A DNA stretch of 64,000 bases from Flavobacteriales bacterium (lineage in GTDB: Bacteria; Bacteroidota; Bacteroidia; Flavobacteriales_G; JALEGO01). The translations under genes and the position numbers were made by a program. The notes under the pieces were generated by a model. That model was not told the DNA's origin. It worked only from the letters and a program-made list of their open reading frames with translations, and searched no databases. Where the stretch lies: positions 1 to 64,000 of the forward strand of contig JAHDCS010000005.1 in the NCBI GenBank assembly GCA_020629755.1, written 5' to 3'. Shown piece after piece: positions 1 to 64,000 of this stretch. Each line of letters begins with the position of its first letter. The first letter of the stretch is position 1.

Positions 1-45
1 AAGCCCATCAATACTCAAATGAAAAACATTATCCGAAACGTTTAG

Positions 46-471
46 GACAGGATTGTTTTAGTCTATGAATTTTTTGTTAGAAAAAGAATTGAAATAGCTC
101 CAAAAGCAAAAATATCATTAGATTCATTAATTATTTCAAACCAAATTTTTCCATTCAAAGATGTCTATATAGTTTGGTTAAACTTTGGATATAACACAAT
201 AAAGCCTCTTGATAAGTCAGATGGAGGTGCTTTTTTCAAAGATTATGAAACATTGTTACTAAGCATACTCACAAAAAAGAAAGAATTACATCAATTTCAT
301 GTTGAAAATTTAAGCGAACAAAAAATACTAGTGTCAGATTTTATGAGTAGGTTAAAAAACGAGAAGCATTTTTTTAAAATTTACTTAGAAGAGAAAAATA
401 AATTCTCTTTTGTAAGCATGAAAAAAATGATAAAAAGGTACTCAATTATAGAGAAAGCTTTAAAAAAGTAA
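46..471 (+). pseudogene. Remnant or partial ORF of unknown function
   Basis: The frame is open from just after an in-frame stop at 43-45 to a stop at 469-471 (about 141 codons), but it has no ATG or GTG near its beginning. The first usable start is a TTG at 253, which would give only 72 residues. The product would be Lys/Phe/Ile-rich, and the region is more AT-rich than the genes that follow. I recognise no family. The long open stretch upstream of the only start codon, together with the stop, suggests the 3' part of a degraded gene or one broken by a frameshift. About 50 bases of unassigned sequence follow before the next gene. Confidence 0.35.
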
Positions 472-527
472 AGACGGACTTTGTTAGAGAAGTTGCTCCT
501 AATCCTAATTCAAAAACTAAGATTTTT

Positions 528-1739
528 TTACTTAATCTTCTTCAACAGTTCACTCACCGCTGATTTATGAACAGTAAGCGTCATAATTTTCAGCTTTACA
601 TAATCTTCATGATAGCGGTAATAGCCTTTTAAATTTCCGTTTCTAGCGCCACTGCCTGAATCTTTAACCAAATACCACAAATCACCATCCTTCTGAGTAT
701 AGCCAATAATATGAATGGCATGATCGTCAGTAGTTGCTCCGTTTGAAAACCGAAGCTGTCTGGCGTTTTCATCTATATATTCAGAAGGTATGTCATACGA
801 TGGCACTACTGCAATATCGTTAGCGGCACTATAACCACTCTCAGACACATCCCCACCAATAGAAATGGTATAGCCTTTTTCAACAGCCCCTTTGATAAGT
901 CCTGTAAAATCATTTAAAGGCACATTGTAATAATCATCAGAATTCCACCAGTTATCTGGCACATCGTACTCTGCTTTTGAATAATAAGGCTTTTGCATCA
1001 GCGACATAAAATTCACATAATCATCAGGATTAATCTTAAGGATATTGCGCATATAATCTACAGGCTTCATATTTTTACCATCCACAGAAATAGTGGCAGG
1101 AGGCTCTCCTAAATAATGGTTTAAAATAGATCGAATGGTTTTTAAGGCAGACTCTTCATCCCAGGCATTGGTTTTTTTAAGCGAAAATAAAAAGGTTTTC
1201 ATCTCATTAAACATGCCTTTATGATCATGGTACTTGGTTTTTCTAGCATTGCCATTGTAATCAGATTGGCGCACCATCCCGTGGTTTTTCATCATCCGCG
1301 CTACAGCGTTGGTCTCTGAGCCTTCCCCAAAAAAAGAAGCGCCTCTAGTGCGTACGAACTCTCTCGCTTTTTCAATGTATTCAAAATAGACCGTATACAA
1401 TTCTGAAAGATCAACTTCTTTCTGAGTCAAACGAAAGACTTCAGACTCGTAAAATGAGGTCGTTGAAAAACACCAACAGGTGCCCGTACGTCCTTGTGAA
1501 ATAGGTTTTTGACACCAAGAGGTTTTAAAGTCTTCAAAGGCGGGTGCGTTTACCTTTGACATATCCATTTTAAAGGCTTTTCTTTTGTTGCTCTTTTTTG
1601 AAGCATCCTCAGAAAGAGATGTTTTTATTTGTTTGTAAAATCCGTTTTCGTAGTCAATCAGCGCTGCTTTGTCTTTAGTTTGCTGAGCTGAAAGCGATAA
1701 TCCTGATAATAACAAAAGAAAAAATAAGTGATAACGCAT
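528..1739 (-). CDS. Secreted C1 family (bleomycin hydrolase-like) cysteine peptidase
   Basis: Predicted secreted cysteine peptidase of 403 residues. It has a clear signal peptide (hydrophobic residues 5-17, cleavage near SLSA-QQ). The papain-type oxyanion Gln82 and nucleophile Cys88 lie in QGRTGTCWCFST, and the probable catalytic His340 is in DDHAIHIIGY, as in the C1B (PepC/bleomycin hydrolase) group. At the position normally holding the catalytic Asn (VxNSWG) the protein has VKDSGSG, with Asp360. Family knowledge suggests aminopeptidase or endopeptidase activity in the periplasm or outside the cell. The gene has its own promoter at 1774-1781 and stands alone. Family assignment is firm; substrate is unknown. 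Confidence 0.85.
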   Translation of the reverse strand: MRYHLFFLLLLSGLSLSAQQTKDKAALIDYENGFYKQIKTSLSEDASKKSNKRKAFKMDMSKVNAPAFEDFKTSWCQKPISQGRTGTCWCFSTTSFYESEVFRLTQKEVDLSELYTVYFEYIEKAREFVRTRGASFFGEGSETNAVARMMKNHGMVRQSDYNGNARKTKYHDHKGMFNEMKTFLFSLKKTNAWDEESALKTIRSILNHYLGEPPATISVDGKNMKPVDYMRNILKINPDDYVNFMSLMQKPYYSKAEYDVPDNWWNSDDYYNVPLNDFTGLIKGAVEKGYTISIGGDVSESGYSAANDIAVVPSYDIPSEYIDENARQLRFSNGATTDDHAIHIIGYTQKDGDLWYLVKDSGSGARNGNLKGYYRYHEDYVKLKIMTLTVHKSAVSELLKKIK

Positions 1740-1773
1740 AATTGTTTAATTTATGGAAGGATGTTGAACCTCG

Positions 1774-1781
1774 CAAAGATA
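1774..1781 (-). promoter_or_regulatory. Bacteroidota -7 promoter element for the C1 peptidase
   Basis: The minus strand reads TATCTTTG, an exact match to the Bacteroidota -7 consensus TAnnTTTG, 34 nt upstream of the start codon. No clear -33 TTG is seen. Confidence 0.55.
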
Positions 1782-1986
1782 CGTTGAACTTATTTAAAGT
1801 CCTCATAAAACTATGCTTCATACACATTAACCTTTCTAACTTTAGCTTATTTTTTTGTCATAGCTTGGGCTATTGCCAATAAATAAGAGCTTTGTTAGAA
1901 AATATTGATCTACATAAATCATTTGTTTTTGAAAACTTTAAATAAGTTCAGCATCCCCCCAAAAAAGAAACATGAAACCAAAAACC

Positions 1987-4900
1987 TTAGCGTTTTATCA
2001 GTTTCGCCGTATACCTATTAAAAAATTCATCTCTCACCTCAACAATATATGCCCCAGGTGGTAAACGCTCAACCGAAATATCAGTAAGCTCTTGTTTTTT
2101 TAAGCTTAAAAGCACGTGTCCTCTAATATCTTTAATGCTTAAAGAGGTTAATTCAACATCTAAAACGCCTATGTTTTCTACAAATACTTTTAGATTAAAA
2201 CGATCTAAAACCGGATTCGGATAACACATCAGCTCAATAGGCAGCACATCCATCAGATTACCCATGGGTGTACTTTTTACGGTATTAGTAGTAATAAAAT
2301 CATTGAAATCAAACTGGATATGCGCCGTGTTTTCAATGAGCGTATAATCTAAAAGCCCAGCTTTAGGCAAAACTTTAAAAGTGACAAACCCATGACTTTC
2401 TGGCTCGTTTGACACACTATCAGGCAAATGAATGCCCTGCATTAAAAACTTGAGCTGACGGCCTTCTCTTAGAACCTGCATAGGATGAGAAGAAGTAAAG
2501 TGATGCAAAGTAGTTAAATCTAAGTGCTCGCTAAGCGTATCAATAATAAGGACTCTTTCAGCCGCATACGTACCTACGTTTTGAAAACGGATTTTATAGG
2601 TTAACGTATCTGATTTTTTAATGTATCCAACTGGCGAAATCCCCTTAGGAAAAACCTGTTTATCGTTAGGATCTACAGAGCCTACCACAACATCAGAATA
2701 ACTAGAAACACTACTAAAATTGCCACAATCTTCTGAAACCTCAGCCTGTACACGCATGGTTAAAAATGCATCTAGTTTAGCTAATCTGCTAACAGAATCA
2801 GTAAGCTGAAGGGTATAACTTTCTCCTACCTCTAAAGAGTCTATTTGCCAAGTATAAGTCGAATCTATCTTGTCTACCCAAGGCGTGTCAGAAAGCACAA
2901 TGTCTATTTCACTAGGCATATGTAGATACACCTGAACATCGTAGGCCGTTTGAGTACCTTTATTCTCAACTTGCCAAACCACCTGATTCCTGAGCCCTCT
3001 TCTAAAAGCAGAGCCCGAAACTGAAGCCTCTAGATCAGGGCCTAAGCACGTAGGTGTAAGTCCAAAATTATGCCCGCAGCTCTCAGAATTCTCTTGCACT
3101 ATTATAGGTTTTGTCTTATCACAGGTCATGTGCCAGTTAGGCGCATTTTGCCATTCAAGAACATAGCTGCCATTTTGTAAATAGGTCTGAAAATAGCCAT
3201 TGTCATCTGTATTTAAAAAGGTATTGTTATCATTAACTTTAATGGTTTGGCCTTTAATTAAAGGCTCATTTTCGTCTAACTGGCAATTGCCATTTAGATC
3301 TTCAAATACACTACCACAAACCTTTTCACCTAAAGGCTCAATAATATCATGGCATGAATTAATCTCTAAATTTGATAGATTCTGAACCACCCCTGAAGGC
3401 CAAGATATCTTCACAGAATCAACAGAAACAGCATCCGATAAACCAAACATGGCTTTAAGTGTGCTTTGAGAAGATGGCCCTCCTCCCCATGAAGACTGAA
3501 TCACTCTGGTTTGCCATTTTAGCTGCCCACCCATAGTAGCCAAAACACTAACCCTTGCTCCAATGGCATCTCTATTAGAACGTGTCCCTTCTAAACGTAA
3601 ACACAACCATGAAGAACATTGCGCTTTAGTATTTTCATAAAAACTATTCTTCTTATTGTCATGATTGGTAATGTAAAGATCTAAATCACCATCGTTATCA
3701 TAATCAGACCATCCGTGCGCAAAGGCATTATCTGTGTTTTGCGCAACAGGGTTATCAAGCTTAGAAAACGTTCCATTGCCGTTATTGGTGTAAAAGAAAT
3801 TGATGCTATTTTGATCGTTGGTAACCAATAAATCTAAATCGCCATCGTTGTCAAAATCGACAAAAGAGCTGCCGTGAGAATGCCCCCGATCTAAAGAAGG
3901 TGTGGCACTTTCTTGCCATGTAAAAACACCTCCATCATTCAAATACAGTTCATTATTTTGCTCAGAGGCATTGGCTATAAACAAATCTAAATCACCATCT
4001 GAATCAATATCGCCAAAGCTTGCCCCTACAGAATGATTTTCTATGCTGGTTAAAGCTCCGGCCTCTGTTTTAGAAAAACTTCCTGAGCCTAAATTTTCAT
4101 ATAAGTCATTGGTTTGATTGTTGGTGTTGACTACCAAAAGATCTTGATCGCCATCGTTATCTATGTCAGCCCAAGCACCATACACCGAATACTTAGCATC
4201 TTTTGTGATGGGTGTATTCTCAATTTTGGTAAAGGTGCCATCGCCATTATTATGAAACAAGCCATTAAATTTTGTAGGCATATAATCGGCCACAAAAACA
4301 TCTAAATGTCCATCGTTATCGTAATCAGCAAAACTTGTGCTATGGGCATACCCGCTATAGGTTAATCCTGAAGCTTCAGATTTGGTCATCTTGCCCTTTC
4401 CGCTATTCAAATACAGTACATTGTTGGCACCGATATTATTTGAAAGCAATACATCTTTATCGCCATCGTTATCTACATCGGCCCAACTAGACGATACGGT
4501 TGAAATACCCTGAGGTGCAAATCCATCCGCCAAGCTGAACGTACCATCACCGTTGTTTAAAAACAATTCATTCTCCTGATTTTGATCGTAGGCTGAAATA
4601 TATAAATCTTCAAAGCCATTGTTATCAACATCCACCCAAGCAGAACTCCAGGTATTTTTAATTGAGGTAGTAGGCCCTTCAATTGTTTTTTGCTCAAATT
4701 TTACAGACGGATCATAGGCCAAACGAATAACTGGCAAATCTGCTCCGCAAGCACGTTTAGAGCGCATAGCTGTTTCAATCACTTCTGAAGGAGTAAAATT
4801 TTCTTCAAGCATCATCTGAAACCTGATTTTAGCCCTATTTTTATCGAGCTGAAACACACCAGGTAAACCAGAAGCATTAATTTGCACATTTAGAGCCTGA

Positions 4901-7900
4901 AAATCATAACTATACCCCTGACTAGTAGATTGAGGATCTTGTACTTGCAAAGCTGCAGACTCTAAAGGATACTCTAGATACGTTGATCCTGTAACGTAAC
5001 TAATGCTTTGTGTTTGTGGAAGTGAAATGTCCAAAAATAAATCTTTCACTACGGCCAATTGCACACTAGCAATTTCAAGTTCTACCTCTACAATTGGGCT
5101 ACATGCATCACCAACTGTGGTTCCACTAATAACCGCTTGCAATTCTGAAGGCTTCGGCTCTACATAAAGTTTAAGTTGCCTGTACCCACACTGAAAACTC
5201 TCAAAATCAACCGGATAACCCGAGCATTCATAGCCCGCATACATTTCAATATGATCATAATCGCAAGTATTATACTTGGCTATAATGTCTAAAGCTTCAC
5301 TATTCGCTTCTCCAATTTTATACAAGCCATTCTCTGCGATCAGTGTATCCCCTGTAGAGGTATTTACGACATATAAAAGATCAATCTGACCACTAGGCAC
5401 TTTAAAATGCACCCAAGTATTGTTCACGCTTCCGCTATTGGTTTTAAGGTCTACCTGCCATTTAACCGTTTTTTCAACCCCATCGACGATAGGGTTTTTA
5501 GGAAAAAGCGTTATGGTTCTTGGGCGATAGCGTATATTGTCTTGTCCGCCATCTAAATCAATGACCTGAGTCTGAATACGCGCATGGGTTTCTACCTGAA
5601 AATCCCAGGTGACGGGCAAGTATCTTTCTTTTGGCACAAAACAATTTGGCGCCAAATCCAAATAAAACGTCCCCCTAAAGCCATCGTCAGAGTAACTCAG
5701 CTGATTACCCCCTTGCTCTTCATAGTACTTAGCCATATCAAAACGATAGCTCGTCGATGCAATCTGATCAGGCATAATATTAGACACTGTTTTTACTATT
5801 GAAGCGTTCGTGTGTTTGGTGTTCCATTGTTTGAAATACATATTCTGAATGCTATAATTCTCAGGAATAGTAAACTCTACCGTTTTTACATGTGCCCAAC
5901 TACGATATTCATACGGAAATAAATTTCCGCCATTGTAATTGCTACAACAATCACCAATACTTAAAAATACATTTTGAGAAATCAATTGATTGCAATTGCT
6001 AATGGTCGTGTTTAAATTGCCTGAAGTGGTAAAATAATAACCCATAAACGTGATGCGTCCTCTTCTTGTATTGCACTGATATTTCTGGGAGGATATGGAG
6101 GGATTTTCAGTATGAGACACATAAAAGGTATTATTTATGGTCACTTCTTGAATATTTCCGCCTAAGTTTTCATCCACCCTATACACACCATCCACCCAAA
6201 CAGAATCACCCTCTTCAAATATATAAGTGTCAAAACCCACATTGCCTGTCTGAAGGGTAGACACAGAAAAATCATAAAAAAAGGTACGCGTTTGCCCTGA
6301 AGTTTGGTATGTTGCTAAAGGGATTTGTCCTTGTAAATAAGTGTTTGCACTGGCATCATAAATACGTGCCTGCGCGCTTAAAGGCTTTAAACTATAGCCC
6401 ATTGGGATTTGGCTTGAAGCATACCCGTTGGTGAAAGAGGGATGCGCTGCAGAGGTTTTGACCACCCCTGAAAAAGTAGCTAAAAGCGTATCGCTAAACA
6501 TAGCACGCTCTGTTTTGATTTTACTTAAATCTAAAGCTCCATTCATATCGGCATAGCCATCCTGATTGTTGTCAGGTTTACCAAAACTGGTTCGGTTAAT
6601 ATCATAGGCTAAAAAACGCATCCCTTCTGAACAATTACCAGGACAATGCAAATAGGTCTCTGTGGTTTCTTTGCAACTTATAGGAATCTCACAAGTAGTC
6701 TGGCAGGTTTCATCTGTTGTAAAAAACATCTGCATAGAAATAGACTTGCTGCCAGAAAGAGCCCCTTCTACTCCACAATCAGCCCTTAGCTGTAGACTAA
6801 CTTCTGATTTTGCAATTGTAAAAGGAGCGTCTAGATAAAATGACGCTTCTAAGGTATTGTCTTGCGCATTGTAAAAAATATTTTGAGCCTCCCAACTATG
6901 CGGTCCGCTTGTAAATACTAGGTCATTGTCTTGAGATTCAAACACAAGCCCTATAGGCAAATCAAATACGGCTTTGTAGTGTGCCCCTTCGCCCACAGGT
7001 AATGTATTGCTATGGGAAGAGACTAAATAATTAAAAGGCAACTTTTGCCCATCCATAATATCTGGTGGCGTTTCAGTGAAAAATGTCATTAGGTTATCGT
7101 TGGTTTCTTGAATGACATCTTGCCCATCGAAGGTTTGGGTATTGCAACTGTCTGTATAACTAAGAGTATAACTATAGCCCATGATTTTTTCATTGGTGCA
7201 ACTCGAAATGCAACAGCGGTGCATATTCCAACTTAAGACACCAGATTCACCTGCTTTTAATGGCGGCAATTGCACATCAAAATACCCGACGGCCGAAGGG
7301 CCAAAACATAGTGTTTCAGAAATGGTTTGTGTGTTGGTAATGGTTGGGCTTACGGTTCTGCCATCACTATAAGTAAATACCAGTGAGTTAAGATCAGATT
7401 TTTGCGCAATATTTGGATTATAAATTTGATTTTCAGAGCGATTGTAAATCGTCACAAGAGTATTATTAGACGCACCAGCGCCGTTATTTATAAAGTTTAT
7501 TTCTTGGCGGGATGCTAAATTCTGATCTAAACACGATGGTATATTTGGGCTAGCCTGAACCTGTATACTGGGCATTTTAAGTTCAATGCTAGTGTGTGCC
7601 ACTCTTGATGAAAACTGACATTCATCCTCCCCTATAAACCAAACCGCTTTTAGATTAGAAGTATAGGTTTGTTCAGTGCAGGTTTCTGCTTTAAGGGTTT
7701 GTGTGATTTGAATGCTCTCGTTCTTGTCAAAAAAACCATCTTTATCGCCAATGCCCATAAAATCATTAGCACTTAATAACACTGTTTTTTGATCGGCTTG
7801 AAGCACTCCTTTATCTGATTCTAAAAATAGTAACCCTTCAGGATGCTCATCTAAAAGTGTAAAGGCATCAATCTTTCCATTTCCTGCGTTTACAATCGTA

Positions 7901-8448
7901 AGGGTTCTTTGATAGCTCTCACCATTTAAAAGCGTTTTAGTGCTAGGCTGCGCTTGAATAATATTCAATGAGGCGTATAAAAGATTATAAGAGGCACTGT
8001 TTTGTGTGTTCAATATGCTGCCTGCCTGAGCTGTAATATTGTGTCTAAAAATCTCGCCAGCTAAAACCTCTTGAATAGCTTCACATGAAGCCTCTACTGT
8101 ATAAGTAAACATCAAGTTTTCACCAGGTGATAATCCATCAATAGTAAACGACACCCTATTCTCTGAACTAGACTCACCACTCACACTTTGATTAGATTGC
8201 ACCACCAGACTTTCAGTTTGGCAGTTAATGCCTGTTGGTAAATCAATTTGTATCAGAATATTTGAAAGTAGCGTTGTGCCGTTATTTGTAATCTCAACAC
8301 CAAATGCATCTGATGTTTCAGAGACCGTAACACTATTAGGCACAGTTTGAGAGATCTGAAAATCTTGTGCCAACAAATTATACGATAAAAAAATAAGAAC
8401 TATAGAAATGTATACTCTTGTGATAGTGGGCAAAGCTGAAACAGTCAT
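1987..8448 (-). CDS. Giant secreted FG-GAP/VCBS repeat protein with T9SS type A sorting domain
   Basis: A 2153-residue exported protein with an N-terminal signal sequence ending near NLLAQ. The first half holds Cys-containing beta-sandwich regions of the kind found in bacterial surface proteins. Residues about 1260-1590 contain seven FG-GAP/VCBS repeats, most with a calcium-loop signature such as DVDNDGDKD, DYDNDGHLD or DIDNDGDQD. An ASPIC/UnbV domain follows (about 1615-1690), then an SdrD B-like module starting VCGSVFEDLNGN (about 1705-1790). Next is a DUF11-like/DUF7619-type module beginning SVDPNDKQVFP (about 1920-2055). The last 85 residues (YPNPVLDRF to the end) match the Por secretion tail (T9SS type A). 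It is probably exported by the GldKLMN system encoded in this window and anchored at the cell surface. Ligand unknown. Confidence 0.9.
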   Translation of the reverse strand: MTVSALPTITRVYISIVLIFLSYNLLAQDFQISQTVPNSVTVSETSDAFGVEITNNGTTLLSNILIQIDLPTGINCQTESLVVQSNQSVSGESSSENRVSFTIDGLSPGENLMFTYTVEASCEAIQEVLAGEIFRHNITAQAGSILNTQNSASYNLLYASLNIIQAQPSTKTLLNGESYQRTLTIVNAGNGKIDAFTLLDEHPEGLLFLESDKGVLQADQKTVLLSANDFMGIGDKDGFFDKNESIQITQTLKAETCTEQTYTSNLKAVWFIGEDECQFSSRVAHTSIELKMPSIQVQASPNIPSCLDQNLASRQEINFINNGAGASNNTLVTIYNRSENQIYNPNIAQKSDLNSLVFTYSDGRTVSPTITNTQTISETLCFGPSAVGYFDVQLPPLKAGESGVLSWNMHRCCISSCTNEKIMGYSYTLSYTDSCNTQTFDGQDVIQETNDNLMTFFTETPPDIMDGQKLPFNYLVSSHSNTLPVGEGAHYKAVFDLPIGLVFESQDNDLVFTSGPHSWEAQNIFYNAQDNTLEASFYLDAPFTIAKSEVSLQLRADCGVEGALSGSKSISMQMFFTTDETCQTTCEIPISCKETTETYLHCPGNCSEGMRFLAYDINRTSFGKPDNNQDGYADMNGALDLSKIKTERAMFSDTLLATFSGVVKTSAAHPSFTNGYASSQIPMGYSLKPLSAQARIYDASANTYLQGQIPLATYQTSGQTRTFFYDFSVSTLQTGNVGFDTYIFEEGDSVWVDGVYRVDENLGGNIQEVTINNTFYVSHTENPSISSQKYQCNTRRGRITFMGYYFTTSGNLNTTISNCNQLISQNVFLSIGDCCSNYNGGNLFPYEYRSWAHVKTVEFTIPENYSIQNMYFKQWNTKHTNASIVKTVSNIMPDQIASTSYRFDMAKYYEEQGGNQLSYSDDGFRGTFYLDLAPNCFVPKERYLPVTWDFQVETHARIQTQVIDLDGGQDNIRYRPRTITLFPKNPIVDGVEKTVKWQVDLKTNSGSVNNTWVHFKVPSGQIDLLYVVNTSTGDTLIAENGLYKIGEANSEALDIIAKYNTCDYDHIEMYAGYECSGYPVDFESFQCGYRQLKLYVEPKPSELQAVISGTTVGDACSPIVEVELEIASVQLAVVKDLFLDISLPQTQSISYVTGSTYLEYPLESAALQVQDPQSTSQGYSYDFQALNVQINASGLPGVFQLDKNRAKIRFQMMLEENFTPSEVIETAMRSKRACGADLPVIRLAYDPSVKFEQKTIEGPTTSIKNTWSSAWVDVDNNGFEDLYISAYDQNQENELFLNNGDGTFSLADGFAPQGISTVSSSWADVDNDGDKDVLLSNNIGANNVLYLNSGKGKMTKSEASGLTYSGYAHSTSFADYDNDGHLDVFVADYMPTKFNGLFHNNGDGTFTKIENTPITKDAKYSVYGAWADIDNDGDQDLLVVNTNNQTNDLYENLGSGSFSKTEAGALTSIENHSVGASFGDIDSDGDLDLFIANASEQNNELYLNDGGVFTWQESATPSLDRGHSHGSSFVDFDNDGDLDLLVTNDQNSINFFYTNNGNGTFSKLDNPVAQNTDNAFAHGWSDYDNDGDLDLYITNHDNKKNSFYENTKAQCSSWLCLRLEGTRSNRDAIGARVSVLATMGGQLKWQTRVIQSSWGGGPSSQSTLKAMFGLSDAVSVDSVKISWPSGVVQNLSNLEINSCHDIIEPLGEKVCGSVFEDLNGNCQLDENEPLIKGQTIKVNDNNTFLNTDDNGYFQTYLQNGSYVLEWQNAPNWHMTCDKTKPIIVQENSESCGHNFGLTPTCLGPDLEASVSGSAFRRGLRNQVVWQVENKGTQTAYDVQVYLHMPSEIDIVLSDTPWVDKIDSTYTWQIDSLEVGESYTLQLTDSVSRLAKLDAFLTMRVQAEVSEDCGNFSSVSSYSDVVVGSVDPNDKQVFPKGISPVGYIKKSDTLTYKIRFQNVGTYAAERVLIIDTLSEHLDLTTLHHFTSSHPMQVLREGRQLKFLMQGIHLPDSVSNEPESHGFVTFKVLPKAGLLDYTLIENTAHIQFDFNDFITTNTVKSTPMGNLMDVLPIELMCYPNPVLDRFNLKVFVENIGVLDVELTSLSIKDIRGHVLLSLKKQELTDISVERLPPGAYIVEVRDEFFNRYTAKLIKR

Positions 8449-8789
8449 AACAATCGAATTAGGGGTTTACAGCTTTAATACAGATTGCGTTCCGTAAATT
8501 AATAATTTGATTGTCAGTACTTTAAATGAATTAATGAAGTGCAAGAAATCTCAAATAGAGATCTGTTTCTCAAAATGAGAAAACAAAACAGTTAGAGTTC
8601 TTTTCAAAACCTCAAATTTTTGCACTTATTAAGGCGTTTTGATGACAAAATACTGCCGGCTACTATTGAATGTGAGGATTTTTGGAAGAAAAACAACGAG
8701 AATAGGGGCAAAAAGAGGAGAAAACGCTCAATGAACAACAAATTATATTTTGAATTTTAGTTTTGAAAAGAATTCAGTTAATAGAAAGG
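8449..8789. other. Non-coding gap between the giant protein gene and the sirtuin gene
   Basis: This 341-bp stretch has no convincing ORF. It must hold the promoter of the giant FG-GAP protein, but no exact TAnnTTTG is visible on the minus strand. A small 6-bp inverted repeat (TTTCTC/GAGAAA) at 8566-8582 is the only structure seen. Confidence 0.6.
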
Positions 8790-9473
8790 CTATAAAAAAG
8801 ACAGAAGTTCTTTCATCCCTTCTGTTGCTTTTTTTGGTATGCAATGCAGGTTTTTAATACCAGACAGCTCAGCATTAACTTGCGCCTTAGGGTCTATATA
8901 ATACACCAACGCCTGGCTGGGTGCAAAACCCACCAAACCTGCCGCAGGATAAACTTGCATTGATGTGCCAATAATCAGCACTATATCGGCATCAGAAATA
9001 CAAGTAATCGCTTTTTCCATCATGGGCACGGCTTCACCAAACCACACGATGTGAGGTCTGAGTTGGGCGTTTTCTTCACACAGATCGCCTAAATGTAAAT
9101 CGTCTTCCCAGCTATAAATTAGATTGGGGTTTTTAGTGCTTCTCACTTTTCTAAGCTCACCGTGCAGATGATACACATTTGTAGAACCAGCCCTTTCGTG
9201 CAAATCGTCTACATTTTGAGTTATGATCTGAACGTGGTAATTCAGCTCAAGGGTTTTTAAAGCTATATGCGCATTATTGGGCAAGACCTCTTTGAGCTGA
9301 GCTCTGCGTTTATTATAAAAGTCTAATACCAATTCAGGATTTTTTTCAAAACCTTCTGGCGAGGCTACCTCCATGATGTCATGCCCTTCCCACAGACCAC
9401 CCGCATCTCTAAAGGTTGAAATACCGCTCTCGGCACTAATACCGGCACCAGTTAGGGCTACAATTTTTTTCAT
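8790..9473 (-). CDS. cobB: SIR2-family NAD-dependent protein deacylase (class III sirtuin)
   Basis: A 227-residue cytosolic NAD-dependent lysine deacylase. The NAD-binding motif TGAGISAESGI is at residues 8-18, QNVDD at 86-90, and the catalytic His104 lies in HLHGE. Tyr53 and Arg56 (YNKR) match the Tyr-x-x-Arg pair that binds succinyl/malonyl groups in class III sirtuins (SIRT5/CobB), so desuccinylase or demalonylase activity is likely. The region between the catalytic His and the WFGE motif, which normally carries two Cys pairs for structural zinc, has no CxxC pair here. It is a single gene; two hairpins separate it from icmF upstream. Confidence 0.88.
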   Translation of the reverse strand: MKKIVALTGAGISAESGISTFRDAGGLWEGHDIMEVASPEGFEKNPELVLDFYNKRRAQLKEVLPNNAHIALKTLELNYHVQIITQNVDDLHERAGSTNVYHLHGELRKVRSTKNPNLIYSWEDDLHLGDLCEENAQLRPHIVWFGEAVPMMEKAITCISDADIVLIIGTSMQVYPAAGLVGFAPSQALVYYIDPKAQVNAELSGIKNLHCIPKKATEGMKELLSFL

Positions 9474-9548
9474 TTTAGCTAAATAAAAGATTTATCGACG
9501 AACGTAGTTTATTTAAAATAAGATAAAATTTGCAAAAGTGTGAGCTGG

Positions 9549-9637
9549 CGATGAAACAAGCGGCGCAGCGCATGAGTAAGGGCAAAAGAAATTGCTTTTA
9601 AAAAAAGCAATTTCTGTGCGTTTTCGCTTGTTTCGAT
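9549..9637. repeat. Nested inverted repeat in the icmF-sirtuin gap
   Basis: Outer arms GAAACAAGCG (near 9552-9561) and CGCTTGTTTC (near 9625-9634) flank a perfect inner hairpin at 9587-9615. The whole could fold into one long structure. It may simply be part of the terminator region, or a small mobile or REP-like sequence. Confidence 0.4.
9587..9615. terminator. 13-bp perfect hairpin, likely terminator
   Basis: Arms AGAAATTGCTTTT and AAAAGCAATTTCT with a 3-nt loop. It is the second of two hairpins downstream of icmF on the minus strand. Confidence 0.5.
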
Positions 9638-9645
9638 TTTTTGTT

Positions 9646-9668
9646 AAACTTTTTTCTAAAAAAAGTTT
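9646..9668. terminator. 10-bp hairpin just after icmF
   Basis: Arms AAACTTTTTT and AAAAAAGTTT with a 3-nt loop, 8 nt past the icmF stop codon. The A/T-rich arms supply the T-tract in either direction. Confidence 0.55.
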
Positions 9669-9676
9669 AGGAGATC

Positions 9677-12600
9677 CTACATATTTCTTCTATACTGCCC
9701 CCCTACTTCAAACAAACTCTCTGTAATTTGACCAAGCGAGCAAGACTTAACGGCTTCCATTAAGCTTTCAAATACATTTTGGTTGTTAATGGCAGATTGC
9801 TGAACAATGTCTATTGATGTTTTGGCGAGTGATTTCTCTCTAGACTTTAAGGCCTCAACGGTTTTAATTTGATTCTCTTTTTCTTCTTCAGTAGCACGGA
9901 TGACTTCTTTAGGTAAAATAGTCGGCGATCCTTCTGAACTTAAAAAAGTGTTCACCCCCATGATTTTTAATTCGCCGGTATGCTTGAGCATTTCGTAGTA
10001 ATGACTTTCTTCTTGAATTTTTCCGCGCTGGTACATCGTTTCCATAGCCCCTAGCACCCCCCCTCTTTCGGTGATCCTATCAAACTCAACCAGAACTGCT
10101 TCTTCTACTAAATCAGTAAGCTCTTCAATAATAAAAGACCCTTGTAATGGGTTTTGGTTTTTAGCTAAACCTAATTCATGATTAATGATCAACTGAATCG
10201 CCATAGCACGTCTTACAGATTCTTCTGTAGGCGTTGTAATGGCCTCATCATAGGCATTTGTGTGTAATGAATTGCAATTGTCGTAAATGGCATATAAAGC
10301 CTGAAGGGTAGTTCTAATATCATTAAAGCTAATCTCTTGGGCGTGTAAACTTCTGCCAGAGGTTTGAATATGATACTTAAGTTTTTGAGAGCGTTCATTC
10401 GCTCCATACACATCACGCATCGCTTTTGCCCAAATCCTTCGAGCTACTCTACCAATTACGGCATACTCCGGATCGATCCCATTAGAAAAGAAAAAAGATA
10501 AATTAGGGGCAAAGCTATTAATATCCATCCCTCTACTTAAATAATACTCTACATAGGTAAAGCCATTGGCTAAGGTAAAAGCCAGCTGCGAAATCGGATT
10601 GGCACCTGCCTCAGCAATATGATAGCCTGAAATAGACACAGAATAAAAATTACGCACATTCTGATCACTAAAATACTGCTGCACATCGCCCATGAGCTTT
10701 AAAGAAAACTCAGTTGAAAAAATACAGGTATTCTGCGCTTGATCTTCTTTTAAAATATCGGCCTGAATAGTGCCCCGCACTTTTGTAAGTGTTTCGGCTT
10801 TAATTTTAGCATACACCTCTTTCTCTAACACCTGATCGCCCGTTACACCTAAAAGCATCAACCCTAAACCATCATTTCCGTTTGGTATCTGGGCATTGTA
10901 TTTAGGACGTTTGTTTTTTGGGAGGATGTCTTCAATTTGCTTTAAAACTTTCTTTTCGAGACCATTTTCTTTGATGTACTTTTCACATTGCTGATCTATG
11001 GCAGTATTTAAAAAGAAGGCCATAATAATGGCGGCTGGGCCATTAATGGTCATAGACACTGAGGTTTTAGGGTCACATAAATCAAAACCAGAATAGAGTT
11101 TTTTAGCATCGTCTAAACAGCAAATAGAAACCCCTGCATTGCCTACTTTGCCATAAATATCTGGCCGATGATGCGGATCGCGCCCATACAGAGTAACCGA
11201 ATCAAAAGCAGTAGACAGCCGTTTAGCAGGCAAGCCTTTGGATACATAATGAAAGCGCTTATTGGTGCGCTCTGGCGCGCCTTCGCCCGCAAACATCCGG
11301 GTAGGATCTTCACCCTCTCTTTTAAACGGATATACTCCAGCGGTAAACGGAAACTCACCCGGCACATTTTCTTGCAGTGCCCATTTTAAAATATCGCCAT
11401 AGGCCGAGTAAGAAGGCAAACACACTTTGGGTATTTTATTATGCGAAAGAGAAGTAGTGAAGGTGTCAATTTCAATGGTTTTATCACGCACCTTAAAGGC
11501 ATAGACATCGTCTTTATAGCGCCTAACTTTTTGAGGCCACTGATCAATTAAAATTTTATGTTTAGGATCTAAATCTAAAAGCACTTTTTCTTTTAGCTGA
11601 TTTACTTCTTCGCTTTTGTAATCTAGCAAAGCCAATGTTTTCTCTAGAGCAAATAAGTCATTTGCCAAGTTCGCTTGGCTTTCAGCGCGCTTGTTGTACT
11701 GCCTAACAGCAGTTGAAATTTCAGACAAATACCTCACACGCTCAGGGGGGATGATGAATTGCTTTTCTTGACCACTAATATTCTGATGTTTTGAATCAAA
11801 AAAACGAGTGCCACATTTCTCATCAATAGCTTTAAGGAGTTTACTAAATAAGCTATTCGTGCCCGGATCATTAAATTGCGAAGCCATCGTGCCAAACACA
11901 GGCATCTCTTTAAGATCTGTATCAAAAAGGGTATGATTTCTTTGGTACTGCTTTCTAACATCTCTAAGTGCATCTTGAGCGCCTTTTTTATCGAATTTGT
12001 TCAAGGCAATGAGATCTGCAAAATCAAGCATATCTATTTTTTCGAGCTGCGTGGCCGCTCCGTACTCAGGCGTCATCACATAAAGCGACAAGTCTGAATG
12101 ATCGGTAATTTCGGTATCAGATTGCCCAATACCAGAGGTTTCTAAGATCACTAAATCAAAACCAGATGCTTTCACTACATCCACTGCATCTTTAATGTGT
12201 TTAGACAGCGCCAAATTTGACTGACGCGTCGCTAAAGAACGCATATACACCCGCTCACTGAAAATAGCATTCATCCGAATGCGATCGCCCAACAATGCGC
12301 CACCTGTTTTTCGCTTAGAAGGATCTACCGATATAATGGCAATGGTTTTTGTTTCAAAAGCATTTAAAAAACGTCTCACTAGTTCATCAACAAGCGATGA
12401 TTTGCCTGCACCACCCGTTCCGGTAATACCCAGAACAGGCGTTTTACTTTTTTGAGCAACCGCTCTTATCTCTTTAAAGAGGCTTGTGTGTTGTTCAGGC
12501 GCATTTTCAGCCCCAGAAATTAACCTCCCAATTTCTATATGATCTTGTGCTTGTATGCGCTTAAGCGAAACGGTTTGCTCTCCTGTTTTAAAGTCACATT

Positions 12601-13024
12601 TCTCTAATAAATCATTGATCATTCCTTGCAAACCCATAGCTCTACCATCATCAGGATGATAGATACGCGCAATACCATAGGCCTGTAATGTTTTAATCTC
12701 TTCAGGCAAAATTGTTCCGCCTCCGCCACCAAAAATTTTAATGTGTCCACAGCCTTTTTCTTGGAGCAGATCATACATATAGGTAAAAAACTCCATATGT
12801 CCGCCCTGATAAGACGTAATGGCAATCGCTTGTACATCTTCTTGAATGGCACAGTTTACAATTTCTGCCACAGATCTATCGTGCCCTAAATGGATGACTT
12901 CAGCACCAGTAGCCTGAATAATCCGTCGCATAATATTAATGGCTGCATCGTGACCGTCAAACAAAGAGGCTGCAGTGACAATTCTTATTTTATGTTTAGA
13001 ACGATAGGGTTTAGCGTCTTGCAT
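9677..13024 (-). CDS. icmF: IcmF-type fused B12-dependent acyl-CoA mutase with built-in G-protein chaperone
   Basis: An 1115-residue fusion. The order is an N-terminal cobalamin-binding domain (FDGHDAAI, residues 22-29; axial ligand His25), a MeaB-like GTPase (Walker [10 protein letters not shown] at 202-210, ETSGIGQSD at 295-303, NKFD at 342-345), then the mutase TIM-barrel half. This order is diagnostic of IcmF, the fused isobutyryl-CoA mutase, rather than two-subunit methylmalonyl-CoA mutase. At the position of methylmalonyl-CoA mutase substrate Tyr89 (RQYAG) this protein has RMFAG with Phe578, which fits a non-methylmalonyl substrate. The likely reaction is isobutyryl-CoA to n-butyryl-CoA or a related branched acyl-CoA, with the GTPase guarding cofactor loading. 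It lies 32 bp downstream of dnaG on the same strand. Confidence 0.93.
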
Positions 13025-13056
13025 AGCAGAATAAAAAAATCAATTTACAAAGAATT

Positions 13057-14994
13057 TTAGATCGGACGACCAATCTCTAGACCTATTTGGCGTTTAAATT
13101 CTTTGAGCTTGATTAGTTTACTAAAAATTTCGTCTTGGGTTAAATCACTCTTTGAAAGATCTTTTAGTTTTTCTTCTAAAGCCTTAATCATTTTACTAAC
13201 CCGAAAGCTCTTGTAGGCATACACAGCTTCAAAGCAGGCACGTTTGAGTTGCTTATCTTCAGTTTGCACCAAAATGTTTTTTCGCTCCCAGTCTGCCAAG
13301 GCATAAGGCAGGGTTGTAAGGTCAATCACAATGTCTTTTGTCGCCGTATCGTCTTGATTGTAAAGCGCTCGCAAGGCGGCATCATGATCCTCTGCTTGCA
13401 GGTATTTTTGTGCAATTTTTGAAACAAGTTCATTTTCAAAATGCAACTCGTCTTTTAAGAGCTCACCACTTAAAAAGTCTTTTATTTTTTGGGGAGGATG
13501 TTCATCATCTACCACAAACTCTTGATCACCATAATTGAGATACAGCCGCAATATATCAAGTTCATAAATATTCGGGCGATCTACATGATCAACCCCTAAA
13601 TATCCTCTATTAACCCCTACATCGTCTTTAGGTGTATCTAATGGCAATACATCTATGGGCGGAATAAACCGTGCGTTTTTTTCGTGCTCGTATCTTTTTT
13701 TCCTTAACACTTTACTTAGCTCATTGACAAGTAAAGATTCTGAGACATTAAGCACATTTGCACATTGCTGTATATAGAGTGTCCGCTTTATCTGATCATC
13801 TATTAAAGCAACAGAAGCAATAATACTATGAATCAAAGACGCTTTTTCAATCGGATTGTTCTCTGCCTCGGCGCGCAAGAGCTCTGATTTAAATAAAATA
13901 AAATCTTTGGCCCCATTTTCAACAAATGCAAGTAATTCTTCAGATGATAGTTTTTTAGCCATCGAATCTGGATCATCCCCTTCAGGAAACAATACCACCT
14001 TTACATTCATCCCCCCAGAAAGCAAAAGATCAATCCCTCTAAATGACGCTTTAATTCCGGCCACATCGCCATCGTATAAGACCGTGACATTAGACGTGAA
14101 ACGCTTCATTAGTTTAATCTGACCATCTGTAAGCGATGTGCCTGATGAAGCCACTACATTTTCAATGCCTGCCTGATGAAAGGCGATCACATCGGTATAC
14201 CCTTCAACCAGATAACAATTGTCTTTTTGAGCAATGGCACGTTTTGATTCAAAGAGCCCATACAAAACCTTATTCTTCACATAAAGAGCCGTTTCTGGGC
14301 TGTTGACATACTTAGGCGCTTTGGTGTTTTCTTCTAAAATACGGCCACCAAAACCAATACAGGCTCCTGACAAAGAGCGAATCGGAAAAATCAGCCGCCC
14401 TCTATATCCATCATATAATTTATCATTCTTTTCTTTACTTAGGCCAAGCTTTAAAAGAAACTCTTTTTGATAGCCTTTGCTGATGGCCGCTGAAGTAAAG
14501 GCATCCCATGCCTTTGGATTATAGCCAATCAGAAACTTCTCAATGCTTTGTGTATTAAACTGCCTTGTTTGCAAATAACTGAGTGCTTGCTCTTGCCCTT
14601 CAGTGCTTTTGAGCTGTTTAGCGAAATACTCTAGGGCATATTTTTGAATGATCTGCAAGCTCTCTTTCTCTGAAGCCGCTTTAATTTCTTCTTCGCTGAG
14701 CTTTCGCTCTTCTATTTCTATACCGTATTTAGAAGCAATTTTTTTGAGTGCTTCAACATAAGACAAATGCTCATGTTTCATTACAAAATCAACCGCATTG
14801 CCCCCTTCGCCACAGCCAAAACATTTATAGATACCCTTGGTTGCTGACACGCTAAACGAAGGTGTTTTTTCATTATGAAACGGGCAACAAGCTTTAAAAT
14901 CAGCGCCTCGTTTTTTTAAGCTGACATAATCGCCAACGACCTCTTCAATGCGAAGGGTTTCATATATTTCACTTACCGTCTCTTTAGGGATCAT
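13057..14994 (-). CDS. dnaG: DNA primase DnaG
   Basis: Makes RNA primers for replication. The N-terminal CHC2 zinc finger is intact (CCPFHNEKTPSF ... YKCFGCGEGGN). The TOPRIM domain has the expected signatures (LVEGYTDVIAFHQAG; VLYDGDVAGIKAS), and a C-terminal helicase-interaction region follows. A longer reading from 15018 is possible, but the -7 promoter element at 15006-15013 lies inside that extension. The Met at 14994 (MIPKETVSEIYE) is therefore the start, giving 645 residues. Confidence 0.95.
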   Translation of the reverse strand: MIPKETVSEIYETLRIEEVVGDYVSLKKRGADFKACCPFHNEKTPSFSVSATKGIYKCFGCGEGGNAVDFVMKHEHLSYVEALKKIASKYGIEIEERKLSEEEIKAASEKESLQIIQKYALEYFAKQLKSTEGQEQALSYLQTRQFNTQSIEKFLIGYNPKAWDAFTSAAISKGYQKEFLLKLGLSKEKNDKLYDGYRGRLIFPIRSLSGACIGFGGRILEENTKAPKYVNSPETALYVKNKVLYGLFESKRAIAQKDNCYLVEGYTDVIAFHQAGIENVVASSGTSLTDGQIKLMKRFTSNVTVLYDGDVAGIKASFRGIDLLLSGGMNVKVVLFPEGDDPDSMAKKLSSEELLAFVENGAKDFILFKSELLRAEAENNPIEKASLIHSIIASVALIDDQIKRTLYIQQCANVLNVSESLLVNELSKVLRKKRYEHEKNARFIPPIDVLPLDTPKDDVGVNRGYLGVDHVDRPNIYELDILRLYLNYGDQEFVVDDEHPPQKIKDFLSGELLKDELHFENELVSKIAQKYLQAEDHDAALRALYNQDDTATKDIVIDLTTLPYALADWERKNILVQTEDKQLKRACFEAVYAYKSFRVSKMIKALEEKLKDLSKSDLTQDEIFSKLIKLKEFKRQIGLEIGRPI

Positions 14995-15005
14995 CTTTGA
15001 GAAAA

Positions 15006-15013
15006 CAAAGATA
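15006..15013 (-). promoter_or_regulatory. -7 promoter element for dnaG
   Basis: The minus strand reads TATCTTTG, 11 nt from the chosen dnaG start codon. It implies a 5' leader of only a few nucleotides and decides the start. Confidence 0.6.
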
Positions 15014-15040
15014 CGCACTTTGTTTGTATATTGTAAAAGA

Positions 15041-16006
15041 ATGGATATGCTCTCTTATTTGTCATCCCCCCAAGTACTTTGTGCTTTAAGCCTCTTAACC
15101 GGCTTATTTTTTCTCTTTAATATCTGGATGAGCATACGCACAAAAAAACAAAATCAGACCCTTATTAAAACCCTTGAAGAAAAAAACAAAGAAATCGCGT
15201 CTCAAAAAGCGATGGTCGAAGAAAAAAATAGAGCTATTTTATCTAGCATTGAATATGCAAAAAACATTCAAGAAGCCATTCTTACTTCTGAAAGCTACTT
15301 AAAGTCAATCATAGATGACTTTTTTATTTTTTACAAGCCTAGAGACATTATTGGAGGAGATTTTTATTGGGGATATAAAACCCAAGAAAACGACATTATT
15401 ATTGCCGTGGCAGACTGTACAGGCCATGGCGTTCCGGGTGCTTTGATGAGCATGATTGGTAATGCACTTTTAAATGAAATTGTGATTGAGAATGGCATTA
15501 CCTCTCCTGCATTAATTGCAGAACAACTCCGCGCCGGGATTATCAATTCATTTAAACATTCTGATGTAGAAGAAAAAAACACCACCCACGATGGCATGGA
15601 TATTTCGCTTATAAAACTCAATTTAAGCACAAGGCTTTTATCGTATACCGCAGCCAATCAACCCTTATATGTCATTTCAAATAATACAATCATTAAAACC
15701 AAGGTGAATGATTTTTCAATCTCAAGTTTAAATCTTGAGCTTAAACATTTTGAGGAGCATGAAGTACAACTTAAAAAAAGCGATTGTATTTTCTTATCTA
15801 CCGATGGTTTTCAAGATCAATTCGGCGGCGAAAAAGGCAAAAAATTTAAACTAGAACCTTTTCGAAAGCTTCTTCTCAAGTTATCTAAACTTAACTCTGA
15901 AGAGCAAAAACGAACACTTGATACAACCCTTAAAAATTGGGTATCTTCTCAAACACCACAACATCCCCAAATTGATGACATCTGCATCTTAGGGATTCGG
16001 GTTTAA
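15041..16006 (+). CDS. Membrane-anchored SpoIIE/PP2C-type serine phosphatase
   Basis: A 321-residue protein with one N-terminal transmembrane helix (about 11-30), a Lys/Glu-rich coiled coil (about 35-70) and a SpoIIE/RsbU PP2C domain. Metal-site motifs are GGDFYW (105-110) and ADCTGHGVPGALMS (124-137); a C-terminal STDGFQDQFGG and DDICILG complete the fold. Members of this group usually dephosphorylate anti-sigma-factor antagonists or act as outputs of sensor proteins. No partner kinase or antagonist gene is nearby. The frame extends upstream to 14948, but ATG 15041 avoids overlap with dnaG and places the membrane helix at the N-terminus. It runs divergent from dnaG. Confidence 0.82.
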   Translation: MDMLSYLSSPQVLCALSLLTGLFFLFNIWMSIRTKKQNQTLIKTLEEKNKEIASQKAMVEEKNRAILSSIEYAKNIQEAILTSESYLKSIIDDFFIFYKPRDIIGGDFYWGYKTQENDIIIAVADCTGHGVPGALMSMIGNALLNEIVIENGITSPALIAEQLRAGIINSFKHSDVEEKNTTHDGMDISLIKLNLSTRLLSYTAANQPLYVISNNTIIKTKVNDFSISSLNLELKHFEEHEVQLKKSDCIFLSTDGFQDQFGGEKGKKFKLEPFRKLLLKLSKLNSEEQKRTLDTTLKNWVSSQTPQHPQIDDICILGIRV

Positions 16007-16021
16007 AAAGCACTTAGCGCA

Positions 16022-16447
16022 TTAATTAAAAATCCGAAGGGTATTGCCATCAAAACTGGTCCGGTATCTATGAAGCGGCACTTGCGCTGGTCCTTCAAAG
16101 ACAGAGCCATCTGTGATTAAAAACTGTGAACCACAACAATAATCTTCTAATAATAAATTGGCATTTACATCAATTACACCGCATGGATTAGATACTTCAT
16201 AGGTGCAGTGCCTATCAAAAGCCATAAAATTATCCTGGTCTAAACGATACACAATAATCCCTCTTGATCCGCCATTCAAATACACTGATCCACCCGGAAA
16301 ATTTAAATCTATAAACAAGGGATCAGACGTAAAAAGCATCACATCAACTGGCGTAAACGGAATAACGGTTTGCTGATCAATATTCGGATTACATCCCCCC
16401 AAAAAAAGACCTAAACATATAGAAACTATAAAGGCTTTATTCTTCAT
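16022..16447 (-). CDS. Lipoprotein with a degenerate Rieske-like fold
   Basis: A 141-residue predicted lipoprotein (signal peptide and lipobox FLGGC, Cys19). The pattern FDRHCTY...NPC...DYCCGSQF...GPAQVPLHRY resembles Rieske [2Fe-2S] domains. However, the CxH and CxxH ligand pairs are not both present: the second box is CCGS with no His, and the first has HC in reversed order. It probably keeps the fold without a normal cluster. The start overlaps the end of the M1 peptidase gene by 11 bp, so the two are probably co-transcribed. Exact role unknown. Confidence 0.65.
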   Translation of the reverse strand: MKNKAFIVSICLGLFLGGCNPNIDQQTVIPFTPVDVMLFTSDPLFIDLNFPGGSVYLNGGSRGIIVYRLDQDNFMAFDRHCTYEVSNPCGVIDVNANLLLEDYCCGSQFLITDGSVFEGPAQVPLHRYRTSFDGNTLRIFN

Positions 16448-19046
16448 TAGAAAACATTAATTGTACATCATCTTGTGAAAGTGATGATTTGATTTGAGTA
16501 ATAAGTTGTTTAACATAACTGTTGGTCGACTCGAGTTCTTCCTGATTTTGCTCGGCCTTCTTCTCTATGCCTAAAATAGCATCTAAGGCCTGCATTCTAA
16601 CAGATTCTGATGTACTTGTATTGGTTACAAGATCAGCTAAAAAATCAAGCTTTACGGCTGAGCCAACCTGAGAAATAAGCGCTGGCTTTTTCAAATAATC
16701 TTCTGTTAAAATGACTGCTGTTGTTTTCTCGTATTTTGAGGCCGAAGAAATATAGTTTTTAAAATACTCTAATTTGCCTTCTGGCGCATTGTCAGCGAAA
16801 ACACGAGCGACCTGATACCGCACATTTGGATTGTCTTCGCCCTGCATTTGATTGGCAAAATCTGTTGATTTAGACTCATCTAATTTGTGAATTTGCCCAA
16901 GAGCTGTCGCCATGACCAAATAAGAACTATCTGAGGTAAGAGGTTCAAAAAAACTAAGATCAGCTCCTGTAAAACTTTGATTAGACCCCATCCATCTGAT
17001 CGCTTTAGCTCTTACCTTAGAATTTGGATCTGATAGTAATGTCTTAATCTGAGAGGTAAAACTGACCTGACTAGACGAATCCAATGTAGAAACCAAATCC
17101 ATGCCCAGTAAACGTAAGGCCCAAAAATCTTCTTTAAGAATATTTGGAATCAGCCCAACAAAAGCCAAAGAATCTTCATTTTTTGCTCTATACGCACCAA
17201 TAATTGAATGCTGCTTAGGTAAAAATGTTTTTGAATGCTTGTAATTCTCGATCCAGGCCTCAAGTGACTTATTTTCTTGAACTACACCCACTAAAGACTT
17301 TTCAGTGTCAAAGTCCGTAAAAATTGGTGGCTCAGACATAGCAAAAGAAAATGTATCTAACCCTTGGGTTAAGGTAATATCTTGATTTTGAATACCTGCT
17401 TTGGTGTGGATGTTTAATTTTACGGGAATTCTGTAAAGAAATTCGCCCTGACTTTCTGCTAACGAATACCTTTGTTCAGTGAAAATGGTATAGGTTTGTT
17501 TAGTGCTGTCATACTGATACTCTACCCCTACCATTGGATGCCCCGCCTTTAAAAACCACTGATCAAAAAACCAATTTAAATCTTCTCCACTTACCTCTTC
17601 AAAAGCCATACGCAGATCATGTACCTCAGCCGTATTGTATGCTTTGTTTTTCAAATATAGGTTTAGAGCAGTAAAAAAAGCTTTATCGCCAATGTAGCCT
17701 CTTAGCATATGTAAAATACATCCTCCTTTCTCATAAGAGTGGTTATCAAACATATCTTCTTTATCGCCATAATAGTAACGAATAAGTGGTTCTTGCTTGG
17801 TTTGACTCTCTTCAAAATAATCTCTTAAATCACTATCAAACTTATAATCGGCTGCATCTTGCCCATACTTATATTGCTCCCAGAGATACTCGCCATAGGT
17901 AGCGAAAGACTCATTCAAAGGCAAATTTGCCCATGACTCACAAGTCACGTAATCGCCAAACCAATGGTGAAAAAGTTCATGCGCCACTATAAATTCATAA
18001 TTCCTATCAATCATTTCGCGTTTGGTTTGCTGAATGAAATCGCCATGAATAACAGCCGTAGTATTTTCCATAGCACCCGATACAAAATCACGCACAAAAA
18101 TCTGACTATATTTTTGCCATGGGTATTCTAAACCAAGCAGATCAGAATAAAACGTAAGCATCTCAGGGGTATTGCCAAAAATAGCCATCGCATCGTCTTT
18201 GTATGCTGGTTCTACGTAATAATCAACCAGCATGGCGCTGCCGTCTTTTTTCTGCCAACTGTCTTTTTCAACGTAATACTCTCCAACGGCGATCATAACC
18301 AAATAAGGCACATGTTTTAAGTCTTGCTTCCAGACATCGGTTCTGGTCCCGTCTGTGTTTTTTGAAGAACGTATCAGAAGCCCATTTGAAAGCGTTTGAT
18401 ACTTATCTTCAACAGTAATGCTTATTTGCTGTGTCATCTTTTGGTTAGGGGCATCGATAGTCGGAAACCACTTTGAACTGGCCTGCGTTTCGCCTTGTGT
18501 CCAAATTTGTGAAGGTTTTTCAGGGTCTTCATCTAAAGGGTCAATAAAATACAAGCCTTTATCTTCTGAAATGGCATCACTTCCGCCTACTTTTAACTCA
18601 TTTGGTTTAGCTGTATAATCTATATAAATCGTTAAAGTTTCGTCTTTTTGATAGGTTTTATCAAGGGTGATATGCAATTGTAAAGAGTCGTAGTTATAGA
18701 CTAGAGATGCTCCATTTTGGTCACGCAGACTTACCTTATGAACATCAAAGCCTACCGCATCAATGATAAGAGTCTTTTGCGCATAAAAATGCGGGTGCAT
18801 ACTAATTTGAGCCTTTCCTAAAACATATTGCTTTTTCCAGTCAAACTTGACCTCTAAATTCATATGCTCAAGCTGCCACAATTTTTTTTCGGAGGGATGA
18901 TAGATGGGCTTTTTTTCAGGGCTTACCTGAATTTGTTCTAGATACTGGTTTAAGGTTTCTTCAGGTATAGTGGTAGTGACTTGTTTTTTAGATTTACATC
19001 CAACAATAAAAAATAAAGCAAGGCAGACTAAAAATAGATTTTTCAT
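16437..19046 (-). CDS. M1 family zinc aminopeptidase, lipoprotein
   Basis: An 869-residue M1 metallopeptidase that trims N-terminal residues from peptides. The lipobox is IVGC (Cys17), so it is anchored in a membrane. The substrate-binding GAMEN motif is at 324-328, the zinc site HELFHH at 356-361, and the third ligand Glu379 is in NESFATY. A HEAT-like helical C-terminal domain covers about the last 280 residues. The frame is open upstream to 19085, but a -7 promoter element lies 4 nt before the Met at 19046 and the lipoprotein signal begins there, so 19046 is chosen. Confidence 0.92.
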   Translation of the reverse strand: MKNLFLVCLALFFIVGCKSKKQVTTTIPEETLNQYLEQIQVSPEKKPIYHPSEKKLWQLEHMNLEVKFDWKKQYVLGKAQISMHPHFYAQKTLIIDAVGFDVHKVSLRDQNGASLVYNYDSLQLHITLDKTYQKDETLTIYIDYTAKPNELKVGGSDAISEDKGLYFIDPLDEDPEKPSQIWTQGETQASSKWFPTIDAPNQKMTQQISITVEDKYQTLSNGLLIRSSKNTDGTRTDVWKQDLKHVPYLVMIAVGEYYVEKDSWQKKDGSAMLVDYYVEPAYKDDAMAIFGNTPEMLTFYSDLLGLEYPWQKYSQIFVRDFVSGAMENTTAVIHGDFIQQTKREMIDRNYEFIVAHELFHHWFGDYVTCESWANLPLNESFATYGEYLWEQYKYGQDAADYKFDSDLRDYFEESQTKQEPLIRYYYGDKEDMFDNHSYEKGGCILHMLRGYIGDKAFFTALNLYLKNKAYNTAEVHDLRMAFEEVSGEDLNWFFDQWFLKAGHPMVGVEYQYDSTKQTYTIFTEQRYSLAESQGEFLYRIPVKLNIHTKAGIQNQDITLTQGLDTFSFAMSEPPIFTDFDTEKSLVGVVQENKSLEAWIENYKHSKTFLPKQHSIIGAYRAKNEDSLAFVGLIPNILKEDFWALRLLGMDLVSTLDSSSQVSFTSQIKTLLSDPNSKVRAKAIRWMGSNQSFTGADLSFFEPLTSDSSYLVMATALGQIHKLDESKSTDFANQMQGEDNPNVRYQVARVFADNAPEGKLEYFKNYISSASKYEKTTAVILTEDYLKKPALISQVGSAVKLDFLADLVTNTSTSESVRMQALDAILGIEKKAEQNQEELESTNSYVKQLITQIKSSLSQDDVQLMFSNEE

Positions 19047-19050
19047 TCTG

Positions 19051-19058
19051 CAAAGATA
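19051..19058 (-). promoter_or_regulatory. -7 promoter element giving a probably leaderless M1 peptidase mRNA
   Basis: The minus strand reads TATCTTTG, ending 4 nt before the ATG at 19046. With the usual spacing the transcript would begin at or next to the A of the start codon. Confidence 0.6.
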
Positions 19059-19085
19059 ATGGGTTGGGCGCAGAAGGCCTGACAT

Positions 19086-21191
19086 TTAGCCGATCATCTG
19101 AAAATCGACTTGCTTTTTGTAGAGGTCAATGTCTTTGATTTTAATTTTAACCTCATCGCCCAGACGGTATGTTTTTTTAGTACGCTTGCCTACTGCACTA
19201 TACTTTTTCTGATCAAAGACGTAATGATCGCCTTCTAAATCTCTTAAACGCACCATTCCTTCGCATTTATTTTCTTTGATCTCTACGTAAATGCCCCATT
19301 CGGTTATCCCGCTGATTACCCCATCAAAAATTTGGCCAACGCGTTCTTCTAAATACAATACCTGCATGTAACGTATAGAGGCTCTTTCTGCTTCACTGGC
19401 TAGCCGCTCGCGGTCAGATGAATGGGTGCATAAATGCTCTAGATCATCAGGCTTCATGCCTTTTTCTTTATTGAGATATTGCTCTAACAAACGATGCACA
19501 AGCACATCGGGGTACCGGCGAATCGGAGAGGTAAAATGCGTATAATAATCAAAGGCCAAGCCGTAGTGCCCAATGTTTTCTGTGGTGTATACCGCTTTTG
19601 CCATAGAGCGCACTGCTAAAGTCTCAATCATATTTGCCTCTCCCTTGCCTTTGACTTGTGCCAGTAATTTATTCATTGATCTGGCTATTTCTTTAGGAGC
19701 CTTACCCCCAAATGAATACCCAAAGGTTTTCACAAAACTACTCAGTTCATTCACACGTTCTTCAGAAGGCGTATCATGAATTCTATAGACAAAAGGTTTG
19801 GGGCGATTTTCGCCTTTAGGCATACCGATGAACTCAGCGACCTTTTTATTGGCCAACAACATAAATTCTTCGATCAGTTTATGGGCATCTAAAGAACGCT
19901 TAAATACTACTTCTGAAGGACGGTCTCCTTCTAATTTAAAGCGCACCTCTTCTCTATCAAATGAAATAGCGCCATGTTGCATGCGTTTTTTCCGAATAGC
20001 CTTTGCTATTTTATCTACAATACCAATCTCTTTTGCGTAATCTCCTTTTTGTGTCTGAATGATCTCTTGCGCCTCTTCGTAGGTATATCTACGTCTAGAA
20101 TGAATAATACTCTTGCCCAGCCATTGTTTTTTAATAGTGCCATTAATATCAAGTGTAAACACGGCTGAAAACACCAGTTTGTCTTCATTTGGGCGCAATG
20201 AACACACCACATTAGAAAGCACTTCAGGCAACATCGGAATCACTCTGTCTACCAAATAAATAGATGTTGCTCTCTCAACTGCTTCTTTATCAATCAGTGA
20301 ACCGGGCTTTACGTAGTGCGTCACATCAGCAATGTGCACGCCAATTTCATATAACTCATTCTCTAAAGCTTTAAAAGAAATCGCGTCATCAAAATCTTTC
20401 GCATCAAACGGATCAATGGTAAAGGTGAGTGTATCTCTAAAGTCTCTCCGCCTTTTTATTTCTTGGGGGGATATGTCAAGTGGAATTTTAGCGGCTTCTT
20501 TTTCTAAGCGTTCAGGAAACCCTCTAGGCAAGCCAAATTCGGCAAGTATGGCATGAATCTCTGTGTTTTTTTCTCCGGCCTTTCCAATGACTTCAATAAC
20601 TTTTCCTTCTGGAGATTCGTCTTTTTTCCGAGGCCATTTGACAATTTCAACACCTACTTTCTCGCCTGATTTAGCTCCGTTTATTTTTTTTAGGGGGATG
20701 AAAATATCTTGTCCAAATTTAAAATCGTCTGGGATAACAAATGCGAAGTTTTTTGAAAGTTGAATTAGCCCGGTAAAATAACTCTTATGACGTTCTAACA
20801 CTTCGAGTACTTCGCCTTCAGGCTTTTGATCTGAAAACTGAGAAGTGACACGAACTCTAACTTGATCTCCATTATAGGCTCCTGCCAAATACCTTTGGGG
20901 AATAAACACATCATTTTCCATAGCCTCACTCACTACAAATCCGGCACCTGATTTTATGGTTTCAATTTTTCCTTCAATGATGAATTCTTGTTTTTTATAG
21001 CGGTATCGGCCTCGATCAACAAATTCTATTTTTCCCTTAAAAGCTAAATCATCTAAAATTTTCAAAAGCTGTTTTCTAGATGCTTTGTCTTTTAGACCTA
21101 GATGACTTGCAATTTGCTTATGGTTTAAAGGTCTCTTTTCAGCAGAGAGCAGTGCAAGAATTTCTTGAATAAAAAAAGAGATAGATTTCAA
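19086..21191 (-). CDS. rnr: Ribonuclease R
   Basis: A 701-residue 3'-5' exoribonuclease for structured and damaged RNA. It contains an N-terminal winged-helix segment (about 1-65), cold-shock domains (about 70-205), the RNB catalytic domain with the Asp cluster TIDPFDAKDFDDA (Asp260, 263, 266, 268, 269), and a C-terminal S1 domain beginning GVISGITEWGIYVE. It lacks the long basic tail found in some family members. The gene is followed by the M1 peptidase, which has its own promoter in the 39-bp gap. Confidence 0.95.
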   Translation of the reverse strand: MKSISFFIQEILALLSAEKRPLNHKQIASHLGLKDKASRKQLLKILDDLAFKGKIEFVDRGRYRYKKQEFIIEGKIETIKSGAGFVVSEAMENDVFIPQRYLAGAYNGDQVRVRVTSQFSDQKPEGEVLEVLERHKSYFTGLIQLSKNFAFVIPDDFKFGQDIFIPLKKINGAKSGEKVGVEIVKWPRKKDESPEGKVIEVIGKAGEKNTEIHAILAEFGLPRGFPERLEKEAAKIPLDISPQEIKRRRDFRDTLTFTIDPFDAKDFDDAISFKALENELYEIGVHIADVTHYVKPGSLIDKEAVERATSIYLVDRVIPMLPEVLSNVVCSLRPNEDKLVFSAVFTLDINGTIKKQWLGKSIIHSRRRYTYEEAQEIIQTQKGDYAKEIGIVDKIAKAIRKKRMQHGAISFDREEVRFKLEGDRPSEVVFKRSLDAHKLIEEFMLLANKKVAEFIGMPKGENRPKPFVYRIHDTPSEERVNELSSFVKTFGYSFGGKAPKEIARSMNKLLAQVKGKGEANMIETLAVRSMAKAVYTTENIGHYGLAFDYYTHFTSPIRRYPDVLVHRLLEQYLNKEKGMKPDDLEHLCTHSSDRERLASEAERASIRYMQVLYLEERVGQIFDGVISGITEWGIYVEIKENKCEGMVRLRDLEGDHYVFDQKKYSAVGKRTKKTYRLGDEVKIKIKDIDLYKKQVDFQMIG

Positions 21192-21321
21192 TCTTGGATA
21201 GTGTTACAACGAATATAGGCATTTTGATTGCCATCCCCCCAAGTAAACCCAAAAATTAACAGGAACCGGCAATTGGCTTCAAAGAAATAGATGAGGATTT
21301 ACACCATCAAATTACAAGCTA

Positions 21322-21717
21322 TTAAAGCGGATAAATCGTGATTTCTTGCTCCGTTACTTCTCCTTTCTGAAATTCAACAAAAGCACTGCCTTTTAAGGAA
21401 TCTGTAACTACTACAGAATCTACAGTAAGCGTTCTAAGGTGTACAATTTCTGCTTTTAACACACTTGGCAGAGGCACTTCAAACTCTACAATGCCATCAG
21501 CAGACGTTACGCCCTCTTGCTCAAGCCCTTCTTTACATTCTTGAGTATTTGAATCGTCCATCGCAGGCACACATGTTAAACTCACTTTTGCCCCCGAAAC
21601 TAAGACCTGGTTTTCGTCTTTTACGGTAATAACAGCACGTGGTGGTTCTGGATCTTTGCAAGCAAATACCCCAAGAACTACGAATAAAACAGATAAAATA
21701 ATATGATTTTTTTTCAT
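21322..21717 (-). CDS. Small lipoprotein, carboxypeptidase-regulatory-like fold
   Basis: 131 residues from the Met at 21717; the longer frame to 21741 adds eight residues ahead of the signal peptide and is unlikely. The lipobox is LGVFAC. The rest looks like one beta-sandwich of the carboxypeptidase regulatory / Ig-like kind (AVITVKDENQVLVSGAKVSL ... TSADGIVEFEV), with one Cys pair. Similar short lipoproteins are common in flavobacteria; function unknown. It is divergent from the cyclophilin gene. Confidence 0.6.
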   Translation of the reverse strand: MKKNHIILSVLFVVLGVFACKDPEPPRAVITVKDENQVLVSGAKVSLTCVPAMDDSNTQECKEGLEQEGVTSADGIVEFEVPLPSVLKAEIVHLRTLTVDSVVVTDSLKGSAFVEFQKGEVTEQEITIYPL

Positions 21718-21746
21718 TATTGTAAAATAAAGCGTTAACAAAATTG

Positions 21747-21754
21747 TAGCTTTG
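21747..21754 (+). promoter_or_regulatory. -7 promoter element for the cyclophilin-pheS unit
   Basis: TAGCTTTG matches TAnnTTTG, 22 nt before the ATG at 21777. Confidence 0.5.
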
Positions 21755-21776
21755 CTACTCTACAAATTTAGAAAAA

Positions 21777-22601
21777 ATGCGCCAGTTTAAATTCTTTCTT
21801 CTACTATTTTGCTTTTTTTATGCTCCTTACTCAAGTTTTTCACAAACACACAAGGTTAAAATCTCAACCGAATATGGGGATATGGTTGCTGTTTTATACG
21901 ATCAAACGCCAAAACATAGAGATAATTTTTTAAAGCTTACCAAAGAAGGCTTTTACAATGGCACACTCTTTCACCGCGTAATCAAGAACTTTATGATTCA
22001 AGGTGGCGATCCTAAATCTAAAAACGCAACGCCACAGGCACAGTTGGGCAACGGAGGTGTAGATTACACTTTACCTGCCGAGATTAAACCTCACTTATAT
22101 CATAAAAAAGGCGCACTTTCTGCAGCTCGATTAGGCGACAATGTAAATCCGAATAAAGAAAGTTCAGGCTGTCAGTTTTATGTTGTTCAAGGGCAAAAAA
22201 TATCTGATGAACAAATAAATAGAATCAAGCAAAATCAACACCAAACCAATTTAGGAATGGCTTATAGAATGCTTCTGAGCGATCCAGAAAATAAAAAGTT
22301 GTTAGAACGACAAAATGAATTAAAAAAACAAAACGACACCAAAGGCATGCAAGATTTCTTGAAAGAAGTTGAACCTCAACTTAAAAAAATAGCAGAAAAA
22401 TTACCTATTCAAACTTTTTCTGACCAACAGGTAATAGATTACAAAACCACCGGAGGAACGCCCCATTTAGATGGCGGATACACTGTTTTTGGCCAAGTGA
22501 TAGAAGGCTTAGAAGTAATTGACAAAATCGCTGGTGTAGAAACCTCTAAAACAGATCGTCCTTTATCTGATGTAAAAATGACCATCAGTATTATAGAATA
22601 A
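21777..22601 (+). CDS. Secreted cyclophilin-type peptidyl-prolyl isomerase
   Basis: 274 residues with a signal peptide (hydrophobic 6-18, cleavage near SSFSQ). The cyclophilin core is clear: FHRVIKNFMIQGGD near the N-terminus, ESSGCQFYVVQG, and DGGYTVFGQVIEGLEVIDKIA near the C-terminus. A Lys/Gln-rich helical insert of about 80 residues splits the second half, as in many Bacteroidota homologues. It probably catalyses prolyl isomerisation during folding of exported proteins. pheS begins 16 bp downstream. Confidence 0.9.
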   Translation: MRQFKFFLLLFCFFYAPYSSFSQTHKVKISTEYGDMVAVLYDQTPKHRDNFLKLTKEGFYNGTLFHRVIKNFMIQGGDPKSKNATPQAQLGNGGVDYTLPAEIKPHLYHKKGALSAARLGDNVNPNKESSGCQFYVVQGQKISDEQINRIKQNQHQTNLGMAYRMLLSDPENKKLLERQNELKKQNDTKGMQDFLKEVEPQLKKIAEKLPIQTFSDQQVIDYKTTGGTPHLDGGYTVFGQVIEGLEVIDKIAGVETSKTDRPLSDVKMTISIIE

Positions 22602-22617
22602 ATTAAACACCTAATTT

Positions 22618-23640
22618 GTGCTTAATCAAATAAAAGACTTACACAAGCAAATCAAAGAGATCTCTGCGGCAAGCGCTCAACAAGCAGAAGAACTACGCAT
22701 TAAATATTTAGGACAAAAAGGAATTGTTAAGCATTTATTTGATCAATTCAAACAGCTTTCTAAAGAAGAAAAAAAATCGATAGGCGCTCCTTTAAATATT
22801 CTTAAAAAAGAAGTACAAGAAAAAATTGAGGCGCTAAAACAACAATTTGAATCTCACACCAATGTATCTTCTAGTGCTTCTAAAGATCTGACTTTACCTG
22901 GCTCTGATTCTTTTAAAGGAAGCATACATCCTATTTGGGCCACAAAACAGCAAATTTGTGAAATCTTTTCAAAAATGGGATTCTGCCTTTCTGAAGGCCC
23001 AGAGGTAGAAGATGACTGGCATAATTTTACCGCACTAAACTTTCCGGAACACCACCCGGCCAGAGACATGCAAGATACTTTTTTTGTAGACAACAATAAA
23101 GGTTATTCTTTGCGCACACACACCTCTTCTGTGCAGGTGCGTGTCATGGAAAATCAAAAGCCCCCCATTAAAACCATCTCTCCCGGAAGGGTGTATAGAA
23201 ACGAAGCTATTTCTGCGCGTTCTCATTGTTTTTTCCATCAGATTGAGGGCTTATATATTGACGAAAAGGTCAGCTTTGCGTCTTTAAAACAAACGCTTTT
23301 AACCTTTGCTCAAGAATTTTTTGGCGCAGAGACTAAAATACGCTTACGCCCTTCTTATTTCCCATTCACAGAGCCTAGCGCTGAAATGGATGTGTCTTGC
23401 TTTATATGTAAACAAGAAGGCTGTAATATTTGCAAATATTCAGGATGGGTTGAAATTTTAGGCTGCGGCATGGTTGACCCCAACGTGTTATCTAACTGCG
23501 GAATTGATTCAGAAACATATAGCGGATATGCCTTTGGAATGGGCATAGAACGCATGACCATGCTTAAATACCAAATCAATGATATTCGATTATTTTATGA
23601 AAACGATCAACGCTTTTTATCACAATTTAAGACGCTTTAA
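22618..23640 (+). CDS. pheS: Phenylalanine-tRNA ligase alpha subunit
   Basis: 340 residues, usual length for PheS. It contains an N-terminal coiled-coil tRNA arm (about 1-85) and the class II catalytic core: motif 2 region PGRVYRNEAISARSH and motif 3 region GFGMGIERMTM-like sequence (GYAFGMGIERMTML). A Cys-rich stretch (SCFICKQEGCNICKYSG) lies before motif 3. The start codon is GTG. The beta subunit gene is not in this window; it is unlinked, as often in this phylum. Confidence 0.95.
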   Translation: MLNQIKDLHKQIKEISAASAQQAEELRIKYLGQKGIVKHLFDQFKQLSKEEKKSIGAPLNILKKEVQEKIEALKQQFESHTNVSSSASKDLTLPGSDSFKGSIHPIWATKQQICEIFSKMGFCLSEGPEVEDDWHNFTALNFPEHHPARDMQDTFFVDNNKGYSLRTHTSSVQVRVMENQKPPIKTISPGRVYRNEAISARSHCFFHQIEGLYIDEKVSFASLKQTLLTFAQEFFGAETKIRLRPSYFPFTEPSAEMDVSCFICKQEGCNICKYSGWVEILGCGMVDPNVLSNCGIDSETYSGYAFGMGIERMTMLKYQINDIRLFYENDQRFLSQFKTL

Positions 23641-24427
23641 GCTCTTTATATTTTTATGCAGCTCTTTATCTGTTTGCGCACAAGAATGCCCGGATATTGA
23701 AAATTTTTTCAAAGGCGAAATCCTTCTTGAGTCTAAACAATACCCAGAAGCAGATCTTTATTTTGCCGAGCAGGCCCAAAATAACGAAGAGGCTTTATTC
23801 TTTTTATCTAAAGCTCTTTATCATCTTGAAAATTTCTCAGCGGCCATTGAAAAAAATGAACGCGTGATGAAATTGTTCCCGAAATGTGGAGAAGTCACCT
23901 ACTGGCAGGGTGAACTGCTCGAAACATTTGGCGACTACGCCAGTGCTATAGGGCTATACAATAAAGCGTCAAAACAGGGATATTCCTCTGAAATGTGTCT
24001 GCAAGGACGAGCCAGATGTAAAATAGGCATCGGGGATTATACGAGTGCAAATGTTGATATCGCTAAGCTAATCAAAGAAAATCCCTCTACAGAAAACCAA
24101 CTCATTAAAGCTGAAATGTATTTGAGCCAGAAAAAAGAAAAATCAGCGCTTAATCTTTTAAATCAAATTATTGCAAAAGACCAGCGTTCAGGAAAAGCTT
24201 ACTTTTTACTCTCGATATGTTATATGGAAGAAAAACAACCTGAAAAATCATTAGATGCCTATAAAAAAGCCAGTAGCCTAGATAGTGAATTTGCTGACCC
24301 CCATGTGAATAAAGGGATTGAATTATTTATGGAAGGCAATCAGAAAGAGGCGTGTAAAGAGTGGAAAAAAGCCGGGAAATTAGCTAAACCTATCGGCGAA
24401 GACCTTATCAATACACACTGCAAGTAA
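23597..24427 (+). CDS. Exported tetratricopeptide repeat protein
   Basis: 276 residues from ATG 23597, overlapping the 3' end of pheS by 44 bp. The hydrophobic N-terminus (FKLFIFLCSSLSVCAQ) is a signal peptide and at least five TPR-like helical pairs follow. The start is uncertain: an upstream start at 23579 adds only six residues, and no other ATG gives a complete signal peptide. It is probably a periplasmic scaffold. Function unknown. Confidence 0.7.
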   Translation: MKTINAFYHNLRRFKLFIFLCSSLSVCAQECPDIENFFKGEILLESKQYPEADLYFAEQAQNNEEALFFLSKALYHLENFSAAIEKNERVMKLFPKCGEVTYWQGELLETFGDYASAIGLYNKASKQGYSSEMCLQGRARCKIGIGDYTSANVDIAKLIKENPSTENQLIKAEMYLSQKKEKSALNLLNQIIAKDQRSGKAYFLLSICYMEEKQPEKSLDAYKKASSLDSEFADPHVNKGIELFMEGNQKEACKEWKKAGKLAKPIGEDLINTHCK

Positions 24428-24448
24428 TAAGTTTACACTTACTTAAAG

Positions 24449-25681
24449 CTAAATTGAGTCTTCAAAGTACTCTAAAAGCATCTTAGCTTTGGTGTAGCAT
24501 TCCTTATATTCTTCTTCGGGATCAGATTCTATAGTAATCGCTCCACCAACAGGTATAATGGCCTTTTTAGTTTTTGCATTGGCAATCACAGAGCGAATCA
24601 CCACGTTAAAATCAAAATCTCCATTTGGCGCCACATAGCCCAAAGCCCCAGAATAGATTCCTCTTTTAAACCGTTCAAGTTTCTCTGCTATCTGCATGGC
24701 CGATAGCTTAGGTGCTCCGGTCATAGAACCCATTGGAAAAGTGGCTCGAATAATCTCTTTAAAAGAGATGTCTTTCGAAACCTCACAACGGACCGTTGAA
24801 ATAAGTTGATGAACAGCCTCAAAAGTGTACACTTTACATAATTCATCTACTTTTACCGTCTTAGGCAAAGCAATTTTAGAGAGATCATTACGCACTAAAT
24901 CTACAATCATAATGTTTTCTGACCTGTCTTTAGGGTGATCTTGCAATTCTTGTTTTAAGGCCTCATCAAGTTGAGGATCTGAGGCTCTTTTGCGCGTCCC
25001 TTTTATGGGGGATGATACTAAAACATTCTCTTTTTTTTGTAAAAAACGTTCAGGTGAAAAACACAGTACATTTAGCTCTTTAGCTTTTAGATACGAAGAA
25101 AATGGGGCTTTAGCACGACTGTCAATATCTATGAATATTTCAGGACAGTGCCCGTCAAAATTTTCACTCTCGTAGGTCATGCAATAATTCATCTCATAAA
25201 TATTGCCATATTGCAATTCAGCTTTAATGGCTTTTAAATCTTCTAAATATTCTTGTTTTGAGGTTTGTGGTGTAAAAGAATAGTTTGATTTTATTTTTGG
25301 GGGGGGATGAGCCCCACGCACGAAGGCCAAAAGCATTTGAAGTTTAGAATAATTTTTCTCATAGGTATAAAGGCACTGAATTGAACCATGATCTTGACGA
25401 GAAAAAACATATTTTGGTCTATAGAGCCCCATCTCATTAGCACCGATAAAATCTTTATTTTTTGAAAAAATATTTTCAACCTTATTTTTAAGATCATATC
25501 CTATGAATCCATACAACCAATCTTTAGACGGATATAACTGATCCCAGTTATTGTAGTGTTCAATCGCCCCAACAAACCAAAATTCTTTCTTTTGGTGGTT
25601 ATCATAAAATCGTAAATACTGCCCGTATTCTTCTTTATCAATACACTGCAGCAATTCGTAATCTGTCAGCTCATCAAACAT
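24449..25681 (-). CDS. pabB: Aminodeoxychorismate synthase component I
   Basis: A 410-residue chorismate-utilising enzyme making 4-amino-4-deoxychorismate for folate. The motif PIKGT (225-229), with Lys227 as the covalent nucleophile of PabB, distinguishes it from TrpE (PIAGT). Conserved blocks include NIMIVDLVRNDL and FPMGSMTGAPKLSAM. No glutamine amidotransferase or lyase gene is adjacent. It starts 23 bp after the PLP enzyme on the same strand, and the start codon is directly preceded by six G residues that belong to the GGGGGGAT motif family. Confidence 0.9.
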   Translation of the reverse strand: MFDELTDYELLQCIDKEEYGQYLRFYDNHQKKEFWFVGAIEHYNNWDQLYPSKDWLYGFIGYDLKNKVENIFSKNKDFIGANEMGLYRPKYVFSRQDHGSIQCLYTYEKNYSKLQMLLAFVRGAHPPPKIKSNYSFTPQTSKQEYLEDLKAIKAELQYGNIYEMNYCMTYESENFDGHCPEIFIDIDSRAKAPFSSYLKAKELNVLCFSPERFLQKKENVLVSSPIKGTRKRASDPQLDEALKQELQDHPKDRSENIMIVDLVRNDLSKIALPKTVKVDELCKVYTFEAVHQLISTVRCEVSKDISFKEIIRATFPMGSMTGAPKLSAMQIAEKLERFKRGIYSGALGYVAPNGDFDFNVVIRSVIANAKTKKAIIPVGGAITIESDPEEEYKECYTKAKMLLEYFEDSI

Positions 25682-25704
25682 CCCCCCTAATTATTATACT
25701 ACCC

Positions 25705-26892
25705 TTACAAAAAACATTGCCCATCACCACGATACGAAGAAAAGGTCTTAGTGATTTTATCGCCTTCAATAACATGTATGGTGTTGAAACGTTCTAAAAG
25801 TTCTCCGGCTTTTGCATGCCTAAAAAAGACAGGATCGCCTAAAATAAATTTTTCTTTTGAAAGAAAGGGCGTTTGCACCTCACCCATCCCTTCATTTTTA
25901 AATAATTTTAATTGATTTAAATAAGGAACAGGCGCTTTAGTAGACTCAACAGAACCAGAGGCAATATAGCCCCCACCATGAGCCGTATAAATATTTTTTT
26001 CTGGACGGCGTACCATTTGAGTCGCGTAGAAAAGCGCTGGTTTATGTTGAAAAGAAACAAAATAATCAAATAGATGAGAACTGTAAATGCCGCTGCCAAC
26101 TGTTATCTCGGTGACCTTAGACTCTTCTTTGCTAGACTCGATGCTTCCGGTGCCTCCGGCATTGATAATCTCTAAAGGCTGCTGAAGTGTTTGCTCAATA
26201 AGATCAATTGCCTTAGTTCTTCTTTCTCTGATTTTAGGAATCGATATTTTTTTTAATCGTCTAATAATGCTTTGCGTAACCCCCATGCCTTTGTCGCCTA
26301 ATCCAGCTACCTGGGCCTCGTATCCCATTAACCCAACAAGATGAATATGCGTAGTTTTTTCAAGGGCCTGCAAATATTTTTCTAAGCCATTATTGTCTCT
26401 AATAGACGAACGGTAAACACCAAACCAAAGGCCTGGAAAAGAGATACTCATATCTATATCGACACAGATTTTAGCTTTAATATTTATCTCTTGAGCCACT
26501 GATTCAATATACTCTATATGGGCAATAAGATCAGTCATAAATACCATATTGGCATTTTTTTCAACAGACAAACAAAGTGCCTTTTTAATCCATTTTTTTT
26601 GTACGTCAGGATACCCCATTAAAATGTCTGTAAAGCCTTGCTCCATTAAATAACAAGCTTCTTGTAGTGTAAAACACATTACCCCCTGAAACGCAGAGTC
26701 AAAGCCCAATATCTCTTTTAACACCCCGATAGAACGTATAGATTTTGTAGCTACTCTGATCTTTTTGCCTTTAGCTCTATGCAAAATAGCGTTTAAGTTT
26801 TCTTCAAAAAAGGCTTTATCTAAAAACGCAGCGGGCAAATCTACCCCTTTAGCTAACTCTCGGTAGGTACTCAATAAGGTTTGTGCATTCAT
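25705..26892 (-). CDS. Fold-type III PLP enzyme, amino acid deaminase/aldolase family
   Basis: 395 residues with an alanine-racemase-like N-terminal barrel. The probable PLP lysine is Lys50 in VATKSIRS, and a C-terminal D-serine dehydratase / D-threonine aldolase-like domain follows with His and Cys (FFRHAKAGE ... GDGQCF) as possible metal ligands. It likely acts on a D- or beta-hydroxy amino acid. The frame runs up to 26916, but the -7 promoter element at 26914-26921 overlaps that extension, so Met 26892 (MNAQTLL) is chosen. It is probably transcribed with pabB. Confidence 0.8.
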   Translation of the reverse strand: MNAQTLLSTYRELAKGVDLPAAFLDKAFFEENLNAILHRAKGKKIRVATKSIRSIGVLKEILGFDSAFQGVMCFTLQEACYLMEQGFTDILMGYPDVQKKWIKKALCLSVEKNANMVFMTDLIAHIEYIESVAQEINIKAKICVDIDMSISFPGLWFGVYRSSIRDNNGLEKYLQALEKTTHIHLVGLMGYEAQVAGLGDKGMGVTQSIIRRLKKISIPKIRERRTKAIDLIEQTLQQPLEIINAGGTGSIESSKEESKVTEITVGSGIYSSHLFDYFVSFQHKPALFYATQMVRRPEKNIYTAHGGGYIASGSVESTKAPVPYLNQLKLFKNEGMGEVQTPFLSKEKFILGDPVFFRHAKAGELLERFNTIHVIEGDKITKTFSSYRGDGQCFL

Positions 26893-26913
26893 ATATTTAA
26901 CGTAACTCAAAGA

Positions 26914-26921
26914 CAAAGATA
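26914..26921 (-). promoter_or_regulatory. -7 promoter element for the PLP enzyme-pabB unit
   Basis: The minus strand reads TATCTTTG, 21 nt upstream of the chosen start, in the 49-bp divergent gap with rlmN. Confidence 0.6.
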
Positions 26922-26941
26922 GCGTATATGCAAACTGATTA

Positions 26942-27991
26942 ATGAATAAAAAAAGGAATATCAGGCTGATCGAAAAAAAAGAACTTGATCAAATCCTCTC
27001 AGACTATGGCGCTAAACCCTTTGTAGCTAAACAAATTTTAGACTGGATCTGGAAAAAAAATATCGGAGAGATTTCTCAAATGAGAAACCTTCCCAAAACA
27101 CTGCTTGACAAGCTTTCTTCTGATTTCACTACCCATAAAGTAAAGGTGAAAACACTTCAAAAAAGTGCAGACAAAACCATTAAAGCTGCTTTAGAACTTT
27201 ACGATGGTGCGCTTGTAGAAAGCGTTTTAATCCCTACCCCAAAACGCATTACCGCCTGTGTGTCTTCTCAGGTAGGATGTAGTTTAACCTGCAGTTTCTG
27301 TGCCACAGGAAAGCTCAAACGCATGCGTAATCTCACTTTTGATGAGATTTACGACCAAGTCTATTTCATTAAAACATTGGCCGAAAAAGAGTATCAAAAA
27401 CCGCTGAGCAATATTGTGTATATGGGTATGGGTGAGCCACTTTTAAACTACCAGAACACCTTACAATCGATCCACTATATTACCTCTGAACAAGGCCTAG
27501 GCATGTCGCCTTCTCGCATCACTGTTTCTACAGCTGGCATTGCAAAAATGATAAAAAAACTAGGCGACGATCAGGTTAAATTTAATCTTGCCCTCTCCTT
27601 GCATGCTGCTATTGACTCAAAGAGAGACCAGATCATGCCTATCAATGCAAGCAATAACTTAGAAGCACTTAGCCAAGCCATTCAGTATTATTATTCTAAA
27701 ACACAACACCGCATGTTTTACGAATACATTATTTTCAAAGATTTTAATGACTCTACCCAAGATGCTGCTCAATTGGCTAATTTCGCAAAAATTACCCCGT
27801 GTAAAATCAATATTATTGAATACAACCCAATAGATGACTCTGATCAATTTCAAAAATCGCCCGTAGAGAAGGTAGAGGCCTTTAAAAACTATCTAGAGAG
27901 TAAGAACTTAATTGTAAATGTCAGAAGAAGCCGTGGAAAAGATATCGATGCCGCCTGTGGGCAATTGGCCAACAAAAATTTAAAAAAATAA
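26942..27991 (+). CDS. rlmN: Dual-specificity 23S rRNA A2503 / tRNA A37 C2-methyltransferase
   Basis: A 349-residue radical SAM enzyme. The cluster motif CSLTCSFC gives Cys113, 117 and 120, and the C-terminal methyl-carrying Cys339 is in DAACGQL. It also has RMRNLTFDEIYDQV and NIVYMGMGEP. It methylates C2 of A2503 in 23S rRNA and A37 in some tRNAs. A strong hairpin follows at once. Confidence 0.95.
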   Translation: MNKKRNIRLIEKKELDQILSDYGAKPFVAKQILDWIWKKNIGEISQMRNLPKTLLDKLSSDFTTHKVKVKTLQKSADKTIKAALELYDGALVESVLIPTPKRITACVSSQVGCSLTCSFCATGKLKRMRNLTFDEIYDQVYFIKTLAEKEYQKPLSNIVYMGMGEPLLNYQNTLQSIHYITSEQGLGMSPSRITVSTAGIAKMIKKLGDDQVKFNLALSLHAAIDSKRDQIMPINASNNLEALSQAIQYYYSKTQHRMFYEYIIFKDFNDSTQDAAQLANFAKITPCKINIIEYNPIDDSDQFQKSPVEKVEAFKNYLESKNLIVNVRRSRGKDIDAACGQLANKNLKK

Positions 27992-28024
27992 CCCCCCCTT
28001 TGGGCAAAGCCCAAAGGGGGGGTT
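27990..28024. terminator. Perfect 16-bp bidirectional terminator hairpin
   Basis: Arms AACCCCCCCTTTGGGC and GCCCAAAGGGGGGGTT with an AAA loop, between convergent rlmN and the 1648-residue protein gene. The minus-strand side is followed by a T-rich tract, so termination of the giant gene looks strongest. Confidence 0.85.
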
Positions 28025-28047
28025 AAAAATAGTTTGTTCAAGATTGA

Positions 28048-31000
28048 TTATTTAATCACGCCTATGATTCTTCTCTCTATTACGCCATCGGCTTCTAAAG
28101 AGTAGACATAATATCCATTAGGCTGAATCTCTCCACTCATGTCTCTTCCATCCCAACCGTCTTGGTAGTTGTTGATCATCTTAACCAACTGACCTGACAT
28201 ATTGTAGATCTCAACATGGTAGTTTTTCATCTGAGGACCTCCTATAAACATGATGTCTTCAAATCCATCGTTGTTAGGTGAAAAAACCTGAACTGGCGAA
28301 CCAATCACACCTGGATTTCTTGGTTCAGTCATGTTTGGAGCTGTACAATCCTCTACATAAACAGTCACAGCAACATAATCACTCATACAACCTGTACTGT
28401 ACTCATCAAATACATAGTACGTCGTTGTTTGATCTGGGCAAACTGTGAAATCATCGCCAATCATAAGCGGACCACCTTGACCAGGCGTTGGATTTGGATA
28501 ATCAAACCAACAAATCGATCCAATGGTAGTACTAGTCGCGGTCATCGTTACACACTCATCTTCACATATAGTGTATTCTGTCTGACCTACCGGAGGATCT
28601 AACTCTCCAAGGTGAATTACTTTCACACAAATAAAGTTATCGCTATAACAAGAGCCGTTGGTTGCAAAACCATAGTAGAATATAGTCTCAATCGGCGCAT
28701 TTGTTGTAGGCTGTGGATCAAATGCAAACGGGTTTCCTACACCAACAAGCGTATTAGCATTTGGATACATCGACGTATGCCACTCAACCGTATACGGCGT
28801 ATTTGCTGTTAATGTAATCATCTCATTATGACATGGTCTAAACTCAAGCGTATCCTTAGCCAAGAATGGTGCTGGGCTTACTTGAACATTCACGGCCAAT
28901 GGCGCACCCTGACAGTTTGCACTGCTACCGGGTGTAAAGGCATAGTAGGTAGTGCTTGAAGAAGGACTAACGACAATCGAAGAACCTGTTCCGATAGGCG
29001 TACCTGTTCCGGCAGAGTTTGTATACCACTCAATAGATGAACTATTTGATGATGAAGCCGTTAAAGTAACTTGCTGGCCACCACAAGTTTGATATTGCGT
29101 CTGACCTGAAGGCGTATCGCCACCTGATCCGGCATTAAGATTAACTTGAGCGTAGTTTGGGCTATAGCAATCTCCATTGCTTGCAAACACATAGTAGGTC
29201 TGACTAGCACTTACATTATTAACAATGTAAGGATTGCCAACAAATACTGGAGTGCCATTATTAGATGGAGATGTAAACCAGTGTAAAGATCCTGTAGCAC
29301 CTGGAACAGTTAAATAAGCACTCTCTCCAGCACACACAAGTGAATTGTATGTAGAAGATGATATACTTGGTGCAGGACTCACCTCAACATTTACTTCAAT
29401 AGCAGGGCTCATACATCCGTTACCCAACTCATCTCTCACCCAAAATGTTCCATCTTGAGAAGGACAAATAGTATACGTACTACCTATGTAAATTGGCGTG
29501 GTAGCATTTGGGTCATCAAACCAGCAAATAAGACCGCCACTCTGACTTGTAGCCGTCATGTTTACACAAGAGTTAGCACAAACCTCATAGTTTGTTTGAT
29601 TAATAACAGGCACGTCTGGTGCATTTAAAACTGTAACATCAAACTCAACATAATCATTGCTCATACAAGCTCCTGAACCTGTATATCCGTAGTAGGTTGT
29701 ACTTGAAGTAGGAACAACCGGAATATTATTTCCAGTATACACTGGATTACCAGTTGGGTTTGGTTGCGTATACCAGCTAATGGTTCCGTTTGAAGTACCG
29801 CCTATTACTACTGTAGACCCTTCACATACAGTGGTCTCTATTAATTCTGGCTGAATAAATGGAGCTGGATCAACATTAACTTGAACTACTAATGGTGCCT
29901 GAGCACAAGTTCCTGAACCATTTACTGGCGTAAATGCATAATAAGTAGTTGTCGTACTTGGAGATATTGTAAAGGTAGACCCTACAAATACTGGGCTTCC
30001 TGATCCAGTTGGGTTGGTATACCACTCAATCATACTACTGTTAGAAGAAAGAGCACTAATCACCGTTTGATCACCAGCACAAATATTATACACGGTTTGT
30101 CCAGTAGGCGTATCTCCACCACTAGAAACATTAAGGTTTACTTGCGCATAGTTATCACTGTAGCATGATCCACCATAAGCAAACACATAGTAAGTAGCGT
30201 TTGTTGACACATTGGTCTGAGAATATGTTTGACCAGTAAACACAGGTGTAGAGTTTGTTGAAGGAGATGTAAACCAGTGTAACACACCGTTTGATCCAGG
30301 AACCATTAAGTTAACTGATTCTCCAGCACACACATCATAATCATATACTCCACTTACCATAGAAGGCGTTGGGTTAACCACAACATTTACTTGTATTGGA
30401 TCACTCATACATCCATTTCCTAGCTCATCGATCACCCAAAACGTAGTGTCTTGAGTAGGGCAAATATTATAAATGTTTCCTATAAACAAAGGAACCCCTG
30501 TTCCGTCAGGATTATCAAACCAGCAAATTAAACCTCCGTTCTGACCATATGCAGTCATATCTAAACAAGATCCAGCACAAATCTCAAAATTAGTTTGAGG
30601 AACTGTTGGCTCTCCTGGAGTGTTCAATAAAGTAACTTGATATAAAATAAACTCATCACTTATACATGATCCGGTCACTGTAAATCCATACAATTGCATT
30701 GTCGATGTCGGCGTAATAGTTAAATTATTACCCGTGTACACAGGTGATCCAGAAGCATTTGGATTATCATACCAATAGATCATTCCATTGGCATTTCCTG
30801 ATAATGTGATGGTATTGCCCGCACAAATTGTTTCTTGAACAGTATCCGCTTCAATGAAAGGCGTTAAAACAACATTAACTGTTACTTCTGTTGGCGCACT
30901 GATACACTGTGAATTACAGGTTGTAAATACATAGAACGTTGTAGGAATAGCATCGGTGTAGTTGAATGTATTACCAACAAATACAGGAGTTCCGTTTCCT

Positions 31001-32994
31001 GCAGCGTTATCATACCACTCTAAAGTACATCCTGCATCAGAAGTTAAAGTCATTTCAATTGCAGAATTTTTACAAATTGTATAACTAGTATTACCAGAAG
31101 GCACTGAAGGAATAGGATCTACTACTATGTTTACCACATAATATCCACCCAAAAAGCAGTTTCCATCATGCTGAAATGCATAATAAGTTTGGTTAGAACC
31201 AGGAGAAACAGATAAGATATCACTAGTACTCAATGTGTTTGCTGTGTTTGGATCAACTCCATCCATCCAAACTAAACCAGAACCTAACACACCATTTGAG
31301 TTAATATCAAACTGATCACCTTCACAAACCGTAAACGTAAATTCATTTACCATAGTAAGATCTGTAGGCACATCAGTAACCGTTACGTCTACTTGAAGAG
31401 CTCCATCATTACTTAAACAAGATCCATTATCTGCCATTGCTACAAAAAATGTACTCGCTGAAGGAGCTATAGTAATATCATTGCCTTGACCAACCATGTT
31501 GCCTTGATCATCGAACCATGTTACTCCAATAATAGAATTAGCAGATAAAGTAACACTATCACCTGGGCAAATTTCATAAGCCGCATCGCCTACAACATCT
31601 GCAGAGTAGTTTGTAACCTCAACTGTCACTACTAAAGCAGCATCGCTTGAACAGTTACCTACCTGAGCAAAGGCATAATAATTCGTTGTACTTGAAGGAT
31701 GCACCAAAATGCTATCCATTCCTAAAGATGTTGTGTTTTGATCATTAGATGCATACCAAAATACAACACCAGAACCTAAGACATGATCGGCAGTTAACCA
31801 AACAGAATCTCCATTACAAATTTCATATGACTCTTGAGCAATTGGCGTTTCAATTACTGGGTTTACGATAATTTCAGCCTGATAATATGCTTCTGAATAA
31901 CAAGTACCATTAAAGCAAAATGCATATAATGTTTGATTTTGACTTGGTGTTATTGAATAAGAAGATCCAACATGAATTGGTGTTCCTGAAGCTACAGGGT
32001 TATTAAACCAATGAATCTCACCGTTACAAGATAAATCCAGATCAATGGTTTCTCCAGCACATATTTCAAATGTATCTAAAGATGTGTTTGTTTGTGTAGA
32101 CACTGGTGTTGTAGGATAATCTAACACCTCAACCACAACCTCAACAGGTTGAGATAAACAACCATGAAATTCATATACATAATACGAAGTAGTGGTCTGT
32201 GGCGCAACCATCATGCAATTTTCGTAATCACTTGCACCTGAAGTTGATAAATATGGGCCATCGCCATTTGGATTATCGAACCATTGAATATAATACTTCC
32301 ACACTTCGTTATAGGCACAAAGCTCAACCGAATCACCAGCACAAATCTGATAATGCGTTTGAGGAACATCTAATAATACTCCAGGCTGAGGATTTGGTCT
32401 AATGTCTAAACCGTATGTACAGCCTCTTGCATCTGTAACAGTTCCAAAATAAATACCTGCTGTTAAATTATCTATAAAAAAGCTATCAGGTAAACTCTCA
32501 CCATATGTGGGGCTTACCCAGTCATACGTATAAGGAGCCAAACCTGTATGATCGTTTTCTCTAACAGAGATATAAGAACTAGAGTCATCCCCACATTCTA
32601 CATTAGAATAATTAATGGTAGGTTGATAAAAATTACACAATGAATCATTGGTATACACATCAAAAGAACATCCCATTAAAGAATATGTATGTGTACCTTG
32701 ATTGATTGGCGTACCGTAACCTTGAAATTCTGCAAGTTCATATAACCCTGATGAAGTCGCATTTAAGGTAATAGAATAATAAGCTCCATTAACTGTATCT
32801 GTTGACAGAGTATAAGTACCTGGTGCTGTCACGTTAAGATCTACAAAAAGGCGGTTACTTAGCCACGAACTTAACTCTAAGCCTTGTTCATGAACTCCTT
32901 TTTGATAAATAGCATCACAATCAATGCTAACACCCTGAGCTGTCAAATTAATAAAAGCAAAGAGAAACGGTATAAAAAATAGCTTTTTCATCAT
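28048..32994 (-). CDS. Giant Ig-like repeat surface protein with gliding-type (T9SS type B) C-terminus
   Basis: A 1648-residue exported protein. The signal peptide ends near INLTAQ, followed by about 200 residues with a choice of beta folds. Then come 16 Ig-like repeats of about 80 residues, each opening with a Cys motif such as YEICPGDSVTLSA or YDVCAGESVNLMV and ending with a second Cys (GSCYSD and similar). The C-terminus (VQVFSPNNDGFEDIMFIGG ... NGYYVYSL) matches the gliding motility-associated C-terminal domain. It is probable T9SS cargo and an adhesin. Met at 32991 is an alternative start. Confidence 0.9.
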   Translation of the reverse strand: MMKKLFFIPFLFAFINLTAQGVSIDCDAIYQKGVHEQGLELSSWLSNRLFVDLNVTAPGTYTLSTDTVNGAYYSITLNATSSGLYELAEFQGYGTPINQGTHTYSLMGCSFDVYTNDSLCNFYQPTINYSNVECGDDSSSYISVRENDHTGLAPYTYDWVSPTYGESLPDSFFIDNLTAGIYFGTVTDARGCTYGLDIRPNPQPGVLLDVPQTHYQICAGDSVELCAYNEVWKYYIQWFDNPNGDGPYLSTSGASDYENCMMVAPQTTTSYYVYEFHGCLSQPVEVVVEVLDYPTTPVSTQTNTSLDTFEICAGETIDLDLSCNGEIHWFNNPVASGTPIHVGSSYSITPSQNQTLYAFCFNGTCYSEAYYQAEIIVNPVIETPIAQESYEICNGDSVWLTADHVLGSGVVFWYASNDQNTTSLGMDSILVHPSSTTNYYAFAQVGNCSSDAALVVTVEVTNYSADVVGDAAYEICPGDSVTLSANSIIGVTWFDDQGNMVGQGNDITIAPSASTFFVAMADNGSCLSNDGALQVDVTVTDVPTDLTMVNEFTFTVCEGDQFDINSNGVLGSGLVWMDGVDPNTANTLSTSDILSVSPGSNQTYYAFQHDGNCFLGGYYVVNIVVDPIPSVPSGNTSYTICKNSAIEMTLTSDAGCTLEWYDNAAGNGTPVFVGNTFNYTDAIPTTFYVFTTCNSQCISAPTEVTVNVVLTPFIEADTVQETICAGNTITLSGNANGMIYWYDNPNASGSPVYTGNNLTITPTSTMQLYGFTVTGSCISDEFILYQVTLLNTPGEPTVPQTNFEICAGSCLDMTAYGQNGGLICWFDNPDGTGVPLFIGNIYNICPTQDTTFWVIDELGNGCMSDPIQVNVVVNPTPSMVSGVYDYDVCAGESVNLMVPGSNGVLHWFTSPSTNSTPVFTGQTYSQTNVSTNATYYVFAYGGSCYSDNYAQVNLNVSSGGDTPTGQTVYNICAGDQTVISALSSNSSMIEWYTNPTGSGSPVFVGSTFTISPSTTTTYYAFTPVNGSGTCAQAPLVVQVNVDPAPFIQPELIETTVCEGSTVVIGGTSNGTISWYTQPNPTGNPVYTGNNIPVVPTSSTTYYGYTGSGACMSNDYVEFDVTVLNAPDVPVINQTNYEVCANSCVNMTATSQSGGLICWFDDPNATTPIYIGSTYTICPSQDGTFWVRDELGNGCMSPAIEVNVEVSPAPSISSSTYNSLVCAGESAYLTVPGATGSLHWFTSPSNNGTPVFVGNPYIVNNVSASQTYYVFASNGDCYSPNYAQVNLNAGSGGDTPSGQTQYQTCGGQQVTLTASSSNSSSIEWYTNSAGTGTPIGTGSSIVVSPSSSTTYYAFTPGSSANCQGAPLAVNVQVSPAPFLAKDTLEFRPCHNEMITLTANTPYTVEWHTSMYPNANTLVGVGNPFAFDPQPTTNAPIETIFYYGFATNGSCYSDNFICVKVIHLGELDPPVGQTEYTICEDECVTMTATSTTIGSICWFDYPNPTPGQGGPLMIGDDFTVCPDQTTTYYVFDEYSTGCMSDYVAVTVYVEDCTAPNMTEPRNPGVIGSPVQVFSPNNDGFEDIMFIGGPQMKNYHVEIYNMSGQLVKMINNYQDGWDGRDMSGEIQPNGYYVYSLEADGVIERRIIGVIK
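28320..30840 (-). repeat. About 1-kb higher-order repeat inside the Ig-repeat gene
   Basis: The Ig-like domains recur in a fixed four-domain order. Domains 7-10 (about 29841-30840) are echoed by domains 11-14 (about 28851-29840), and domains 15-16 start a third, incomplete copy. Markers repeat about 1000 bp apart, for example SGGDTPTGQT / SGGDTPSGQT, GGLICWFDNPDG / GGLICWFDDPNA and HWFTSPS twice. Confidence 0.75.
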
Positions 32995-33013
32995 TTTATA
33001 AAATTTTCTATCG

Positions 33014-33021
33014 CAAATCTA
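33014..33021 (-). promoter_or_regulatory. -7 promoter element for the Ig-repeat protein
   Basis: The minus strand reads TAGATTTG, 19 nt before the ATG at 32994. Confidence 0.5.
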
Positions 33022-33180
33022 CCCATTAATGTCATGGATGTCAATTATAATTATGTTAAAACACCCTTTTTTATGTAAATACTTCAATTTTTCTTGTGAA
33101 ATGCAAAAATAAGAGCGCAGGGGTCTAAAAAGAAAAGAATAAAGTGTAAAATCTTGAAAAACAGTGTTTTAAAAATAAAA

Positions 33181-33218
33181 AAAGCCTTATTCATAGGAAA
33201 TACTACAAATAAGGCTTT
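33181..33218 (-). terminator. Terminator of the groES-groEL operon
   Basis: Arms AAAGCCTTAT and ATAAGGCTTT with an 18-nt loop, followed on the minus strand by a T-rich tract. Confidence 0.7.
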
Positions 33219-33252
33219 AAATACTTTAAAATCTTAAAGTTGAATAGTCTGA

Positions 33253-35176
<1,924 letters not shown>

Positions 35177-35305
35177 TGTGTGTAAAAATTTAGTTTTTAA
35201 CGTTTACAATTTGCACATGATCCAAATTCATGCCAAACTTTAAATCTGTGGATTAATCTGAAAAAAAAGCAGTTCAACTATGCTTTACTGCCAGTTTGAC
35301 TGATT

Positions 35306-35680
35306 TTACTCTGCTGACTCTGGTGAATTTGGCAGAGTCTGAGTTGGTGTATTTGCAGGTGGTAAAGCCTGTGGCGCATTATTTTGAAAATCTGTATCGT
35401 CATTCTCATCTTCGTACTGTTGCACTTCACTCTGTCCTACTTCTTGGCCTTCGCCTGCTGACATATTAATACTAATGGTTGAAAACACACATAACACCAC
35501 TAGAGCTATGGCTAATCCCCAGGTTATCTTTTCAATTTCATTTGAAGCGCGAACACCTGCCACTTGTTTAAAAGACCCCATTGATTCGTTTAATCCACCC
35601 CCTTTTGCATCTTGAGCCAATACAACTAGACATAAGAGAATAGAGACCAAAACAATCAGAACTGTAAATACTATAGACAT
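35306..35680 (-). CDS. secG: Protein translocase subunit SecG
   Basis: 124 residues. Two transmembrane helices (about 3-21 and 53-72) flank the conserved cytoplasmic loop AQDAKGGGLNESMG, and a charged Asp/Glu- and Pro-rich tail follows. It supports the SecYEG channel. It is the last gene of the miaB-sigma54-lptE-TPR-secG unit, 13 bp after the TPR gene. Confidence 0.93.
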   Translation of the reverse strand: MSIVFTVLIVLVSILLCLVVLAQDAKGGGLNESMGSFKQVAGVRASNEIEKITWGLAIALVVLCVFSTISINMSAGEGQEVGQSEVQQYEDENDDTDFQNNAPQALPPANTPTQTLPNSPESAE

Positions 35681-35693
35681 ACTTATTTAATTT

Positions 35694-36398
35694 TTAAGAA
35701 GACTTTATTTTTTTAATCTCCTGAATTTTCTGTGCAAAATAACCCTTTTTTTCTGGAAATAACAAGCTTAGCTTTTGATAATAATACAAGGCCTTGTCAT
35801 ATTTTTTTTGATGAAAATAAATATTTGCTAAGGTCTCTGAAATCACCTCACCACTATCAACATTACTGATGTCTACCATTTTTTCAGCAGAATAAAAGCT
35901 TGCGCTCCCCTGCGCCGCCTTATTATTTTGCTCGTATTGCTGCATCCAGTCTGTAAATGATAATTTTATGCTTTGTCTGCCAACTGTTTGTTGTTTAACG
36001 CTCTTCTCTTTTTTTCGGGGGGATGATTTTTGATTTAGGGATTGCGCTACCTTAGAAATTGATTCTTCAGTGTGTGTAGTAGACACCTCTTCTTTCAATT
36101 GATACGTCTTGGTAAAATCAAGGTTTGTTTTTTTGGTCTGATCATTTCTGGACGAAGAAGCCTTGTCAACTTGCGCATGAATCAAACTGTATAATACTTC
36201 TCTATTATTGATTTTAAAAGCATAATCCATCACCTTTTCCTCGAAAAGAATTTTATCAGAAGAATGATAGGCTTTTAAAGCTAACAAATGGACCAAGCTT
36301 GAATGCGGAAATTTAGACACATATTCTTCTAAAAGCTCTACATCTTTTTGAGTAAGCCTTGCATTAGATAATACATTATGAATAGTCTTGTTTACCAA
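35694..36398 (-). CDS. TPR-containing protein of the lptE-secG locus
   Basis: 234 residues with no signal peptide. The N-terminal helical part is followed by a basic linker (about 125-145) and one clear TPR pair at the C-terminus (ETLANIYFHQKKYDKALYYY). It overlaps the end of lptE by 7 bp. Its order between lptE and secG suggests an envelope-biogenesis role, but the function is not known. Confidence 0.7.
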   Translation of the reverse strand: MVNKTIHNVLSNARLTQKDVELLEEYVSKFPHSSLVHLLALKAYHSSDKILFEEKVMDYAFKINNREVLYSLIHAQVDKASSSRNDQTKKTNLDFTKTYQLKEEVSTTHTEESISKVAQSLNQKSSPRKKEKSVKQQTVGRQSIKLSFTDWMQQYEQNNKAAQGSASFYSAEKMVDISNVDSGEVISETLANIYFHQKKYDKALYYYQKLSLLFPEKKGYFAQKIQEIKKIKSS

Positions 36399-36898
36399 TT
36401 CCCTAAAGCTGCATTAAATATTTCTTGGGTTAACTGATCGGTAATCTCTCTAATGAGTTCATCTTCAACCGCTGATAAATCTTGAGTGTTGTCAAAATTA
36501 AAATCTTTTGGAAAACTCCGCTCAAAAGACGCATTCGGATCTGTTAGGTTTACATAGGAAACTCTTACGGTTATCGTTAATTTATTCTGTGCTGCAATTT
36601 CATTGCCCTGAACAGAAACAGGGGTAACACGGTAACCGGTTATGGCTCCTGACAATCTTAAATCGCCTTGATCTGTCACTAATTTTAAAGAGGTCTGATT
36701 TAAAAATACATCTTTAAGTTTTTCAGTAAATGTTTGAGAGAGCGAAGCTGGGGCTAAAGGCGCAGTATTTGAAAAAAAATCTACTGAAAATGTCTTTGTC
36801 GCTGGATCAATCGCTGCTCCTGTAAACGAATAATTTACACCTTTACAAGACACTAACAAAATGAGTACACAATAAAAAAATAGCCTACGAAAGTTCAT
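36392..36898 (-). CDS. lptE: LptE family LPS-assembly lipoprotein
   Basis: 168 residues with a lipobox (LVSCKG, Cys18). The alpha/beta body begins NYSFTGAAIDPATKTFSVDFF, the typical start of the Bacteroidota LptE family. In known systems LptE plugs the LptD outer-membrane channel that inserts LPS. It overlaps the sigma-54 activator gene by 14 bp. Confidence 0.82.
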   Translation of the reverse strand: MNFRRLFFYCVLILLVSCKGVNYSFTGAAIDPATKTFSVDFFSNTAPLAPASLSQTFTEKLKDVFLNQTSLKLVTDQGDLRLSGAITGYRVTPVSVQGNEIAAQNKLTITVRVSYVNLTDPNASFERSFPKDFNFDNTQDLSAVEDELIREITDQLTQEIFNAALGNW

Positions 36899-38159
36899 AT
36901 TCTTTTATCTTACGGTACAAAGTGCGCTCTGAAATACCCAATTCTTTAGCGGCATTTTTTCTTTTTCCTCTATGTTTTTGCAAGGCCTTTTTGATTAGTT
37001 CTTTTTCTTGATCTACAATAGACAAAGATTCTTCAATTTCTTGATGCTGCGAAAAATTTTGGTCTGTTTGTATGGGGGATGTATTAATTTGCGGCTCAAT
37101 AAAAGCACTAGATACTTGATTTTCATTAAGATCTGAAGACAACAACATTGATGTATTTGATGTATCAGAGAAATCTGAATCATTTAAAAGTGCTATAATT
37201 TCTTTCTTGTTCTCATGTACACTCGGATCATTTTGCATAATCTTTGCTAAAAGCATTTTAAGCTCACTGACATCTTTTTTCATATCAAAGAGTACCTTAT
37301 ATAAAAGGTCTCGTTCAGAAAAATCATGTGACCTTTGCCCATCAGAACCCTGCTGCTTTTGAGCCACTACGGGTAAAGTCGCATTGGGCAAATAGCGCAT
37401 CAAAATATCTTTAGAAATGATACGCTCTTTTTCAATGACTGAAATCTGCTCAGAGATGTTCTTTAATTGCCTGATATTTCCCGGAAAATAATAATTTTCT
37501 AGAGCTGCAATGGCTTCAGGCAAAAGCTTTACTTGAGGCATTCTATATTTTTGAGCAAAATCTGAAGAAAATTTTCTAAACAATAAATGAATATCTTCTT
37601 TTCTATCTCTTAGCGGAGGTAAAAAGATAGGTACCGTATTTAATCTATAAAAAAGATCTTCTCTAAACTTATTGTCTTTTATTGCTTGTTCAACATTTAC
37701 ATTAGTGGCTGCAATTACACGTACATTCGTTTTAATGGGTTTAGACGAACCCACTCTTATAAATTCGCCCGTTTCTAAAACACGCAATAGCCTAACTTGT
37801 GTTTGCATGGGCAACTCGGCCACTTCATCTAAAAAAATAGTGCCCTGATCAGCCACTTCAAAATACCCTTTGCGCGAAGCACTTGCGCCTGTAAAGGATC
37901 CTTTTTCATGACCAAACAACTCTGAATCTATTGTTCCTTCAGGTATTGCTCCACAATTTACTGCAATATATTGGTGGTGTTTTCTGGCACTTTGCGCATG
38001 TATCACCTGCGGAATAGCTTCTTTACCAACACCACTTTCTCCTGTGATTAATACAGATAAATCAGTGGGGGCAACCTGTAAAGCCGTATGCAAAGCTCTG
38101 TAGAGTTTTTCAGATCGGCCAATAATGCCAAAACGTTGTTTTATCTGATCTACCGTCAT
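36885..38159 (-). CDS. Sigma-54-dependent AAA+ transcriptional activator
   Basis: 424 residues. The AAA+ domain (about 15-250) has Walker A GESGVGKE, the sigma-54 contact loop as GSFTGA, Walker B GTIFLDEV and an arginine-finger region. The C-terminal Fis-type helix-turn-helix ends at [12 protein letters not shown]. There is no receiver, PAS or GAF domain, so it is not controlled by phosphorylation in the usual way. It overlaps miaB by 4 bp and lptE by 14 bp. It may control envelope genes, but targets are not visible here. Confidence 0.9.
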
Positions 38160-39523
38160 GCTATTTTACCAATCAAAGTGGCTTTAGTACAATCATCAAC
38201 CTTTACCTTTACATAGTCTCCTATCTTCAAAGACGCTTGTTTAGGAAATACTACCACTGCGTTTTGAGAATTTCGCCCAAAAAAGAAATCGTCTGAACGT
38301 TTTGAAAACCCCTCTATTAAAACCTCAAAGGTATGCCCCACCATTTTTTGATTAGAGGTATAGGAATGCTGCATTTGAAGATCAATAACTTCTTGTAGCC
38401 TTTTCTTTTTTATTTCTAGAGGGATGTCATCTTCAAATTTTCTTTCGGCTAATGTTTTAGGCCGCTCAGAATAATAAAACATGTACGCAAAATCATACTT
38501 TACCTCTTGCATTAAAGAAATCGTATCGGCGTGTTCCAAGGGCGTTTCACCACAAAAGCCCGTAATAATATCTGTTGAAATAGCACAACCAGGTAAAATA
38601 GTGCGTATGGCATTAATTCTGTTCAAATACCATTCGCGTGAATATCCTCTATTCATTTTTTTCAAGACATTGCTGTTTCCAGATTGCACAGGCAAATGAA
38701 TGTATTTGCAAATATTCTGATGTGCCGCCATAGTGTGCAACACCTCATCGCTCATGTCTTTAGGATGCGAAGTAGAAAATCGCACACGCAATTTTTGATC
38801 TACTTTGGCTACCATATCTAGAAGTTGTGCGAAATTCACAGCAGGTTGCTCAGGGTTCTTTAAAACGCCTTTAGATGTTACATTCCATCGATAAGAATCA
38901 ACGTTTTGCCCTAAAAGCGTCACTTCTCTGTAGCCCTTTTTGAAAAGATCCTGACATTCTGAAACAATGGTCTGAGGATCTCTACTTCTTTCTCTTCCTC
39001 TTGTAAAAGGCACAACACAAAACGAGCACATATTATCACAGCCTCTCATAATAGAAACAAAAGCGGTAACACCATCCTGATTCATTCTCACAGGTGAGAT
39101 GTCTGCATAGGTTTCTTCGCGACTCAACAATACATTCACCGCCTTTCTGCCTTGAGAAACATCCTCCAACAAGTTTGGTATATCGCGATACGCGTCAGGG
39201 CCAACCACTAGATCAACAAGCTTTTCTTGCTCGAGAAGTGTTGATTTTAAGCGTTCTGCCATACATCCCAACACCCCAACTTTAACGCCTTTCTTTTTGG
39301 TTTTGCTGTGTTTAAGATTTGTTAATCTGTTGCGCACAGTTTGCTCGGCTTTTTCGCGAATAGAGCAGGTATTTAAAAAAATAAAGTCTGCTTCATTTTC
39401 GTTTTTAGTGACCCCATAGCCCTCTTTGGTCATGATTGACGCCACAATTTCAGAATCTGAAAAATTCATTTGACAACCGTAGCTCTCAATAAAAAATTTT
39501 TTTCTCTCTTTTTCTTTCAGCAT
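38156..39523 (-). CDS. miaB: tRNA-2-methylthio-N6-dimethylallyladenosine synthase
   Basis: A 455-residue methylthiotransferase. The N-terminal UPF0004 domain carries [11 protein letters not shown] and further Cys ligands, the radical SAM motif is CDNMCSFC, and a C-terminal TRAM domain is present. It modifies ms2i6A37 in tRNAs. It is the first gene of the unit running to secG and is divergent from topA. Confidence 0.95.
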
Positions 39524-39623
39524 AATTAGACGACAAACTTACCAGTTTTCAGCGTTACTGTCAAAAAGTCAGCTGTTAAAAAACATAAATTATTTCTGGG
39601 GGGATTAAAACAAAATGCTCTTC

Positions 39624-39655
39624 TTGACATTTAGAAGGTTATTTTTATATGTTTG
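39624..39655 (+). promoter_or_regulatory. Promoter of topA (-33 TTG and -7 TATGTTTG)
   Basis: TTG at 39624-39626 and TATGTTTG at 39648-39655 are 21 nt apart, a good fit to the Bacteroidota -33/-7 arrangement, 24 nt before the ATG. Confidence 0.6.
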
Positions 39656-39679
39656 TAACAACTTTTAATCTAATCAAGC

Positions 39680-41977
39680 ATGAACTTAGTTATTGTAGAG
39701 TCGCCGGCTAAAGCCAAAACAATTGAAGGTTTTTTAGGGAAGGATTTTACAGTAAAATCAAGCTACGGACACGTACGTGATATTAAAAAGAAAGGCATTT
39801 CTATTGATATAGAAAATGATTTTTTACCCGATTACCAAATCCTTCCAGATAAAAAAGAGGTGGTTAAAGAACTCAAAGATCTTTCAAAAAAAGCATCTGT
39901 TGTTTGGCTTGCCACCGATGAAGATCGTGAAGGAGAGGCCATTTCATGGCACTTATTTGAAGCCTTAAAACTTAAAGAAGAAAACACCAAACGAATTGTA
40001 TTTAATGAAATTACCAAGTCTGCGATTTTAAAAGCCATTGAAAATCCTCGAAAAATTAACCAAGAATTGGTGAATGCCCAACAAGCCCGAAGAGTGCTTG
40101 ACCGTTTGGTCGGATTTGAATTATCGCCTGTACTTTGGCGAAAAGTTCGCCCGTCTCTTTCTGCTGGACGAGTACAGTCTGTGGCGGTGCGTTTGATTGC
40201 TGAGAGAGAAAATGAGATTGAGTCATTCATTCCAAGTTCTTTTTTTAAAACTACGGCTGTGTTCACCAATCAAGATGGGCAAGTTTTTAAAGCTGAATAC
40301 CATAAAAGATTAGAAGATAAATCACAAGCTACTAAGCTTTTAGAATCCTGTAAAGATCAAGTATTCACAGTCAATAGCTTAGAAAAAAAACCTTCAAAAA
40401 GAAAACCCACAGCGCCCTTTACCACCTCCACCCTTCAACAAGAAGCCAGCAGAAAACTTGGCTTCTCAGTCTCAAAAACCATGTTAGTCGCTCAAAAACT
40501 GTATGAAAGCGGTAAAATAACCTACATGCGTACCGATTCTGTCAATTTATCTGAAACCGCTATAGAAGGCGCCAAAAGCCACATTATTAACAGCTATGGC
40601 GAGAATTATTCTAATCCCACACAATACAAAGGCAAGGCAAAAGGAGCACAAGAAGCACACGAAGCCATTCGACCAGTGTATCTTGACAAACCAAACATAG
40701 AAGCAGAAGCAGATTTCATTCGTTTGTATGACTTAATTTTTAAGCGCACTATTGCTTCACAAATGGCTGAAGCAAAACTTGAAAAAACTACTGCTAAAAT
40801 AACAAGCAGCGCAGTTGATGGACACTTCACCGCTAAAGGTGAAATGATTGTATTTGATGGATTTTTAAAAGTCTACCAAGAATCTTTAGATATTGAAGAT
40901 TCGCAAGATCAATCTGGCATGCTCCCAAAACTTTCAGAAGGTGATCATATCGGATGCAATCAAATTAGTTCTGTAGAACGTTTCACAATGCCTCCCGCGA
41001 GATATACAGAGGCAAGTTTAGTTAAAAAGTTAGAAGAAAAAGGCATCGGTCGTCCTTCTACCTATGCGCCTACTATTTCTACAATTCAAAAAAGAGGTTA
41101 TGTAGTGAAAGAAAGTCGCGACGGAAAACAAAGAACCTACACTGAACTCATTCTTGAAAATTCGGCTCTATCATCCTCTGAAAAAACAGAAATAACAGGA
41201 GCCACTAAAAACAAACTCTTTCCAACAGATATCGGACGGGTGGTCAATGGTTTTTTGGTCAAAAACTTTGAGACCATTTTAGATTACAATTTTACTGCCA
41301 ATGTTGAAAAACAGTTCGATGATATCGCGTCTGGAGCATTAAAATGGCAAAAAATGATCGATGGCTTTTACAAGCCTTTCCATGTTAAGGTAGAAGACAC
41401 CCTTGAAAATGCAGAAGCCGCAAGAGGGCAAAAATTACTCGGACAAGACCCTAAAACTGGCAAAAATGTTTATGTAAAAATTGGCAAATACGGCCCTATT
41501 GTACAATTAGGCGAAACTGAATCTGAAGAAAAACCCAAATTTGCTAGTATTACTGGCGATTCAACACTCGGAAACATCACCCTTGAGCAAGCACTATCGC
41601 TTTTAGATTATCCCAAACATATTGGCTCCTATGAAGAAGAAGATATGCTGGCTGCCATTGGCAGGTTTGGCCCTTATGTGAAGTGGAAGGGCAAGTTCTT
41701 TTCTATAAAAGAACCATACCATATTGATTCATTAACTCAAGAAGAGTCTATAGAACTTATCAAAGCAAAATTAATTGAAGATGCTAAAAAGAATATTTTA
41801 AGCTTTGACTCTGAAGACCCACCTATTCTTGTCTTAAATGGCAAATACGGTCCTTATATAAAGCAAGGCAAAAAAAATTATAAAATCCCAAAAGATAAAA
41901 CCCCTGAAAAATTAACCTTAGAAGAGTGTAAAGAAATTATTGCGACTCCAAAAAAGCCCAGAAAAAAAAAGAAATAA
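39680..41977 (+). CDS. topA: DNA topoisomerase I
   Basis: A 765-residue type IA topoisomerase that relaxes negative supercoils. The TOPRIM motif is TDEDREGE (79-86) and the active-site tyrosine is Tyr282 in ITYMRTDSVNL. The C-terminal region has topo-I repeats (GPIVQLGE, GRFGPYVKWK, GKYGPYIKQG) instead of Cys4 zinc fingers, and ends in a very basic tail (KKPRKKKK). The next gene starts 6 bp downstream. Confidence 0.96.
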   Translation: MNLVIVESPAKAKTIEGFLGKDFTVKSSYGHVRDIKKKGISIDIENDFLPDYQILPDKKEVVKELKDLSKKASVVWLATDEDREGEAISWHLFEALKLKEENTKRIVFNEITKSAILKAIENPRKINQELVNAQQARRVLDRLVGFELSPVLWRKVRPSLSAGRVQSVAVRLIAERENEIESFIPSSFFKTTAVFTNQDGQVFKAEYHKRLEDKSQATKLLESCKDQVFTVNSLEKKPSKRKPTAPFTTSTLQQEASRKLGFSVSKTMLVAQKLYESGKITYMRTDSVNLSETAIEGAKSHIINSYGENYSNPTQYKGKAKGAQEAHEAIRPVYLDKPNIEAEADFIRLYDLIFKRTIASQMAEAKLEKTTAKITSSAVDGHFTAKGEMIVFDGFLKVYQESLDIEDSQDQSGMLPKLSEGDHIGCNQISSVERFTMPPARYTEASLVKKLEEKGIGRPSTYAPTISTIQKRGYVVKESRDGKQRTYTELILENSALSSSEKTEITGATKNKLFPTDIGRVVNGFLVKNFETILDYNFTANVEKQFDDIASGALKWQKMIDGFYKPFHVKVEDTLENAEAARGQKLLGQDPKTGKNVYVKIGKYGPIVQLGETESEEKPKFASITGDSTLGNITLEQALSLLDYPKHIGSYEEEDMLAAIGRFGPYVKWKGKFFSIKEPYHIDSLTQEESIELIKAKLIEDAKKNILSFDSEDPPILVLNGKYGPYIKQGKKNYKIPKDKTPEKLTLEECKEIIATPKKPRKKKK

Positions 41978-41983
41978 GCGCGG

Positions 41984-43150
41984 ATGGACATTGATATTTT
42001 CTTAAAACCAATAGATCATCAAAAAATAGAGATCAAAAAAAACAGCTTTGGCGATCTTATCTCTTCATATACCACACCGGGCGATATCCCCTCAATAGAA
42101 CAGGTCGATTTATGTATTATCGGTGTTCTTGAAGACAGAGGTACCATAAATAACAAAGGCTGCGCTTTAGCTCCTGATGAAATAAGGGCTCAACTCTACG
42201 CGCTTTATCCAAATTTTCATGCCGAAGCCAAGATTGCCGATTTAGGCAACATCCACCCTGGCAAAACATTATCTGACACCTACTTTGCAGTGAGCGAAGT
42301 GGTGAGCTATTTGCATCAAAACAATATTACAGTCATTATTTTAGGAGGGTCTCAAGACATTACCTTTGCTAATTATTTAGCCTATCAAAAACAAGAAAAA
42401 ATCATTAACCTGGTTTGCATTGATCGTAAACTAGACATTAATAATACCAAAGAGATTTGTGCTGATAATTTTGTAAATAAAATTATTTTGCATCAACCCA
42501 ACTTCTTATTCAACTTTTCAAACATTGGATTTCAAACCTATTTTGACTCCCAACAGTCAATTGATTTGATGCAAAAAATGCATTTTGATTTATTTAGACT
42601 TGGCGAGATTAATAAAGAAAACATAAAAGAAGTAGAGCCTGTATTGCGAAACACTGATATGGTATCTATCGATTTATCTGCTGTTCGGGCGTCTGATGCA
42701 CCAGCCACTGCCTTTTCTTCGCCCAATGGCTTGTATGGCGAAGAGCTCTGCCAACTTACATGGTATTGTGGGCTTTCAGATAAAGTGAGTAGTATTGGCT
42801 TTTACGAAACCAACATAACCTTAGACAAGAAAAAACAAAGCACACATTTAATCGCACAATCTATCTGGTATTTCATTTCTGGCTACTACAAACGCAGAAA
42901 AGAATCCCCCATAAACGACAAAGAAAACTTTTTGACATTTCGTGTGATCATAGAAGAAGGTGGTCAAGAAATTACCTTTTTAAAAAGTACAATCAGTGAC
43001 CGATGGTGGATGCAAGTGCCTTATCCAACTAACGAAGAACATCGTTATGCCTCTCAGCAATTGGTGCCTTGTTCTTACAGCGACTATCAAAAAGCTTGCA
43101 ATGAAGATATTCCCGAAAGATGGTGGAAAACATTTCAAAAACTTTTGTAA
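41984..43150 (+). CDS. Arginase-fold protein with missing metal ligands, topA-gldK locus
   Basis: 388 residues that align with the ureohydrolase (arginase/formimidoylglutamase) fold, but most manganese ligands differ. GGxHD is GGSQD (Gln124), DxHxD is DRKLD (Lys149), and SxDxD is SIDLS (Asp230 kept, Ser232). A C-terminal extension of about 120 residues ends ERWWKTFQKLL. It is probably not a normal metallohydrolase. Annotation pipelines often call such proteins formimidoylglutamase. It sits 6 bp after topA and just before porP-gldK, so a link to T9SS or gliding is possible but unproven. Confidence 0.72.
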   Translation: MDIDIFLKPIDHQKIEIKKNSFGDLISSYTTPGDIPSIEQVDLCIIGVLEDRGTINNKGCALAPDEIRAQLYALYPNFHAEAKIADLGNIHPGKTLSDTYFAVSEVVSYLHQNNITVIILGGSQDITFANYLAYQKQEKIINLVCIDRKLDINNTKEICADNFVNKIILHQPNFLFNFSNIGFQTYFDSQQSIDLMQKMHFDLFRLGEINKENIKEVEPVLRNTDMVSIDLSAVRASDAPATAFSSPNGLYGEELCQLTWYCGLSDKVSSIGFYETNITLDKKKQSTHLIAQSIWYFISGYYKRRKESPINDKENFLTFRVIIEEGGQEITFLKSTISDRWWMQVPYPTNEEHRYASQQLVPCSYSDYQKACNEDIPERWWKTFQKLL

Positions 43151-43292
43151 CCTTTAGTGGCCCTTCTTCGTTAGAAAGCTCTAAAAGCTGATTTTACAGC
43201 AATTTAAAAAACAAGTTAAATTTAATTTTCATAGTACTGTTTTTTTGTGTAATTTAGCCTAAATAAACTGTAGTATTTAAAACTCGGTATAA

Positions 43293-44270
43293 ATGAGAAA
43301 ATATATATCCTATCTATCTTTTGGTGTTTGTTCACTTTTGTTTTCTGTGGGGGGATTTGCCCAACAAGACCCACAATTTTCACAAAACATGTTCAATAGA
43401 CAGTTTCCTAACCCCGGTTTTGTAGGCAGTAAAAATGCCATTTGTGGTACATTATTGGCACGTCACCAATGGACGGGATTCAACGGTAAGCCAGAAACCT
43501 ATTTATTTACAGCACACATGCCTTTATCTATGGTGACTGATCTACCTATTGGGGCTGGTCTTTCAGTTTATAATGATGGACTGGGTAATTTTAATTACAC
43601 GGGGTTTAAAGCAGCTGGGTCTTACCGCTTTACATTGGGTGTTGGTATTTTAGGTGTAGGCGTTTCTCTAGGAATGGTTAATGTGAAGGTGAATAACGAT
43701 TGGTTAGCCTTGCAGGATGTTTCTTTAGACCCTACTATTCCTGATAATGGCGTAAATAAAATTACTTTTGATGCCGATTTAGGCGGATATTACGAAATTA
43801 AAGACAAGCTCTATGTAGGTCTTTCAATGCTTCACTTGCCAGCTACTACTCTTAAGAAGGATTTAGGTGCAGATCAATTTTCATATAAGGTAGCACGTCA
43901 CTACTACATTATGGCTGGGTACCAATACAATTTCCAGAGTTTAGACCTTTCACTTTTGCCATCCGCGTTTATTAAAACAGATGGCTCTTCTACTCAGATG
44001 GATTTTAACGTGATTGCCTTATACAAAAAAATGTTCTGGGCAGGGGCATCGTACCGTTTGCAAGATGCTATTGCACCAATGATTGGGGTACAAAAAGAAG
44101 GCTTAATCAAAAAAGGAACGCTTAAGGTAGGGTATTCATACGATGTAACAACTTCTACTTTAAAAAATTACAGCAATGGTTCTCATGAAATTATGGTTGG
44201 CTTTTGCTATGACATAGAAAAAGAAGAAAAAGCAGAAAAACGACAAATTATTCGCTTAATTGGTAGATAA
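43293..44270 (+). CDS. porP: PorP/SprF family T9SS outer-membrane protein
   Basis: A 325-residue beta-barrel protein with a signal peptide ending near GGFAQ, then the family opening QDPQFSQNMFNRQFPNPGFVGS and a C-terminal strand ending in a short basic tail (KRQIIRLIGR). PorP/SprF proteins help attach or export T9SS cargo. Its place directly ahead of gldK suggests it is the core-machine member; the second copy at 63598 is adhesin-linked. Confidence 0.88.
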   Translation: MRKYISYLSFGVCSLLFSVGGFAQQDPQFSQNMFNRQFPNPGFVGSKNAICGTLLARHQWTGFNGKPETYLFTAHMPLSMVTDLPIGAGLSVYNDGLGNFNYTGFKAAGSYRFTLGVGILGVGVSLGMVNVKVNNDWLALQDVSLDPTIPDNGVNKITFDADLGGYYEIKDKLYVGLSMLHLPATTLKKDLGADQFSYKVARHYYIMAGYQYNFQSLDLSLLPSAFIKTDGSSTQMDFNVIALYKKMFWAGASYRLQDAIAPMIGVQKEGLIKKGTLKVGYSYDVTTSTLKNYSNGSHEIMVGFCYDIEKEEKAEKRQIIRLIGR

Positions 44271-44300
44271 ACAATATTATTGTTTTAAATAACGTTATTT
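44269..44300. repeat. Two adjacent palindromes between porP and gldK
   Basis: AAACAATA-T-TATTGTTT at 44269-44285 and AAATAACGTTATTT at 44287-44300, both perfect. They may be a terminator remnant or binding site; no function shown. Confidence 0.45.
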
Positions 44301-44328
44301 TAATATGTTAAATTCTAAGCTCAATACA

Positions 44329-45660
44329 ATGAATATCTATAAGCAAATTCAATTGCTAGTGGTTTTCTTTGTATCAGGATTTTTTACTTCTTGCGATAAT
44401 AGTGGGCAAGGGCAGTTAATTGGCGTTCAAGGAAGGCAAATGTGGTATCAACCAGATCCTTTTGGTACGCTTTACATTCCTATGGGGAGTTATGTCATGG
44501 GGCCTTCAGATCAAGATGTGGCTTTTGCGAGTACCACAAAATCAAAAACGGTTTCTATCCAAGCTTTTTACATGGATCAAACGGAAATCACTAACAATGA
44601 ATATCGTCAATTCGTGTACTATGTGAGAGACTCAATTATGAGACAAGTACTTGGCAATAGTGGATATGAAGAATTTTTAATCACAGAAGATTATTATGGA
44701 GAACCTCTAGAAATCCCTAAAATTAATTGGGATGAACGCATTGATTTTTCAGATCCTGAAATCATGCAGATTTTAGAACCTGAAATTTACGTGCCTTTCC
44801 ATGAACGATTTAAGGGAAGGAAAGAAGTAGATGCCCGAAAATTAGATTACAAGTACTCTTGGATAGACTATAAAGACGCAGCACGTAAATCTCCAACATC
44901 AAAAGGCGATAAATTAAGAGAAAGAGGTTTAGAAGATCGTTCTGTGTTTATCAAAGAGGACATTATTAATGTGTATCCAGACACTTTATGTTGGATTCAT
45001 GATTTCACTTACTCTTTTAATGAGCCAATGACTAAAATGTATTTTTCTCACCCGGCTTATGATGAATACCCTGTTGTTGGTGTATCCTGGAAACAAGCAC
45101 GTGCATTTTCAATTTGGAGAACTGATCTTATGAATGGTTTTTTAGCACAGGTAGGCAGTGCTGGTGTGCAAGATTTTAGATTGCCTACAGAATCTGAATG
45201 GGAATATGCCGCCAGAGGAGGTTTAGACCAGTCGCCTTATCCGTGGGGTGGTCCTTATATTAGAAACCTACAAGGGTGTTTCTTAGGTAACTTTAAACCT
45301 TTAAGAGGTAACTACGTTGATGATGGAGGTTTTCATACTGTGAAATCTACCTCATATTCACCAAATGATTATGGCTTATATTGTATGGCTGGTAACGTTG
45401 CGGAATGGACTAGTAATGCCTTTGATGAATCATCCTTTGATTTTGCACATGACTTAAACATGGATTATGTTTACGACGCAAAAGATGATGATGCTCCAGT
45501 ACTTAAAAGAAAAGTAATTCGTGGAGGATCATGGAAAGATGTCGGTTTTTACCTTCAAAATGGTACTAGAACGTATGAGTATCAAGATACCGGTAAGTGT
45601 TACATCGGCTTTAGAAATGTGATGACCTACATGGGGCGTTCTAAAGGAGACGATATTTAA
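44329..45660 (+). CDS. gldK: T9SS ring lipoprotein GldK
   Basis: 443 residues from ATG 44329; the frame also opens at 44305, adding eight residues ahead of the signal peptide. The lipobox is FFTSC. The body is a formylglycine-generating-enzyme (sulfatase-modifying) fold (DQTEITNNEYRQF, RLPTESEWEYAARGG, GNVAEWTSNAF, RGGSWKD). In the PorK/GldK family this fold is structural. GldK and GldN build the periplasmic ring under the outer membrane. Confidence 0.95.
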   Translation: MNIYKQIQLLVVFFVSGFFTSCDNSGQGQLIGVQGRQMWYQPDPFGTLYIPMGSYVMGPSDQDVAFASTTKSKTVSIQAFYMDQTEITNNEYRQFVYYVRDSIMRQVLGNSGYEEFLITEDYYGEPLEIPKINWDERIDFSDPEIMQILEPEIYVPFHERFKGRKEVDARKLDYKYSWIDYKDAARKSPTSKGDKLRERGLEDRSVFIKEDIINVYPDTLCWIHDFTYSFNEPMTKMYFSHPAYDEYPVVGVSWKQARAFSIWRTDLMNGFLAQVGSAGVQDFRLPTESEWEYAARGGLDQSPYPWGGPYIRNLQGCFLGNFKPLRGNYVDDGGFHTVKSTSYSPNDYGLYCMAGNVAEWTSNAFDESSFDFAHDLNMDYVYDAKDDDAPVLKRKVIRGGSWKDVGFYLQNGTRTYEYQDTGKCYIGFRNVMTYMGRSKGDDI

Positions 45661-46004
45661 TCAGGGTACCTGTACCTAATTGCTTTATAAGGCTTTTCAT
45701 TTATTTGTTTTTTTGTTCTGCCATCTATCTTAAGAGATAATTTAGCTCTAGCTTCATTCTTGGCTTGAATTTTCGTTCTTTTCTTCAAGGAAAAGGACAA
45801 AACATAAGGATAGAAGAAAATAACTTAAAAAAAGGGGTATATACAGATTTAAACTACTTGACAAAGCTTGCATAAATCCTGAATTCACAGGTCATAATTG
45901 GTAATTTAACTTTTTTTTGGCCGTATTTTTAAAAAAAATTGTATTGTTGTTGTAACCAATCAAAAGATTGGCCGTTATAGGTTAAAAATTTAAAACAAAA
46001 CATT
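45661..46004. other. 344-bp non-coding gap between gldK and gldL
   Basis: There is no ORF. A small hairpin (GGTAC-CT-GTACC) lies just after gldK and a CCAATC-AAAA-GATTGG hairpin (45956-45971) precedes gldL. The region is very AT-rich, with T and A runs. No exact TAnnTTTG promoter was found, but TATTGTTG differs by one base near 45942. Confidence 0.6.
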
Positions 46005-46844
46005 ATGTCAGCACATTCAGATAGCTTTTTTGCAAGTATGAAGTTTAAAAATATCATGAAGTATGTTTATGGTATTGGAGCAGCAGTAGTAATTTTAGGC
46101 GCATTATTTAAGATTATGCACTGGCCTGGAGCAGATATTATGCTTATCCTTGGATTAAGTACTGAAGCTGTCATCTTTATCATGTCTGTATTAGAACCCT
46201 TACATATTGAAAAAGAATGGGACTGGTCACTTGTATATCCACAATTAGAAATAGGAGACAGCTCTGAGATAGACGAATTGCCTATGGCTTCAGCCGCGCC
46301 TGCAATTGCGTCGTCAGGTGCTTCGACAGGTGTTTCTCAGCAATTAGATGAACTTTTAGAAGAGGCTAAAATAGGCCCAGAACTTATTGAAAGTCTTGGG
46401 CAAGGCTTTAGAAATTTGACAGATCAAACCTCAAAGTTGTCTGACATCACTTCTGCCTCTGATGATTTTACAACCAATCTAAAAAGCGCATCTAATAATG
46501 TGGCTTCTTTATCAGAAAGCTATGCAAATGCCGCCTCTTCTTTAGCAGATATAGGTATTTCACCCGAAGACGGCCAAGGCTATGGCGAACAAATGAGAAA
46601 AATTACTGACAATTTATCGCAGCTAAACTCAATGTATGAGATGCAACTCAAAGAAACTACTGACAATTTAAGCGCTGCAAGCAAAATGTCTGAAGGCGTA
46701 AGTGGTTTAATGAAAAATTTATCAGACTCTGTTGAAGACACTAAAAAATATAGAGAAAATATCTCTGAGCTAACTGGTAATTTGTCCGCATTAAATACCA
46801 TTTATGGCAATATGTTAAATGCCATGAATTTTAACAAAGGATAA
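46005..46844 (+). CDS. gldL: T9SS motor protein GldL
   Basis: 279 residues with two transmembrane helices (about 18-36 and 44-62). Lys36 (ALFKIMHW) and Glu54 (LSTEAVIF) correspond to the charged residues of the proton channel in known GldL. The loop between them is short (18 residues apart versus 22 in Flavobacterium johnsoniae GldL). The rest is a long cytoplasmic coiled-coil tail. With GldM it forms the inner-membrane motor. Confidence 0.95.
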   Translation: MSAHSDSFFASMKFKNIMKYVYGIGAAVVILGALFKIMHWPGADIMLILGLSTEAVIFIMSVLEPLHIEKEWDWSLVYPQLEIGDSSEIDELPMASAAPAIASSGASTGVSQQLDELLEEAKIGPELIESLGQGFRNLTDQTSKLSDITSASDDFTTNLKSASNNVASLSESYANAASSLADIGISPEDGQGYGEQMRKITDNLSQLNSMYEMQLKETTDNLSAASKMSEGVSGLMKNLSDSVEDTKKYRENISELTGNLSALNTIYGNMLNAMNFNKG

Positions 46845-46893
46845 TTGTACTAAACTCTAAGAAAGATTAACGTCTAACTAAAAACTAAAGACT

Positions 46894-48621
46894 ATGGCTG
46901 GTGGTAAAGAAACCCCACGGCAGAAAATGATCGGGATGATGTACCTGGTATTAACTGCCCTTTTAGCAATGAATGCCCCTAAAGAACTCATTAACTCCTT
47001 TGTAGTAGTAAATGAAGGTCTTGTTAAATCAAATGCTGGATTTGAGAGTAAAAACTCTCTCACTTTGAAGAGTTTTGAAAAAAGTGCCGCAGAAGATGAG
47101 GCATATCAAAAAGGGTTTCAAACAGCAAAATCTATTAAAGCTAAATCAAGTGCCTTGTACAAGCATATTGAAGAGTTAAAAAGGTATTTAATGATTAGAA
47201 CAAGCAAGAGTTCATTTGAAGTACCTGAAGGGTTATCTACTGAAAATCAGTCTGAGTTAACAAAATTCTTAATGGAGACCCCAGGGTCTGACACGACTTA
47301 CCTTCTCAAAAAGGTACTTGTTAAAGATAACTACGATGTGCCCACTTTTGAAATGATCGGTAGTGATATGGCTAATCCGCGCCCGGAGACCGATTATTAC
47401 AGTGCTTTAAATTTAAAAAAGAAAATACAAGAATTTAAAGACGTTGCTCTTAAAGATTTTGATAAAGGTAAAAATGCAGCACTTTTTAATACTATGGAAA
47501 AAGCATTTAGCTTTGAAGATGTTGTAGATCATGGTAAAACTATGCCCTGGGAAGTAGGGACCTTCTATCATTTGCCGCTTGCAGCAGTTATTACAAACTT
47601 ATCAAGAATGCAATTAGATGTACTTAATATTGAAGCAGATGCATTAAATGAACTGATGAAAGATATCGCAGGGCAAAGGTTTCAAGTTGATGAATTACAA
47701 GCAAGAGTGCTGCCCAACACAAATTACGTTATGATGGGTGATAGCTTTAAGGCTGATATCTTTGTGTCGGCTTCTAGTTCTGCCATTGTGCCTGAAGTAT
47801 ATCTCACAAAAGATAAAGGCATGATCGAACAGATTAATAAAAATGTTGAAGGTGTTGATGAGAGTAAATTAGAAAAAATAGCAAGTTCTGCCAATGGAGG
47901 TATTGTAACATATGGGCTCAAATCAAGCTCTGAGGGTGATTTTGAATGGGGTGGAATTGTTAAAGTTAAAAAACCAGATGGGTCGGGATACGATAAATAC
48001 CCAATAGCGCCTCAAAAATATACAGTTGCAAAAGGAAATTTAACTATTTCTCCAACAGCTATGAATGTGTTTTACAGAGGTTTACCTAATCCTGTTAAGA
48101 TCGCAGCACCAGGTGTAGCTTCAAATAAATTATCTTTGAAATGTTCTAATGCTATAAGTGTTACACCTAAAAACAAAAGTATGGGTGAATGGATTGTAAA
48201 ACCTGGAAAAGGAAAAAAATGCGAATGTACACTTATTGGTGAAGTTAATGGAAAATCTAAAAAATTCGGGCCAGCAGGTTTTAGGGTTAAAAATGTGCCA
48301 AAACCAGAAGCTAAATTTGCTGGCATAAAAGCGAGTGGGTCTACTTCTTTATCTAAAGTGAAAGCGGCTGCAGGTGTGATTGCGGATATGGGGGATTTCG
48401 ATTTTGCAGGAGCTAAGTTTAAGGTGGTTAGTTTTACCGTATCAACTATATATAAGGGACAACCTGTTGAGAAAAAAGTAAAAGGCAATAGAGTTACGTC
48501 TGATGCTAAAAAATTAATTGGTTCTCTGAAAAAAGGATCTAAGCTATACATAGAAGATGTTAAAGCAAAAGGGCCTAGCGGAATGGTAACTTTAGGCGGA
48601 ATTAAAATAAAAATATTATAA
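46894..48621 (+). CDS. gldM: T9SS motor stalk protein GldM
   Basis: A 575-residue protein, somewhat longer than the usual 510-530. It has the typical N-terminus (MAGGKETPRQKMIGMMYLVL) with one transmembrane helix (about 13-30), then periplasmic beta-sandwich domains reaching towards the GldKN ring. Two GldM helices sit inside the GldL pentamer. The gap after gldL is 49 bp. Confidence 0.95.
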   Translation: MAGGKETPRQKMIGMMYLVLTALLAMNAPKELINSFVVVNEGLVKSNAGFESKNSLTLKSFEKSAAEDEAYQKGFQTAKSIKAKSSALYKHIEELKRYLMIRTSKSSFEVPEGLSTENQSELTKFLMETPGSDTTYLLKKVLVKDNYDVPTFEMIGSDMANPRPETDYYSALNLKKKIQEFKDVALKDFDKGKNAALFNTMEKAFSFEDVVDHGKTMPWEVGTFYHLPLAAVITNLSRMQLDVLNIEADALNELMKDIAGQRFQVDELQARVLPNTNYVMMGDSFKADIFVSASSSAIVPEVYLTKDKGMIEQINKNVEGVDESKLEKIASSANGGIVTYGLKSSSEGDFEWGGIVKVKKPDGSGYDKYPIAPQKYTVAKGNLTISPTAMNVFYRGLPNPVKIAAPGVASNKLSLKCSNAISVTPKNKSMGEWIVKPGKGKKCECTLIGEVNGKSKKFGPAGFRVKNVPKPEAKFAGIKASGSTSLSKVKAAAGVIADMGDFDFAGAKFKVVSFTVSTIYKGQPVEKKVKGNRVTSDAKKLIGSLKKGSKLYIEDVKAKGPSGMVTLGGIKIKIL

Positions 48622-48627
48622 TATCGT

Positions 48628-48635
48628 TATATTTG
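48628..48635 (+). promoter_or_regulatory. Internal -7 promoter element before gldN
   Basis: TATATTTG in the 38-bp gldM-gldN gap, 24 nt before ATG 48660. It suggests gldN can be transcribed apart from gldM. Confidence 0.45.
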
Positions 48636-48659
48636 TATAACAAGTTAAACTATTCTGCC

Positions 48660-49502
48660 ATGAAGTCATTTTTTGTTATACTTTTTAGTTGTTCAATTAT
48701 TGTTTCTTTTGCACAAGAAAGCACAGTCTTAGATGGTGTGTATGTCAAAGAAAATACCCCGCATAGAAAAGTAGTGCCCTACCCTCACTTAAGAGAAGCC
48801 GATGTAAATTGGTCTAAACGAATTTGGAGACAAATCGATTTAAAACAAAAAATGAATCATCCGCTATATTATCCTGAACAACCTTCGCAGGGTAAAAAAA
48901 GCTTGTTTGATGTGATCAAGGATGGTATTATGAAAGAAAACAACTTGACAGCTTATTATGTTGGAGATTTAGGAGACGATGACATGTTTACCAAAGAATT
49001 AACCCCTAACGAATTATTGGGTATTTTAAACGACTCCGTTACAAGTTATACAGAAGATCCTGATACAGGTGAAATGCTTGAGGTATCGACAGTAGAAGAA
49101 GTGACCTCTGATAAAATCACTCGTTATGAAATAAAAGAAGATTGGTTTTTTGACAAACAACGTTCTGTGATGGATGTGCGCATTGTGGGTATTTGCCCAC
49201 TTTTAGCTGACTATGATGAGTTTGGCGAATTTAAAGGCTACAAAAAACTATTTTGGGTGTACTTTCCAGAAGCAAGATATGTATTTGCCAATGCAGATGT
49301 ACACAATCGTTTTTCTGATTCTGAAAGAAGAACCTATGAAGATATCTTCTGGAAAAGACAATTTGCCAGCTATATTGTAAAAGAATCTAATCCTTATGAT
49401 CGTAGAATAAACGAATATAAAATTGGCATGGATGCCCTTTTAGAAGCAGAAAAAATTAAAGAAAATATCTTTAATTACGAACAAGATATGTGGCATTACT
49501 AA
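48660..49502 (+). CDS. gldN: T9SS ring protein GldN
   Basis: 280 residues from ATG 48660. The frame extends to TTG 48633, but that would put nine residues before the signal peptide. The signal peptide ends near VSFAQ. Conserved family sequence includes DVNWSKRIWRQIDLKQKMN and RIVGICPLLADYDE. It pairs with GldK in the periplasmic ring. A terminator follows. Confidence 0.94.
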   Translation: MKSFFVILFSCSIIVSFAQESTVLDGVYVKENTPHRKVVPYPHLREADVNWSKRIWRQIDLKQKMNHPLYYPEQPSQGKKSLFDVIKDGIMKENNLTAYYVGDLGDDDMFTKELTPNELLGILNDSVTSYTEDPDTGEMLEVSTVEEVTSDKITRYEIKEDWFFDKQRSVMDVRIVGICPLLADYDEFGEFKGYKKLFWVYFPEARYVFANADVHNRFSDSERRTYEDIFWKRQFASYIVKESNPYDRRINEYKIGMDALLEAEKIKENIFNYEQDMWHY

Positions 49503-49526
49503 ATCAAAATATCTATTAAAAGCATC

Positions 49527-49560
49527 AAGCCAGTCTTATATTATTAGACTGGCTTTTTTT
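49527..49560 (+). terminator. Terminator of the gld operon
   Basis: Arms AAGCCAGTCT and AGACTGGCTT with a 9-nt loop, followed by a T-run. It ends transcription after gldN, immediately before the valS promoter. Confidence 0.85.
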
Positions 49561-49567
49561 ATTTTTG
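49560..49567 (+). promoter_or_regulatory. -7 promoter element for valS, near-leaderless
   Basis: TATTTTTG ends 7 nt before the valS ATG. It overlaps the end of the preceding terminator. Confidence 0.45.
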
Positions 49568-49574
49568 AAACTCT

Positions 49575-52208
49575 ATGACTTTAGCAAAAAACTTTGAGGC
49601 TCAACAAATTGAATCTAAATGGTTAGATTATTGGTCTGAACATGCGCTTTATGAATCAAAGCCCAACCAAAAAGAAGCACATACTATTGTAATCCCCCCA
49701 CCAAATGTAACAGGCATATTACATATGGGACACATGCTGAATAATACCATTCAAGATGTTTTGATTAGACGCGCGCGTCAAGAAGGTAAAAATGCATGCT
49801 GGGTGCCTGGAACAGATCATGCCTCTATTGCAACAGAAGCCAAAGTATTAAAAATGCTTGCTGAAAAAGGCATCCAAAAAAAAGATCTTACCAGAGAAGC
49901 CTTCTTAACACATGCTCTAGAATGGAAAGACAAACATGGGGGTATTATTTTAGAACAACTCAAACGCTTAGGCTGCTCATGCGATTGGTCAAGAACCAAA
50001 TTTACCATGGACAAAGAGATGACACAGGCTGTAATTAAAACCTTTGTTGATCTTTATGAAAAAGGCTTTATCTACAAAGGCATCCGTATGGTTAATTGGG
50101 ATCCTGAGGCACAAACAGCCGTATCTGATGAAGAAGTGATTCATAAAGAAGTTGATTCGTCACTATACCATATCAAGTATCAAATAAAAAACAGTTCTGA
50201 ATGTATTGTCATAGCCACTACCCGGCCAGAAACTCTATTAGGCGATACGGCTATAGCCATCCACCCAAAAGATAAACGGTTTAAACAGCATCACCGTAAA
50301 ACAGCTATAGTCCCCCTAATTGGGAGAGAAATCCCCATCATACTTGACGAATATGTAGATAAAGAATTTGGAACTGGAGCGCTTAAAATTACCCCAGCAC
50401 ATGACATCAATGACTATGAATTAGGCCTCAAACACAATCTTAATTCTATCGACATTTTAAACGACGATGGCACCTTAAATGAAAAAGCAGAAATCCTGAT
50501 TGGTGAAGACAGATTTATAGCACGTAAGAAAATCGCAAAGCTTTTAAAGCAACAAAATGCGCTTATAAAGACAGAGCCTTTAAAAAATAAGGTCGGTTTT
50601 TCAGAGCGTACAGACGCAGTAATTGAGCCTAAGCTCTCTTTACAGTGGTTTGTAAAAATGGATGAACTCTCAAAACCAGCGCTTGAAAATGTGATGAATG
50701 ACAACATCAAATTTCATCCTCCCAAATTTAAAAACAGCTATAAACATTGGATGGAAAATATCAAAGATTGGTGTATTTCTAGGCAACTCTGGTGGGGACA
50801 ACAAATTCCGGCTTTTTATTATGGTGATGGGGCTAACGATTTTGTAGTCGCTGAAAACAAAACACTAGCCCTTGAAAAAGCACAAAAAAAGACCAAGAAA
50901 CCTCTTAAAGGAAGTGATTTAAAACAAGACCCAGATGTTTTAGATACATGGTTTTCGTCATGGCTTTGGCCTATTTCTGTATTTGGAGGGATAAAAGATA
51001 AAACCAATAAGGAGATTCAGTACTACTACCCTACTCAAGATTTGGTGACGGCTCCTGAAATTATGTTTTTCTGGGTGGCGCGAATGATCATGGCTGGCTA
51101 TGCCTTTATGGGCGAGAAACCCTTTGAAAATGTCTATTATACAGGTATTGTAAGAGATAAACAAAGGCGGAAAATGTCGAAATCTCTGGGTAATTCTCCT
51201 GACCCCATAAAGCTGATGGAAAAATACGGGACAGATGCCGTTCGGGTGGGTATGTTACTAAGTTCACCAGCTGGTAACGACTTATTGTTTGATGAAAATT
51301 TATGTGCACAGGGACGAAATTTTTCAAATAAAATATGGAATGCCTACAGGTTAATCTGCTCATGGAATACCAATGAAGAACAGAGCAGTGAGGCAGAAAA
51401 AATGGCCATTGATTGGATGACTCAAAGAATACATAAAATAGGTTATGAAAATAACGCTTTATATAGCCAATATAGGTTATCTGATGTATTGATGAACCTT
51501 TATAAACTTATTTGGGACGACTTTTGTGCTTTGTTTTTAGAACTCATTAAGCCTGGATTTGAGCAAACTATCTCTGAAAAAACCACAAAAGACGTTAAAG
51601 CGCTTTTTGAAAATATATTAAAGCAATTGCACCCCTTTATGCCATTTATTACCGAAGAGCTATGGTCTAATTTAGAGTCTCGAGAAAAAGGCGAAAGTAT
51701 TTCAACGGCAGCATGGCCTAAATTTAACACTACGTTTAACCAAAAGCTTTCAGAAGACTTTATTCTATTCTCTGGTATTACAAGCCATATACGAACCATT
51801 AGAAAAGAAAAAAACATCGGATTTAAAACCCCAATACCTTTGTATTTTAAAGAAAATAATTTCGTGCATCCAAACATCATCCCACTGCTTAAAAAAATAA
51901 ATAATTTGAGTGCTTTTGATAAATACGATGAGAAGGCAAGCGGTTTACTCTCATTTATTGAGCAGAATCAAGAATATTTCATTAAAAACCCTGTGGGAGA
52001 TCTTTCTGAGAATACAGCTGATATCTCAAAAATTCAAGAAGAAATCAACTACACCAAAGGCTTTTTAGCTTCTGTTGAGAAAAAATTAGCAAATGAGCGC
52101 TTTGTGCAAAATGCTCCAGAGAAAGTAGTAGAATTAGAACAAAAGAAAAAAGAAGATGCCCTACAAAAACTCAAACTTTTAAAAAAACAACTCTCAACGT
52201 GTAATTAG
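49575..52208 (+). CDS. valS: Valine-tRNA ligase
   Basis: An 877-residue class I synthetase. HIGH-type motif GILHMGH near residue 48, KMSKS followed by LGNSPDP in the catalytic core, an inserted editing domain (TTRPETLLGDTA), and a C-terminal coiled-coil arm (about 810-877). Position downstream of gldN is common in flavobacteria. Confidence 0.96.
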   Translation: MTLAKNFEAQQIESKWLDYWSEHALYESKPNQKEAHTIVIPPPNVTGILHMGHMLNNTIQDVLIRRARQEGKNACWVPGTDHASIATEAKVLKMLAEKGIQKKDLTREAFLTHALEWKDKHGGIILEQLKRLGCSCDWSRTKFTMDKEMTQAVIKTFVDLYEKGFIYKGIRMVNWDPEAQTAVSDEEVIHKEVDSSLYHIKYQIKNSSECIVIATTRPETLLGDTAIAIHPKDKRFKQHHRKTAIVPLIGREIPIILDEYVDKEFGTGALKITPAHDINDYELGLKHNLNSIDILNDDGTLNEKAEILIGEDRFIARKKIAKLLKQQNALIKTEPLKNKVGFSERTDAVIEPKLSLQWFVKMDELSKPALENVMNDNIKFHPPKFKNSYKHWMENIKDWCISRQLWWGQQIPAFYYGDGANDFVVAENKTLALEKAQKKTKKPLKGSDLKQDPDVLDTWFSSWLWPISVFGGIKDKTNKEIQYYYPTQDLVTAPEIMFFWVARMIMAGYAFMGEKPFENVYYTGIVRDKQRRKMSKSLGNSPDPIKLMEKYGTDAVRVGMLLSSPAGNDLLFDENLCAQGRNFSNKIWNAYRLICSWNTNEEQSSEAEKMAIDWMTQRIHKIGYENNALYSQYRLSDVLMNLYKLIWDDFCALFLELIKPGFEQTISEKTTKDVKALFENILKQLHPFMPFITEELWSNLESREKGESISTAAWPKFNTTFNQKLSEDFILFSGITSHIRTIRKEKNIGFKTPIPLYFKENNFVHPNIIPLLKKINNLSAFDKYDEKASGLLSFIEQNQEYFIKNPVGDLSENTADISKIQEEINYTKGFLASVEKKLANERFVQNAPEKVVELEQKKKEDALQKLKLLKKQLSTCN

Positions 52209-52255
52209 CCAATCCTTAACAGCTACTTGGTTTTGTTTTGTTAAGGATTAGCTAA
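52205..52255. terminator. Long hairpin overlapping the valS stop codon
   Basis: Arms TTAGCCAATCCTTAAC and GTTAAGGATTAGCTAA (one mismatch) with a 19-nt loop, between convergent valS and the lipoprotein gene. Bidirectional terminator. Confidence 0.75.
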
Positions 52256-52272
52256 ATAACTATAATAGTTTT

Positions 52273-52986
52273 TTAATTGTCTACCAGATCAACCATGCTT
52301 TGTGTGGTTGGATCATCTACCTCTATGCCAAAATCTCCACATACTGTTGCATGCGCAATGATATAAATTGTAGAGGAAGTAGGTTCTGAATCATAAGGGT
52401 ATTCGTTTCCATAATCAACCGGATTTAGATCCGTAGATCCGTCACTATTCACTATAAATGAATACTTGTCTATCTGTGCACCATCTAAATTTTGGTGTTT
52501 ATCTGTATAGCGTCCTGGCGCAATTTTACTTGGCAATTCATCTGATATATACACATGTGTTTCAAACAAACCAAAATGGTCATATGTTTCAAAGATTACT
52601 TCAGCGTCGCGGCCATTATATTCTACATATAATTCACCTATTTTACTCCCCTTAGATATATCACCTTGTCCGGCTGCTGCATATATCGGATAGGTAAATG
52701 TGCCTATATTTTCAATAGGTATAACCCAACCCCAACGCTTATGATTTGAAATGCCTAGATCAAAAAATGAGAGATCTCCAAGAGCAAATGCAGTTTCACA
52801 TTTGTACATTTCTGGGTCAACTTCTCCCTGATAATCACCCTCACCAAAAGGAAGTTCTGAAATTAAATGTTTTTTTTGGGCTGAGTCAGCAATACTTAAA
52901 GGATTTTGATGTTGTTCTTTAGCGCAAGAAGAAATAAGAAGAATGCCACTTAGTGCTAGGGTTGAAAAAAAGGGGGTACATTTCAT
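52273..52986 (-). CDS. Lipoprotein of unknown function
   Basis: 237 residues with a lipobox (LLISSCAKE, Cys21). The remaining sequence is rich in Tyr, Gly and Asp, with predicted beta strands and no recognisable catalytic motif. It contains the stretch GRYTDKHQNLDGAQIDKYSF. It has two Cys besides the lipobox. It may be a surface or periplasmic binding protein. No operon partner. Confidence 0.6.
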   Translation of the reverse strand: MKCTPFFSTLALSGILLISSCAKEQHQNPLSIADSAQKKHLISELPFGEGDYQGEVDPEMYKCETAFALGDLSFFDLGISNHKRWGWVIPIENIGTFTYPIYAAAGQGDISKGSKIGELYVEYNGRDAEVIFETYDHFGLFETHVYISDELPSKIAPGRYTDKHQNLDGAQIDKYSFIVNSDGSTDLNPVDYGNEYPYDSEPTSSTIYIIAHATVCGDFGIEVDDPTTQSMVDLVDN

Positions 52987-53063
52987 GATTAACAGATTTT
53001 AAAAATTAAACTTAACCTTACTGTACGTTCAACTTTAAAAAAGGTTACCTATGTTATTATTTT

Positions 53064-53119
53064 AACCCGGATTATACATTAGAAAATCGACTACGCCTTT
53101 CCAATGCATAATCCGGGTT
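53064..53119. repeat. REP/MITE-like imperfect palindrome
   Basis: Arms AACCCGGATTATACATT (53064-53080) and AATGCATAATCCGGGTT (53103-53119), one mismatch, with a 22-nt loop. The flanks are TTAA-like. It lies in the 196-bp gap next to a separate terminator, so it is not needed for termination. Confidence 0.5.
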
Positions 53120-53125
53120 TAACGC

Positions 53126-53155
53126 AAAAAGCCCTTTATCTCTAAAGGGCTTTTT
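53126..53155. terminator. Terminator of the Cys-rich protein gene
   Basis: Perfect 13-bp arms AAAAAGCCCTTTA and TAAAGGGCTTTTT with a 4-nt loop. Confidence 0.8.
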
Positions 53156-53182
53156 CTATTCTCTTAATTAAGAGTGTTCTTT

Positions 53183-53581
53183 TTAATGGCTGTGGTTATG
53201 CCCACCAGTACATTGCTGTTTCTTGGTTGGCTGCGCCTTTACATCAGCACAACATACTTTTTCGCAATCTGGTGCACAAGCCTTTTTATCAGCAGATTTT
53301 GAACAAGGTTTTTCACAACCTGGCTTGCAAGCTTTTTTGTCCTTAGCTCCTTCACAAGAAGCCTTATCTTTTTTAGCACAACAGTCTTTATCTCCTCCTT
53401 TTTTGCATTTTTTTGCATTGGCACACTTTTTGGCCTTTGCGTTATCACAACACTTCTTTTCACATCCTGGTTTACAGGCTTTGGTTTCTACTTTTTCTTT
53501 AGCGGCATCTACTGCTTCTTGAGCTTGGTACGAGAAGCTTAAACCAAACATCATCATTAATAAACAACATACATTTTTCAT
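53183..53581 (-). CDS. Small secreted Cys/Lys-rich protein, putative metal binder
   Basis: 132 residues with a signal peptide ending near YQAQ. The mature part is made of Lys/Ala/Cys-rich sequence with three related units (KACKPGCEKKCC, KACKPGCEKPCS, KACAPDCEKVCC) and other CC pairs. It ends HNHSH. The pattern resembles metal-binding proteins, but I recognise no named family. Cys may be disulfide-bonded outside the cytoplasm. The upstream region has no exact promoter match. Confidence 0.65.
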   Translation of the reverse strand: MKNVCCLLMMMFGLSFSYQAQEAVDAAKEKVETKACKPGCEKKCCDNAKAKKCANAKKCKKGGDKDCCAKKDKASCEGAKDKKACKPGCEKPCSKSADKKACAPDCEKVCCADVKAQPTKKQQCTGGHNHSH

Positions 53582-53636
53582 AATTGATCTATTTAATTAA
53601 GTTTAATAAGTTTCATTACTATTTAAGGTAAAGATA

Positions 53637-55883
53637 CTACTTTACATCTGCTTTAACGTAAATAATTTTGGAAAGTTGCACTTTTCCAGTGTAAAGTACC
53701 TGCATTTTTCTTGTGACCACTCCTTTTTTTGTGGCTTTAAAAATAATATCTAGTGCTTTACGCTCTCCGGGAGCTAGTGAAAACTCTTGTTCATTGACCA
53801 CCGTGCACGAGCATTCTGATTCTATATCATAAATATGAAGCGTATCTGAACCTGTATTTTTTAAAGTCAGCTCTGATTTTGATTTTGATCCGTACCTCAA
53901 GGTTCCTAAATCGATCAAAGAATCTACTTCAAGGCTTGAGATCGTCTCTGCTTTAGAGGTTTCAATATTTTGCGCCAAACTCACTGATAACACCTCTATT
54001 TTTCGCTCTTGTGCTGCTTTAATACTATATACAGAGTTCTGAACATCATGAAAATTATCGCTTACCGTAGTATCAGCACGGTATTCGCCAAAGGGTTCTT
54101 TTTTAAACTGAATATTCCCATTTTCGAGAAAGCTTAAAAGCGCTCCGTTTTTATATTGCTTGACATAATTTTGGAGGGATGAAATACGTCTTAAGGTCAG
54201 TTTTTCATTATAATCGCTCTTGGCCAGTGGAGAGGCATACCCTTTAACCGTTAAAAGAAAAGACCTCCCTGCCTTTAATTCTTTCTCTAGCAAAGCCATA
54301 AACATCTGCAAATCACTCACTCCTTTATCGACCTTTTGAAAGAAAAAATCTTCTATATCTTCTTGAGCTGTTTGGGCTAGAGTATCGTCTAATCCTTTCG
54401 CATACTCTTTTTTATAGGTGTCGATTAAATCTGTATAGCGCGTATAAGTCTCAAGATAATTTTTAGATGTAAGTGTGTCTGTGGTTTTTGGATCGGGTCT
54501 GTCATTATGAAAATATAAGGTAACGGGTAAATACTTATTGAGTTGTTCTAAAGAGGTATAAATGTCTGTAATGGTATCCGTACTGTCTTTTGGGGGATAC
54601 TTAAATGCGTAAATATCACTGCAACAGCGTTGCGTATCTGACGCTGTTATATAGGGCCGATTTGAACTTAATAATCCGTACTGATCATAGAGAGCAAAAT
54701 ATAAATCATTGTGTGAAGAGTTTAGGGGGATGCCCACATTGTTGGGAACGCTTAATGATTTAAGAGGTCCGCAAGATTTAAAAATATCGTATCCGCCAAG
54801 CCCATGGTGCCAATCTGAACTAAAATATAAACACCCATCTTGTGTATTATAAAAGGGCGTCACCTCATTTCCAGGTGAGTTGATTGTTCTGCCTGCATTT
54901 TTAGGCGTAGAAAACCGATCGCCATTGTTTTTAATTTCTGCATAAAAAATATCAAAGCCGCCTTTTCCGCCTCTTTTATTCGATGAAAAAAACAAGTACT
55001 CTTTTTTAGAAACCTCAACAACAAAAGGTTGTGTTGAAGAATATCCTTCGGGATTAATAGTCATAGGAAGCATTTGGGGTTCTGACCAACCAGAGGCTGT
55101 TTTTTTAGTTTTATAAAGCGCGCAATCACGCCCTTCGCATCTTGAAAAAAATCCTAGTTTTCTGTCTTTGGTTAACACAAAATTAGCCTGATGATATGCG
55201 CTGTTGTTGACCATTAGATCAAAAGTTTGTGGCTTACCAAAATCTAATACAGAAGTATCCACAGAAGCCTGAATAATAGAAATAGGTTTTTGTTTAATAT
55301 TTGTGGCCTCTTTAGTGTTTTCATCGTACTTTAATTGTGCATAATATAAAGTGTTGTCAAATACCTTAGGGGCAAAATCGGCATATTTAGAGTTTAAAGG
55401 CTCATCTGCTCTTTGAACCTCTAAGGCTAAGGTATCTAATACTATTTTTTGAGCTACATCTATGCTGACCAATTCATTTTTAGCTCTTCTTTTTAAAAGC
55501 GAAGGTGCTCTTCGATACGTTTTAGAAAACACAGAGAGCATTTGTTTTGATTCTTCATACGAGCCTTTTATTTTTAAGAGCAGTGCTTTGTAAAAAAAAG
55601 CCTCAGCCATTGTTTTATTTTTATCTTTTTCAATGACTTGATCATAGGCCAAAAGTGCTTTTGCATTTTCATTCATCTTTCTGAGTGAATGCGCGTGATT
55701 CAATAGTAAATCTACTTGATCTTCATTGGCTTTATATCCCTCTAAATAATAAGCGGCAGCAGCGGCATAATCAAGTTTTTGTTCTGCTTCAAGGCCTTTT
55801 TTTATCCAGCCATTATTACTGCTTTGAGAGAGTAGTGAAAAGACAAAAAAAATACACGCTATAGTGTTTAAAATCTTACACAT
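53637..55883 (-). CDS. TPR / PD40 / OmpA-like / DUF1573 fusion protein
   Basis: About 748 residues from Met 55883 (MCKILNTIACIFFVFSLLSQ, a signal peptide), overlapping the flavoprotein stop by 8 bp; upstream Met codons to 55910 are less likely. Order: TPR repeats (about 30-100), PD40 beta-propeller strands (repeated FSSNKRGGKGGFDIFYAE, FSSDWHHGLGGYDIFKS), an OmpA-like peptidoglycan-binding region (LTVKGYASPLAKSDYNEKL) and a C-terminal DUF1573 domain (ESECSCTVVNEQEFSLAPGE). PorE-like proteins of the T9SS share the TPR/PD40/OmpA order, so it may anchor envelope complexes. The added DUF1573 is unusual. Confidence 0.8.
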   Translation of the reverse strand: MCKILNTIACIFFVFSLLSQSSNNGWIKKGLEAEQKLDYAAAAAYYLEGYKANEDQVDLLLNHAHSLRKMNENAKALLAYDQVIEKDKNKTMAEAFFYKALLLKIKGSYEESKQMLSVFSKTYRRAPSLLKRRAKNELVSIDVAQKIVLDTLALEVQRADEPLNSKYADFAPKVFDNTLYYAQLKYDENTKEATNIKQKPISIIQASVDTSVLDFGKPQTFDLMVNNSAYHQANFVLTKDRKLGFFSRCEGRDCALYKTKKTASGWSEPQMLPMTINPEGYSSTQPFVVEVSKKEYLFFSSNKRGGKGGFDIFYAEIKNNGDRFSTPKNAGRTINSPGNEVTPFYNTQDGCLYFSSDWHHGLGGYDIFKSCGPLKSLSVPNNVGIPLNSSHNDLYFALYDQYGLLSSNRPYITASDTQRCCSDIYAFKYPPKDSTDTITDIYTSLEQLNKYLPVTLYFHNDRPDPKTTDTLTSKNYLETYTRYTDLIDTYKKEYAKGLDDTLAQTAQEDIEDFFFQKVDKGVSDLQMFMALLEKELKAGRSFLLTVKGYASPLAKSDYNEKLTLRRISSLQNYVKQYKNGALLSFLENGNIQFKKEPFGEYRADTTVSDNFHDVQNSVYSIKAAQERKIEVLSVSLAQNIETSKAETISSLEVDSLIDLGTLRYGSKSKSELTLKNTGSDTLHIYDIESECSCTVVNEQEFSLAPGERKALDIIFKATKKGVVTRKMQVLYTGKVQLSKIIYVKADVK

Positions 55884-57381
55884 CGAAAGGGTGTTTTTCT
55901 CCATTAACAATACGGTAACAACTGAGCTTGTCTTTGAATACTTCTGGCTTAAAGGTAGAGGTCTTTAACAGCATACGCACACACTCTTGAATACCTTCAG
56001 TAATGGAAGGGTGCGGATGCACCATTTCGGCCAGCTCTTCAATGCCTTTATTCATTTTAATAAGCAAAGCTACTCCTTGTATAGCGCTAGAAGCATGTGG
56101 ACCAATCGCACGCATACCCAAGACTTTCATTTGGTCGTCGTCGGTGACAATAATTTTAAAAAACCCTTGGGTGGTACGCATGGCAATGGCTCTGGTTATT
56201 AAGCTATAATCAAGCTTAACGACCCTTACATTTACTTTATTCTCAATGCAATGTTGCTCATTTACGCCAACTGCTGCAACCACAGGATGCAAAAACATAA
56301 TGGTGGATACATTCTGATAACTCAAGGCTTTTTGCGTATTGCCAAACATTTTTTCAACCGCATACCTGGCTTCAACTTCGCCTACATTGACAAGTGCAAT
56401 ATGGCCAGACACGTCACCTACCGCATAAATATTTGGGATGGATGTTTGGGTGTCATTCTCTTTAATTGAAGAACCCCTTTCTGAAAGATCAATCCCAATG
56501 TTCTCTAAATTAAGCCCCTCTACATTTGGTACTCTACCAATAGACAACAATGCCTTATCCGCGCGGATGGTTCGTTTTTCGCCCGTTACATTGTGCTTGA
56601 TGGTGTAAGACACCTTGTTGTTTACTGTACGCATCTCTTCAAGCGCACAACACTGATGAATCTCTACCCCTTTATCCTGTAGATTTTTTGCCACCATATC
56701 TGCAATGTCTTGATCTTCAAAAGGCAAAATTCGGTCTGCTCTATCAATCAAATAAACTTTTGTTTTACCAAAGTTTGAAAAAATAGTCGCATATTCACAC
56801 CCAATCACCCCGGCACCTAAAATCACCAAGCTCTCAGGGTATTTTTCGAGCCTATGAATACCATCGCTGGTCATGATAATGCGTTCATCTACCTCGATCT
56901 GATCAATCACCCTTGGCCGACTGCCTGTGGCTATAATAATATTTTTGGCCTGAATGCTTATGGTCTCACCGTCTTTTTTTTCGATACACACATCGTGCTT
57001 ACTCTTTAAAGAGCCAAAACCTTTAAAGTAAGAGAATTGAGCATTTTCTGACTCTTTTTGCAACAACTTCAAATGCAGAGAGTACTGAAGTTTTTTCTCA
57101 AAGATGGCTTCTGAAACGGTGCGTTGTACCTCTTCCCATGAAATGGTGTAATTTTGATCAGATTTGGCATGTAAATAATTATTAATAAAGGCCACGCGTT
57201 CTGAAAGTTCCCACATGGTTTTAGAGGTTAAGGCCCCATCATAAACCCCAGCGCCTCCTATGCGTTTTTTCTCAACTAAAGCTACCTTTTTACCAAAATC
57301 TACCGCGCGCATAGCCGCTGCATAACCTGCAGGGCCACCACCAATCACACATAAATCATACTCTGTAGTTTGTTTTGACAT
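55876..57381 (-). CDS. Lipoamide-dehydrogenase-like flavoprotein without redox disulfide
   Basis: A 501-residue two-dinucleotide-fold flavoprotein (FAD site VIGGGPAGYAAA; NAD(P) site LGAGVIGCEYA; FAD site YAVGDV) with the C-terminal dimerisation domain and HPHPSITE. The disulfide segment GGxCLNVGCIPSK reads GGAGVYDGALTSK, so both Cys are absent (Gly45, Ala50). It cannot work as a normal dihydrolipoamide dehydrogenase. It may be a transhydrogenase-like (SthA-like) or other NAD(P)H oxidoreductase. It is divergent from the cytochrome gene. Confidence 0.82.
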   Translation of the reverse strand: MSKQTTEYDLCVIGGGPAGYAAAMRAVDFGKKVALVEKKRIGGAGVYDGALTSKTMWELSERVAFINNYLHAKSDQNYTISWEEVQRTVSEAIFEKKLQYSLHLKLLQKESENAQFSYFKGFGSLKSKHDVCIEKKDGETISIQAKNIIIATGSRPRVIDQIEVDERIIMTSDGIHRLEKYPESLVILGAGVIGCEYATIFSNFGKTKVYLIDRADRILPFEDQDIADMVAKNLQDKGVEIHQCCALEEMRTVNNKVSYTIKHNVTGEKRTIRADKALLSIGRVPNVEGLNLENIGIDLSERGSSIKENDTQTSIPNIYAVGDVSGHIALVNVGEVEARYAVEKMFGNTQKALSYQNVSTIMFLHPVVAAVGVNEQHCIENKVNVRVVKLDYSLITRAIAMRTTQGFFKIIVTDDDQMKVLGMRAIGPHASSAIQGVALLIKMNKGIEELAEMVHPHPSITEGIQECVRMLLKTSTFKPEVFKDKLSCYRIVNGEKHPFDV

Positions 57382-57392
57382 TTGAGTTTTGC

Positions 57393-57400
57393 CAAATTTA
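57393..57400 (-). promoter_or_regulatory. -7 promoter element for the flavoprotein
   Basis: The minus strand reads TAAATTTG, 11 nt before the start codon. Confidence 0.5.
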
Positions 57401-57429
57401 ACGTAATTTCATCAATCTATTTTCTTTTT

Positions 57430-58395
57430 ATGGGCAGCACACAAAGAAATCTATTTTTCATGTTCACTATCGCTTTTTCCACGATGGTGTTTTATTCTTT
57501 TGAGTGGATGAATCCTCCTGAAAAAAACCAAGACCATTCTTCTCTAGTTAGCCAACAACTCTCTGTTTTAGGTGAGAATTTGCCCTGGTATTTAGACAGT
57601 ACGTTTACCCCTCAAGAAATTGAAAGAGGACAATCCCTCGTTTATAAGGGCTATTATACTCTAGGCACTAAAAAAAGCAAAAAACAATCTAAACACTTTA
57701 CGTGTAAAAGCTGTCACAATACACAAAGAGAAGATCCTGTTTTGTATCGTCCATCTGCTGAGTCTCGTCTTGAATATGCCGTTGAACATAATCTACCTTT
57801 CTTACAGGGCACCACACTTTGGGGTGCTGTGAATAGAGAGCATTGGTACAATGACGATTATTATAAAAAATACGGCTCGCTTGTGAAAAACGCACAAGAT
57901 AATCTAGAAAGTGCCATCCAACTTTGCGCCACTGAATGCGCCCAAGGCCGAGCGCTTACTCAAGAAGAAATGCGCTATATGCTTGCCTATCTTTCATCCC
58001 TCCAAGTTAAAATGAGTGATCTAGATTTAACTGAAAAAGAAACTCATAAAATCAGCAATGCTTCATCCCCCCAAGAAAAAAAACAGGCCCTCTCACTTCT
58101 TAAAAGCAAGTACTTATTAGCTTCAGGCGCTACATTTACAGATGTATTATCAAAAGATAAACGAAATCAAAAAGCGAATCCTCAAACCGGAAAACAGATT
58201 TACACCCAGAGTTGTTTGCATTGCCACAATCCGAAAAATGGGGTTACCAATTACACCTTAGACATTAGCAAAATTGACATCAAACATCTGAAAAAGAATG
58301 TTTTAGAGAATAATCCATACTCTATCTATACGATTACTAGAGTGGGTACTTCCCCCATTCCGGGCTATAAACCTTATATGCCTCATTATAGATAG
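57430..58395 (+). CDS. Di-heme c-type cytochrome, frameshifted near the C-terminus
   Basis: 321 residues from ATG 57430; the open frame starts earlier at 57382, but this region overlaps the promoter of the divergent gene. A membrane-spanning signal segment is followed by two heme motifs, CKSCH (Cys92-His96) and CLHCH (Cys262-His266), and a probable Met ligand in PYMPHY. The frame stops after PHYR. In the neighbouring frame (58391 to stop at 58448-58450) it reads DRLSDHQIHDLAAYLNVAK, the usual end of this type of cytochrome. One extra base, around 58390, explains it. Either the gene lost its tail or the sequence has an error. Confidence 0.8.
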   Translation: MGSTQRNLFFMFTIAFSTMVFYSFEWMNPPEKNQDHSSLVSQQLSVLGENLPWYLDSTFTPQEIERGQSLVYKGYYTLGTKKSKKQSKHFTCKSCHNTQREDPVLYRPSAESRLEYAVEHNLPFLQGTTLWGAVNREHWYNDDYYKKYGSLVKNAQDNLESAIQLCATECAQGRALTQEEMRYMLAYLSSLQVKMSDLDLTEKETHKISNASSPQEKKQALSLLKSKYLLASGATFTDVLSKDKRNQKANPQTGKQIYTQSCLHCHNPKNGVTNYTLDISKIDIKHLKKNVLENNPYSIYTITRVGTSPIPGYKPYMPHYR

Positions 58396-58501
58396 ATTGA
58401 GCGATCATCAAATTCATGATTTGGCTGCTTATTTAAATGTCGCAAAATAAAACAATGTGTAACTTTTAGCTAAGTAGCGACGTACAAAAAGCGTTTCTAT
58501 C

Positions 58502-61500
58502 ATGTTAAAAAAAGGTTACATAATCGCCGTACTGGTGTTTTTATCTTGTGTTCAGACACTACAGGCTACACATATTGTAGGCGGTGCATTTGATTACCAA
58601 AAAATAGCCGATTCTACTTATGTGATTACCCTTAAATTGTACCGCGATTGTAGAGTTGACTCTGTGAATTCGCCTATTCCACTTCCGACAGTTGCCAATA
58701 TAAAAATACGAGGATTTTTAGGTGCTGATGTAGGCAAAGACATCCAAATTCCTAGAATTTCGATAGGCGAAGTTGATCCGGTGGTAGATACTTGTGTGGT
58801 ACAACCCAATATATGTGTACAAGAAGGCATTTATAGAGATACTATTTATGGCATTGACCCCAGACAAGGGCATCATGTATATTATCAGTTGTGCTGTAGA
58901 AATTCTACCATATTAAATGTGGTAAACCCTTTAGATGCCGGCGAGAGTTTTTACACCTATATTTCGCCCGATACCCTTTTTTATCCTAAGGTTTCTGAAC
59001 GTTTAATCTGGTTTGAAAATTTTGATTTAGCAGATAGTTTAGACAGTGATAATGGCAGCACTGCATGGAGCACAACGTCTTCTTCAGGTTCAAATGTTTT
59101 TGGCGGAACTTTAGACGGTAAGTTTTGTGTGTCTGATGCAGATGGTCCTTATACACTTACAACTGAATATGTCGATATTTCAGCGCATAGCTCAGTTGAT
59201 TTACAAGTTACTTTATTTGAAGAAGGCGGGCTTGAATCAAGCGATCAAATTGAAGTGTTTTATAATTTAAATGGTTTGGATGGCGTTGATTACCCTTTTG
59301 ATGTCAATGATTTTGTACAGGACGACTTTACTCCTGGATTAACCGCATATGCCGATAATGTTTCGGGGCTTAGTGTACGGGTTAAAGTGGTAATAGAAAA
59401 TAATTCACCCCTAGAAATGCATTGCATTGATAACATCAAAATTATTTCGCCAGATACGGCAAGTTATGCCCTTGGAGATAACAGTAGTCCTGCCTTTGTG
59501 AATACGCCTCCGATTTTTGTATGCCTACAAGAAACGCTAGAATTTGATAATTCTGCCATAGATGCAGACGGAGACTCTTTAGTCTATAGTTTTTACACCC
59601 CTTACGATGCAAGAAATCCGGCAGATGCTGATTTTGAAGATTATATACCTACCTATTCTGTAGACGATCAAATTATTTTTGACACCATCCCTTGGGTCAC
59701 TGGATTTGATGCCAACAATCCCTTGGGGCCATCAGGCATTTCACTTAATGCCAATACTGGATTGCTCACGATAAGCCCTCCAAATTTAGGACAATACGTT
59801 GTGGGTGTTCGGGTGGATGAATATCGAGACGGACGCCTGATTGGGTACACGGTTCGTGATTTTCAATTTAACGTAGTCTATTGCCCGCCTATCGCTGAGG
59901 CTATGATCAATGATTCTACCTCTTGCGCCAATAGAGCCACCATTTTTCTTGAAAGTGAGGATGCTGCAAAAAACTACTGGTGGGATTTTGGTGATCCGAC
60001 CACCAATGCGGATACCTCTATTATCAAGTCCCCTACTTATGCCTATGATGCTGGAGGCAATTATACCGTTACCCTAATTACAAACCCTAATACGGCCTGC
60101 GCAGACACGATGACAAAAAACTTGGCGATAAAATCTATAGATGCTGATTTTGGATTTGGCTCTTCGTTTTGTCAAAACGAAACCGTACTATTTAAAGACT
60201 CTACTGTTGTGTCTTCTAATAATGCTATTGTAAGTTGGACATGGGATTTTGGCAACGGATCCACATCCACCCAACAAAACCCAAGCTCAACCTACACCAC
60301 AGTAGGCACTTACCAAATAAAGCTCGTGGTTGAAGACCAAGAAGGATGTAAAGACTCTATCACTAAAAGCATTGTGGTTACACCAAGACCTATACTTACA
60401 GCAGCCAATGATTTTAATGCCTGTGTAAATGAAAATAAAATTACTTTATCGGCTACTGCGCAGCATTATGTATCGATTGATTGGAATTTAATCGGACCAG
60501 GCTATGGGGTATTTGTCTCTGAAAATAATTTAAGTACTGATTTTACTCTTAGCCCCTTAAACAATACTTTTAATGTAAGTAGCTTAAAATTTGAAGTGAT
60601 TGCCACAGGCAGTTGCGCCACAGTGAGAGATACCATTGAAGTGACCCTTAAAAAAGCACCAAGGCTTGATCTTTTTGGTGATACCACGATGTGTTATGGC
60701 GCCGACAGTATTTTAATTGCTCTTTCTCCAAGTGGAGGCACCTTGCCTTATCAGTACAATTGGAGTAATAACATCACATCCATTAGTCAGTATGTAGATG
60801 TAGGCTCTTATGTAGGCTGGGTTGAAGATGCAAATGGATGTCTCTCGCCAAAAGATTCTATTGTAATTGATCAGGTTCAGAATCAGACAACGGTGCAGAT
60901 ACATGCCGATTCAATTGTGTGTTTAAACAATGCGCCTTTTGACATTCACGCCTCTTATGCTCACACTGATGGCATTACCTGGTCAGCTGCCGGCACCATA
61001 GCACCTAGTAGTACAGATTCGGTGATTACTTATAACCCAACAGCAGCTGAGAGAGCTGCCCTTAGTTTTAGTATTCGCATTCAAACAGATCAAGACGCTT
61101 TAGGATGCCCTACGGCAAAAGATACTGCTGAGATTCAAATCAATAGGCTAATCGTATTAAATAAAGATTCTATTATTCCGCCTTGTTATGACAACGACGG
61201 ATTGGCGTATGTTCAGGTATCTGGAGGCACAAATCCATACCTCTACCAATGGGGCAGTTCTTCTAATAATCAGATTGGCGATACAGCCTTTAATTTAAGT
61301 GCCTCCTGGCATTATGTAACGGTTACTGACACTATTGGATGTAGCGTGGTAGATTCTTTTGATTTAAGAAATAACCCACTTGTGCTTGATATTACAGACA
61401 CTAGCGATGTAACCTGCTTTGATCAAGCAACTGGTAGCGCTACACTGGGCATATCAGAAGGTGTAGCCCCCTATTCTATTTTGTGGGATAGCCTTGCCGG

Positions 61501-63595
61501 ATCTCAAACTACGGCCACAGCTACAAATTTAACACCTGGCACCTATACAGTTACCGGTGTGGATGCTATTAATTGTAAAGTTGACATCTCTGTACCTATT
61601 CAAAATTTAGCACCTTCAGCAGTTGCATTAAATAGCTTAGGTAGTGACACTTTATGTGCAGGCAACTCCTTTAATTTATCTACAGGTGCTTCGGGGGGAT
61701 ATGGCCCACCTTATACGTATAACTGGAGTACTGGCTCAAGCAATACCTCTTTTACAGTTTCTCCGGCAGACGATATGCTTTATACTGTATCGGCTACCGA
61801 TAAAGAAGGTTGCCCAAGTGAAATAGACTCTTTACACATAGGCGTAAACACGATGGTGCTTACTAAAGATTCTATAATTCCGGATTGTGATTCTACCAAT
61901 GGCGTAGCGAGTGTAAGTCTAATTGATGGCACGATGCCTTTTACGTATCAATGGGGTGCTAGTTCGAATAATCAAGCTACAGATACCGTTTACAATTTAG
62001 CCCCGGTGATGCATTATGTAACCATTACAGACGCTATTGGGTGCCAAACCTCTGCCTCATTTAATTTAGACAATGATCAGCCAGATTTAGCTTTAATCGA
62101 CACCACACATGTCGATTGTTACGGCCAGCCTGAAGGCGAAGCGACCGTATTGGCTTCAGGAGGTACTGCACCTTACGCCTACCAATGGGATTCTTTAGCC
62201 AATTACCAAACTACCCCAACTGCAGTGTTATTACAAGCAGACATCTATACTGTTTCAGCTACTGATGCTACAGGTTGTACTGTATCTTTAGAGGTCGAAA
62301 TTGAAGATCGTTCTGAAGGTGAAATTTTTGTTACGCTCTCTGAGCCTGATACAGTCTGTCCAAACACACAAATCACCTTAAATGCGTCTGCTTCAGGTGG
62401 TGCTGGAGGCCCTTATTCTTTTGATTGGAACAACGGTTTTGGATCTGGAAACAGCATTACAGTAACCCTTGTATCTGACATGACCTATAATGTCATTGCT
62501 ACAGACAGCAAAGGCTGTAAAAGTCTTGGTGATTCTGTTATCATGCGCGTGCACTTGTTTAACCCAGATAGCTTGCTGTTGAATACGCAAGATGTCTGTC
62601 AATTTAGTGAAAGTTTTATCAGTGCCTCTTACCAAGGTGATCTTGGCCCTTATACCTATACCTGGGATAACGGTTTAAACGGATCAGGACCTCATCAAAT
62701 TATAGTGTCTGACACACAGAATTATTCAGTTACAGTAACTGATGTATGTGGCAATCAAGTCAGTAATTCTCTTTCAGTTTATCCGCTTGATGTTCCTGAA
62801 ATTGCAGACTATATAAATATGGATGGATGCGAGCCTTTTTCATTTTCAATTTCAGATTCATTAAACAATTCAAATATAGTAGAATATTTATGGGATTTAG
62901 GAGACGGCACCACCTCTAGCCTTTCTGAGGTGTCTCACACCTATCAAAATCCTGGTATTTACTCAGTCAAATTGCAAATGATTAACACTCTTGGCTGCAC
63001 CTCAAATTTTGATACTGCTTCTATTGTAAACGTATTTAGCTTACCTATTGTGATTTGTGGCGCTTCAGATACTGAAATTGAATTTGGTGAACCTGCCCAA
63101 TTTAGCAGCTCAACCCAAACTACCTACAATTGGGATTTAGGCGATCCCCTATCAATTGAAGATACATCCACCCAAAAAGCAGTGACCTATTTTTACAGCG
63201 ACACGGGCACCTATACCGCCTCTGTAATAGTGAGTAATCAATACGGATGTATTGACTCTTGTTTTGTGACTATTCGTGTGAGTCCTGATATTAGTATCAA
63301 AGTACCCAATGTATTTATTCCTGATCCGACCGGGCCAAATGGGGGAGACTATGATCCTGATAATCCGAATAATCAGGTTTTCTTTCCGTTTACCGAATAT
63401 GTAGATAAATTTCACATGATGATTTTTAACCGCTGGGGTGAAATGATCTTTGAAACCTACGATATTAACAAAGGATGGGATGGTTATTACAAAGGCAAAT
63501 TATGCCAACAAGACGCCTATGTATGGAAAATTGAAGCTACCTTTTTTGATGGGAGAGAGAAGAGTTTAACTGGAGACGTGACATTGCTAAGATAA
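58502..63595 (+). CDS. Giant PKD/SprB-type adhesin with gliding-type (T9SS type B) C-terminus
   Basis: A 1697-residue exported protein. The signal peptide ends near LQA-THIVGG, and the N-terminal domain (THIVGGAFDYQ ... LKLYRDC) is typical of flavobacterial surface proteins. A jelly-roll-like region follows (about 175-320). PKD domains appear near residues 480-630 (WWDFGDP, WTWDFGNGS) and 1450-1600 (YLWDLGDGT, YNWDLGDP). SprB-like repeats with Cys-started units lie between. The end (VPNVFIPDPTGPNGG ... DAYVWKIEATFFDGREK) is the gliding motility C-terminal domain. It probably works with the PorP/SprF gene 3 bp downstream. Confidence 0.92.
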   Translation: MLKKGYIIAVLVFLSCVQTLQATHIVGGAFDYQKIADSTYVITLKLYRDCRVDSVNSPIPLPTVANIKIRGFLGADVGKDIQIPRISIGEVDPVVDTCVVQPNICVQEGIYRDTIYGIDPRQGHHVYYQLCCRNSTILNVVNPLDAGESFYTYISPDTLFYPKVSERLIWFENFDLADSLDSDNGSTAWSTTSSSGSNVFGGTLDGKFCVSDADGPYTLTTEYVDISAHSSVDLQVTLFEEGGLESSDQIEVFYNLNGLDGVDYPFDVNDFVQDDFTPGLTAYADNVSGLSVRVKVVIENNSPLEMHCIDNIKIISPDTASYALGDNSSPAFVNTPPIFVCLQETLEFDNSAIDADGDSLVYSFYTPYDARNPADADFEDYIPTYSVDDQIIFDTIPWVTGFDANNPLGPSGISLNANTGLLTISPPNLGQYVVGVRVDEYRDGRLIGYTVRDFQFNVVYCPPIAEAMINDSTSCANRATIFLESEDAAKNYWWDFGDPTTNADTSIIKSPTYAYDAGGNYTVTLITNPNTACADTMTKNLAIKSIDADFGFGSSFCQNETVLFKDSTVVSSNNAIVSWTWDFGNGSTSTQQNPSSTYTTVGTYQIKLVVEDQEGCKDSITKSIVVTPRPILTAANDFNACVNENKITLSATAQHYVSIDWNLIGPGYGVFVSENNLSTDFTLSPLNNTFNVSSLKFEVIATGSCATVRDTIEVTLKKAPRLDLFGDTTMCYGADSILIALSPSGGTLPYQYNWSNNITSISQYVDVGSYVGWVEDANGCLSPKDSIVIDQVQNQTTVQIHADSIVCLNNAPFDIHASYAHTDGITWSAAGTIAPSSTDSVITYNPTAAERAALSFSIRIQTDQDALGCPTAKDTAEIQINRLIVLNKDSIIPPCYDNDGLAYVQVSGGTNPYLYQWGSSSNNQIGDTAFNLSASWHYVTVTDTIGCSVVDSFDLRNNPLVLDITDTSDVTCFDQATGSATLGISEGVAPYSILWDSLAGSQTTATATNLTPGTYTVTGVDAINCKVDISVPIQNLAPSAVALNSLGSDTLCAGNSFNLSTGASGGYGPPYTYNWSTGSSNTSFTVSPADDMLYTVSATDKEGCPSEIDSLHIGVNTMVLTKDSIIPDCDSTNGVASVSLIDGTMPFTYQWGASSNNQATDTVYNLAPVMHYVTITDAIGCQTSASFNLDNDQPDLALIDTTHVDCYGQPEGEATVLASGGTAPYAYQWDSLANYQTTPTAVLLQADIYTVSATDATGCTVSLEVEIEDRSEGEIFVTLSEPDTVCPNTQITLNASASGGAGGPYSFDWNNGFGSGNSITVTLVSDMTYNVIATDSKGCKSLGDSVIMRVHLFNPDSLLLNTQDVCQFSESFISASYQGDLGPYTYTWDNGLNGSGPHQIIVSDTQNYSVTVTDVCGNQVSNSLSVYPLDVPEIADYINMDGCEPFSFSISDSLNNSNIVEYLWDLGDGTTSSLSEVSHTYQNPGIYSVKLQMINTLGCTSNFDTASIVNVFSLPIVICGASDTEIEFGEPAQFSSSTQTTYNWDLGDPLSIEDTSTQKAVTYFYSDTGTYTASVIVSNQYGCIDSCFVTIRVSPDISIKVPNVFIPDPTGPNGGDYDPDNPNNQVFFPFTEYVDKFHMMIFNRWGEMIFETYDINKGWDGYYKGKLCQQDAYVWKIEATFFDGREKSLTGDVTLLR
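61143..62551 (+). repeat. Tandem duplication of a three-domain unit inside the adhesin gene
   Basis: A unit of about 235 codons recurs: LNKDSIIPPC ... YQWGSSSNNQ ... HYVTVTDTIGC and LTKDSIIPDC ... YQWGASSNNQ ... HYVTITDAIGC, about 703 bp apart. Each unit holds two SprB-like domains and one Cys-started Ig-like domain. Confidence 0.75.
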
Positions 63596-63597
63596 CT

Positions 63598-64000
63598 ATG
63601 AGAGCACTTACTTGCATATGTTTTTTTTTCGCTTTTATTTCAGCTGATTCTTTTGGGCAAGACATTCAATTCTCTCAGTTTTATGCGGCTCCTACCCACT
63701 TAAATCCAGCGTATGCTGGAAATACCCCTGGCACTAGAGTAGCCTCTATTTTTCGCTCACAATGGACCTCTTTAGTAGGCACCTTTAACTCATTTAACCT
63801 CTCATTAGACCGTAATTTTTCGGATAGAAACAGCGGAATAGGTTTAAACTTTACAAGAGATAAGGCTGGTTCTGTAGATCTTAACTTTACAAAGATTGAA
63901 CTTAATTATGCCTATTACATTAAAATTAATCGTCAGCTTAAAGCACGTCTTGGCTTAGGAGGCGCTTTTGCCTCTAGAAGTGCAGATGTCTCTAAATTTG
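63598..64000 (+). CDS. PorP/SprF family protein, 5' part
   Basis: The gene begins 2 nt after the adhesin stop and runs off the window. The signal peptide (LTCICFFFAFISADSFG) is followed by QDIQFSQFYAAPTHLNPAYAG, the family hallmark. At least 134 codons are visible. The position suggests a dedicated SprF for the preceding SprB-like adhesin. Confidence 0.9.
   Translation, partial: MRALTCICFFFAFISADSFGQDIQFSQFYAAPTHLNPAYAGNTPGTRVASIFRSQWTSLVGTFNSFNLSLDRNFSDRNSGIGLNFTRDKAGSVDLNFTKIELNYAYYIKINRQLKARLGLGGAFASRSADVSKF

Follow-up and report, generated by a model that had tools for sequence, protein, structure and literature searches.

Organization of the locus

The gene considered here lies in a stretch of 64 000 nucleotides from a Flavobacteriales bacterium, the whole of which is referred to below as the window. 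We call it pArg, a label coined in this analysis for the open reading frame 41984–43150 of the forward strand. It is preceded by topA and followed by a porP/sprF family gene and by gldK, gldL, gldM and gldN of the T9SS (table 1). An initial reading of the window made without database searches, hereafter the sequence-only reading, had noted the tight linkage of pArg to topA and its position ahead of porP–gldKLMN. Both observations hold: the gap between topA and pArg is 6 bp, the identity of TopA is confirmed by a model scoring over its cut-off, and the five downstream neighbours all exceed their NCBIfam cut-offs. Judging from the spacing, topA is the probable operon partner of pArg.

Table 1. 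Features of the pArg locus in the window. Residue counts refer to 142 distinct pArg members.
Feature	Position	Strand	Remarks
miaB	upstream of topA–pArg	−	opposite strand; NCBIfam model over cut-off
topA, type I DNA topoisomerase	39680..41977	+	TIGR01051, 699 bits (cut-off 456)
pArg, predicted ureohydrolase-fold pseudoenzyme	41984..43150	+	388 aa plus stop, ATG to TAA
Formimidoylglutamase-like ureohydrolase fold domain	42035..42901	+	residues ~18–306; AlphaFold2 and VIA
Q124 in place of the first metal His (H101 equivalent)	42353..42355	+	Q in 130, H in 8, N in 4 of 142
D147, retained (D124 equivalent)	42422..42424	+	D in 138/142
K149 in place of the second metal His (H126 equivalent)	42428..42430	+	H in only 6/142
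D151, retained (D128 equivalent)	42434..42436	+	D in 129/142
D230, retained (D232 equivalent)	42671..42673	+	D in 138/142
S232 in place of the last metal Asp (D234 equivalent)	42677..42679	+	D in only 2/142
Family-specific C-terminal module, RWW...VPCSY...PxxWW	42902..43147	+	residues 307–388
pArg–porP intergenic spacer	43151..43292	+	142 bp
porP/sprF family gene	43293..44270	+	TIGR03519 over cut-off
gldK, gldL, gldM, gldN	44305..49502	+	TIGR03525, TIGR03513, TIGR03517, TIGR03523, all over cut-off

The pArg protein matches Pfam PF00491 with an E-value of 3.7e-21 (76.3 bits against a cut-off of 22). Its best NCBIfam model is TIGR01227 (hutG), at 94.6 bits below the cut-off of 229.15, and hutG matches at E up to 0.001 were obtained for all 28 members of the pArg alignment A1. 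The Pfam and NCBIfam scans contained no model specific to the pArg family; they returned the general Arginase family and hutG below its cut-off. The protein is probably cytosolic, because neither an N-terminal hydrophobic segment nor an export signal was seen in its sequence.

Fold and C-terminal module

An AlphaFold2 model of pArg computed from 28 sequences has a mean pLDDT of 90 and a pTM of 0.92. Its best VIA matches are the formiminoglutamases, with 4myn (Z 37.2, rmsd 2.1, 279 aligned residues, model range 18–305) and 3m1r (Z 36.5), and metformin hydrolase entries such as 8x3g are also listed; across the 50 entries listed Z ranges from 29 to 37, corresponding to an arginase-like alpha/beta fold. 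The model thereby bears out the proposal of the sequence-only reading that the ureohydrolase fold is kept. The VIA matches listed stop at residues 300–310, which leaves the C-terminal part of pArg outside them.

This part forms a module of its own, in which W341 is present in 141 and C363 in 140 of the 142 pArg members; at most three residues align to it in each of 20 HutG-like relatives. Modelled alone, as an 83-residue construct with 43 sequences, it reached a pLDDT of 82.6. Foldseek gave no match with E <1 for the isolated module and VIA nothing above Z 3.0, several PARP WGR-region chains at Z 2.1–3.0 falling inside the stated noise range; in a Pfam scan of 43 pArg members no family was matched by more than four of them. 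For an SH3-like nature of the module there are weak sequence echoes, spectrin SH3 at E 0.014 in a profile search of PDB sequences and SH3b_P2 at E 0.037 and 0.038 in two of four proteins, which structure does not bear out (best VIA Z 3.0). The absence of a confident match does not make the fold of the module a new one. Among the matches listed, the module may be confined to Bacteroidia.

The metal site

The pArg protein of the window keeps three of the six ligands of the binuclear centre. Positions 124, 149 and 232, which correspond to H101, H126 and D234 in human arginase I numbering, carry Gln, Lys and Ser, in agreement with the sequence-only reading, which had described the motifs GGSQD, DRKLD and SIDLS as altered and the His124, His149 and Asp232 equivalents as lost. 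Ligands were counted in 142 distinct members from 146 loci, identical proteins being collapsed; one of them (L146) is truncated where its contig stops. Three canonical ligands are present in 117 members, four in 12, two in 10, one in two and none in one, and no member among the 142 has five or six. The pattern of loss is not due to chance, because it recurs across 142 distinct members. In three distant members (L147, L148 and L149, families f24 and f26) a pocket Asp that other members retain is lost as well and parts of the C-terminal module remain, the alignment being uncertain there.

The altered motifs differ in weight. The losses in DRKLD and SIDLS are diagnostic: the equivalents of H126 and D234, together with E275, are kept in all 20 HutG-like relatives. 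The metal motifs of HutG are DxHxD and SxDxD. By contrast, GGSQD on its own is weak and was discarded as proof of inactivity, position 124 being His in 16 of these relatives and Asn in the other four. The solved formiminoglutamase of T. cruzi apparently also has Asn at the first-His position, as the entry title ‘N114H variant’ indicates. In the alignment, two of the 20 relatives depart from Asp at the D232 position and one does so at D128. The loss of site B throughout the family, the failure to reach the hutG cut-off and the retained fold give good sequence support to the pseudoenzyme proposed in the sequence-only reading.

Site A keeps three Asp residues in most members, where binding of a single metal or of a ligand is conceivable. 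The retention of D147, D230, D151 and mostly E275 goes beyond what a purely structural role would call for and counts against the non-catalytic reading that we prefer; altered catalysis is therefore possible. Such an enzyme would hold one metal at site A, through Q124, D147, D151 and D230, and catalyse a reaction other than ureohydrolysis. We consider this alternative unlikely, though worth keeping in view: the conservation of these four residues (table 1) and of E275 (121 of 142 members) and the occasional His at position 124 are in its favour, whereas hardly any member still has either of the site-B-specific ligands, position 149 varies much more than a catalytic residue would, and the distant L147–L149 appear, in their uncertain alignment, to do without D151 and yet the gene is kept.

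Relationship to formimidoylglutamase and other ureohydrolases

In a tree of 41 rows, 21 pArg and 20 HutG-like proteins are split with 100/100 support; L001, L002 and L147 were excluded from it and the other pArg rows thinned. An earlier tree with two far paralogues gave end branches of 4.5 and 5.9 and placed one of them, L001 (5.9), inside pArg; this canonical paralogue aligned badly with pArg members and was not used in the ligand alignment. The comparison with HutG-like relatives sets pArg apart as a separate group, the diagnostic ligands being kept in all 20 of them. Outside pArg itself, the profile of the family scores highest with four HutG-like proteins from beyond the class (L155–L158), whose metal sites are complete or nearly so.

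With HutG (TIGR01227; PDB 3m1r, 4mxr/2a0m) pArg shares the fold over residues ~18–306, at Z ~37, and the best NCBIfam model, and with the nearest HutG-like proteins similar GGxxD and SDAP-type loops. It differs from HutG in lacking the site-B ligands, in its extra C-terminal module, in its score below the cut-off and in its separate position in the tree; in place of the HutG metal motifs DxHxD and SxDxD it has DRKLD and SIDLS. These sequence relationships suggest that pArg descends from, or is sister to, the formimidoylglutamase HutG, as a long-separated relative that has lost site B. Seven of the Bacteroidia genomes examined (G002, G061, G088, G133, G187, G239 and G338) carry, besides pArg, a separate HutG-like gene with site-B ligands kept. 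That pArg is itself an ordinary active formimidoylglutamase, as the naming of the nearest family would suggest, is hardly credible: the place of hutG as best NCBIfam model and the hutG matches throughout alignment A1 speak for it, but the score of 94.6 bits against 229, the family-wide loss of ligands and the separate HutG-like genes all speak against it.

Ureohydrolase-like proteins without a metal cluster offer two comparisons. The arginase-like protein of Trypanosoma brucei is eukaryotic and of the arginase lineage, unlike pArg. It is described in PMC11271267 as lacking the Mn cluster (Hai et al. 2015, as cited there); on this description, it shares with pArg a metal-less ureohydrolase fold. 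PMC11271267 also presents MetCb as a metal-free ureohydrolase-fold pseudoenzyme, the non-catalytic subunit of the metformin hydrolase MetCaCb. MetCb resembles pArg, in which the fold is kept, the ligands are lost and the gene is under selection; it differs in that MetCb is paired with an active subunit, the heterohexamer of the two degrading metformin, whereas no active partner is encoded next to pArg, which also has the C-terminal module and occurs class-wide.

By analogy with MetCb and MetCa, pArg might assemble with a canonical ureohydrolase paralogue into a heterohexamer, as the subunit that lacks catalytic activity. The genome of the window encodes two PF00491 paralogues with canonical motifs, on other contigs than pArg. 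Counting this genome, 56 of 60 have at least one further PF00491 place, and completeness does not exceed 83% in any of the four that have none. MetCaCb itself is a precedent (PMC11271267). We nevertheless find this explanation improbable, as the paralogues are not beside pArg and are very distant from it, on the two long end branches mentioned above.

Distribution and selection

Of the 296 Bacteroidia genomes sampled, 279 contain a member of the pArg family: the C-terminal profile detects it in 275, and four more were recovered with the full profile (G071, G152, G219 and, as a fragment at the end of a contig, G444). Among relatives, own genome included, it is present in 59 of 60. GldM was found in 289 of the 296 class genomes at E up to 0.001, with 286 over the cut-off.

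Absence of pArg is relatively more frequent in genomes without GldM (five of seven, against 12 of 289 GldM-positive genomes). The five without pArg, GldM and GldL are G287, G295, G383, G435 and G516; three come from one family, one is of 1.2 Mb and one, G383, has SprA, so its lack of pArg and GldM may be an assembly gap. Twelve genomes contain GldM and GldL without pArg (G057, G247, G306, G413, G455, G472, G487, G541, G549, G554, G561 and G567). In G549 a contig begins inside porP, and the absence may again be an assembly gap; faint full-profile matches in G413 and G554 (E 2.7e-5 and 6.2e-5), in frames of ~300 aa, were taken as paralogues.

The converse situation, pArg in a genome lacking GldM, occurs in G381, where a contig ends just past pArg and a gap is probable, and in G505, which has neither GldM, GldL nor SprA_N. 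In the family of G505, pArg is present in 151 of 151 genomes and GldM in 143. The eight GldM-negative genomes (G505, G583, G655, G670, G676, G683, G689 and G701) all contain pArg; its open frames there measure 394–412 aa. SprA_N was tried as a second marker of the T9SS; among these eight it is found in G676 and, as a partial match, in G701. It proved unsuitable: the GldM-positive controls G061, G607, G665 and G598 also lack it, and T9SS status in this family therefore rests mainly on GldM. These four controls, which belong to family f22 and to the two genera chiefly involved, may have lost part of the T9SS or possess a translocon that has diverged.

The median dN/dS of pArg is 0.04 over 39 pairs (80–98% identity, dS <2), which share sequences and are thus non-independent; pArg is under strong purifying selection. 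Residues conserved specifically in pArg, as determined from 138 members after three divergent sequences and a short one had been set aside, include R205, G207, E218, P219, R222, C256, G272 and W295 in the fold part and F332, R340, W341, W342, C363, Y368, A371 and P377 in the module.

Linkage with topA and the T9SS genes

Gene neighbourhoods were compared in the best 80 of 585 confirmed loci, a selection biased to near relatives. In these, topA lies directly upstream of pArg in 56 of 74 loci with enough flank and is not adjacent in the other 18; porP or gldK adjoins pArg downstream in 38 of 68 that have enough flank on that side. The topA–pArg gap has a median of 37 bp over 57 loci, with extremes of −1 and 313 bp; the pArg–porP spacer, measured to approximate starts, ranges from 109 to 433 bp in all 40 loci with porP downstream. 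When the 62 loci evaluable on both sides are classified, 33 have both topA and the T9SS genes, 14 topA only, none the T9SS genes only and 15 neither. Since T9SS-only loci number 0 of 62, T9SS adjacency appears to be nested within the topA–pArg linkage. In this set of the best 80 of 585 loci, topA is the more persistent neighbour of pArg.

The order miaB, topA, pArg, gldK, gldL, gldM, gldN is found in G263, which we take to be a Flavobacterium-like genome from its two adjacent gldN-like copies. No topA was found in the stretches read, some of them short, of T9SS loci from the 12 genomes without pArg. In ten loci (L070, L076, L085, L091, L095, L097, L107, L108, L109 and L126) related genes lie on the opposite strand just downstream of pArg; five of these loci are titled Bacteroidales, and in L085, the one scanned, the gene is ruvC.

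In the phylum sample, pArg and gldM are within 5 kb of each other in 31 of 68 Bacteroidia genomes containing both (G000 uncounted), comprising 29 of 29 in family f25 and one each in f21 and f27. In the remaining 37 they are far apart or on other contigs, several of these cases being different contigs of drafts. In G322 the pArg gene is broken up among small contigs, so that its linkage cannot be judged.

A Bacteroidetes-type promoter consensus occurs in full in five of 36 pArg–porP spacers, against 0.45 expected from simple shuffles, in none of 36 regions upstream of pArg (0.14 expected) and, upstream of topA, in two of 32 (0.57 expected). The downstream element of the consensus, taken by itself, is enriched at all three places, with 12 pArg–porP spacers, nine regions upstream of pArg and 14 upstream of topA. 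The full consensus was not found in the 142-bp spacer of the window itself, and the counts are no more than suggestive. A sigma-70 promoter scan was uninformative.

The sequence-only reading had inferred from the position of the gene a possible structural, regulatory or binding role in secretion or gliding. The linkage is real, in the window as in the 31 genomes, but the role is unsupported as a general function, and adjacency as an argument for a dedicated T9SS function was ruled out as the main reading by the tests of absence, presence and linkage. Co-occurrence of pArg with the T9SS is not strict; a loose association is present. The sequence-only reading regarded missing linkage and co-occurrence as fatal to its proposal, and the unlinked genomes (37 of 68) go part of the way there. 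As a dedicated component or regulator of the T9SS or of gliding, pArg would be expected neither to be missing from the 12 GldM- and GldL-positive genomes (an assembly gap may explain one of these absences) nor to be kept in the eight genomes of one family without a GldM match; its adjacency to T9SS genes is never seen without adjacency to topA in the 62 evaluable loci (best 80 of 585), and the protein shows no export signal. Against this stand the adjoining porP or gldK in more than half of the evaluable loci among the best 80 of 585, the consistent proximity to gldM in f25 and the frequent lack of pArg where GldM is lacking. Overall we find no support for a dedicated role in the T9SS and rate it as improbable; a lineage-specific link is conceivable.

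Proposed function and significance

The reading that we favour, with somewhat more confidence than doubt, is that pArg is a cytosolic pseudoenzyme derived from HutG, a binding or scaffold protein or a ligand-responsive adaptor, often transcribed with topA and independent of the T9SS. Without the binuclear cluster it would hydrolyse neither formiminoglutamate nor guanidines. The emptied pocket, with three acidic residues in most members, would be at most a site for a small ligand or a single metal, and the C-terminal RWW/VPCSY module may bind a partner; because of these two presumed properties, pArg could act as a scaffold or ligand-responsive adaptor. Judging by gene spacing, it would often be transcribed with topA, and the process that it serves would not require the T9SS. 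More speculatively, and with rather little confidence, loss of the metal site and gain of the module may have turned an enzyme of histidine catabolism into a ligand sensor or an adaptor with a housekeeping role connected to TopA or to chromosome maintenance; a small molecule would be bound in the emptied pocket.

Metal-free ureohydrolases as such are already known (PMC11271267); what is new is a class-wide family with a module of its own. Full-text searches, some of whose result lists were partly viewed, found nothing on the pArg family; those combining arginase-type names with gldK, porK–M, the T9SS or topoisomerase gave no paper except a report on a duck pathogen, listed for gldK and arginase. 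A protein carried by more than 90% of the Bacteroidia genomes sampled, which its nearest model would name formimidoylglutamase, can thus be corrected to a probable class-wide pseudoenzyme, and this finding weakens one T9SS candidate. The residues R340/W341/W342, C363 and the pocket Asp offer themselves for probing the conserved function.

Other features of the window

Several further genes of the window deserve mention. A 2153-aa protein encoded on the reverse strand (1987–8448) has FG-GAP repeats together with UnbV/ASPIC and DUF7619; a Por secretion tail is seen below threshold, and the protein is likely T9SS cargo. Very large repetitive proteins of 1648 and 1697 aa are encoded at 28048–32994 (−) and 58502–63595 (+); by eye, their ends resemble gliding-type C-terminal sorting signals, and they are possible T9SS type B cargo. 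A Cys/Lys-rich protein of 132 aa with no Pfam match, encoded at 53183–53581 (−), is a possible metal-binding protein.
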